A stretch of DNA of 32,657 nt from contig JAAWCO010000079.1 of assembly GCA_022793315.1 (NCBI GenBank), forward strand, positions 1 to 32,657. Reading direction: 5' to 3'. The position numbers and the translations under genes are program-made. The notes under the pieces were generated by a model. It had not been told where the DNA came from. It was given only the letters and a program-made list of their open reading frames with translations, and searched no databases. Below, one piece after another: positions 1 to 32,657 of this stretch (positions within the stretch are counted from its first letter, which is position 1; each line of letters begins with the position of its first letter). This stretch comes from Clostridiales bacterium. Lineage in GTDB: Bacteria > Bacillota > Clostridia > Oscillospirales > Acutalibacteraceae.

Positions 1-1
1 A

Positions 2-1186
2 CCCTCCAGCCCCTTCCCCCAGGTACAGGCCACCAATGTGTGGAAACAGGTGTACAATACGGATATTGTGGTGGATGTGGTGGCGGAAAGTACAGCGACG
101 GAATATCTTTCGACAGCAGTCGCTTCGGGTACCTCTCCCGATATGATTCCTATAGGATTTACCACTTATCCCCTGTGGCCGGCGAGGGGATTGACTGCCA
201 ATCTGGAGGATGAAAAACTGGCTGGATATCTGGATCTGGACAATCCGGTTTTTATTCCGGAGATGATGGAAAAGTTTAGATTCCAGGGGAAGCTGATGGC
301 AGCGGTTACAACCCAACCGGAGCTGGATTATTTAGTTTATAACAAGAGCAAATTTCATCTGGCCGGCGAGACCACTCCGATGGAACACTATAAAAACGGC
401 AACTGGAACTGGTCCCAGTTTGTAAAGACTGCGAAAGCGATGACCAGCGGCGACGATTATGGCTTTACCGGTTGGGGACTCTTCCCATACCAGGCTCCCT
501 ATCCGATGCTGAACCTGAACGACGACGGTACCGTTTCTCTGAACCTTGACGATACCAAGTACATGACATGGATGACCGAGGTTTACAATTTCTATCAGCG
601 TGAAAAGGCGGGACGTCTGGACTATAACCTGCAATCGTGGTCCTCGAATGTTCCACAGGGTACTGATGCGATGGTGTATACCACCCTTTATGGCTTTGAG
701 CGCCTGGTCAAGGTGGCTCAGGAGCTGGAGGGTGATGAGTTTGGTATCGCTCCGACGCCGATCTTTAATCCTGCTGGTGAAACGGAAAGAATCTGGACAG
801 CGAATGTCTGGGCCTATTCCATTTCTTCGGGCGCACTGTGTCCGGAAGCGGCAGCTACCTATATTCGTTTAGAAGCGCTGGTGGCGCAGCAAATTCGGGC
901 AGCTCAGTATAAGTATGGCATTCTGAGCGAGTACATGGATAATTATCTGACCGATGATGAAAAGCAGATGATTCTTGATACCGCTGATGAGGAATGTGTG
1001 GTAGATATGATTCGCGGTATTGGCGACTGCTATGACATTGTTGATTCCCAGATGGTTCCTAAAATTTATTATAACGTTAACGATGCCTCTGTACAGGCGG
1101 AAATCGACGCCGTTAAGCCGCTTCTTCAAGCGGAATTTGACGACTATAACAACGACCTGCGGGACAGAGAAGAGCAACAGGGCTGA
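2..1186 (+). CDS. ABC transporter extracellular solute-binding protein, 5'-truncated
   Basis: The reading frame is open to the left edge of the window (…PSSPFPQVQATNVWKQVYNT…), so the GTG at 38 offered by the ORF track is only an internal codon; the signal peptide and N-terminus lie upstream. The visible ~394 residues have the style of family-1 sugar-binding proteins: a VDVVAEST…YLSTAVASGTSPDMIPI segment typical of lobe 1, aromatic-rich stretches (WNWSQFVKTAKAMT, GFTGWGLFPYQ) and a C-terminal lobe with WTANVWAYSISSG. Such proteins capture oligosaccharides outside the membrane and pass them to MalF/MalG-type permeases. No permease follows directly; the next gene is another, larger binding protein 1.36 kb downstream. 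The family call is good; the ligand is unknown. Confidence 0.85.
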   Translation, partial: PSSPFPQVQATNVWKQVYNTDIVVDVVAESTATEYLSTAVASGTSPDMIPIGFTTYPLWPARGLTANLEDEKLAGYLDLDNPVFIPEMMEKFRFQGKLMAAVTTQPELDYLVYNKSKFHLAGETTPMEHYKNGNWNWSQFVKTAKAMTSGDDYGFTGWGLFPYQAPYPMLNLNDDGTVSLNLDDTKYMTWMTEVYNFYQREKAGRLDYNLQSWSSNVPQGTDAMVYTTLYGFERLVKVAQELEGDEFGIAPTPIFNPAGETERIWTANVWAYSISSGALCPEAAATYIRLEALVAQQIRAAQYKYGILSEYMDNYLTDDEKQMILDTADEECVVDMIRGIGDCYDIVDSQMVPKIYYNVNDASVQAEIDAVKPLLQAEFDDYNNDLRDREEQQG

Positions 1187-1682
1187 AAATTCTGTCTCCC
1201 TGCATCATCCGCAGGTAAGGCGAAGATATGGTGATGTGGATCATCCCGATATCCGACAGGTATGGGGATGATTCCTCCGCGTCATTCCATCCTCCTTCCG
1301 AGTTGTCTTGAAACACAGCTCGGATATCATCGTCTTTTGATGGCGAAATTTCAGGTTTGTCAAGGGAACGTGCGGTAATTTGGAGAAAAAGGCGGTAAAA
1401 TTCCGAAGAATCATCAACCTTGTCCCATGATGAGAAACGGTGAAGCCGCCATCCGATTGGAGGCCTGTGAGACGAAGGGAGTCAACACCCCCATTTTGTC
1501 TTTTGGCTGTTTTTCTTCGGTGCCGTGTTTTTTGTCAGGCCTGAAAGAAGGGGAAAAGGGAACCGGCGCTGTCAGGCGGCTGAAATCGTCTCTGCGATTT
1601 TAACAGAAGGAATCGCGGCTTGCGGGCTACTGCTGTTTCCGTAAAGAGGAGCCTGTGCGTAATTTCACGAAATAGCCTGACA

Positions 1683-1829
1683 GATGCGGCAGGTTGACCA
1701 AAAGCCCCATCTGATGAAAAGAAAATAATGGAGTGGTTTCATATAGCCCAATGAATGTTGATATACTGGTAATCAGAGGGCAAATCCTACATTTTGCTGA
1801 TGCGGCAGGAGGCATGAGCCAAAACCCCA
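1683..1829. repeat. Short degenerate direct repeat
   Basis: GATGCGGCAGG followed after 4 bases by CCAAAAGCCCCA (1683-1709) recurs as GATGCGGCAGG followed after 9 bases by CCAAAACCCCA (1799-1829). The first 11 bases are identical. Function unknown; it may be the remnant of a decayed sequence or a protein-binding repeat. Confidence 0.45.
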
Positions 1830-1949
1830 ATGGACGAGACGGTCAGGGTACCTGAGCAAGGGCTTTCCTGCAGCAGTGAGGAAGAGGAACGTTGTGAGGA
1901 TTTTTTCACAAACTCCTTACCACTGGGGAATAAAGCGAAATAAGGCCGA

Positions 1950-1978
1950 TTGACGGTAACCGCTTCCTCATATATAAT
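1950..1978 (+). promoter_or_regulatory. Sigma-A promoter TTGACG-N17-TATAAT
   Basis: TTGACG at 1950-1955 and a perfect TATAAT at 1973-1978 are separated by exactly 17 bases. This is the strongest promoter match seen in the window. Transcription would begin near 1985, about 560 bases before the start of the 942-aa binding-protein gene, and no other convincing promoter lies in between. Confidence 0.8.
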
Positions 1979-2405
1979 ACCTATATAACAAAAATGTCCG
2001 ATCTTTCTCTACAGCAGCAGCCGTCCGGATATTTTACTGCAGAAAGGCGACGATTTTTGCAGAAAACCGGGGTCGGGGCAACACAGCCCAGACAGAAAAA
2101 GCCGATTCTTTTATACTGCATCGGGGCGGTCTGTGAGCTGGACAGCGTGGGCGTCTGCTGCCGCTTTCCTCTTCAGAAGGCGGCAGGGATGAAACGACCA
2201 GGCTGTGGCATATCATCGGACAGTCTGTTTTCCCTGTATATGGCGAAATCCCTGAAGAATCTGTCAGCAAAAGGAGGAGGATGTCGGGCTGTAATGAGAA
2301 GAAGCGGTTCCGCTGACGGAATGCACTGCCGGCCGTTTTTACGGTATGGAAAGATATCGAAACGGATATATGGCAGGCAAGGCGCTTATACACAGAGGAT
2401 CAGGT

Positions 2406-2450
2406 AACCCCTGGGGTTCGTCTGTGCATGTGTCAGGGAAACCGTTTCCC
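2406..2450. promoter_or_regulatory. Two odd palindromes, candidate operators
   Basis: AACCCC-T-GGGGTT (2406-2418) and GGGAAAC-C-GTTTCCC (2436-2450) are both perfect palindromes around a single central base. Their centres are 31 bases apart, close to three helical turns. The second resembles LacI-family operator symmetry. They lie about 100 bases before the first gene of the transporter operon, downstream of the promoter, where a bound repressor would act as a roadblock. This is inference from symmetry only. Confidence 0.45.
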
Positions 2451-2544
2451 CCCGAATTTGTGGTTTTATGTTAGTTTTCTGCTGTGCGTCAGTATGCAGT
2501 TCCTGTCTGGCGCCGGGCAGAGTCAGGAAGGATGAGAGAGCTCC

Positions 2545-5373
2545 ATGACAAAGATCCGCCTATTATCACTCGTCTGTGCGGCGTTTATGCTGTTCTCTGC
2601 GGCTCCGGTAGCCACTATGGCCGCGGAAGATACCGCCACCGGTCAGGAGAGTGGATTGGATTCCGGGGAATCCACGGCCGGGAGCAGCCGCCAGTCAGCG
2701 GACACTGGCCTTGCCTCCTATCAGGAGTATTTACAGGATCATGGTACCGTGGCCTATCCCTCAGGGGTAAAAGCCATATCGCTGCAGGAAACGGAAGCTG
2801 GCGCCGGCGCGGATGGAACGCTGACGCTGAGTTTTGCGGTTTCCGAAAGCGGATATTATCAGCTGCAGTTTGATTATCAGTTTACAGAGAAGGACAGCAA
2901 AAACTGTAAGTATAAGCTGCATGTGGATGGAGCGGCTCCTTTTGAGGAGGCGGAGAAGCTGCAGCTGAGCCGGTTGTGGGTCAATGAAACCGACATTACC
3001 CCCGACCTGCAGGGGAACGATATCAATCCGCCGCAAAAAGAGATTTTGGAGTGGCAGACGGCCTACGTTTTTGATAATGTTGGCCGGTATGCCGATCCGC
3101 TCCTGCTTTATTTTGAAGCGGGCGAGCATACACTGACCTTTGAGCTGGCGACCGAAGCGATCCATCTGCGCAATATTCGGCTTGAGCCGCCTCAGAAAAC
3201 GCCGACCTATGAGGAGTACCAGGAGAAATACAAGAATCAGAACAAGTACAACGGCGATAATATTCTGATCGAGGCAGAAGACGCTCAATTCAAATCGGAA
3301 ATGTACCTGATGGCGCAGAACGATATGTCCAGTCCTACCACCCAGCCTTACAGCCCCTCTAAGATCAAAATGAATACATTTGGCGGAGGGAACTGGAGTT
3401 CAGCTCACGAAAAGGCTACCTGGGAATTTTCAGTGGAGGAAAGCGGTCTTTATCGGATCGCCTTCCGTTACAGACAGAATTTCGGTGAAGGGATTCGGAA
3501 CTGCCGCCGTCTCTACATCAATGGCGAAACTCCCTTTGAAGAGGCGAAGGAGATCAGCTTTACTTACGATGATAATTGGCAATCCCTGATTTTTGACTAT
3601 TATATTTATCTGGAAAAGGGCGCCAACACCCTCACGCTGGAGTCGGTTCTGGGCGAGGCGGAGACCTCCTTTCAGCTGGCGGAGACCGTCCGGGAAATGA
3701 ACGAAATCTATCGTCGGATTATGATGGTGACCGGCAGTGTTCCGGATACGAACCGCGACTATGACCTGGATATCCAGATCCCGGACCTGATTGAACGTCT
3801 TCAGGGCATTGTTGAGGAGCTCAAGGCCCTGTCTGAGAAAATGGTGGCGGGCTATGGCAAGACCAATCAGCTGGCAGCCAAGCTGACAGTGGCCATTATG
3901 CAGACAGAGCAGATGGTGGAGAAGCCGAGGGATATTCCCAAACTTCTGGGCAACTTCAAGAGCAATATCTCAACCATCGGCACTTATATTGATGCTTACC
4001 GTGCAGCGCCGGTAACCTTTGACTGCTTTGAATTTATTGGAGAGAACGGAACCCCGCGCCGTGCCTCAGCCAGCTTTATTCAGAGCCTGGTGCATGGCTT
4101 CCAGCGTTTTGTGGCCTCTTTTACAGAGGATTATACCTCCATCGGTATGACCACAGGCAATGCTTCTACGCTGAAGGTATGGCTTCCGGCAGAGAGTGTC
4201 GGACGCGACCAGGCAAATATTCTGAACCGCCTTGTTACAAACGATTTCACCCCGAAACATGGGGTGGGCGTGTCGGTGGAGCTGGTTAACGGCGCGATTA
4301 TCGAGTCCACGCTGGCGGGAAAAGGACCGGATATCGCGCTGACGAGAGGCGATACCGATCCCGTCAACTTTGCCATGCGCGGTGCGCTGGTGGATCTATC
4401 CAAATTTTCCGACTTTGAAGAGGTAGAGGCTCAGTTTGCCAAGGGGGCTTTGACGCCTTTCCAGTATAAGGGAGGGGTGTACGGCCTGCCGGAGCGCATG
4501 ACCTTTGAGATGATGTTCTGCCGCACCGATATTCTGGAGGAGCTGAACATTGAACCGCCCAAAACCTGGGATGATATGATCAAGCTGGTTTATCCGGTGC
4601 TCAGCCGCAACAATATGGAGATTGGTATCGGCAACCTGACCAAGGTCGCCAATATGAACGCCTCTAACATCTTCACCAATCTGCTGTATCAGAAGGGCGG
4701 ACAAATCTATAATGATGAGCTGACCAAGACCGCGCTGGATACGACGATTGCTTATGAGGCTTTCTCCGAGGCATCCGCCATGTACCGCGATTACCTTTTC
4801 CCAACTGAGTACAGCGATTTGAGCCGCTTCCGCACGGGCGAGATGCCCATTCTGATTGCCGCTTATACACAGTATAACGCGTATAACTATTCTCTGCCGG
4901 AGCTGGAAGGTATGTGGCAGATGTATCCGATTCCCGGTGTGGAAAAAGAGGATGGAACCATTGATATCAGCCAGGCAACGACCCTGTCGGCCAGTGTGAT
5001 GTTTGCCAACTGCAAGGATCAGGAGGCCGGCTGGAAATTCCTGAAATGGTGGGCCAGCGCCGATACTCAGACCTCCTTCGGACTGGAAATCGAAGCGATT
5101 CAGGGCGCAGCCGGGCGGTACAATACAGCCAATATGGGCGCCATATCCCGCCTTCCGTGGGACGAGGAGCAGCTTCAGCCGATGATGGAGCAGCTGGAAT
5201 GGGCAGAATTTATTCCGCAGCTGCCGGGCAGCTATTTCACCTCCCGTGCGATTAACAGCGCCTTTGTCACGACTGTTCAGAACAATAAGAATCCGTCTCA
5301 GCAAATTCTCTACTGGAGCGAGCAGATTGATCGAGAGATTGCCCGCAAGCAGGAAGAATTTAAAGATAAGTAA
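2545..5373 (+). CDS. Large solute-binding protein with duplicated carbohydrate-binding-like N-terminus
   Basis: A 942-residue protein, about twice the usual length of a sugar-binding protein. Residues 1-27 form a Sec signal peptide (…APVATMA-AEDT) without a lipobox cysteine, unusual for a Gram-positive binding protein. Two similar beta-rich segments follow (about 78-215 and 235-370), each with a Y-x-L/I-x-F-x-Y stretch, an NC pair and a G-x-x-PFEEA motif, so they look like an internal duplication. The phrase ILIEAEDAQF resembles the start of CBM6/CBM35-type modules. A helical linker (about 385-500) leads to a family-1 binding domain (about 530-940). The ATG at 2545 is preceded by AGGAAGGA with a 12-base gap; an ATG at 2532 is out of frame. 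First gene of the operon; presumably serves one or both permease pairs. Confidence 0.88.
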   Translation: MTKIRLLSLVCAAFMLFSAAPVATMAAEDTATGQESGLDSGESTAGSSRQSADTGLASYQEYLQDHGTVAYPSGVKAISLQETEAGAGADGTLTLSFAVSESGYYQLQFDYQFTEKDSKNCKYKLHVDGAAPFEEAEKLQLSRLWVNETDITPDLQGNDINPPQKEILEWQTAYVFDNVGRYADPLLLYFEAGEHTLTFELATEAIHLRNIRLEPPQKTPTYEEYQEKYKNQNKYNGDNILIEAEDAQFKSEMYLMAQNDMSSPTTQPYSPSKIKMNTFGGGNWSSAHEKATWEFSVEESGLYRIAFRYRQNFGEGIRNCRRLYINGETPFEEAKEISFTYDDNWQSLIFDYYIYLEKGANTLTLESVLGEAETSFQLAETVREMNEIYRRIMMVTGSVPDTNRDYDLDIQIPDLIERLQGIVEELKALSEKMVAGYGKTNQLAAKLTVAIMQTEQMVEKPRDIPKLLGNFKSNISTIGTYIDAYRAAPVTFDCFEFIGENGTPRRASASFIQSLVHGFQRFVASFTEDYTSIGMTTGNASTLKVWLPAESVGRDQANILNRLVTNDFTPKHGVGVSVELVNGAIIESTLAGKGPDIALTRGDTDPVNFAMRGALVDLSKFSDFEEVEAQFAKGALTPFQYKGGVYGLPERMTFEMMFCRTDILEELNIEPPKTWDDMIKLVYPVLSRNNMEIGIGNLTKVANMNASNIFTNLLYQKGGQIYNDELTKTALDTTIAYEAFSEASAMYRDYLFPTEYSDLSRFRTGEMPILIAAYTQYNAYNYSLPELEGMWQMYPIPGVEKEDGTIDISQATTLSASVMFANCKDQEAGWKFLKWWASADTQTSFGLEIEAIQGAAGRYNTANMGAISRLPWDEEQLQPMMEQLEWAEFIPQLPGSYFTSRAINSAFVTTVQNNKNPSQQILYWSEQIDREIARKQEEFKDK

Positions 5374-5386
5374 GGGGGGTAAGCCG

Positions 5387-6289
5387 ATGGCTATCAAGAA
5401 CGAGCATTCTCTTGGAAGAAGAATCCGCAAAAGCGCTGTCTCTTATGCAATGATGGCTCCCTTCATGCTTTTCTTCTTTGTGTTTATTGTACTTCCCGTT
5501 CTGTCGGCTATTGTATTGAGCTTTACCGATTTTAACATGCTGCAGTCACCACATGTGGTGTGGTTTGCCAACTATCAGCGTTTGTTTACAGCAGACTCGG
5601 TATTTCTGACTGCTTTAAAAAATACATTGATTTTGGCTATTATCTGCGGACCGGCCGGCTATCTGTTCGCCTTCCTCATGGCCTGGCTGATCAATGAGAT
5701 GCCGCGCAAGCTCCGTGTACTGCTGACGGTTATTTTCTATGCGCCTTCGGTTTCAGGCAATGTCTATTTTATCTGGACCTACCTGTTCTCCGGTGACTCA
5801 TACGGAATCGTCAACGGTTGGCTGATGGAGCTGGGACTGATTCAGTCCCCGATTTTGTGGATGACGAATCCGCAGTACAACCTGACGATCATTATTGTGA
5901 TTCAGCTGTGGCTGTCTCTGGGTGTCAGCTTTCTTTCCTTTATTGCCGGCCTCCAGGGGATTGATAAGTCCCAGTATGAAGCGGGAGCGATCGACGGTGT
6001 CAAAAACCGTTTTCAGGAGCTGTGGTATATCACCGTTCCCAACATGAAAAGCATGCTGCTTTTCGGTGCTGTCATGCAGATTGCCGGTGTTTTCGGTATC
6101 GGTGATATTACCACGGCGCTGGGCGGCGGCTTTAATTCGGTCAACTATTCGACCCTGACCATTCTGAACCACATTCAGGACTATGGCAGCGTCCGATATG
6201 AGATGGGATATGCCTGCTGTATCGCGGTGATTCTGTTTATCATGATCGTATTGACCAAGAAGCTGATATTCCGGCTCTTGAAATGGTAG
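5387..6289 (+). CDS. Sugar ABC transporter permease, MalF/UgpA type (pair 1)
   Basis: A 300-residue inner-membrane permease. The start is placed at ATG 5387, behind TAAGGGGGG, rather than the track's 5246, which lies inside the previous gene. A short basic N-terminus leads to TM1 (about 20-45), and roughly six membrane spans follow. The EAA loop that docks onto the ATPase is visible at about 198-220 (EAGAIDGVKNRFQELWYITVPNM). It lies 13 bases after the binding-protein stop and is followed after 19 bases by its MalG partner. No ATPase gene is present in the window, so a shared MsmX-like ATPase is presumed. The substrate cannot be read from sequence; the neighbouring hydrolases suggest oligosaccharides. 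Confidence 0.92.
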   Translation: MAIKNEHSLGRRIRKSAVSYAMMAPFMLFFFVFIVLPVLSAIVLSFTDFNMLQSPHVVWFANYQRLFTADSVFLTALKNTLILAIICGPAGYLFAFLMAWLINEMPRKLRVLLTVIFYAPSVSGNVYFIWTYLFSGDSYGIVNGWLMELGLIQSPILWMTNPQYNLTIIIVIQLWLSLGVSFLSFIAGLQGIDKSQYEAGAIDGVKNRFQELWYITVPNMKSMLLFGAVMQIAGVFGIGDITTALGGGFNSVNYSTLTILNHIQDYGSVRYEMGYACCIAVILFIMIVLTKKLIFRLLKW

Positions 6290-6308
6290 TAGGGGAGGGG
6301 TGAGTGAA

Positions 6309-7157
6309 ATGAAACTGAGAAAAGAAAGGCGCTCTATTTTCGGCACAGTCTTTTTGGCGCTGCTGTTGATTTTGTTCGCTGTGTTTATGGCGCTTCCGGT
6401 TGTTTACATGCTTTCCTCCTCGCTCAAGCCCCCGGAGGAATTCTTCCTGTTCCCTCCGCCCATTTTCCCCAAATCCCCAACCTTCGACAACTTCAAGGAT
6501 TTGGGATACAGTCTTTCCAATGCCTGGATCCCCTTTGAGCGGTATCTGTTCAACAGTATTCTGCTTTCGGTATCGTCCACTTTATTGTATGTCGCGATTG
6601 CTTCAATGGCGGCATACCCGCTGGCTAAACATCAGTTCCCCGGCAAGGCGGCGATGAATTCCGTGATCACGCTGGCTCTGATGTTTACGGCGGCCGTGCT
6701 GGCGCTGCCCCAGTATATGATCCTTTCTCTGCTGGGCTGGATTGATACCTATCTGGCGATTTTGGCCCCGACGCTGGCGGGAACGATGGGTGTTTTCCTG
6801 TGTGTACAGTTTTTGGAGACCATCCCCAACTCGGTGCTGGAATCCGGTCGTATGGATGGAGCGAGCGAGTTTCGTGTCTGGTGGAGCATTGTGCTTCCCA
6901 ACATTAAGCCGGCCCTGTTCACCATGATCATTTTCCAGTTCCAGGGCGCATGGAATGCTACCGGCGGCGGCCTCATTTATACAGAGGCACTCAAGACACT
7001 GCCTGCGGCTATGACACAGATTGCCTCTGCGGGTATCGCACGTGCAGGTGTCGGCTCGGCTTCCGCCTTTATTTTGATGATTCCGCCGGTGCTGGTCCTT
7101 ATTCTGTCTCAGTCGAACGTATTTGAAACAATGGCTCACTCGGGCATTAAGGATTAA
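6309..7157 (+). CDS. Carbohydrate ABC transporter permease, MalG type (pair 1)
   Basis: A 282-residue permease that should form a heterodimer with the preceding MalF-type protein. ATG 6309 is preferred over the track's GTG 6300: the GTG lies within the ribosome site AGGGGAGGGG, whereas the ATG sits 8 bases behind it. It has TM1 at about 12-35, a periplasmic-side loop with the KPPEEFFLFPP segment usual for MalG proteins, and an EAA loop at about 178-200 (ESGRMDGASEFRVWWSIVLPNIK). The next gene starts only 8 bases after the stop, so translation is probably linked. Confidence 0.92.
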   Translation: MKLRKERRSIFGTVFLALLLILFAVFMALPVVYMLSSSLKPPEEFFLFPPPIFPKSPTFDNFKDLGYSLSNAWIPFERYLFNSILLSVSSTLLYVAIASMAAYPLAKHQFPGKAAMNSVITLALMFTAAVLALPQYMILSLLGWIDTYLAILAPTLAGTMGVFLCVQFLETIPNSVLESGRMDGASEFRVWWSIVLPNIKPALFTMIIFQFQGAWNATGGGLIYTEALKTLPAAMTQIASAGIARAGVGSASAFILMIPPVLVLILSQSNVFETMAHSGIKD

Positions 7158-7165
7158 GGGGTGTT

Positions 7166-9271
7166 ATGGTGAAAAAAGTACTTGCGATAATTACCCTGAC
7201 CATGATCCTGATATCGGCTTTGTGTGTCCCAGCCCTTGCGGAGGGGACCGGCAAGTCCTATGTTTACGATAACATGGGGAATGCTACCGAGATTCCCGAT
7301 CCTTATCGGGTCAGGAATACCATCAGTGATCTGAAGCTCAATTCTCCGGTAGATATGTGCCTGCGCGATGATCTTCTGTACATATTGGATTCCCAGGCTA
7401 TTGAAGGAGAAAAAAACGAGGTCTGTCAGGCCCGCATTGTGGTAGTAGACCGGGATTATCATCTGGTTCGGGAATTCACCTTCCGAAAGGGAGAGGATGC
7501 TTGGAGATTCAAGCGTCCTTCCGGTATCTGGGTAGACAAGGATCTGACTGTCTATATTGCCGACCGTGATGACAATCGGGTGGTTCTGGCGGATATTGAG
7601 GGCAATTATCTGAACGATTTTGGCAAACCTGATTCCGACCTGATGACACAAAGCAGCTCGGAATATTATCCCACGAAAGTGCTGACCGACGATCTGGGTA
7701 TTATCTACATCATGGTAGAAAACGAATACCGCGGCGTCGTGACGCTGAACAGAGACGGCGATTTCATGGGCTACTTCGGCGCCAACAATGTCACCCTCAC
7801 AGGGGACATTCTGACCAATCTGTTCTGGCGTCGCTTCATGACGGAGGCTCAGCTGCAGCGTATGCAGAAAATTCTGCCGACCGAGTATACCAACTTTGCT
7901 ATTGACGATGCCGGCTTTATCTACTGCTCGCGCGGACCGACCGCGGATATGAAGGAAATGATCCGCAAAATCAACTGTAAGAGCAAGAACGTCCTGGCCA
8001 ATACAGACGGCAGTTTTGGAGACAAAGGCCTGTCGCAGGTGCGTGGACTGACCAAAAGGACGCGTTTTTCCGCGATTACGGTGGATGAAAAGGGCTTTAT
8101 CTCCGTGCTGGATTCCACCTGGAACCGCATTTTCCAGTATACTCCCGAAGGCCATCTGATGTTTATCTTTGGCGGTCAGGGCAACCAGGACGGCACCTTC
8201 CAGGCGCCGGCGGATGTGGAGAGCTGGGGAGATGATCTGCTGGTTCTCGACAGCGATTTTGCGACGCTGACGGTGTTTGAACCCACTACCTTTGGCGCCA
8301 ATGTCCGTCAGGGAGAGTATCTCTATACCAAGGGGGAGTACACCGCTTCGCTGGAGCCCTGGGAGGCGGTCAAGACCGAATGCATGAACTACCTGTTTGC
8401 CTATACCGGCATCGGGCAGGCCCAATACATGCAGAAAGACTATAAAAACGCCATGGCCAATTTCAAGCTGGCTGGCGACCAGAGCGGTTATTCCTCCGCC
8501 TTCCAGATGTATCGGGGCGAGGTGACGGGAAAGCTGTTTGTTCCCGTGTTTCTCCTGCTTCTGAGTCTGATTGTGCTGCTTCTGGTGCTCAATATGCTGA
8601 AAAAGAAGGGCATCATCAAGCACAAAAAACTGGTGCTGGATCAATCGGGTAAGTTTAAATACGCCGTTCATACGCTGTTCCATCCGATTGACGGCTATCA
8701 GGAGATGCGCTACAACAGGAAATATTCCATGCCGCTGGCACTGATTTTTGTCTTCCTTTATTTCTTTACCGATGTACTGATTGCACTCAATGCCGGCTTT
8801 ATCTTCAACGGCCTTTCCGCTGCACAGTATAATATTTTTATCACCCTGCTGATGGATGTGGGTGTCATCGCCCTGTTTGCCCTGGCAAACTGGCTGATGT
8901 CCACCTTCTTTGAGGGCAAGGGCCGGCTGAAGGAAGTATGGATTTATCTGTGCTATGCGACCATGCCGATGATTGTTCATAATGTGCTGTACCTCATCCT
9001 GTCGAATGTGCTGACGCAGGAGGAAGGCGTGTTCCTGACCTATATGCGGATTATTTTCCTGGCGTGGATGCTGCTGATGGGCCTGTTTGCCCTGCAGGGT
9101 CTGCACATGTATAATTTCCGCCGGAATATCCTTTCCATCATTTGTACGGTACTGGCCATGCTGGTCGTTCTGTTTATCGTCTTCCTGATGTTCAACCTGT
9201 TTATTCAGTTCTTCTCCTTCCTGGAGACCGTCTTTACCGAAGCGATGTACAGAATTGTCGTCGGATTTTAG
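7166..9271 (+). CDS. Beta-propeller (NHL-like)/YIP1-domain membrane protein
   Basis: A 701-residue protein with a signal peptide (…CVPALA-EGTG). Then come repeated strands of NHL/SMP-30-like beta-propeller character (about 45-375; e.g. RPSGIWVDKDLTVYIADRDDNRVV, FSAITVDEKGFISVLDSTWNRIF), a TPR-like helical stretch (about 390-445), a membrane span (about 454-476) and a C-terminal bundle of about five spans that resembles the YIP1 family. The propeller should face outside, anchored by the membrane domain. From general knowledge, YIP1 proteins next to DUF5696 proteins and sugar permeases recur in Bacillota such as Paenibacillus, but I know of no established function. A sensor or accessory subunit of the transporter is possible. 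The stop TAG overlaps the ribosome site of the next gene. Confidence 0.75.
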   Translation: MVKKVLAIITLTMILISALCVPALAEGTGKSYVYDNMGNATEIPDPYRVRNTISDLKLNSPVDMCLRDDLLYILDSQAIEGEKNEVCQARIVVVDRDYHLVREFTFRKGEDAWRFKRPSGIWVDKDLTVYIADRDDNRVVLADIEGNYLNDFGKPDSDLMTQSSSEYYPTKVLTDDLGIIYIMVENEYRGVVTLNRDGDFMGYFGANNVTLTGDILTNLFWRRFMTEAQLQRMQKILPTEYTNFAIDDAGFIYCSRGPTADMKEMIRKINCKSKNVLANTDGSFGDKGLSQVRGLTKRTRFSAITVDEKGFISVLDSTWNRIFQYTPEGHLMFIFGGQGNQDGTFQAPADVESWGDDLLVLDSDFATLTVFEPTTFGANVRQGEYLYTKGEYTASLEPWEAVKTECMNYLFAYTGIGQAQYMQKDYKNAMANFKLAGDQSGYSSAFQMYRGEVTGKLFVPVFLLLLSLIVLLLVLNMLKKKGIIKHKKLVLDQSGKFKYAVHTLFHPIDGYQEMRYNRKYSMPLALIFVFLYFFTDVLIALNAGFIFNGLSAAQYNIFITLLMDVGVIALFALANWLMSTFFEGKGRLKEVWIYLCYATMPMIVHNVLYLILSNVLTQEEGVFLTYMRIIFLAWMLLMGLFALQGLHMYNFRRNILSIICTVLAMLVVLFIVFLMFNLFIQFFSFLETVFTEAMYRIVVGF

Positions 9272-9282
9272 GAGGAATTACT

Positions 9283-11502
9283 TTGAAAAAGCGTGTTTTT
9301 TCCCTTGTGCTTTCGGTAGTGCTTCTGCTGTCCGTCTTTTCTGTCGCCTATGCTGCGGAGGGCGATCCGATTGCCTCCACCACCACCTCGTGGGGAGAGG
9401 CGGTTCCGGTGGCCGCGGACTTCCAGGAGATTGCCAGCAACAAGAATTTTATCCTTTATTTTCGTTCGTCCGACTGTTATGTGGGCGTGAGGGACAAGAG
9501 AACCGGCGTCATCTGGTATTCCAACCCTCTGGTCGAGGATGACCCGCTGGCCAGCGGCATTTCGGTGACGAATCTCCGTTCCCAGCTGCTGATCACCTAT
9601 ACCAATAAAAATAAAACCAAGGAATCCCAGATCAACAGCGCGGCCGGCTGCGTAAAAGGCGGGTCCGCCAACACGACGCGGGTTAACAACGGTGTCCGGG
9701 TGGATTATGTGTTCGGCAATGAAAAGATCACGATCCCGGTTACCTATGTGTTGGATGAAGAAGGGCTGAATGCCAGCATCCTGACCAATGAGATACAGGA
9801 AGGGAGCAACGAGCTGCTGCGCATTGAGTTCCTCCAGTATTTCGGCGCTGGCTCCGTTGCCGACAACGGGTATATGTTCGTTCCTGACGGCAGTGGTGCG
9901 ATCATCAATTTCAACAATGGCAAAACCAACCGAAATCTGATCTATTCCAAACCCGTATACGGCGAGGACCTCTCCCTGCGCACCAACAACGATCCCATCA
10001 CCTCCCGGTCAGAAAAGATTTCGCTGCCGGTTTTCGGGCTGGTGAACAATGGTGCCGGATTTTTGGCAGAAATCACCAGCGGCGCGGAGCTGGCCTTTAT
10101 CAACGCGGGGGTTGCCGGTACCTCAACCAGCTATAACAATGTGTCCTCTACCGTGACCTACCGTTCCTCTAACAGTCTGCCGCTTCGGGATCAGGTGGAC
10201 TCTACGCAGAACATCATTTATAATGCGCTTCATCCCACGGTGCTTTCCGCTTACTCAGTAAAGTACCGTTTCCTGGATTCGACCCAGGTCACTTACAGCG
10301 ATCTGGCCAATCTGTACCGGGAAACACTGAAGAAGGAGGGCGTCACCAAAACGGCGGATGTGGGCGCACGTCTGTTCACGGAGTTTTACGGCGGTGTCCG
10401 CAAGCAGAAATCCTTTATCGGCTTTGTGTACAACGCTAAAGAGAAGCTCACAACCTTTGAAGAGGCGCAGGAAATTCTGCAGGATCTCAAGGGGAACGGC
10501 GTTGGACAAATCACGGCGCTGTACAACAACTATTCGGATGATTTCTTCAGCCGCAATGTCCAGATTGCCATGAACCCGGCCGGAACGCTGGGCGGAAAAC
10601 GACATTTCAAAAATCTGCTTGACTATGGCGAGCAGGAGGATATCGGCATCTATCCGGCGGTGGATTTTGTCAATGTGCCAACCGGCGGAAATGGGGTGTC
10701 CACCTTCTTTGATGTGGTCAGTGCCCTCAATGTCAGCCCGGTGCTGGTCTATAATTATAAGCTGAACAGCAACATGAAGGACAGCACCACCGCGCCCACC
10801 TATCTGCTGGCCGCCACCAAATACAACAAAGCGGTTGACCGGCTGCTGAACGCTGCGAATAAAAATAACTGTCATGCTCTGTACTTTGATGAAAAGGCGC
10901 AGTACCTCTATTCCGATTTTTCCAAGGCGGGTTATCTGCGCGACCAGACGAAGCAGGAGCTGGTGACACAGTTCCAGCGCCTGAGCGAGGGGAATTCGAT
11001 TACCCTGTCCAATCCCAACAGCTATCTGATGCCGTTTGCCGACTATATTACCGATTTGCCGCTTTCCAGCAGCAGGAACACCCTGTTTGATTACGATATT
11101 CCGTTCCTGCAGATGGTTCTCAAGGGAACCAAGGCGTATTCGGGCAGCAGCGTCAATATCAACGACATGTCACAGGAGGCCTTCCTCCGCCATATCGAAT
11201 ATGGCGCCAATATCAAATACGCTCTGATCAAGTCCGAGACGACCAAACTGCTCGAAACCGATATGACCTTCCTGTATTCCGCGACTTATGATACCTTCAA
11301 GGATCAGATAATGGATCGGTATTCGCAGATGGAAACCATCAGCAGGGAAATTGGGGATGCCTCCATTACCGCCCACCAGACGGACGGTCAGGTTGCAGTG
11401 GTCAGCTATTCCAACGGCAAGACCATCTATGTCAATTACAGCGACAGCAGCGTTGAAATGAATGGGGTATCCATTCCGGCGAACGGCTACGCTGTCCGTT
11501 AA
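9283..11502 (+). CDS. Secreted DUF5696-type protein
   Basis: A 739-residue exported protein starting at TTG 9283, 8 bases after AGGAGGA; the track's 9142 start lies inside the upstream gene. Residues 1-24/25 form a signal peptide ([23 protein letters not shown]). A beta-rich N-terminal half ([35 protein letters not shown]) resembles a sugar-hydrolase beta-sandwich. The C-terminal half alternates strands and helices ([48 protein letters not shown]), as in a TIM barrel. I assign it to DUF5696 from this pattern and from the YIP1-permease context. A glycosidase-like or glycan-binding role is plausible, but I cannot name catalytic residues. Confidence 0.7.
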
Positions 11503-11519
11503 CGAGGGGAGTGAGTGGA

Positions 11520-12458
11520 ATGAAACAAAAAACAAAGGCGCCGGCAGCTGAAGGCGGCGCAGCGCGGCTCCGGCGGCGGCGGCCCATGTCGCTGGAGCGC
11601 AAAGCCAAATGGTCCGGCTACCTCTTTCTTTTGCCCTGGATCATCGGCACCATCTATTTCTTTATCATCCCGTTCTGCAGCTCCGTGCGCTACTCCTTTA
11701 ACAACGTCATGCTGAGCGGAAGCGGTCTGAATTTTAAATTCGTCGGCTTGGAAAACTATCAGTTTATCTTTGGAACCGATGCCGAGTATATGCCCAAAAT
11801 CGTTTCCAGCCTGCGCAGCCTGGTTACCGATGTACCGATTATTGTGGTGTTCTCGCTTTTTGTCGCCATGATGCTCAACCAGAAGTTCCATGGACGTACT
11901 TTTGCCCGTGCCCTGTTCTTTTTGCCGGTGATTATTGCCTCAAGTATGGTGATTAAGATCCTGAATGAAGATGTATTCAAGAACACCATGATGAGCAGCG
12001 GCGAGACCTCCATGTTCCAGACAGGAGCGATACAGACCTTCCTGACGGAAAAGCTGACCCTTCCCGGAGGTCTGGTCAGCACCTTTGCCTCAATCACCAG
12101 TCAGGTGTTCGACCTGTCGTGGAAGTCGGGTCTTCAGATCCTGCTGTTCCTCAGTGCGCTCCAGTCGATTCCGGAGTCCTATTATGAGGTGTGCTCAATT
12201 GAGGGCGCCAATTCCTGGGATGCGTTCTGGAAGGTGACGGTGCCAGTCATCGCCCCCAATATTTTAATTGTTGCGGTGTATACCATCATCGACAGCTTTA
12301 CGGATATGAGCAACCCTGTCATGGCGGATATCCTGGGCCGTTTCAATAATCTGAGATACGGCATTGCAACAGCGGCCGCGTTGATCTATTTCCTTATCAT
12401 CGCTGCGATTCTGGGTGTTCTGGCCCTGATCGTGATGCGGGTTTCCCGGCGCAAATAG
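11520..12458 (+). CDS. Sugar ABC transporter permease, MalF type (pair 2)
   Basis: A 312-residue permease. ATG 11520 is preferred over GTG 11511 because GAGGGGA sits 9 bases upstream of it. A strongly basic N-terminal tail ([16 protein letters not shown]) precedes TM1 (about 32-55). The EAA loop lies at about 223-247 ([25 protein letters not shown]). It is clearly divergent from the first MalF-type gene of the operon, so this is a second transporter type rather than a recent copy. No second solute-binding protein follows. It may use the 942-aa protein, the truncated protein at the left edge, or one encoded elsewhere. Confidence 0.92.
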
Positions 12459-12476
12459 AAAGGAGGAGGCTGTATA

Positions 12477-13505
12477 ATGAAAGAAAATGCACGGACAGCC
12501 GCTCCTGCGGTTCCGGCAGCGCAAAGGGTGACACCCCCGAAAAAGAAGATGACGGCGGATTTACGGATGTATCATATCAAGCGGAAAATTCCTTCGTTTT
12601 TTTACAAGCTGTTCCGCTTCATGTTTATTGTCTGTATGGCCTATGTGCTGTTGTCCCCCATTCTGATCATGCTGAGCCGTTCGCTGCGTACGTCGGCGGA
12701 CATGCTTAATCCCAGTATCGTCTGGATACCCAGCAGCGTCACCTTCAGCAATATTGTTGAGGCCTTCCGCATCATGGATTACGGAAATACGCTGATTTTT
12801 TCCGGACGAGTGGTTTTGATCAGCACCCTGCTGACCCTGGTCTCCTGTTCCATGGCAGGTTATGCTCTGGCGCGGTACCGTCTGAAGATATCAAATTTCT
12901 GCGTGGCGGTGGCGATTTTTACCATTATCGTGCCGATGCAGACCTACATTATCCCCTTTTTCTTCCAGTTCCGTTACTTTAATTTCCTTTTCATCGGCGA
13001 TATTTATAACGCCATCACAGGCGATATCCTTGGACTGAATGACACCGAGTTCGCGTATTATCTGCCGGCGATTCTGGGCGCTGGTCTGCGTTCCGGTCTG
13101 TTCGTCGTGATGTTTACACAGTTCTTCCGGGGCCTTCCCAAGGAGCTGGAGGACGCAGCACGAGTGGACGGCTGTTCCGAGGTGCGTACCTTTGTACAGG
13201 TCATGCTGCCGAACTCCGGCCCGATTTTCCTGGTCATCTCTATTTTCTCCATTGTATGGTACTGGAACGATTATTACTTCGGCCAGATCATGATGAGAAA
13301 CCGGCAGATGATGTCCACTAAAATCAGCATGATTAAGGCGCTGGTGCGCGCCATGAGCGAAACGAATTCCTGGGGCGACGGATATACAGAAACGGTTTGG
13401 GTCTTTGCCTCCGCGCTGCTGTTTATTCTGCCTCCGCTGATCCTTTATATTATCGTGCAGCGCTTCTTTATTCAAAGCATTGAACGTACAGGTATCGTCG
13501 GGTAA
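12477..13505 (+). CDS. Carbohydrate ABC transporter permease, MalG type (pair 2)
   Basis: A 342-residue permease, long for a MalG protein because of a ~45-residue hydrophilic N-terminal extension (ENARTAAPAVPAAQRVTPPKKK…). The first span covers about 45-68, and the EAA loop is at about 218-245 (LEDAARVDGCSEVRTFVQVMLPNSGP). A strong AAGGAGGAGG lies 8 bases before the ATG. An inserted loop (FRYFNFLFIGDIYNAITGDILGLNDTEF) between middle spans is longer than in pair 1. It pairs with the preceding MalF-type gene (18-base gap). Confidence 0.92.
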   Translation: MKENARTAAPAVPAAQRVTPPKKKMTADLRMYHIKRKIPSFFYKLFRFMFIVCMAYVLLSPILIMLSRSLRTSADMLNPSIVWIPSSVTFSNIVEAFRIMDYGNTLIFSGRVVLISTLLTLVSCSMAGYALARYRLKISNFCVAVAIFTIIVPMQTYIIPFFFQFRYFNFLFIGDIYNAITGDILGLNDTEFAYYLPAILGAGLRSGLFVVMFTQFFRGLPKELEDAARVDGCSEVRTFVQVMLPNSGPIFLVISIFSIVWYWNDYYFGQIMMRNRQMMSTKISMIKALVRAMSETNSWGDGYTETVWVFASALLFILPPLILYIIVQRFFIQSIERTGIVG

Positions 13506-13525
13506 CCGTCGTCCGGAGGAAAAGA

Positions 13526-13552
13526 GAGGACATGGTCACTGGTCGTGTCCTC
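13526..13552 (+). other. Intercistronic hairpin
   Basis: GAGGACA (13526-13532) pairs with TGTCCTC (13546-13552), and about four further inner pairs including wobbles leave a 7-base loop. It lies in the 86-base gap between the last permease and the surface-protein gene and has no T-run. RNA processing, or differential expression of the last gene, is a possible role. Confidence 0.5.
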
Positions 13553-13591
13553 CCTCACCTTCATTTTGATGATAACGGAGGAAACAGGCGC

Positions 13592-14587
13592 ATGAAATAT
13601 GCGAAAAAGGCGCTCGGCGTGCTTCTGACCGTTGCGTTCCTGATGTCCGCTGCGGCGATGACAGCTGCTGCAAAGCCGGACAGCGGTCTGGCGATTATTC
13701 CGCTGGAAGATCATGAGGATGATTTGGATTATTGGGAAACCCAGACGGCGAACGACGAATACGCTCCCCTGAACAGTGAGGGATGCTGGGTAAAAACCAC
13801 TCTGGGCGATGACGGCTCCCTTACACTGGAAAAAACCACAGATTCCAAAAACAATTATCCCCGTATCCGCACCCTGATCCAGGAAGACCTGCCCGAGGTC
13901 GATCTGGAGGCCAATCCCTATCTCTATTTTGATTTTGTCGCTGAGAGCTGCGAGTGGATGATTCAGTTCAATCACGGTCAGAACAGTGTCAAGCTGGCCA
14001 AGGGAATCGTTGGGGCGGTCGGACAGGATGAGCTTGTCGGAGCGGAGGGCCTCCTTTCCATTGATAAGGATGGTCCTGCCGGCCACTATACCGGCAAGCT
14101 GAATCTGGCGCAGTATTACCGCGAGGAAAATATAACAGGTCTGGCCGGGCAGACGAAACTGAATGCCCCTAATGTAGTTGTCTATATCGTCAATCCATCA
14201 GCCGGCGGACGGCTGACCATCAACAGCCTGTCCATCGGTAATGACGATGCGGACCAGGCGTCCGGTCCCAAGCTGAATCTGCTGCTGAAAAACGGCGATT
14301 GGGACGAGGAAGATGAGGAGAATGAAGGGGAAGACGACACCACCGCAGCTGACAGCACGACCACTCGTTCGGCTGCGGAAACCACCTTCTCCCGAACCTC
14401 CGCTGCTTCCACCAATACCGAAACAGACGCATCTGCCGACGGCACCTGGATTTACATCGTAACGGCGGCTGTGGCGGTCGTTGTGGTGGTGGGGGCTGTT
14501 GCCGCTGTCATGGTCATCCGGAAAAGGAAGGGCCGTACGGCGCCGGATCAGGTGTCCGACCCTTCGGATCGGACCGAAAAAAAATAA
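13592..14587 (+). CDS. Membrane-anchored extracellular protein, function unknown
   Basis: A 331-residue protein starting at ATG 13592 behind GGAGG; the track's earlier start (13532) lies within the intercistronic hairpin. It has a signal peptide (…MSAAAMTAAA-KPDS), a predicted beta-sandwich region (about 30-225; SCEWMIQFNHGQNSVKLAKG, GRLTINSLSIGND), a very acidic stretch (DWDEEDEENEGEDD), a Ser/Thr/Ala-rich linker, one C-terminal membrane span (WIYIVTAAVAVVVVVGAVAAVMVI) and a basic cytoplasmic tail. The layout is that of a cell-surface display protein with a flexible stalk. As the last gene of the transporter operon it may bind the glycan outside the cell. I do not recognise a named family. 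Confidence 0.7.
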   Translation: MKYAKKALGVLLTVAFLMSAAAMTAAAKPDSGLAIIPLEDHEDDLDYWETQTANDEYAPLNSEGCWVKTTLGDDGSLTLEKTTDSKNNYPRIRTLIQEDLPEVDLEANPYLYFDFVAESCEWMIQFNHGQNSVKLAKGIVGAVGQDELVGAEGLLSIDKDGPAGHYTGKLNLAQYYREENITGLAGQTKLNAPNVVVYIVNPSAGGRLTINSLSIGNDDADQASGPKLNLLLKNGDWDEEDEENEGEDDTTAADSTTTRSAAETTFSRTSAASTNTETDASADGTWIYIVTAAVAVVVVVGAVAAVMVIRKRKGRTAPDQVSDPSDRTEKK

Positions 14588-14634
14588 GCAGTTTGTTGGG
14601 ATAAAAGCTGTCGCTTATCAGAAATAGCGATGGC

Positions 14635-14703
14635 AATACCCGTTGTCCGTCCATATGGCCGTCAGTTTGTCTGACGGCCATATTTTTACAAACAACGGGT
14701 ATT
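14635..14703 (+). terminator. Intrinsic terminator nested in a second inverted repeat
   Basis: A perfect 13-bp stem (ATATGGCCGTCAG, 14653-14665, with CTGACGGCCATAT, 14671-14683) and a 5-base loop are followed by TTTT. It is enclosed by another perfect 12-bp inverted repeat, AATACCCGTTGT (14635-14646) and ACAACGGGTATT (14692-14703). It closes the transporter operon before the FAD genes. Confidence 0.9.
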
Positions 14704-14730
14704 GGAAGGGTGGAAAGAGGAGCATTTAAC
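14702..14730 (+). promoter_or_regulatory. Weak promoter candidate for the FAD-gene operon
   Basis: TTGGAA (14702-14707), 17 bases, TTTAAC (14725-14730): each box matches four of six consensus bases. It is listed because a promoter is expected between the terminator and the gene at 14787 and nothing better is visible. Confidence 0.25.
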
Positions 14731-14750
14731 AAGGCTTCTCCCAATAAAAG

Positions 14751-14763
14751 ACGGCTTTGCCGT
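14751..14763 (+). promoter_or_regulatory. Leader hairpin, copy 1
   Basis: ACGGC-TTT-GCCGT, 23 bases before the ATG of the first FAD gene. The same hairpin with a changed loop and one extra base pair precedes the second FAD gene. The flanking sequence (CAATAAAAGACGG … GATACC…ATGAAAAC) is also shared, so the leader was duplicated with the gene. Confidence 0.5.
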
Positions 14764-14786
14764 AAAAGAGGAAGGGCGCGATACCG

Positions 14787-16166
14787 ATGAAAACAGAAAA
14801 GTCTTCCATAACCTGTCCCTGCCATGAACTTGCCGGCGAATACGATGTGGTGGTGATCGGCGGGGGAACAGCTGGTGCGTTTGCCGCCATTGCCGCTGCT
14901 GACAGTGGGAAAAAGGCTCTGATCCTGGAGCGTTCCTATAGCCTGGGTGGTTCGGCAACGCTGGCGCAGGTCACCCCTCTGATGTCTAACCATCTGCCGA
15001 AGTTCACGGAAAACTCCTACCTGACCCTGCGCCTGACCGAGCGGATGATGGCGGTGGGAGCGGAGGACCGGCCTTCCTGGTCGCGCGGAGGCGGACGCTT
15101 CAGTCCGGTCAGACTGACCTATGAGCTGGAACGGATGGCAAAGGACTCAGGCGTGAAAATTCTGTACGGCGCCGATTTTGTGACGGTGAACCGGGAAGGG
15201 GAGCGTATTGAATCGGTCTGTATCAACACCATCAACGGCCTGCAGCTGGTTCGGGGGAAAACCTTTGTCGATGCGACCGGTGACGCACTGGTGGCCTGGC
15301 GCGCCGGATGTCCCTGCCTGACAGGGGATGAAGAGACAGGCAACAATCAGCCGGCGTCCCTGCGTTTCTCTGTGTCTAACGTGGATATGGAGGCCTTCCG
15401 CACCTATCTGAACAGCATCGGGTTCCCAGTGGCGGAGGGAGACGAATATTTTGAGCTGGGATGTATCTGGTCCAATGAGGGGGACCCCATCACTGAGCTG
15501 CTCCACAGGGGCGTGGCGGATGGAGAACTGGAGCGCCGGGAAGTGGAGTATTTTCAATGCTTCTGTTCACCCTGCATGGGCGGTCTGATCTACTTTAACT
15601 GTCCGGAAGCGCCCCACCTGCTTAATACCACAGATGCCTCCTCCGTAACGGAGATTGTGCTCTTCTGCCGGGAGGCAGCGGTCCGTCTGCACACCTTTTT
15701 TAAAAAGCATGTGGGCGGATTTGAAAACAGTGCCATTGCCGCCTTTGCCGAAATACCGGGCATCCGTGAAGGGCGCCGGATTGAGGGAGAGTATGTGCTG
15801 ACCGCGGAGGATTACTGCCAGCGGCTGAAGGTGGAGGATGCGGTGACCCAGACGGCCTATCCGATTGATGTCCATGGCAACATCGAGGGGAACTATGGGA
15901 TGCAGCCGGGGGAATATATGGAGATCCCCTATCGCAGCCTGATCCCCAAAGGCGTCGATAACCTGTTGGTGGCGGGCCGTTCCGTATCGTCTACTTTTAT
16001 CGCCCAGTCGGCGGTCCGTATTCAGCTGGTCTGCCGCAGTCTCGGTGAGGCGGCGGGAATCGCCTGCGCCATGGCCTGTGACCAGGGGGCGAAGCTCTCC
16101 GATATTTCGGGGGAAAAGGTGCGCGAGAAAATGATCGCCCGCGGCGCTGTTTTCCTGAATCGCTAA
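14787..16166 (+). CDS. FAD-dependent oxidoreductase (FAD_oxidored-like), copy 1
   Basis: A 459-residue cytoplasmic protein without signal peptide. The dinucleotide-binding motif is G25-G-G-T-A-G30 after a VVVIG strand, with the following acidic residue in ILERSYSLGGSATLA. A second FAD contact, FVDATGDALVAW, lies at about 165, and a C-terminal NLLVAGRSVSSTFIAQSAVRIQLVCRSLGEAAGIACAMA segment closes the FAD fold. This matches the PF12831-type FAD-dependent oxidoreductases often found in carbohydrate-use loci, whose substrates are mostly unknown. Cysteine pairs (CPCHE near the N-terminus, CFCSPC mid-protein) are notable. An oxidation or reduction step on an imported sugar is a guess from context. 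AAGAGGAAGGG supplies the ribosome site. Confidence 0.85.
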   Translation: MKTEKSSITCPCHELAGEYDVVVIGGGTAGAFAAIAAADSGKKALILERSYSLGGSATLAQVTPLMSNHLPKFTENSYLTLRLTERMMAVGAEDRPSWSRGGGRFSPVRLTYELERMAKDSGVKILYGADFVTVNREGERIESVCINTINGLQLVRGKTFVDATGDALVAWRAGCPCLTGDEETGNNQPASLRFSVSNVDMEAFRTYLNSIGFPVAEGDEYFELGCIWSNEGDPITELLHRGVADGELERREVEYFQCFCSPCMGGLIYFNCPEAPHLLNTTDASSVTEIVLFCREAAVRLHTFFKKHVGGFENSAIAAFAEIPGIREGRRIEGEYVLTAEDYCQRLKVEDAVTQTAYPIDVHGNIEGNYGMQPGEYMEIPYRSLIPKGVDNLLVAGRSVSSTFIAQSAVRIQLVCRSLGEAAGIACAMACDQGAKLSDISGEKVREKMIARGAVFLNR

Positions 16167-16218
16167 CGGGCTGTTCAATCCTTACCAAATGGAGTGCCTG
16201 CCTGTGAGAGGCGCCGAA

Positions 16219-16234
16219 AGGTCCAGGCGGACCT
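16219..16234 (+). other. Small hairpin between the two FAD genes
   Basis: AGGTCC-AGGC-GGACCT, a perfect 6-bp stem in the 142-base gap between the two FAD genes, without T-run. No counterpart was seen before copy 1. Confidence 0.35.
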
Positions 16235-16269
16235 CTGATGGAAACGGAGAAGCTCTCCCAACTAAATAA

Positions 16270-16284
16270 GACGGCCCTGCCGTC
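16270..16284 (+). promoter_or_regulatory. Leader hairpin, copy 2
   Basis: GACGGC-CCT-GCCGTC, 24 bases before the second FAD gene's ATG. Compared with copy 1 the stem is kept and extended while the loop changed from TTT to CCT, a pattern expected if the RNA fold is under selection. Confidence 0.5.
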
Positions 16285-16308
16285 CAATAAGAAAAGGTGT
16301 GATACCTG

Positions 16309-17700
16309 ATGAAAACGGAGAAATCGGCAGTATCCTATCCCTGCGGGACCTTTGCCGGCGAATACGATGTCGTGGTGGTCGGCGGAGGAACCGCCGGTGC
16401 GTTTGCCGCCATTGCCGCTGCGGACAGCGGTAAAAAGGTGCTGCTTTTGGAGCGCGCCTATAGTTTAGGCGGCTCGGCAACGCTGGCACAGGTCACCCCT
16501 CTGATGGCCAATGTTCTGCCCAAATATACCGATAATTCCTATCTGACCCTGCGCCTGAAGGAACGGATGATGGCGGTGGGAGCGGAGAACCATCCTAACT
16601 GGTCCGTCGGCGGCGGCAGCTTCAATCCGGTCAGGCTGGCATATGAGCTGGAACAGATGGCGCAGGAGTCAGGCGTCGAAATCCTGTACGGCGCCGATTT
16701 TGTGGGAGTGAACCGGGAAGGGGACCGTATAGAATCGGTCTGTATCAACACCATCAACGGCCTGCAGCTGGTCCGGGGGAAAACCTTTGTCGATGCGACC
16801 GGCGACGCACTGGTGGCCTGGCGCGCAGGCTGTCCCTGTGTGACAGGGGATGAGAAGACCGGAAAAAATCAGCCGGCCTCCCTTCGCTTCTCCGTTGCCG
16901 GCGTCCATATGCCCGGTTTTCGCGCGTTCCTGAACAGCATCGGTATTCCGATTGAGGATGACGACGAATATGCTGAGCTGGGCTGTATCTGGTCGAATGG
17001 ATGCAAGCCGTCGGTTCAGATGCTTCCTTTGTTCAGCAAGGGAATTGAGGACGGAGAGCTGGAACAGGGGGATGTGGAATATTTCCAGTGCTTCTGCGCG
17101 CCCTGTCTGAACGGTATGGTCTACTTCAATTGCCCGGAGGCGGTTGATCTTCGCAATACGGTGGACGCGGCCTCTGTCACAAAAATTGTGCTTACCTGCC
17201 GCGCGGCGGCGGTCCGCCTGCATACCTTCTTCAAAAAACATGTGGGCGGCTTTGAGAACAGCACCATTGCCGCCTTTGCGGAGATACCGGGCATTCGCGA
17301 GGGGCGGCGGATCGAAGGGGAATACGTGCTGACCACAGAGGATTACTGCCAGTGCCGGAAGGCGGAGGATGCCGTGACTCAGAACGCCTACCCGGTTGAT
17401 GTTCACGGCGATACCGAAAACAATGGCAGCGTTTTTCCGGCGGGAGAGTATATGGAAATCCCCTATCGCTGCCTGATCCCCAAAGGGGTTGATAATCTGC
17501 TGGTAGCGGGCCGCTGCATCTCCTCCTCCTTTATTGCCCAGTCGGCAATCCGCATCCAGCTGGTCTGCCGCAGTCTCGGTGAGGCGGCGGGAATCGCCTG
17601 CTCCATGGCCTGTGATCGGGAGGTCAAGCTCTCCGATATTCGTGGAGAAGAGGTGCGTGGGGAGATGATCGCCCGCGGCGCTGTTTTCCTGAACCGGTAA
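16309..17700 (+). CDS. FAD-dependent oxidoreductase (FAD_oxidored-like), copy 2
   Basis: A 463-residue tandem paralogue of the preceding gene. The N-terminal GGGTAGAFAAIAAADSGKK motif has the same numbering, and the VCINTINGLQLVRGKTFVDATGDALVAWRAGCPC and GGFENS-IAAFAEIPGIREGRRIEGEYVL segments are nearly identical. Differences cluster between about 195 and 270 (e.g. CKPSVQMLPLFSKGIEDGELEQGD versus the shorter DPITELLHRGVADGELERRE) and at about 365 (DTENNGSVFPAGEY). The CFCAPC pair is kept. The local divergence suggests different substrates on a common FAD scaffold. No signal peptide, so cytoplasmic. Followed by a hairpin without T-run, so transcription probably continues into the GH26-like genes. 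Confidence 0.85.
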   Translation: MKTEKSAVSYPCGTFAGEYDVVVVGGGTAGAFAAIAAADSGKKVLLLERAYSLGGSATLAQVTPLMANVLPKYTDNSYLTLRLKERMMAVGAENHPNWSVGGGSFNPVRLAYELEQMAQESGVEILYGADFVGVNREGDRIESVCINTINGLQLVRGKTFVDATGDALVAWRAGCPCVTGDEKTGKNQPASLRFSVAGVHMPGFRAFLNSIGIPIEDDDEYAELGCIWSNGCKPSVQMLPLFSKGIEDGELEQGDVEYFQCFCAPCLNGMVYFNCPEAVDLRNTVDAASVTKIVLTCRAAAVRLHTFFKKHVGGFENSTIAAFAEIPGIREGRRIEGEYVLTTEDYCQCRKAEDAVTQNAYPVDVHGDTENNGSVFPAGEYMEIPYRCLIPKGVDNLLVAGRCISSSFIAQSAIRIQLVCRSLGEAAGIACSMACDREVKLSDIRGEEVRGEMIARGAVFLNR

Positions 17701-17707
17701 AAGACCG

Positions 17708-17724
17708 CTCCGGCAGAGCCGGAG
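17708..17724 (+). other. Small GC-rich hairpin after FAD copy 2
   Basis: CTCCGGC-AGA-GCCGGAG, a perfect 7-bp stem eight bases after the stop codon, without a T-run. The same CGGC-AGA-GCCG core occurs in the right-end repeat block (32503). Confidence 0.4.
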
Positions 17725-17868
17725 AACAGACTCTGCATGAATACTGGTGGCCAATGTACCGCGTTGGTTAAGCGGCCGATTGTGGGGGCACAGCCGAACA
17801 CGTCGGCGGCAGCGTATCAACCCATTCTGCTGAAAAGATAAAAAGGAAAAGAAAGAAGGGAATCCACC

Positions 17869-19647
17869 TTGAAAAAGGCTGTAAAAAAATCGCTGGGCAG
17901 TTCTCTGACGGCTTGTCTGCTGGCCGTCTGCCTGCTGTTCTCCGGCTGTGAGGTATCCGATGCCCCGATAGCTCCGGGAACAGAGGGGGAGAGTACAACC
18001 CCCACGACGTCCGGTGGCGCCGCCACCCCTGACCCGGTACTGTCGCTGGTGGAGGAGCGGTATACCGATGGACTGGGTGAGATCCTTCGGACTGAGCTGT
18101 ATGAAAACGGCAGCCGTGCGGAGCGGGACGAGCTGATCCGTGAGCGCGATAACAAGGTTTTTTATCTGACCGCCGATAAAAAGCGGGTGATCAATTATGC
18201 CGACGGCTATCTGATGGATGTGCCGCTGGATATGGCGCCCGACTATTCTCTCAGTCCCATCCGCTCCCGTTATTCCAATGCCGATACCGTCCTGACCGTT
18301 ACCAAAGAGACCATTCCGGAGGGCTACACCTATGACGCCCTGATGGATGAATGCTACAATTATCTGCTGAAGGACAGCGATTTCATCCGCAGAAACCGCG
18401 TTTCCCGCCAGCCCAGTGAGGAGGCTGCCTATCAGATCAATCGGCTGACGGGAACCGGTCCGCAGACCTATACGGCGGAGTTTTTTACCATGAAGCTTGC
18501 CGGCATGCCGGAGGGGAGCAAGGATCTGTACCAATATGTTCTCCTGACCAATAAAAGCAGCCGGACCTATTATTTCTTCCTGTGCAAATCGAGCGTGGAG
18601 GTCGATATGAAGGAGATTATCGAATCCTTCCAGCTCATCCAGCCGCAGGGAACAGCGGTCTATAATGTTCAATACAACCTGACCGAATCCCCCTCCTGGT
18701 CGGAGGAGACCCGGGCCTACTACCGCCAGCTGAAAGATCAGAAGCATGTGGATTGGGGGCTGTTTTCCGGTCCGACTAACCGGGGAGACCTGTCGGATGT
18801 TCACACCTTTGACCAGCTGGCCGATGTAAAGCTGCCGATTGCCTCTATTTATCGCCATGTCTGGGAGGGCTTTCCCATGGAAGCGGCGAAGGCGGTTGAT
18901 GCCGAGGGACGGATGCTGCAGTTCACCTACCAGTTCACAGACAATAACAATACCGATATCAAGCATTCCCATTCCGAAGCGCTGGAGGTTTATCGCGGCA
19001 AGGACGACAAATACCTGTATGAGCTGGCCCAGGCGCTGAAGGAATACGGCAAGCCGGTGCTGTTCCGCCTGAACAACGAAATGAACACCGACTGGACCTC
19101 CTACAGCGCCTGCGGAACGATGCTGGACCCCGACATTTTTGTGGAAAACTGGATTCGCCTGTACAATATTTTTGAAGAGGTGGGGGTAGACAACGCCATC
19201 TGGATTTTCAATCCCAACGGCGTGGACTGCCCGCAGGCGAAATGGGGTCACTATCTCACCTATATGCCGCCGGCCCAGTATGTACAGATGCTGGGGGTAA
19301 CCGAATATGTTTCAGGGCATTCCGGATACCCCTCCTTTGAGAAGGTTTACAGCGATATGGAGAAGAAATACTCCGGCTTCTTCGGCGACTGGCCGTGGAT
19401 CATTTCCGAGTTCGCCTGCGGTACCGGAAACCTCGACGGGAGAAAGGAGCAGATCCGCTGGGTGGAGGATATGCTGGCGACCATGGCTTCTGGCCGTTTC
19501 CCGCAGATTAAGGCGGCCATCTGGTTCAGCGGCAACGATTACCGGGAGGATGGCTCTATTCAAAACGAATACCAGCTGGATTTCGGCAACAGCGAATTGA
19601 TGCAGGCCTTCCGCGAGGGGTTGGCAGACGTTCTTCCAAAGGGATAA
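17869..19647 (+). CDS. Lipoprotein glycosidase, GH26-like (clan GH-A), paralogue 1
   Basis: A 592-residue protein starting at TTG 17869 behind GAAAGAAGGGAA. Lipobox LLFSGC gives a lipid-anchored Cys27, followed by a low-complexity Thr/Pro/Gly linker. Residues ~55-270 form a domain shared with the two paralogues (NKVFYLTADKKRVINYADGYLMDVP, DYSLSPIRSRYS). The C-terminal barrel (about 270-590) carries KPVLFRLNNEMNTDWTSY with candidate acid/base Glu404 and WPWIISEFACG with candidate nucleophile Glu514, plus NAIWIFNPNG and AAIWFSGND. This order and spacing match GH26 enzymes (mannanases and relatives), though GH26's usual RPxHE is replaced by RLNNE. Acts on the outer face of the membrane. Substrate unknown. 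Confidence 0.72.
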   Translation: MKKAVKKSLGSSLTACLLAVCLLFSGCEVSDAPIAPGTEGESTTPTTSGGAATPDPVLSLVEERYTDGLGEILRTELYENGSRAERDELIRERDNKVFYLTADKKRVINYADGYLMDVPLDMAPDYSLSPIRSRYSNADTVLTVTKETIPEGYTYDALMDECYNYLLKDSDFIRRNRVSRQPSEEAAYQINRLTGTGPQTYTAEFFTMKLAGMPEGSKDLYQYVLLTNKSSRTYYFFLCKSSVEVDMKEIIESFQLIQPQGTAVYNVQYNLTESPSWSEETRAYYRQLKDQKHVDWGLFSGPTNRGDLSDVHTFDQLADVKLPIASIYRHVWEGFPMEAAKAVDAEGRMLQFTYQFTDNNNTDIKHSHSEALEVYRGKDDKYLYELAQALKEYGKPVLFRLNNEMNTDWTSYSACGTMLDPDIFVENWIRLYNIFEEVGVDNAIWIFNPNGVDCPQAKWGHYLTYMPPAQYVQMLGVTEYVSGHSGYPSFEKVYSDMEKKYSGFFGDWPWIISEFACGTGNLDGRKEQIRWVEDMLATMASGRFPQIKAAIWFSGNDYREDGSIQNEYQLDFGNSELMQAFREGLADVLPKG

Positions 19648-19690
19648 AACCATTCGAGAAAATTTTTGTATTTTCTGCTTGCATTTCGGC

Positions 19691-19719
19691 TTGTCAATCG
19701 AATCAGAATGTGCTATAAA
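19691..19719 (+). promoter_or_regulatory. Sigma-A promoter TTGTCA-N17-TATAAA
   Basis: TTGTCA (19691-19696), a 17-base spacer and TATAAA (19714-19719) lie in the gap after the first GH26-like gene. Transcription would start near 19726, just before a strong hairpin, and serve the second GH26-like gene. Confidence 0.7.
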
Positions 19720-19733
19720 GTAAAATCAAAGGC

Positions 19734-19763
19734 CGGTTCTCCCCGTCCAGGCGGGGAGAACCG
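19734..19763 (+). promoter_or_regulatory. Strong 5'-leader hairpin
   Basis: CGGTTCTCCCCG-TCCAGG-CGGGGAGAACCG is a perfect 12-bp stem with a 6-base loop, a few bases downstream of the expected transcription start and about 50 bases before the TTG start. No T-run follows, so it is not a terminator. mRNA 5'-end protection or a protein-binding leader are possible. Confidence 0.6.
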
Positions 19764-19813
19764 TGGACCGAAGCAGGGTGTTCCATGACAGAAAGGGTGA
19801 AGAGGTGGCCATT

Positions 19814-21538
19814 TTGAAGAAATCGGGGCGGAGGAGCCTTTCCGCTGTTCTGGCGGTCTGCCTGCTGTTCAGCTGCACGGCCCTTGCCGGCTGCAACGGG
19901 CAGGAGAAGGGGAAGGAACCCGCCGCCCCCAGCGAGGAGCAGCTGACGGCAGTCCGGGAGAGCCTTCAGACTGCCGGACACATGGAGGGACTGGGCGAGC
20001 TGTCCCAAATGGAGCTCTATGTCAACGGCCAGCGTACGGCCGATACCGAGATGGTTTCCGCCAAGGACAATAAAATCATCTATTATACAGCCGATAAAAA
20101 GCGAATTGTCAATTTCCCCGACGGCTATCTGATGGATCTGGGGCTGGACTGGCAGCCGGACTTTTCGCTGAGCCCGGTCCGCACCCGTTACCTGACCGAT
20201 AACGCTGTTCTTACCATCACCAGGGAAAAGAATACCTATCCGACGATGGAGGAATTTGTCAGCGCCTGTGTCACCCGATATATCAAGGACGACGCCTTTC
20301 TTGCCGCCAACCGTATCCAGCGGATAAAGGAAAACCGCACCATTACGGTGGGGGAATACACCGCCGAGCGAATCGACCTGAAACTGGACGGAATGGAAGA
20401 GGGCGGAATGGCCAACTATTCGTATGCCATTCTGACCCGACCGGACAGCAGCGATTTCTATTTTTTCATGCTGAAATACAATCAGCCGGAGGATCTGGAC
20501 GCTATTCTGGCCACCTTTGAGAAGGTCCGTGTGCAGGGCATCGGCGTCTACAGCAAGACCTTCGAGCTCAGGGAGCCTGAGAACTGGAGCGCCGACACCA
20601 AAGCCTATTATGAAAAGCTGAAAAACCAGAAGCATATTGACTGGGGTATTTTCAGCGCCAACCTGGCCAAGGTGGGGATGAAGAGCGATGTTCCTGCCCT
20701 GGAAAAGCGTATGGATTACAAATTTCCGATCATCTCCGAATATATCCATTATTCCAAAAACAAATTCCCCACTGAGCTGACTCAAATCCTCGATAAAGAG
20801 GGCCGTCAGCTCCAGCTGACCTATCAGTTCACCTCCTCCAATAATACCGAACTGGCGGGATATACGCCCTCTCTTGATATCTATCGCGGCCGTTGCGACG
20901 AGGAGCTTCGTGCCTTTGCCAGGGAAGTGAAAGCCTATGGCAAGCCGGTGCTGTTCCGCCTGAACAATGAGATGAACACCGACTGGACCAGCTACTGCGG
21001 TCTGACCAATATGGTGGATCCGGATATTTTTGTGGCGTCCTGGGTGCGGATGTATAAGCTCTTTGAAGAAGAGGGCGTCAACAATACCATTTGGATTTTT
21101 AACCCGTTTGACGGCAGCTATCCTCCCTGCAACTGGGCTAATTTCATCAATTATATGCCCGATTCGGAATATGTCCAGATGATTGGACTGACCGGCTATG
21201 AGTCGAATAATAAAAATACAAACCAATCCTACCAGGTCATTTATGATAAGATTGTTCAAAACTATGAACCCTTCTTTATGGACTGGCCGTGGATTATTTC
21301 CGAGTTTGCCTGTGGCTCCGGCGCCAATAAAGAAAATCAGGAATCCCAGGCGAAATGGGTGGAGGAGATGTTCGACTGTTTTGAGCAGGGACGATACCCG
21401 AATATCAAGGTGGCCGTCTGGTTTAACGGCAATGACTACACCGATGAAGGACAGGTAAAAAACCGCTATGCTTTGAGCGTGACCAACAAGAGTACAATGA
21501 AAGCCTTTAAGGACGGCCTGGCGGCCACACAGCCGTAG
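19814..21538 (+). CDS. Lipoprotein glycosidase, GH26-like, paralogue 2
   Basis: The TTG at 19814 is preferred (8 bases behind GAAGAGG); the track's GTG at 19763 overlaps the leader hairpin, and GTG 19805 overlaps the ribosome site. This gives 574 residues with an ideal lipobox LAGC, Cys27. The domain order is that of paralogue 1: shared N-terminal domain (NKIIYYTADKKRIVNFPDGYLMDLG) and C-terminal barrel with KPVLFRLNNEMNTDWTSY (Glu386) and WPWIISEFACGSG (Glu497). The Glu-to-Glu spacing of 111 residues matches the other two copies (110). Distinct features are AKVGMKSDVPALEKRMDYKFPIISEYIHYSKNKFP and NPFDGSYPPCNWANFINYMP. It has its own promoter, so it may be expressed separately from paralogue 1. 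Confidence 0.72.
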   Translation: MKKSGRRSLSAVLAVCLLFSCTALAGCNGQEKGKEPAAPSEEQLTAVRESLQTAGHMEGLGELSQMELYVNGQRTADTEMVSAKDNKIIYYTADKKRIVNFPDGYLMDLGLDWQPDFSLSPVRTRYLTDNAVLTITREKNTYPTMEEFVSACVTRYIKDDAFLAANRIQRIKENRTITVGEYTAERIDLKLDGMEEGGMANYSYAILTRPDSSDFYFFMLKYNQPEDLDAILATFEKVRVQGIGVYSKTFELREPENWSADTKAYYEKLKNQKHIDWGIFSANLAKVGMKSDVPALEKRMDYKFPIISEYIHYSKNKFPTELTQILDKEGRQLQLTYQFTSSNNTELAGYTPSLDIYRGRCDEELRAFAREVKAYGKPVLFRLNNEMNTDWTSYCGLTNMVDPDIFVASWVRMYKLFEEEGVNNTIWIFNPFDGSYPPCNWANFINYMPDSEYVQMIGLTGYESNNKNTNQSYQVIYDKIVQNYEPFFMDWPWIISEFACGSGANKENQESQAKWVEEMFDCFEQGRYPNIKVAVWFNGNDYTDEGQVKNRYALSVTNKSTMKAFKDGLAATQP

Positions 21539-21593
21539 GCTGTTTACGGACCGTTCCCGAAGGATCAATCAGTGTGCCAATCACAGGACTGCG

Positions 21594-21632
21594 AACCCGC
21601 GGCAGACGGCGTTCCCATCTGCCGCGGGTTTT
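21594..21632 (+). terminator. Terminator-like hairpin between paralogues 2 and 3
   Basis: AACCCGCGGCAGA (21594-21606) pairs perfectly over 13 bp with TCTGCCGCGGGTT (21618-21630). An 11-base loop separates them, and TTGATCTTGT follows. The T-run is short, so read-through into the next gene is likely; only about 20 bases remain before its start codon and no promoter is visible there. Confidence 0.65.
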
Positions 21633-21652
21633 GATCTTGTAAAGGAGGAATC

Positions 21653-23260
21653 ATGATGAACGAAGAAATTCTGCAGGGATTTCCCCCTCCCGAAAAAGAG
21701 GAATGGTATGAGGACGGACGCCTGCGTTCATCCTCTCCGAAGGAAGGGGAATGGGCTCCGGAAAAGGACAACAAGCTGATTTACACGGCAGGGGATCGCC
21801 AGCGTGTGGTAAATTTTCCTGACGGATATTTGCTGGATGTCCCCGCCGGCTGGCGGCCGGATTTCACCCTCAGCCCGGTGAGGGTCCGATATCGGGCGGA
21901 GGGGCTTGTTCTGACCGTCACCAGGGAAAAAATGATTTACGACACCCATCAATTCTTTTTTGACGAATGCTTCAACCGCCACATCAAGGACCCGCAGTAT
22001 CGGAAGGAGAACCAGATTACCGAAGTGCGGCCCTGTCATGTGGAGGAGCTGGACGGGTATCGGGCGGAGTTCATTCATCTGCATCTGGAGGGAATGCCGG
22101 AGGGGAGCCTGACCTATTATACCTTTGTCAAGCTCTACAACGAATCCCCCGACTTTTTCCACTTTTTGCTCAAGACGGCGGAATCCTTTGATCTGGAGCC
22201 GGTCGTCCGTTCGCTGAGGGAGATTCCCGCCAGCGGCACCGCGGTGTACAGCGCCGAATTCCAGCCCCATGTGTCGGAGGACTGGACCCCGGAGACACGT
22301 GCCTATTATGAAAAGCTGAAAAATGCCGATACCATCCAGTGGGGATTGTTTACCAGCCATGGGAACAGCGGCCAGCTCGACCAGCTTGAGGAGCTGGAGG
22401 AAAAGATGGACTATCGCTTCCCCATTGTTTCGATTTACCGCCATGTGGTGCATGGTTTCCCGACCGAGGCGGTGCAGCGGGTGGCCGACGCCGGCCGGCA
22501 GCTTCAGTTCACCTATCAGTACACAGGCACCAATAACACCGACCTTTCCTCCGGATCGGCGGCGCTGGAGGTTTACCGCGGCAAATGGGATGACCGCCTG
22601 CGCGAAATTGCCAGAGGCATCCGCGATTACGGCAAGCCGGTGCTTTTCCGCCTGAACAACGAGATGAACACCGACTGGACCAGCTACAGCGGTCTGGTGT
22701 GTCTGCTGGACCCGGATATTTTTATTGAGACCTGGATCCGCTTTTACAACATCTTTGAAGAGGAGGGTGTACATAACGCCATCTGGATCTGCAATCCGTT
22801 TGACAAGAGCTTCCCTCCCTGCCGCTGGGCCAGCTTCATCAACTACATGCCGCCGGCCGAGTATATGCACCTGATCGGCGTCACCGGCTATTGCAGAGGA
22901 CATAACGGATTCCCCAGCTTCCGGAAGATTTATCAGAAGATCGAGGATGACTATCGTCCCTTTTTCATGGACTGGCCGTGGATTATTTCCGAGTTTGGCT
23001 GCGCCAGCGGGGATGGCACCCAGCTGGACGAGCAGGAGGAATGGCTGCGGGGCATGTTCGATTGCTATGAGCAGGGGCTGTTCTCCAACATCAAGGCCGC
23101 TGTCTGGTTCAGCGCCGACGACCTGAACCCGGATGGCTCGATACTCAACTGGTACCTGCTGCATCCGGAGCAGGATCAGATCATGGGGGCGTTCCGCGAC
23201 GGCTTTAAGAGGACTCATGCAGAGGCGGCCTGCCCGCCCGGTGAGGGGGCGTCTGTATGA
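21653..23260 (+). CDS. GH26-like glycosidase, paralogue 3, without export signal
   Basis: A 535-residue protein behind an excellent AAAGGAGG. Unlike paralogues 1 and 2 it starts directly with a hydrophilic sequence (MMNEEILQGFPPPEKEEWYEDG…) and has no signal peptide, lipobox or membrane span, so it should stay in the cytoplasm. The rest aligns throughout: NKLIYTAGDRQRVVNFPDGYLLDVP, then KPVLFRLNNEMNTDWTSY (Glu337) and WPWIISEFGCASGDG (Glu447), 110 residues apart. FGCAS is closer to the SEFG usually seen at GH nucleophiles than the FACG of its siblings. The stop overlaps the next start (ATGA), so the following lipoprotein is translationally coupled. An intracellular finishing role on imported oligosaccharides is inferred. 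Confidence 0.72.
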   Translation: MMNEEILQGFPPPEKEEWYEDGRLRSSSPKEGEWAPEKDNKLIYTAGDRQRVVNFPDGYLLDVPAGWRPDFTLSPVRVRYRAEGLVLTVTREKMIYDTHQFFFDECFNRHIKDPQYRKENQITEVRPCHVEELDGYRAEFIHLHLEGMPEGSLTYYTFVKLYNESPDFFHFLLKTAESFDLEPVVRSLREIPASGTAVYSAEFQPHVSEDWTPETRAYYEKLKNADTIQWGLFTSHGNSGQLDQLEELEEKMDYRFPIVSIYRHVVHGFPTEAVQRVADAGRQLQFTYQYTGTNNTDLSSGSAALEVYRGKWDDRLREIARGIRDYGKPVLFRLNNEMNTDWTSYSGLVCLLDPDIFIETWIRFYNIFEEEGVHNAIWICNPFDKSFPPCRWASFINYMPPAEYMHLIGVTGYCRGHNGFPSFRKIYQKIEDDYRPFFMDWPWIISEFGCASGDGTQLDEQEEWLRGMFDCYEQGLFSNIKAAVWFSADDLNPDGSILNWYLLHPEQDQIMGAFRDGFKRTHAEAACPPGEGASV

Positions 23261-25104
23261 AAAAGGCTTTTTGTGCGGCGGCAGCGCTGATAACGGCGGC
23301 TGTGATGTCTGTTTCGCTGACAGGCTGCGGGAAAGCCTTTGATACCAAAAGGGAGGGGATTCCCCGGATAGACCTCCGCGCCAATATCGAGGATGTCAGC
23401 GCGGATAATGCTGAACGGGACTACCGCTTTACCGCTGGTGAAACGGATGAGTATACCTTCAGCGCTGAGGGCACAGCCCAAATTCAATTGTTCGATGGGG
23501 AGGGGAAACAGCTGGCCGGCGGTCAGGACGATGTTTCTGCGCCCTTGACAGAAGGAAAGGAGTATTTTATGAAAATCACTACCGAAGAAAAAAACACCCC
23601 GTTTGCCGTGAGAATTTCCGCCAACGGAGATGGGGGCCGAAGCAATCCCTACATGCCGTTTGAGAACATCTTCACCCAGCAGGAGGTCCAGGTGGAGAAA
23701 ACGGAAGAGGATCCGCTGAAGCCCTGCACGGTCGAGTATAAGAAACGCGAGGGCGGCACCTACATCTATTCCAACAACCCGGAAATGATGGCGCCCGAGG
23801 ATCTGGGAGCCGCCATTATCCGCACCGAGCACATGAGCGGTATGTACAACTTTACCTATGAGCATTCCAACCATACCGGCCACAACATTTTCCTGGGATA
23901 TCAGCTGCTCAACACCAGCGAAACAGAGGACGCGGTGGTGACGGTGTACAACATCGGCTTCCAGGTGGACGGCGAGTGGCTGGGTCAGCGCTCCTGGTCG
24001 GATTTCTACAATCTGCGGTTTGAGCTGCCGAGCGACTATTTTGATGAGGAAGGGAAGGAAACCTGGTATTATAAGGGGCAGGATTTCCTGGATTACACTC
24101 CCCGCGTGTTTGAACCCACCACCTACCGGATTCCCGCCGGTCAGTATATTTACGTGCTTGGCGGCACCTCTGCGGACGCTTATAATCACACCAATGTGGC
24201 CGGCACCGCCGACAAACAGATTCTGAAGGGCCGCTGCTCTAACGCCGCTGTGCAGTTCAGCGTCACCGGCGGCGATGTGACCGGTACCTTCTATCCCTAC
24301 AACGATCCCGCTCAGGTGCAGGCGAACCCGCCGGAGCAGGGCCATATAGATGAGCGGGACGGCAAGGACTACGGCGGACAGTATAAGGGAACTGACCCCC
24401 ATCTTGGTCTGATTGAAGCCAACCTTTGCTGGACGGTCAATGATAAAACCCCCGCGGGCAGGCTGCCGGTAACTTATGAGGTGATGTATGATCCGAATGC
24501 TTCGAGCGTCACCACCCCCTTTGCAGAATACCACAGCGTTCCCCACACCATCAACGCGGATAACTGGCAGACCAGCCTGAACCCGCAGAACTCCCACCGC
24601 TCGATTGGCACCGATATGATGGTATTCAATGGCATCGACCCTCAGGGCAACCCCATCATTATCGACAATGAGCACGCCGACGGACGGGGACAGATCGCGA
24701 ACACGGGCAACTGGATGGTGACCTACAACGACAACATTACCCTGGTCAACACCGGCGACAAGCCCCGTACCTTCCGGGTGTATAAGTCCGGATCGGCCTC
24801 CGGCGCGCTGATGTCCTGTGTGCGCGACCGGGAGGGTAAGGTGCTCAACGCACTGATGAATATCCGGCCGCTTCTGCACAACGGCGACAAGCTGCCGGAT
24901 GGCGTGGATGCCAGCCGATATGTGAAAAAAGGCGGTACCTTCTGGCCCATCATCGACGGCGTTTCCTTTGACCAGCTGATAGACGACTATTCGCTGGTAT
25001 GTACGGTGACGGTGGAGCCCATGTCCTATACACAGTTCACAGTGGATTATCTGATCCTGGGGAATTCCTGCGGAGGCATCAACCACTGGATCACGGTCGA
25101 TTGA
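23257..25104 (+). CDS. Surface lipoprotein with PPC-like N-terminal domain, function unknown
   Basis: A 615-residue protein with signal peptide and lipobox VSLTGC (Cys24). Residues ~45-125 (GETDEYTFSAEGTAQIQLFDGEGKQLAGGQ…LTEGKEYFMKI) resemble the bacterial pre-peptidase C-terminal beta-sandwich. The remaining ~480 residues are beta-rich with many aromatic and Asn residues (MYNFTYEHSNHTGHNIFLGYQLLNT, GFQVDGEWLGQRSWSDFYNLRF, PAGQYIYVLGGTSADAYNHTN) and recall large extracellular glycan-binding folds. I do not recognise a catalytic motif or a named family for this part. It starts in a 4-base ATGA overlap with paralogue 3, so the two are produced together even though one is predicted outside and the other inside the cell. 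Confidence 0.65.
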   Translation: MKKAFCAAAALITAAVMSVSLTGCGKAFDTKREGIPRIDLRANIEDVSADNAERDYRFTAGETDEYTFSAEGTAQIQLFDGEGKQLAGGQDDVSAPLTEGKEYFMKITTEEKNTPFAVRISANGDGGRSNPYMPFENIFTQQEVQVEKTEEDPLKPCTVEYKKREGGTYIYSNNPEMMAPEDLGAAIIRTEHMSGMYNFTYEHSNHTGHNIFLGYQLLNTSETEDAVVTVYNIGFQVDGEWLGQRSWSDFYNLRFELPSDYFDEEGKETWYYKGQDFLDYTPRVFEPTTYRIPAGQYIYVLGGTSADAYNHTNVAGTADKQILKGRCSNAAVQFSVTGGDVTGTFYPYNDPAQVQANPPEQGHIDERDGKDYGGQYKGTDPHLGLIEANLCWTVNDKTPAGRLPVTYEVMYDPNASSVTTPFAEYHSVPHTINADNWQTSLNPQNSHRSIGTDMMVFNGIDPQGNPIIIDNEHADGRGQIANTGNWMVTYNDNITLVNTGDKPRTFRVYKSGSASGALMSCVRDREGKVLNALMNIRPLLHNGDKLPDGVDASRYVKKGGTFWPIIDGVSFDQLIDDYSLVCTVTVEPMSYTQFTVDYLILGNSCGGINHWITVD

Positions 25105-25150
25105 GCCGGTAACCTGCGCTCAGGCGGGCGGTTTGCCTGTTGAGGCTCAG

Positions 25151-25191
25151 AACGGGACCTGCCCGCGGCGGCGGACGGGTCCCGTTTTTTT
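25151..25191 (+). terminator. Intrinsic terminator
   Basis: ACGGGACC pairs with GGTCCCGT, extended inward by further pairs with one mismatch (loop near 25166-25171), and is followed by seven T. It ends the GH26/lipoprotein transcript. Only 37 bases separate it from the GH20 start codon. Confidence 0.9.
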
Positions 25192-25228
25192 ATCATTTGT
25201 TACCTGACGGAAAAGGAGTAGTGTCAAT

Positions 25229-27118
25229 ATGCCCATGAAAATCAACCTGATCACAGAGGAGGCTTCTCTGCTGAAGGGAGCCGCGGCGCTGGCCGGTCAT
25301 GATATCCTGCTGACCGGTGCGGAGGAGGCCGACCTTCAGGTGACGGCGGAAGGGTGCAGCGAAGGACTCTGCGTAGAAATGGCGGGCGGCAAAGCCCGGA
25401 TCGGCTATTCCCGGCGGGTGGAATTTTTCCGCGGGCTTTCTCTGCTGCTGGAGGCTTTTGGCGAAGGACAGACCGAATGGAAAACAGAGGAACGGCCGCT
25501 GTTCCCCACCAATGGCTATATGATGGACTGTTCCCGCAATGCTGTGCCCACTGTTGCTGCCATTCAGGAAATGATCGTGATGCTGGCACTGATGGGACTG
25601 GATACCCTGCAGCTGTATACCGAAGACCTGTATGAGCTGGAGGGAGAACCGTATTTCGGCTATATGCGCGGCCGCTATACGGAAGCGGAGCTGAAGGAGA
25701 TCGACGATTTTGCCGACGCGCTGGGCGTGGAGGTGGTCCCCTGTATTCAGACGCTGGCCCATCTGGCCACCGCGATGCGCTGGCCCTGCTATGACCGTCT
25801 CAAGGACTGCGCCGATATCCTGATGGCCGGCGAGGAGGAAACCTATGCGCTGGTGGAAAAGATGATCGCCCACATGTCCCGGTGCCTGCGCAGCCGTCGG
25901 ATCAATATCGGGATGGATGAGGCGCATCTGATCGGCCTGGGGCGCTACCGCGAGAAGCACGGCATCCGACCCCGTGCGCAGATCATGCTGGAGCATGTCA
26001 TCCGCGTTAATGAGATCTGTCGGAAATACGGCCTGAAGCCCATGATGTGGAGCGATATGTTTTTCCATCTGGCGGCGGGCGGCTATTCCGGCGAGGAGGG
26101 GATCATTCCGCCGGAGGTCATCGAGCAGGTGCCGCCGGAGGTGACGCTGGTGTACTGGGAGTATTACAACGCCGACCCCGAAAATTACCGACGGGTGCTG
26201 CACAACCATCAGCAGTTCCGCAATCCGGTGGGCTTTGCCGGCGCCGCGTGGAAGTGGAACGGCATGCTGCCCGAGCTGGCCTACAGCCTGAAGGTGACCC
26301 GTATCGCGCTGGCGGAATGCGCGCGGGCGGGGCTGCGCGAGGTGATGGCCACCGGCTGGGGCGACAATGGGGCCGAATGCCCGCTGTTTGCCGTCCTGCC
26401 CGCCCTTCAGCTCTATGCCGAGTACAGCTATCAGGGCGGCGATGTCAGCGACGAGCGGCTGGCCAGCCGGCTGCTGGCCTGCACCGGCGGCATCTGGCAG
26501 GATTTCCTCCTTCTCGACAGGCCGAACCGCACCACGGAAAACCAGCCGGCTCCCGGCCTCAACCCCTCCAAGTACCTGCTGTATCAGGATGTGCTGATGG
26601 GACTGTTTGACCGGCATGCGGATGAATCCTTCCCGCCCTTTTTTGCGGCCTGCGGCCGGGAACTGGAGGCGGCGGGCGAGCGCAATCCCCGCTATCGCCG
26701 GATGTTCACCTATGCCGCAGAGCTCAGCCGGGTGCTGGAGCTGAAGGCAACGCTGGGCATCGAGCTGGCCGCCGCCTATCGAGCGGGGGACCGGGCCGCT
26801 CTGGAGACGCTGGCCGACCGGCGTCTGCCCGCCCTGCTGGAGCAGATCGACCGGTTTTCCGAAGCGTTTTACGATTCCTGGATGGGGGAGAACAAGCCGT
26901 TTGGCTATGAGGTGACCGATATCCGGCTCGGCGGCCTGCGGAAGAGAGCTGTCACGGCGCGCCGCCGCCTTCGGGATTATCTGGAGGGCCGGCTGGAACG
27001 GCTGGAGGAGCTGGAGCAGGAGCGCCTGCCCTTCGACGACAGAGGGGACGAACCGCGCGATATCAATACCTTCTGCAACAACTGGGGACAGATTGTAACC
27101 GCCTCGGTGTTGAACTGA
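25229..27118 (+). CDS. Cytoplasmic GH20 beta-N-acetylhexosaminidase, GH20C-like
   Basis: A 629-residue protein without signal peptide. After a small N-terminal alpha/beta domain (about 1-85) comes the GH20 barrel: RPLFPTNGYMMDCSRNAVP, LMGLDTLQLYTEDLYEL, VEVVPCIQTLAHL, then the catalytic pair Asp230-Glu231 in NIGMDEAHLIGLGRY, followed by KPMMWSDMFF. Family knowledge: GH20 uses the substrate's N-acetyl group as nucleophile, with Asp-Glu as assisting residue and acid/base. Length and the GMDEAH context match pneumococcal GH20C, an intracellular exo-enzyme acting on terminal GlcNAc/GalNAc. ATG 25229 lies 10 bases after AAAAGGAG. It implies that HexNAc-containing oligosaccharides enter the cell. 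No promoter was seen between the upstream terminator and this start. Confidence 0.88.
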   Translation: MPMKINLITEEASLLKGAAALAGHDILLTGAEEADLQVTAEGCSEGLCVEMAGGKARIGYSRRVEFFRGLSLLLEAFGEGQTEWKTEERPLFPTNGYMMDCSRNAVPTVAAIQEMIVMLALMGLDTLQLYTEDLYELEGEPYFGYMRGRYTEAELKEIDDFADALGVEVVPCIQTLAHLATAMRWPCYDRLKDCADILMAGEEETYALVEKMIAHMSRCLRSRRINIGMDEAHLIGLGRYREKHGIRPRAQIMLEHVIRVNEICRKYGLKPMMWSDMFFHLAAGGYSGEEGIIPPEVIEQVPPEVTLVYWEYYNADPENYRRVLHNHQQFRNPVGFAGAAWKWNGMLPELAYSLKVTRIALAECARAGLREVMATGWGDNGAECPLFAVLPALQLYAEYSYQGGDVSDERLASRLLACTGGIWQDFLLLDRPNRTTENQPAPGLNPSKYLLYQDVLMGLFDRHADESFPPFFAACGRELEAAGERNPRYRRMFTYAAELSRVLELKATLGIELAAAYRAGDRAALETLADRRLPALLEQIDRFSEAFYDSWMGENKPFGYEVTDIRLGGLRKRAVTARRRLRDYLEGRLERLEELEQERLPFDDRGDEPRDINTFCNNWGQIVTASVLN

Positions 27119-27150
27119 CGGGTTCCCGCCGAAGGAAAAGGAGGGACTCC

Positions 27151-27588
27151 ATGCGGATTCTGGTGGATGCGGACGGCTGTCCGGTGGTGGAGCTCACCAT
27201 ACAGACCGCGGCGCGGTTCGGGGTTCCGGTTCTTCTTCTGTGCGATACCGCCCATATTCTGGAGAGAGAAGGGGCCGAAACCGTCACCGTTTCTCAGGGC
27301 GCCAACAGTGTGGATTTCGCTCTGGTCAACCGGGTGCAGGCGGGGGAACTGGTGGTGACACAGGATTATGGGCTGGCCGCCATGTGCCTGGCCCGCGGGG
27401 CTCGGGTGCTGCGCCAGGACGGGCTGGAATATACGCCGGACAATATCGACGCGCTTCTGCTGGCCCGGCATACCGCCCAAAAGCAGCGCCGGGCAGGAGG
27501 CCGCCTGAAGGGCCCTGCTCGACGGACAGCGGAAGAGGATGCGGCGTTTGAACGGGCGCTGATCCGTCTGCTGGAGAAAGGCCGGTAA
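27151..27588 (+). CDS. YaiI/YqxD family protein (UPF0178, DUF188)
   Basis: A 145-residue protein opening with MRILVDADGCPVV, the family's VDADxCP signature, followed by HILEREGAETVTVSQGANSVDFALVNRVQAGELVVTQDYGLAAMCLARGARVL, with conserved Asp residues arranged as in PIN-like nuclease folds. The biochemical role of the family is not established. AAGGAGGG lies 7 bases upstream of the ATG. It is 32 bases from the GH20 stop and 15 bases from the next gene, so it is probably cotranscribed with both, though functionally unrelated to glycan use. Confidence 0.92.
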   Translation: MRILVDADGCPVVELTIQTAARFGVPVLLLCDTAHILEREGAETVTVSQGANSVDFALVNRVQAGELVVTQDYGLAAMCLARGARVLRQDGLEYTPDNIDALLLARHTAQKQRRAGGRLKGPARRTAEEDAAFERALIRLLEKGR

Positions 27589-27603
27589 AGGGGGCCGGAC
27601 AGG

Positions 27604-28308
27604 ATGAAAGAGAAGGGAACTCTCCGCGCTTATGAGCTGATCCGTTCCCGGCGAAAGACGCTGGCTCTGGAGATTGCAGAGGACGGACGGCTGCTGGCAC
27701 GGGCGCCTCTGCGCCTGCCCCAACGGGACATCGACCGTTTTGTGGCGCAAAAGGCAGCATGGATTGCCGGCCGGCAGGCGGAGGCCGCCGAACGCAGACG
27801 GAAACGGGCGGCGTTTGTCCTTCGGCCCGGGACAGCCGTTCGCTTCCGGGGCCGGGAGCTCCCATTGGCCTCCGGCGGGGAAGAGGGCTTTGACGGCGGG
27901 ACGCTTTGGCTGCCGGAAACAGTCTGGCAGGGGGGAGAGGCCGCTGTCCGTGCGGCGCTGGCCGGCTGGTACCGGCGGCAGGCAGAACAGGAGCTGCCGC
28001 CGCTGGCCGCACAGTATGCGGAGCGGACCGGCTGGCAGCCCGCTTCGGTCGGCATCACCGGCGCCCGGACGCGATGGGGCTCCTGTTCGGGGACCAACCG
28101 GATCCATTTCAGCTGGCGGCTGCTGATGGCGCCGGAGGAAGCGATTGCTTATGTGGTGGTTCATGAGCTGGCCCATACGGTCGAGCACCATCATTCCCCC
28201 CGCTTCTGGGCGCTGGTGGCTTCGGTGCTCCCCGACTGGCAGGAACGCCGGGGCCGGCTGCGGGAGACGGAGCGCCTCCTGCGGGAGGAGGGATGGTTAT
28301 CGCCCTGA
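27604..28308 (+). CDS. YgjP/SprT-like zinc metallopeptidase (DUF45)
   Basis: A 234-residue protein. The family signature is complete: TRWGSCSGTNRIHFSWRLLMAP, then the zinc site H187-E-L-A-H191 with a third ligand candidate His197 in EHHHSPRFW, ending with a short helical tail. The N-terminal ~100 residues (YELIRSRRKTLALEIAEDGRLLARAPLRLPQRDIDRFVAQKAAWI) are the usual beta-rich lead-in of YgjP proteins. Cytoplasmic; physiological substrate unknown for the family. AAAGGGGG is 9 bases before the ATG. Last gene of this transcript, followed by a large hairpin. Confidence 0.92.
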   Translation: MKEKGTLRAYELIRSRRKTLALEIAEDGRLLARAPLRLPQRDIDRFVAQKAAWIAGRQAEAAERRRKRAAFVLRPGTAVRFRGRELPLASGGEEGFDGGTLWLPETVWQGGEAAVRAALAGWYRRQAEQELPPLAAQYAERTGWQPASVGITGARTRWGSCSGTNRIHFSWRLLMAPEEAIAYVVVHELAHTVEHHHSPRFWALVASVLPDWQERRGRLRETERLLREEGWLSP

Positions 28309-28700
28309 CCCGGGGCAAAGCCGGGGGTGAGAGGAGCCTGGTACAGACGACACCCCTTCGGGGAGCCCGCGATGGAGCGGCCAGCGGTCTGGCTGATTCA
28401 CAGGCGGCCCCTGAAGGGGTGTCGTTTATATTTTTTGCGGCCTGCAAATGGGGTGAGGAATTCTCTGCGTCTGATCCGTCCTGCGGACTGCTTCCCTGCC
28501 AACCGGCGCTCTCCGTATTTCCCCCGTTTTGTGTGCGGCGGACTTTGTTCTTTCGCTGAAGAAATCTCCCGATTGTTTGTGGCCGCTGGCCGGCAGACGG
28601 ACGTCCATGGTTTTTCAGGATATCCCTTTCGCTCCCCGGTATAACCGGAATGGTTCCGCTATGTAAGCAGTAAAAGCAAAGACGCCCTTTCACGGGCGTC
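28309..28700. other. Gene-free interval between convergent genes
   Basis: About 390 bases with no supported ORF. It holds a CCCGG…CCGGG mini-hairpin just after the peptidase stop, a large terminator-like hairpin (28347-28436) and the minus-strand terminator of the XRE gene. The middle part (28440-28670) shows nothing I can name. Confidence 0.6.
28347..28436 (+). terminator. Large hairpin with 13-bp perfect arms and T-rich tail
   Basis: ACGACACCCCTTC (28347-28359) pairs perfectly with GAAGGGGTGTCGT (28413-28425), and about four more inner pairs extend it. The ~45-base loop contains its own GCCAG-CGGT-CTGGC hairpin. TTATATTTTTT follows. It is probably the terminator of the GH20-YaiI-YgjP transcript, but the loop is far larger than usual. 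Confidence 0.65.
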
Positions 28701-28702
28701 TT
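28679..28702 (-). terminator. Minus-strand intrinsic terminator overlapping the XRE stop codon
   Basis: AAGACGCCC (28679-28687) and GGGCGTCTT (28694-28702) form a 9-bp stem with a 6-base loop. On the minus strand it is followed by TGCTTTTACT. It overlaps the stop codon of the XRE gene ending at 28701. Confidence 0.75.
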
Positions 28703-29051
28703 ATCCGGCATATTCCGATTTTTTGGACAGGGATACCAGCAGTCTCCGGACCAGTTCGCGATCCTCCGGCCCCAGTTGAAAAAGGAAATCTATGGGCAGC
28801 GGCCCGCCCTCGGCCATGATAGAGGCTTCAAAATCGCGAAAGCTGGAGCGGATGGAGGTCCTTCCCACTAAATAATCCAAATTTACCTGATAAAAATCAG
28901 CCAGTTTAATCAGGCTTTTATATTCCGGATAGCTTTTCCCTAATTCGTATTTTGATACGGCGGAGGGAACCACGTTAAGTATCTCCGCAATATCCGCCTG
29001 TTTCAGATGGCGTTCTTCTCTTAATTCGATCAGGATATCCTTAAGCTCCAC
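28701..29051 (-). CDS. XRE-family transcriptional regulator A
   Basis: A 116-residue DNA-binding protein starting at GTG behind AGGCGGTGAGG. Residues ~5-60 are a Cro/CI helix-turn-helix (LREERHLKQADIAEILNVVPSAVSKYELGKSYPEYKSLIKLADFY), followed by QVNLDYLVGRT. The C-terminal tail (PIDFLFQLGPEDRELVRRLLVSLSKKSEYAG) is shared with the next XRE gene, which indicates a paralogous pair. It may repress its own or the neighbouring promoters; AT-rich dyads lie directly upstream. Target genes are unknown. Confidence 0.88.
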   Translation of the reverse strand: MELKDILIELREERHLKQADIAEILNVVPSAVSKYELGKSYPEYKSLIKLADFYQVNLDYLVGRTSIRSSFRDFEASIMAEGGPLPIDFLFQLGPEDRELVRRLLVSLSKKSEYAG

Positions 29052-29155
29052 TGCCTCACCGCCTTTTTAACCGTACTATTTTACCAGTTTTTAAGCATAA
29101 GCCGAAGAAATTCGACAATAAATCCAATAAAATGAATTTTTCGCTTGAAATATGA

Positions 29156-29188
29156 TTTGAATTCTATTATCATAAGAATAAATTCAAA
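29156..29188. promoter_or_regulatory. AT-rich inverted repeats, candidate XRE operator
   Basis: TTTGAATT (29156-29163) and AATTCAAA (29181-29188) are perfect 8-base arms. Nested and partly overlapping are ATTCT (29161-29165) and AGAAT (29175-29179). The site lies in the 275-base gap between the two XRE genes, about 100 bases upstream of regulator A. Confidence 0.4.
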
Positions 29189-29326
29189 CACGAAAGAAAC
29201 GTGCTTGTTTTTTGACTTTGTCCCATATGTCTTCCCGGAAGGATAGAAAATAGTTGTCATTGAGCTGTAGCCCATCGGGAAAGTGCCTGAACAGAAAAGG
29301 CGGGCATATTTTCTGAAAGCCTCTGT

Positions 29327-29680
29327 TTACTTTTGCCGATATTCTTCTTTTATGCTGTAGGAATATAAAAGCATACCGACCGCTTCCTTATCAATATCAT
29401 GCAAACGGAAAAGCAGATCCACAGGAACCATGCCGCTTCTGGTTTTCAGCTTGTCCTCTATCTGTTTCATACTGGCCTTTATTTTTGTACGGCCGAATAA
29501 GTAATCGAGGTTAACCCCATAGAATTCAGCCAGCCTGATAAGAACATCATAGGATGGCTGCGCGGTTCCTTTCTCATAGGCGGATATGGTGGAACGGCCG
29601 ACATTGAGCTGAGCCGCAAGTTCCTTTTGGGAAATATCAAATTCCTCACGCAATCTTGCCAGTTTTTCACCCAGATTCAA
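29327..29680 (-). CDS. XRE-family transcriptional regulator B
   Basis: A 117-residue paralogue of the preceding regulator. TTG 29680 is chosen because AAAGAGGGGGTG lies just before it; the track's ATG at 29713 has no ribosome site and would add an atypical cysteine-rich leader (MLSCIKRGCRH). The HTH (LREEFDISQKELAAQLNVGRSTISAYEKGTAQPSYDVLIRLAEFY) is followed by GVNLDYLFGRTKIKAS and the tail PVDLLFRLHDIDKEAVGMLLYSYSIKEEYRQK, matching regulator A's tail in spacing and key residues. It is transcribed divergently from the Spo0A-C-like gene, so it is a candidate regulator of it. Confidence 0.88.
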   Translation of the reverse strand: MNLGEKLARLREEFDISQKELAAQLNVGRSTISAYEKGTAQPSYDVLIRLAEFYGVNLDYLFGRTKIKASMKQIEDKLKTRSGMVPVDLLFRLHDIDKEAVGMLLYSYSIKEEYRQK

Positions 29681-29740
29681 ATGCCGACACCCCCTCTTTA
29701 TACAGGATAACATTTAGAGCAGGTAAATGCCTGAAATGCC

Positions 29741-29754
29741 ATGATTAAAATCAT
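29741..29754. promoter_or_regulatory. Palindrome ATGATT-AA-AATCAT in divergent promoter region
   Basis: A perfect 6-2-6 palindrome followed by two near-copies of CATATTAT (29752-29768), between regulator B (minus) and the Spo0A-C-like gene (plus). Position and AT-rich symmetry suggest an operator; no clear -35/-10 pair was found for either direction. Confidence 0.4.
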
Positions 29755-29834
29755 ATTATCCATATTATGAGAAAATACGACATTAATATGAGCAAAAACG
29801 CATTTTTAAATGATTAAAAGAAAGATGGTTATTT

Positions 29835-30506
29835 ATGGAGGTCATAAGTAAATACGATATTCTGCATGAAATACGCGGAGCAAAGGAATCCAACGAAATG
29901 CGTTTTACTATAGCCGGGCATAAAATTCACCTGCTTTATTCCCACTATGGAAAAGAGATCGTCTGCCGTCTTGATGGAGAGCGGATCCAGGATTGTGATT
30001 TGACGATTCTCTATCATCTGCTGGACGACTGGACAAACGCCAGACGAATCAAAATAAAGCTTTCAAACGAGCCCCAGTCAGGGAATTGGAAAAAAATTCG
30101 CATAGACGGCGACGAGATGAACTGCCGTATCCGGGAAAAGGTGATGGAGTTGGGAATAGAACGCCGTTATAAAGGCTTCGACTATCTGTGTGAAGCGATA
30201 TATATGGTCTGTCAGCTGCATATGGCCGGGCGCCTGGTGGATATCATAAAAATCGTGGACAGGCTTGCCGAAAAGCATGAAATCAAAAGGGTATCAATGG
30301 AATACAGTATGCGGATAGCGGTGGAATCCCATCCACTGGACCGGACTGAATGGCAGCGGGAGGAGATCAGAAAATATCACAGCCGTGCCTGCGCCGGAGC
30401 GAGGGATGTCATTCTAAATCTGTCGCATAGTCTGTTGGATGAATGGTACCAGATGGGGAAAAAGGGTCCGGGTTCCGGAAACGAGAGGAGACGCCCTCTG
30501 ACATGA
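29835..30506 (+). CDS. Spo0A C-terminal-domain-like DNA-binding protein lacking a receiver domain
   Basis: A 223-residue protein. Residues ~97-165 (IREKVMELGIERRYKGFDYLCEAIYMVCQ…DIIKIVDRLAEKHEIKRVSMEYSMRIAVES) follow the Spo0A effector-domain pattern: E-(I/L)-G-(V/I), KG-(Y/F)-x-YL-x-EAI-x-MV, IA/LA-K, VE/ME-x-(A/S)-x-R-x-A-(I/V)-E. The phosphoacceptor receiver domain of true Spo0A is absent. Instead there is a ~95-residue N-terminal region of unknown fold (EMRFTIAGHKIHLLYSHYGKEIVCRLDGERIQDCDLTILYHLLDDWTN). The tail (about 170-223) is basic. The ribosome site (AAAGAAAGA) is weak. It is not the sporulation master regulator; probably a phosphorylation-independent regulator. Confidence 0.72.
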   Translation: MEVISKYDILHEIRGAKESNEMRFTIAGHKIHLLYSHYGKEIVCRLDGERIQDCDLTILYHLLDDWTNARRIKIKLSNEPQSGNWKKIRIDGDEMNCRIREKVMELGIERRYKGFDYLCEAIYMVCQLHMAGRLVDIIKIVDRLAEKHEIKRVSMEYSMRIAVESHPLDRTEWQREEIRKYHSRACAGARDVILNLSHSLLDEWYQMGKKGPGSGNERRRPLT

Positions 30507-30568
30507 CTTTTCCCAAAACCTGACGTCAAACCCGTCTTTTGTATGGCGGGCTATGCACAAAAACCAAG

Positions 30569-30597
30569 CGGCGTCCTGTCAAGGAGACAGGACGCCG
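30569..30597. terminator. Bidirectional terminator between convergent genes
   Basis: CGGCGTCCTGTC (30569-30580) pairs perfectly over 12 bp with GACAGGACGCCG (30586-30597), loop AAGGA. The plus side is followed by TTCTATCT. The minus side reads CTTGGTTTTTGTG, a better T-run, so it mainly serves the AraC-type gene. Confidence 0.8.
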
Positions 30598-30638
30598 TTC
30601 TATCTGGCAGAGCCGGTTTGGAAAGCATGGCCCGCCGT

Positions 30639-31523
30639 TTATTTTGACCGGACGGACAGGGTGTATTCGGAGGGGGTCATACCGGTCGCCTGCTTGAAGT
30701 AGCGGGAGAAGTAGTGAACGCTGGCGTACCCCAGCCGGTCGGCGATCTGTGTGATATTGCCCTCGCCCTCCCGCAGCATTTTTTTGGCCGTATCAATTTT
30801 GAGCTGGCGGTAATATTCCATGACGCCTTTACCCGTTGCCGATTTAAAAATGGTTTTCAGGTTGGTAGCGCTCTGGGCGGAAAAGCGGCAGATATCGGAA
30901 AAGCTGAGGCTGCCGCAGGCGTTGTCCTCCATATAGGCGATGATGCGGGCAACCAGCTCATTGCCCGACCGCCGTCTGACAGTGGAGGTGACGCGGGCTG
31001 TGCGCCGTTCCCCCCGCTCCCGCCGGATCAGGCTGATCAGCAGCTCCTCCAAAAGCAGGCCGACCATCTGCTCCGCCCCAAAGGGGGCGCTGGCGGCCCG
31101 GCTCAGCCGGGTGACGGCCGGATGATCGAGCGGGGTGGAAAAGGCGGCGCCTGCCTCCTTCAGCAGACGGGAGAGCAGCTCCCTTTCCGTTTCGTCCGCG
31201 CGGAGCCGCTTTTCACGGAAAAAATCCATCGCGGGGGAGGGACAGTCGAAGGAGATAACCGCCAGATTCGGCGCGCTGACACCGTCGGCGACAACAGTAT
31301 GGAATTCATCCGGCTGATGGAAAATCAGCTCTCCCTGACTCAGCCGGTACCGTTCGCCATCCGCGTCGACCATGACGCTGCCCTTGTCCACATACAGCAG
31401 CTCCCAGAAGGGATGGGACTCACCGGTAAAGATATAGTCGCGGTCAAATTCAAAATAATGCACGGTGATCACGCTTCGGACATCCAGCTCCCGGCATAAA
31501 AAAGTGGGTTTGTATGGTTCCAC
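30639..31523 (-). CDS. AraC-family transcriptional regulator with cupin sensor domain
   Basis: A 294-residue regulator. GTG 31523 is chosen: GGGAGGAAA precedes it, and a strong promoter's -10 box (31561-31566) overlaps the alternative ATG at 31562, which therefore cannot be translated from that promoter. The N-terminal cupin-like half (HYFEFDRDYIFTGESHPFWELLYVDKGSVMVDADGERYRLSQGELIFHQPDEFHTV) senses a ligand, probably a sugar. The C-terminal two HTH motifs (about 195-290) end with GNITQIADRLGYASVHYFSRYFKQATGMTPSEY, the AraC signature. Possible control of the glycan locus is inference from proximity only; several unrelated genes lie in between. Confidence 0.92.
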   Translation of the reverse strand: MEPYKPTFLCRELDVRSVITVHYFEFDRDYIFTGESHPFWELLYVDKGSVMVDADGERYRLSQGELIFHQPDEFHTVVADGVSAPNLAVISFDCPSPAMDFFREKRLRADETERELLSRLLKEAGAAFSTPLDHPAVTRLSRAASAPFGAEQMVGLLLEELLISLIRRERGERRTARVTSTVRRRSGNELVARIIAYMEDNACGSLSFSDICRFSAQSATNLKTIFKSATGKGVMEYYRQLKIDTAKKMLREGEGNITQIADRLGYASVHYFSRYFKQATGMTPSEYTLSVRSK

Positions 31524-31560
31524 TGGCTGTTTCCTCCCTGCGTCCTCTGCTGTTTCTGCC

Positions 31561-31589
31561 ATTATACGACAGATCGCCGCCGGTTTCAA
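31561..31589 (-). promoter_or_regulatory. Sigma-A promoter TTGAAA-N17-TATAAT for the AraC-type gene
   Basis: On the minus strand TTGAAA (31589-31584), 17 bases and TATAAT (31566-31561). Transcription would start about 31554, leaving a ~30-base leader with the ribosome site before GTG 31523. Confidence 0.8.
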
Positions 31590-31662
31590 ATCAAAGGTTT
31601 GCCAGTCCCTTTGCAGAAAACGTGAGTCGGGCTGAGCATCCTGGGGATTTCACAAAAACAGA

Positions 31663-31691
31663 TTGAATCGAATCCCGTTCTGTGATAAAAT
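31663..31691 (+). promoter_or_regulatory. Sigma-A promoter TTGAAT-N17-TAAAAT
   Basis: TTGAAT (31663-31668), exactly 17 bases, TAAAAT (31686-31691). The start near 31698 puts the ribosome site GGTGGAGGTC in a short leader before ATG 31720 and rules out the track's TTG at 31663, which is part of the -35 box. Confidence 0.75.
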
Positions 31692-31719
31692 GACAGCGAT
31701 CAAACCGGTGGAGGTCATC

Positions 31720-32139
31720 ATGAGGTATTACAAAAAAGCCAAAGACATGATGGACATGGACGCCACAGAATTTATTGGCGGTGTTTCAGAAGGTGAAATA
31801 GAACGGGCCATGAAATCATTATCGGTTGCTTTCCCGGAGAGCTATAAGGCTTTTTTAATGGATTTTGGCGGCGGTGACGCCGGTGGGGAAGTCATCCTTG
31901 GGCTCACCAATCGTGAAGAAGATGATGTGGTTATTGCTACACAAATGGAGCGCCGTCAGGGTCTGCCGGAGAATCTGATCATTATTGGCTTTTGGCAGGA
32001 TACTCTCGTCTGCCTGGACACAGGCAGGATGAATCATGGGGAATGTCCTGTTGTGGAAGTGGGGGAGGATTATAGCCAAACCGAAGTGGCGGCGGATAGC
32101 TTTGGAAAATTTTTATATGAGTATGTTGAGGAAGAGTAA
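31720..32139 (+). CDS. SMI1/KNR4 (SUKH-superfamily) protein
   Basis: A 139-residue soluble acidic protein. The SUKH pattern is visible: an N-terminal segment GVSEGEIERAMKSLSVAFPESYKAFLMDFGGGDAGGEVILGL, a central strand pair NLIIIGFWQDTLVCLDTGRMNHGECPVVEVGED and a closing helix SFGKFLYEYVEEE. Known members are often immunity proteins of polymorphic toxin systems, but many are stand-alone with unknown roles. No toxin gene is seen beside it. It has its own promoter and is followed by a terminator, so it is a monocistronic unit. Confidence 0.85.
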   Translation: MRYYKKAKDMMDMDATEFIGGVSEGEIERAMKSLSVAFPESYKAFLMDFGGGDAGGEVILGLTNREEDDVVIATQMERRQGLPENLIIIGFWQDTLVCLDTGRMNHGECPVVEVGEDYSQTEVAADSFGKFLYEYVEEE

Positions 32140-32266
32140 TAGATCCTCTTGTTTATTGGGCAGTTACCTGTAAGGTGGCTGTCCACTTTCGATATTTTGA
32201 CAGATGATTTTGTCAAACAGCGTGAAGTCATACTTATCTGAAAGGGAGGCTTTCGGCCTTGCCTGG

Positions 32267-32286
32267 CTCCGGGAGTCGTCCCGGAG
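32267..32286 (+). other. Hairpin CTCCGGGA-GTCG-TCCCGGAG
   Basis: A perfect 8-bp stem with a 4-base loop upstream of the SMI1/KNR4 terminator and without its own T-run. Confidence 0.45.
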
Positions 32287-32294
32287 GGTTCAGA

Positions 32295-32321
32295 GCCGGT
32301 ATGGACTTTCCGGCGTTTTTT
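32295..32321 (+). terminator. Intrinsic terminator after the SMI1/KNR4 gene
   Basis: GCCGG (32295-32299) pairs with CCGGC (32310-32314) across a 10-base loop, followed by G and six T. The stem is short but the T-run is good. Confidence 0.6.
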
Positions 32322-32326
32322 CTCTA

Positions 32327-32579
32327 CCCATTTCCCCAACTTCATGGTACAATGACCACGGCCCAACGCATCTGCTCACGTAACGCCCGGTGGCCGTGGC
32401 CCTGAAAATGCCTGCCGGCATTTTCCCCACGTTTATGGTACAATGCAGGAAATCAAAGATTTCCTGCCGAAGCATTCCCTGTCGGGCGGAGCGCCCTCCT
32501 GCGGCAGAGCCGCAACGGGAATTCTTCTGGGGGAGGGTGCTTATCTTCAGGTACCATACAGGAAACCGAAGATTTCCTG
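32327..32579. repeat. Cluster of dyads linked to a repeated ATGGTACAATG motif
   Basis: CATTTCCCCAACTTCATGGTACAATG (about 32329-32354) recurs as CATTTTCCCCACGTTTATGGTACAATG (about 32419-32445). GGTACAATGCAGGAAATCAAAG… (32437-32466) recurs with 26 of 30 identical bases at 32550-32579. Dyads include GAAAATGCC/GGCATTTTC (32404-32425), CAGGAAATC/GATTTCCTG (32446-32466), GGGCG/CGCCC (32484-32496) and TGCGGC/GCCGCA (32500-32514). The last two are enclosed by ATTCCC/GGGAAT (32474-32522), giving a three-way-junction shape. Confidence 0.65.
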
Positions 32580-32657
32580 TGTCAATTATTTTACCTTTTG
32601 CGGCCCGGGGCCAGGAGCTTTCCCTGACGGGAAATCTCCCCCTCCGGCAGGGCGACC

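Follow-up and report, generated by a model that had tools for sequence, protein, structure and literature searches.

The His-Glu (HE) motif is described as conserved in the mannanase branches of GH26, and a xylanase branch of the same family is reported to lack the conserved His (PMC6556568). Published work describes two GH26 branches without HE. Many GH26 beta-1,3-xylanases carry CBM31 or CBM6 modules (PMC9638140). Bacteroides ovatus uses two GH26 enzymes that are placed in separate compartments (PMC6556568). An analogous arrangement in GH10 comes from Caldicellulosiruptor kronotskyensis: of the pair Xyn10A/Xyn10B, one enzyme is predicted to be extracellular and the other intracellular, and their catalytic domains are 41% similar (PMC4761950). 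The locus examined in this study encodes two GH26-type lipoproteins followed by a third paralogue without an export signal. It lies in a stretch of 32,657 nucleotides (the window), within contig C125 of a 1.81 Mb MAG of a Clostridiales bacterium from the gut. This genome is 78% complete, so the pathway may have further components that the assembly lacks.

Three tandem GH26-type genes and their active site

A preliminary description of this DNA had proposed three tandem GH26-like paralogues that share an N-terminal domain and a barrel. The open reading frames (Table 1), together with Pfam and fold matches, bear this out. The three copies are 45–48% identical to one another (45–46% for copies 2 and 3 against copy 1, over the alignment), and a fourth copy is found on another contig of the same genome, C109. 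Every copy in the window combines an unannotated N-terminal domain with a GH26 barrel. A Pfam search and a PDB profile search with the N-terminal domain returned no family and no match. Its order of strands and helices in the model resembles that of PsbP/Mog1-like domains, which is only an impression. As described beforehand, RLNNEMNTDWTSY and WPWIISEF are common to all three copies, and the two glutamates are 110 residues apart in copy 1 (E404/E514) and copy 3 (E337/E447) and 111 residues apart in copy 2.

Table 1. Features of the window, in order of position
Feature	Position	Strand	Basis
Extracellular sugar-binding protein of an ABC importer	2545..5373	+	PF01547, E = 1.5e-19
ABC permeases 1 and 2	5246..7157	+	PF00528
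DUF5696 protein	9142..11502	+	PF18952, 531.7 bits
ABC permeases 3 and 4	11511..13505	+	PF00528, E = 1e-4 (below cut-off) and 9e-13
Surface protein, beta-sandwich with C-terminal membrane anchor	13532..14587	+	AF2 pLDDT >90 over much of 28–217; best folds CBM28 and other CBMs, weak
GH26 copy 1, lipoprotein, 592 aa	17869..19647	+	PF02156, 32 bits; signal with ..LLFSGC; exported orthologues in G053 and G172
GH26 copy 2, lipoprotein	19763..21538	+	591 aa from GTG 19763; PF02156, 32.9 bits; lipobox LAGC; CtLic26A, E = 3e-14
Strong GC-rich hairpin between copies 2 and 3, followed by TTTTGATCTT	21594..21631	+	RNA fold
Ribosome-binding site of copy 3, AAAGGAGG, strong	21641..21648	+	sequence
GH26 copy 3, leaderless, predicted cytoplasmic, 535 aa	21653..23260	+	no leader in any frame; AF2 model; orthologues; dN/dS
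Putative catalytic acid/base Glu337 codon of copy 3 (RLNNE)	22661..22663	+	aligns with Glu of RPLHE in CtLic26A; position computed from ORF
Putative nucleophile Glu447 codon of copy 3 (ISEF)	22991..22993	+	aligns with IAEF in CtLic26A; position computed from ORF
Lipoprotein, no Pfam match	23257..25104	+	start overlaps copy 3 stop by ATGA; follows copy 3 in G053 (80%) and G172 (68%)
GH20C beta-hexosaminidase, no signal peptide	25229..27118	+	PF18088, 207 bits; PF00728, 37 bits; N-terminus MPMKINLITEEASLL

The preliminary description had allowed that a profile search might place these proteins in a non-catalytic or unrelated barrel family. The family recovered is PF02156 (GH26): copies 1 and 2 score above the gathering cut-off of 20.2 bits, copy 3 falls just below it (18 bits), and its orthologue in the sister species G053 lies above (28.8 bits). 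These matches are partial and cover about 118–245 of the 311 profile positions. An ordinary GH26 protein from the same bacterial family reaches 188 bits across almost the full length of the profile, as compared to about 33 bits over the central part for the proteins studied here, which marks them as a divergent branch. The AF2 model of copy 3 contains a (beta/alpha)8 barrel, and almost all of its best PDB fold matches are GH26 enzymes. A viral fold search returned mainly generic barrel glycosidases.

An alignment of 70 relatives revealed eight invariant residues (R333, N336, E337, W342, W378, Y413, E447 and W485 in copy 3 numbering). The R-x-N-N-E motif and the second Glu are retained in all 70, and R333, E337 and E447 correspond to the conserved Arg, acid/base and nucleophile of GH26. 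E337 and E447 align with the catalytic Glu pair of the lichenase CtLic26A. The HE motif reads NE (Asn336) in 70/70 sequences, a count that is partly built into the sample because NNEMNTD was one of the two patterns used in the collection scan. The His that precedes the acid/base in mannanase branches A and B is therefore absent from these proteins. From these sequence comparisons the copies look like a divergent GH26 branch with no characterised member, and a search of the literature returned no assayed member. The earlier suggestion of a separate subfamily is thus likely to hold, given the weak, partial Pfam match and the proteins' own N-terminal domain. The accompanying idea that RLNNE signals a different substrate does not follow from the motif, since other GH26 branches already lack HE.

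Copy 3 and its leaderless relatives

Copies 1 and 2 begin with an n-region and a hydrophobic core followed by a Cys (..LLFSGC-E and ..TALAGC-N), which agrees with their initial assignment as lipoproteins. The lipobox of copy 1, FSGC, is less canonical at position −3; the orthologues of copy 1 contain LSGC, and copy 2 contains LAGC. Copy 2 probably starts at TTG 19814 rather than at GTG 19763. Orthologues of copy 2 are also exported, and G053 has two of them.

The reading frame of copy 3 is closed upstream by an in-frame TGA (21632–21634). The start codon, ATG 21653, is located four bases past AAAGGAGG and seven codons past the first base of this TGA, and a second ATG follows at 21656. The three forward frames upstream of copy 3 contain no hydrophobic leader, signal peptide or lipobox. 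A missed start with a signal peptide, which the preliminary description had named as one observation that would undo its proposal, was therefore looked for in three frames and not found. A frame-shifted signal peptide was rejected on the same grounds, and because the two orthologues described next also contain none.

The two sister species of the same genus that we compared, G053 and G172, both encode leaderless orthologues of copy 3 (72.5% identity, locus L111, and 57%, locus L112, respectively). On a single contig of G172 the order GH26-1, GH26-2, GH26-3, lipoprotein, GH20C, DUF188 is kept. In G053 this order is split across two contigs. An 18-base palindrome just before copy 3 ends one of these contigs and begins the other, which fits adjacency without proving it. 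Orthologues of GH20C follow copy 3 in both species (81% in G053 and 72% in G172). Comparison of copy 3 with the G053 orthologue gave dN = 0.188 and dS = 1.317; the ratio of about 0.14 is rough because dS is near saturation, and lies within the range seen for copies 1 and 2. By this estimate the copy 3 lineage is under purifying selection. For copy 3, AF2 gave a complete and confident model (pLDDT 93.9, pTM 0.92), which indicates that the fold stayed whole when the leader was lost.

The collection scan identified relatives at 76 loci, mostly in MAGs of Bacillota, many of them from animal guts. Within the order, the branch is present in 13 of the 169 sampled genera, again mostly gut MAGs. In a tree of 101 proteins the copy 3 clade forms a single group (support 99), and the starred branches force at least five separate changes to account for the leaderless members; this is a quick tree, and its support values should be read with care. 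The view that copy 3 lacks a signal and should be cytoplasmic thus gains support from the leaderless orthologues in two more species and from these independent changes elsewhere in the family. Nine members are counted as leaderless, each after inspection of its start codon and of out-of-frame leaders. L018_267 and L038_599 were left out of this set; the start at L038 is ambiguous. At about 9100–9300 of L018, a signal-bearing ORF just upstream of the GH26 relative and in the same frame is broken by a single in-frame TAG, which may represent either a sequencing error or a recent break. The loci from an order-wide search provided no clear new full-length leaderless member.

An exported paralogue adjoins the leaderless one in the clade of the window and at L115, L035, L060 and L072. 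At L115 (contig C65 of G172), for example, a leaderless GH26 gene (9699–11255) is followed by an exported one and then by GH13. The leaderless genes at L055 and L051 have no adjacent exported paralogue. Leaderless members contain more cysteine than the others (1.82% vs 1.25%, p = 0.02, uncorrected for kinship). This difference would be expected of cytoplasmic proteins and lends weak support to that location.

Gene neighbourhood and a candidate pathway

The protein encoded at 13532–14587 has no Pfam match above cut-off. Its domain is fused N-terminally to GH26 relatives at L012–L018, at least one of which also carries a dockerin. This fusion makes it probable that the product is a carbohydrate-binding partner. 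Members of the same family also adjoin GH26 paralogues at L116 (4310–7431) and L118, often in alternation. Two tandem FAD_oxidored paralogues (14787–16166 and 16309–17700) precede copy 1 in the window, and the compared stretches of G053 and G172 contain one each. A literature search found no papers on DUF5696, nor on DUF4127 together with glycoside hydrolases.

A consensus scan called no plus-strand terminator at the hairpin between copies 2 and 3. Hairpins of unlike sequence occupy this position in all three species (21594–21631 in the window, the start of L111 in G053 and 10256–10372 of L112 in G172), and other hairpins precede copies 1 and 2 in the window. Expression control is a possible role for these elements. 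The ATGA overlap between copy 3 and the downstream lipoprotein gene suggests coupled translation. Relatives of this lipoprotein also adjoin GH26 genes in distant loci, and at L035 two copies follow.

A second type of locus surrounds GH26 relatives at L053, L056, L058, L062, L065, L069, L075, L076, L078 and L079. It contains a GDPD phosphodiesterase, DUF4127, GH31, a Big_2 lipoprotein and ABC importer genes in varied combinations; GH20C is present at L062 and L076. Such loci could point to a glycan that bears glycerol phosphate.

We consider it probable that the locus encodes serial cleavage of one glycan. The three paralogues, each with an extra N-terminal alpha/beta domain, would act as retaining beta-glycanases. 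Anchored as lipoproteins to the outside of the membrane, copies 1 and 2 would cut a polysaccharide or glycan to oligosaccharides, which the ABC importers of the locus would bring into the cell. Copy 3 would cut the imported oligosaccharides again in the cytoplasm, and the leaderless GH20C would remove HexNAc residues. The recurrence of an outside-plus-inside pair in related bacteria suggests that the same sugar chain is cut outside and again after import. Enzyme activity, the cytoplasmic location of copy 3 and the order of steps are inferred, and a shared substrate of the three copies is assumed.

Copy 3 may instead be cytoplasmic and act on a different glycan, either imported or made internally, so that the copies divide their tasks rather than work in series. 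An identity of only 45–48% among the copies would be compatible with such a split, and the hairpin between copies 2 and 3 would permit separate expression. We regard this explanation as unlikely, because in related species copy 3 is found together with the lipoprotein copies and the importer genes and because the active-site residues are identical among the copies. Less likely still is that copy 3 reaches the outside by lysis or non-classical export and works there with copies 1 and 2. Its acidity indeed equals that of the exported members (net charge −26 vs a mean of −26), but the leaderless GH20C nearby and the higher cysteine content speak for an intracellular setting.

Similarly improbable, to an even greater degree, is the idea that copy 3 is decaying or truncated, an old lipoprotein gene left after chance loss of the 5′ end. 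The absence of the leader and linker seen in copies 1 and 2 could be read in this way. Conservation of the leaderless form in two other species at low dN/dS is the very observation that refutes such decay, and excluded a pseudogene as a candidate; copy 3 also has its own ribosome-binding site and stop context, the full catalytic set and a well-folded model. The weak and partial Pfam match might further suggest barrels that bind sugars without catalysis or that come from an unrelated barrel family. We give this hardly any credence, since neither the catalytic Glu pair nor the Arg of the −1 subsite varies across 70 sequences and GH26 enzymes make up nearly all of the best fold matches.

The pointers to the substrate diverge: the nearest solved enzyme is a lichenase, loss of HE is common to non-mannanase branches, and GH20C beside the GH26 set hints at HexNAc in the substrate. 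A broader proposal, which joins a separate GH26 subfamily (Asn-Glu for His-Glu and its own N-terminal domain), a HexNAc-containing glycan, at least five losses of export and action of one family on both membrane faces, is tentative and rather doubtful as a whole.

Comparison with known systems

Among solved structures, the closest relative is CtLic26A, the GH26 lichenase of Clostridium thermocellum (PDB 2bv9, 2cip). It is the best sequence match (E = 2e-24 with the family profile) and the best fold match (TM 0.86 on target), with 18% identity in the structural alignment. CtLic26A has RPLHE where the present family has RLNNE, and its solved domain lacks the N-terminal alpha/beta domain. The GH26 beta-1,3-xylanases share the fold and match more weakly than the lichenase (2ddx, TM 0.66 on target; AlXyn26A, 7xjr, E = 1.5e-4); the N-terminal domain is also absent from those with CBM31 or CBM6. 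The GH26 beta-mannanases (CjMan26A, BoMan26A/B and Bacillus subtilis Man26) again have the GH26 fold (TM about 0.6 on target), but contain the HE motif, unlike the copies described here.

This comparison marks out a sizeable GH26 branch, found in 13/169 sampled genera of the order. The repeated, independent conversion of exported into leaderless enzymes beside exported paralogues amounts to a natural experiment. Such pairs allow one to ask directly how an enzyme that cuts polysaccharides changes once it works inside the cell on oligosaccharides.

A limited literature search found no report of a cytoplasmic GH26 enzyme paired with exported paralogues. The inner GH26 enzyme of B. ovatus is periplasmic, whereas copy 3 is predicted to be cytoplasmic. 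Xyn10A and Xyn10B resemble the present copies in that a single family has members inside and outside, but they belong to GH10 rather than GH26, and the portion of the source considered here describes no tandem lipoproteins with a leaderless copy (PMC4761950). Inside/outside pairs within a single glycoside hydrolase family are thus already known, and the locus described here is a GH26 version of this arrangement, one that is found repeatedly.

Follow-up and report, generated by a model that had tools for sequence, protein, structure and literature searches.

The window, a stretch of 32,657 nucleotides that makes up a whole contig (C125) of a Clostridiales draft genome (G000; 1.81 Mb, 78% complete), closes with a dense array of palindromes tied to a repeated motif, ATGGTACAATG, and raises the question of what kind of element such an array represents. 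The original prediction, made from the sequence alone, left a choice between a series of promoters or operators and a REP-like intergenic repeat family. The reading favored here, to which we assign a probability of about two in three, is a family of non-autonomous mobile cassettes that insert 3′ of an extended -10 motif (TGGTATAAT or TGGTACAAT), their mobility being well supported but indirect. The contig end falls within the array, and the finding sits at a contig end because many contigs end inside such arrays.

Architecture of the window array

The motif occurs twice in the window, each time directly followed by a dyad, as had been predicted, and together with a third, degenerate junction it divides the array into modules (Table 1). 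A 30-nt block (32437-32466) recurs at 32550-32579 with the expected 26/30 identities (87%), and the 24-nt blocks at 32331-32354 and 32422-32445 are 88% identical. Module A folds with a z of -3.15, while module C, compared with its other copies, is missing ~30 nt behind the 5′ hairpin. As the array opens with the remnant tail of a lost module A, the host promoter cannot be read here.

Table 1. Features of the array at the end of the window
Feature	Position	Strand	Basis
Terminator-like hairpin, GCCGG..CCGGC then TTTTTT	32289..32321	+	sequence; consensus scan did not pick it
Remnant of lost preceding module A, 3′ tail CCATTTCCCCAACTTC	32328..32343	+	tail matches other A copies
Junction 1, ATGGTACAATG = extended -10 motif	32344..32354	+	sequence
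Module A	32355..32434	+	46 other full or partial A copies in genome
Module A, 5′ hairpin	32356-32399	+	
Module A, second hairpin GAAAATGCC..GGCATTTTC, then tail	32404-32425	+	
Junction 2, ATGGTACAATG	32435..32445	+	sequence
Module B, 5′ hairpin GCAGGAAATC AAA GATTTCCTGC	32445..32467	+	begins one base past -10 hexamer
Module B, three-way-junction core	32467..32531	+	covariance model, covariation
Module B, core stems: P1 (closing); P2, GGGCG-GAG-CGCCC; P3, TGCGGC-AGA-GCCGCA	P1 32467-32479/32517-32531; P2 32484-32496; P3 32500-32514	+	
Module B, tail	32532..32547	+	other B copies: similar tail before junctions
Junction 3, degenerate, CAGGTACCATA	32548..32558	+	sequence
Module C, cut off by contig end	32559..32657	+	97% identity to C consensus over 32586-32657

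In module B, the two GC stems predicted inside a closing stem are present, and the core scores 79.5 bits (R1) and 76.1 bits (R2) with the covariance model. The minimum-energy RNA fold of the window copy alone differs, its second half being paired with the tail, and the three-way junction is instead backed by covariation across homologs. The linker between the second and third stems, CCTCC(T) (32495-32500 in the window, and in other B cores), is nearly invariant, resembles an anti-Shine-Dalgarno core, and in the window copy can pair with the GGAGGG tail. No Rfam match was found in the window at the gathering score, and at E up to 10 only chance-level miRNA matches appeared. The hairpin and T-run upstream of the array probably belong to the host, outside the cassette family; they close a series of GC-rich hairpins (32240-32321) that lies between the array and an ORF ending at 32139, equally without Rfam match.

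Copies in the genome and its relatives

A genome-wide search for such units with window positions 32140-32657 (blastn) gave 88 matches in the same genome, more than chance, and in the ~42 places taken with their flanks, rather than the whole genome, 91 full or partial module copies were counted (47 A, 22 B, 13 C and 9 D). The four module types, about 80-220 bp each, are non-coding and strongly foldable, are joined in this genome by ATGGTACAATG, and have conserved ends (TGACC/TGCAG..CTTCA) adjoining TGGTACAAT; from junction to junction, module A measures 91 bp and module B about 113. Terminal inverted repeats are absent from A and B, whose ends share only TGA, and D alone has AAGCGC..GCGCTT (read by eye). 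Module order is free (A after A, B after A, A after B, C after B, etc.) and neighboring modules are co-oriented in 48/49 pairs, the single exception being two divergent arrays. Modules A and D are without the three-way-junction core. The C copies (L018:8027-8241, L025:2278-2466 and others) have the 5′ hairpin and closing-stem ends in common with B, but enclose far more sequence between them (CCCCGACCCCGGGCC...), as though stems within the junction could be swapped.

An exact pattern of module A had no match in 84,980 genomes; in the same search the module B pattern found only a congener, G002 (JAAWQC01, Clostridiales bacterium isolate ABMPRH_71_1; 97% complete), and a chance-looking match in a Terriglobia record, and among viral contigs the exact patterns gave one unrelated match for A and none for B. 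When the B core of G000 and G002 was turned into a covariance model, with N placeholders inserted in some rows of the alignment to hold the third stem in register, it found G001, G002, G111 and G287. The model rebuilt from 65 matches, of which a few are weak reverse-strand echoes, adds G577 and G633 from other families of the order, and then G812 and G732 from the class, taken to be Clostridia from the name of G002. The distribution is patchy, since the order sample (394 genomes) and the class sample (391 genomes) each yielded only two new carriers. Two congeners share the plan of the core, and seven genomes in all follow it, from the genus itself, from further genera in its family, and from one other family and one other order. 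G001 joins modules of 133, 98-99 and 90 bp through TATGGTATAAT; G812, which falls outside the order, joins units of about 114 bp through TATGATATAAT and has the hairpin CTTAAAATC AAA GATTTTAAG before the core; and G111, an assembly of about 10 contigs, carries the same plan. A single core copy in G732 (L192) lies at an apparent gene end, with ~45 bp seemingly duplicated, and diverged, on its other side.

The covariance analysis of the stems revealed strong covariation in the three-way junction of module B, with 24 two-sided cells against 5.9 in shuffled data for the first alignment and 209 against 76.6 for the second, which is biased towards the structure because it was fitted to it; module A offered one pair in five sequences, too little variation. 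The CCTC linker is invariant in the core. G-T pairs do not exceed A-C mismatches in number (11 vs 23 and 14 vs 10), and conserved pairing without an excess of G-U points to a structure in DNA rather than to RNA selection, on small counts. The array is thus neither unique to this site nor unconserved in its stems, as it belongs to a family of intergenic repeats that is spread through the genome and includes a conserved three-stem module; this part of the original prediction stands, and operators at one gene do not.

Position behind extended -10 boxes and proposed insertion

The DNA before first modules is unique to each place, yet ends in a -10 box with few exceptions (TGGTACAAT, TGATACAAT, TGCTAAAAT, TGGTATAAT and others in G000), and first-module flanks converge on TGGTACAAT in G000 and on TGGTATAAT in G001, which bears out the suggested likeness of the repeated motif to an extended -10 box. 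A -35-like TTG lies 16-18 nt before the -10 box in 13/32 first flanks of G000, 9/37 of G001 and 4/11 of G002, against 1.6, 1.9 and 0.7 expected from shifted positions, and at internal junctions it is found at this distance in 0/28 (G000) and 0/33 (G001) cases; the full -35 score of G000 first flanks exceeds all 2000 shuffles. The insertion site thus has the sigma-70 arrangement of a -35 hexamer 16-18 nt before a -10 box, and a promoter is predicted there. All 41 places beyond the window lie outside predicted genes, and 23/29 arrays are oriented toward the downstream gene, in a gene context that is approximate as it comes from our own codon-usage gene caller (an ORF-based orientation count was set aside, as antisense ORFs in GC-rich DNA mislead).

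A working promoter does not seem to be required, since some copies adjoin gene ends, terminator-like hairpins or stop codons. In G001, arrays at L146 and L161 lie at apparent stop codons giving TGGGGTAAC or TGGAATAAC, near matches to TGGTATAAT, and the target may be a sequence rather than promoter activity. In G002, B-type cassettes at L070, L123, L124, L125 and L127 lie directly behind a gene end, by terminator-like hairpins and not by a promoter, with direct repeats of loop plus right arm (e.g., GGGCCTATTCTC in L123, 27 bp in L127).

Of three species, two have flanking repeats that support a target duplication of non-constant length. The left flank of an array resembles its right flank more than it does flanks of different arrays in G000 (similarity 6.9 vs 5.6; 2/2000 permutations, 14 arrays; e.g., TGGGACAA, TGATACAATAA, TATGGTCAA) and in G002 (15.0 vs 7.6; 0/5000 permutations, 15 loci), where the repeats measure 10-28 bp when clear, and one G111 copy is flanked by TGATACAATAGTCGCAAAG on both sides. 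In G001, flanks are no more alike within than between loci (1073/5000 permutations), so that the right-hand -10 box there may be carried by the element instead of arising as a target duplication. The repeats range from 8 to 28 bp in length, unlike those of classical transposases.

The orthologous purL promoters provide an occupied/empty comparison: in G002 a cassette lies between two copies of TATGGTAAAATGTCCGCAGAACGCC, in G001 the promoter reads TATGATAGAAT and the cassette is absent, and in G000 an array at purL ends in ATGCTAAAAT. Over the 40 bases up to the purL -10 box, G001 matches the left copy of G002 at 30/40 positions and the right copy at 15/40. The pair is supporting rather than perfect, as it involves different species and a diverged region. 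Few cassette loci are common to the congeners, and at L135/L027, next to orthologous genes, the upstream regions are too diverged to be aligned at the promoter.

On the favored reading, a cassette would insert directly 3′ of an extended -10 motif and either end in the same motif or duplicate it, and would therefore have a -10 box on both sides. The host -35 and -10 elements would remain before the cassette and a second extended -10 box would face the gene behind; the first -10 box of an array would be that of the host promoter, and the later ones both insertion sites and junctions of chained cassettes. Since the cassette would target an extended -10 box and leave one on both sides, the second would act as a new target, and chaining through target regeneration, uniform orientation and free order would follow. 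Spread would proceed by a transposition-like insertion at -10 DNA, with the folding of a DNA single strand, possibly within an open promoter complex, as the putative signal for a mobilizing enzyme or repair pathway, and the cassettes would be mostly parasitic, tolerated because the -10 box is restored.

A further feature comes from G002, where the hairpin before the core varies from place to place, yet at each place one arm matches the other (mean score 9.75 vs 4.73 with arms swapped between loci; 0/5000 permutations). At promoter sites the left arm begins one base past the -10 hexamer, and at other sites it runs into the 3′ end of the gene before it (e.g., GAGAATAGGCCC in L123, with an apparent stop codon). 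Either one arm may be a copy of host sequence, or hairpins already present may mark the places where cassettes insert. A tentative extension, for which the odds are rather against, would be a class-wide, previously undescribed element whose machinery reads the extended -10 motif, copies host sequence into the 5′ hairpin arm and regenerates the -10 box, this box being most easily recognized when an open promoter complex exposes it as a single strand; were it true, promoters would be self-extending insertion platforms.

Known elements, rival explanations and remaining features of the window

The usual description of short interspersed repeats has them inserting into intergenic DNA that is AT-rich or palindromic. 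Cassettes that land between the -10 box and the transcript start, retain a -10 box on either side and so form chains would place structured leaders into dozens of genes at once without silencing them, and a limited search of open-access papers turned up no repeat described as having the -10 box for its target. The closest known kinds are BOX elements and MITEs, from which the cassettes are set apart by their ends, their -10 target and their free chaining. BOX elements of Streptococcus pneumoniae have boxB enclosed by the outer modules boxA and boxC, carry terminal inverted repeats similar to those of ISSpn2, are thought to be parasitic, and can change downstream expression (PMC3049150). Like them, the cassettes are modular, intergenic, foldable and short, with modules multiplied in tandem; unlike them, they show a free A/B/C/D order without fixed outer modules (the order boxA-(boxB)n-boxC is not encountered), lack terminal inverted repeats in A and B, and have an extended -10 box as junction. 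MITEs such as Correia, RUP and bcr1 are likewise short, non-coding, foldable and dispersed with flanking direct repeats, and Correia insertions can create promoters (PMC3049150), whereas cassettes A and B are without terminal inverted repeats and the family has variable repeat lengths and a -10 box target. REP/BIME elements, defined by a 20-40 bp palindrome with a GTAG or CGTC tag at one end (PMC3733652), resemble the cassettes as high-copy extragenic palindromes in mosaics (associated with RAYT), but cassette units measure 80-220 bp with two or more hairpins, their orientation is uniform and not alternating, and no such tagged palindromes are present; as two of the three congeners have a broken Y1 gene or none, the REP part of the original prediction fails on both features tested, the tagged palindrome and the Y1 gene.

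Some palindrome-associated elements derive from IS200/IS605, with hairpins near their ends, a short target that is always entered from one side and possibly a single-stranded substrate. The cassettes resemble them in the hairpins, the one-sided use of a short target and possibly the substrate; they differ in their flanking repeats in G000 and G002 and in ends dissimilar to the IS200 copies of relatives. A REP/BIME-like spread by a Y1 enzyme (RAYT or IS200/IS605) acting on single-stranded DNA, with insertion 3′ of a fixed target that is not duplicated and with the right-hand -10 box as the element's own cleavage site, would account for the multiple hairpins, fixed orientation, left-side target, chaining and the flank result in G001, and intact Y1 genes occur in G001, G111 and G287. 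It is nevertheless improbable, as Y1 transposase (PF01797) was found only as fragments with stops in G000 and not at all in G002, despite the completeness of the latter, as IS200 ends of relatives are unrelated to module ends, and as the flanking repeats of G000 and G002 are locus-specific. Y1 as mover is thus not supported, not being consistently present among carriers. A retro-element (group II intron or similar) was set aside as unlikely, since reverse transcriptase (RVT_1) is absent from all nine carrier genomes while control genomes were positive, and an IS110 or bridge-RNA element was rejected with PF02371 in only 1/9 carrier genomes. No autonomous partner, parental insertion sequence or mobility gene common to the carriers was recognized.

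That no shared mobility gene was found would agree with an enzyme-free spread, in which circles or fragments from recombination between -10 repeats re-insert by short homology at an extended -10 motif and slippage grows the arrays; flanking direct repeats of variable length, truncated last units and array-specific junction variants would fit as well. Such a process is improbable, as nine to twelve base pairs are short for RecA-type recombination and it leaves the conserved core and the locus-specific hairpin arms of G002 unexplained. Alternatively, the modules could be host regulatory leaders, i.e., 5′-UTR RNA elements (riboswitch-like or an anti-Shine-Dalgarno switch) multiplied by duplication, consistent with their location at the predicted transcription start, their co-orientation with genes, the strong covariation of the core and its invariant linker. 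This is unlikely, given that there is no Rfam match or excess of G-U over A-C, that modules A and D lack the core, that few loci are common to congeners and the distribution is patchy, and that the 5′ hairpin begins one base past the -10 hexamer, ahead of the expected transcription start. That the palindromes arose by chance in GC-rich intergenic DNA or from faulty assembly, as the location at a contig end might suggest, has a negligible probability, being refuted by dozens of copies inside contigs and by the same plan in other genomes, including G111. The mobile-cassette reading raises a testable question: which enzyme or process reads a -10 box as target, without a reverse transcriptase or a shared insertion sequence.

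Elsewhere in the window, the echo of the core reported at 17711, CGGCAGAGCCG, is present, but only these 11 bases are shared; they form the tip of an otherwise unrelated, plain and perfect hairpin (CTCCGGC-AGA-GCCGGAG; 17700-17730) just past a stop codon at 17700, probably an ordinary 3′-end hairpin. Two similar FAD-type ORFs (14787-17700) lie just upstream of three consecutive ORFs of 592, 591 and 535 aa (17869-23260), which resemble tandem paralogs with a shared LFRLNNEMNTDWTSY motif.
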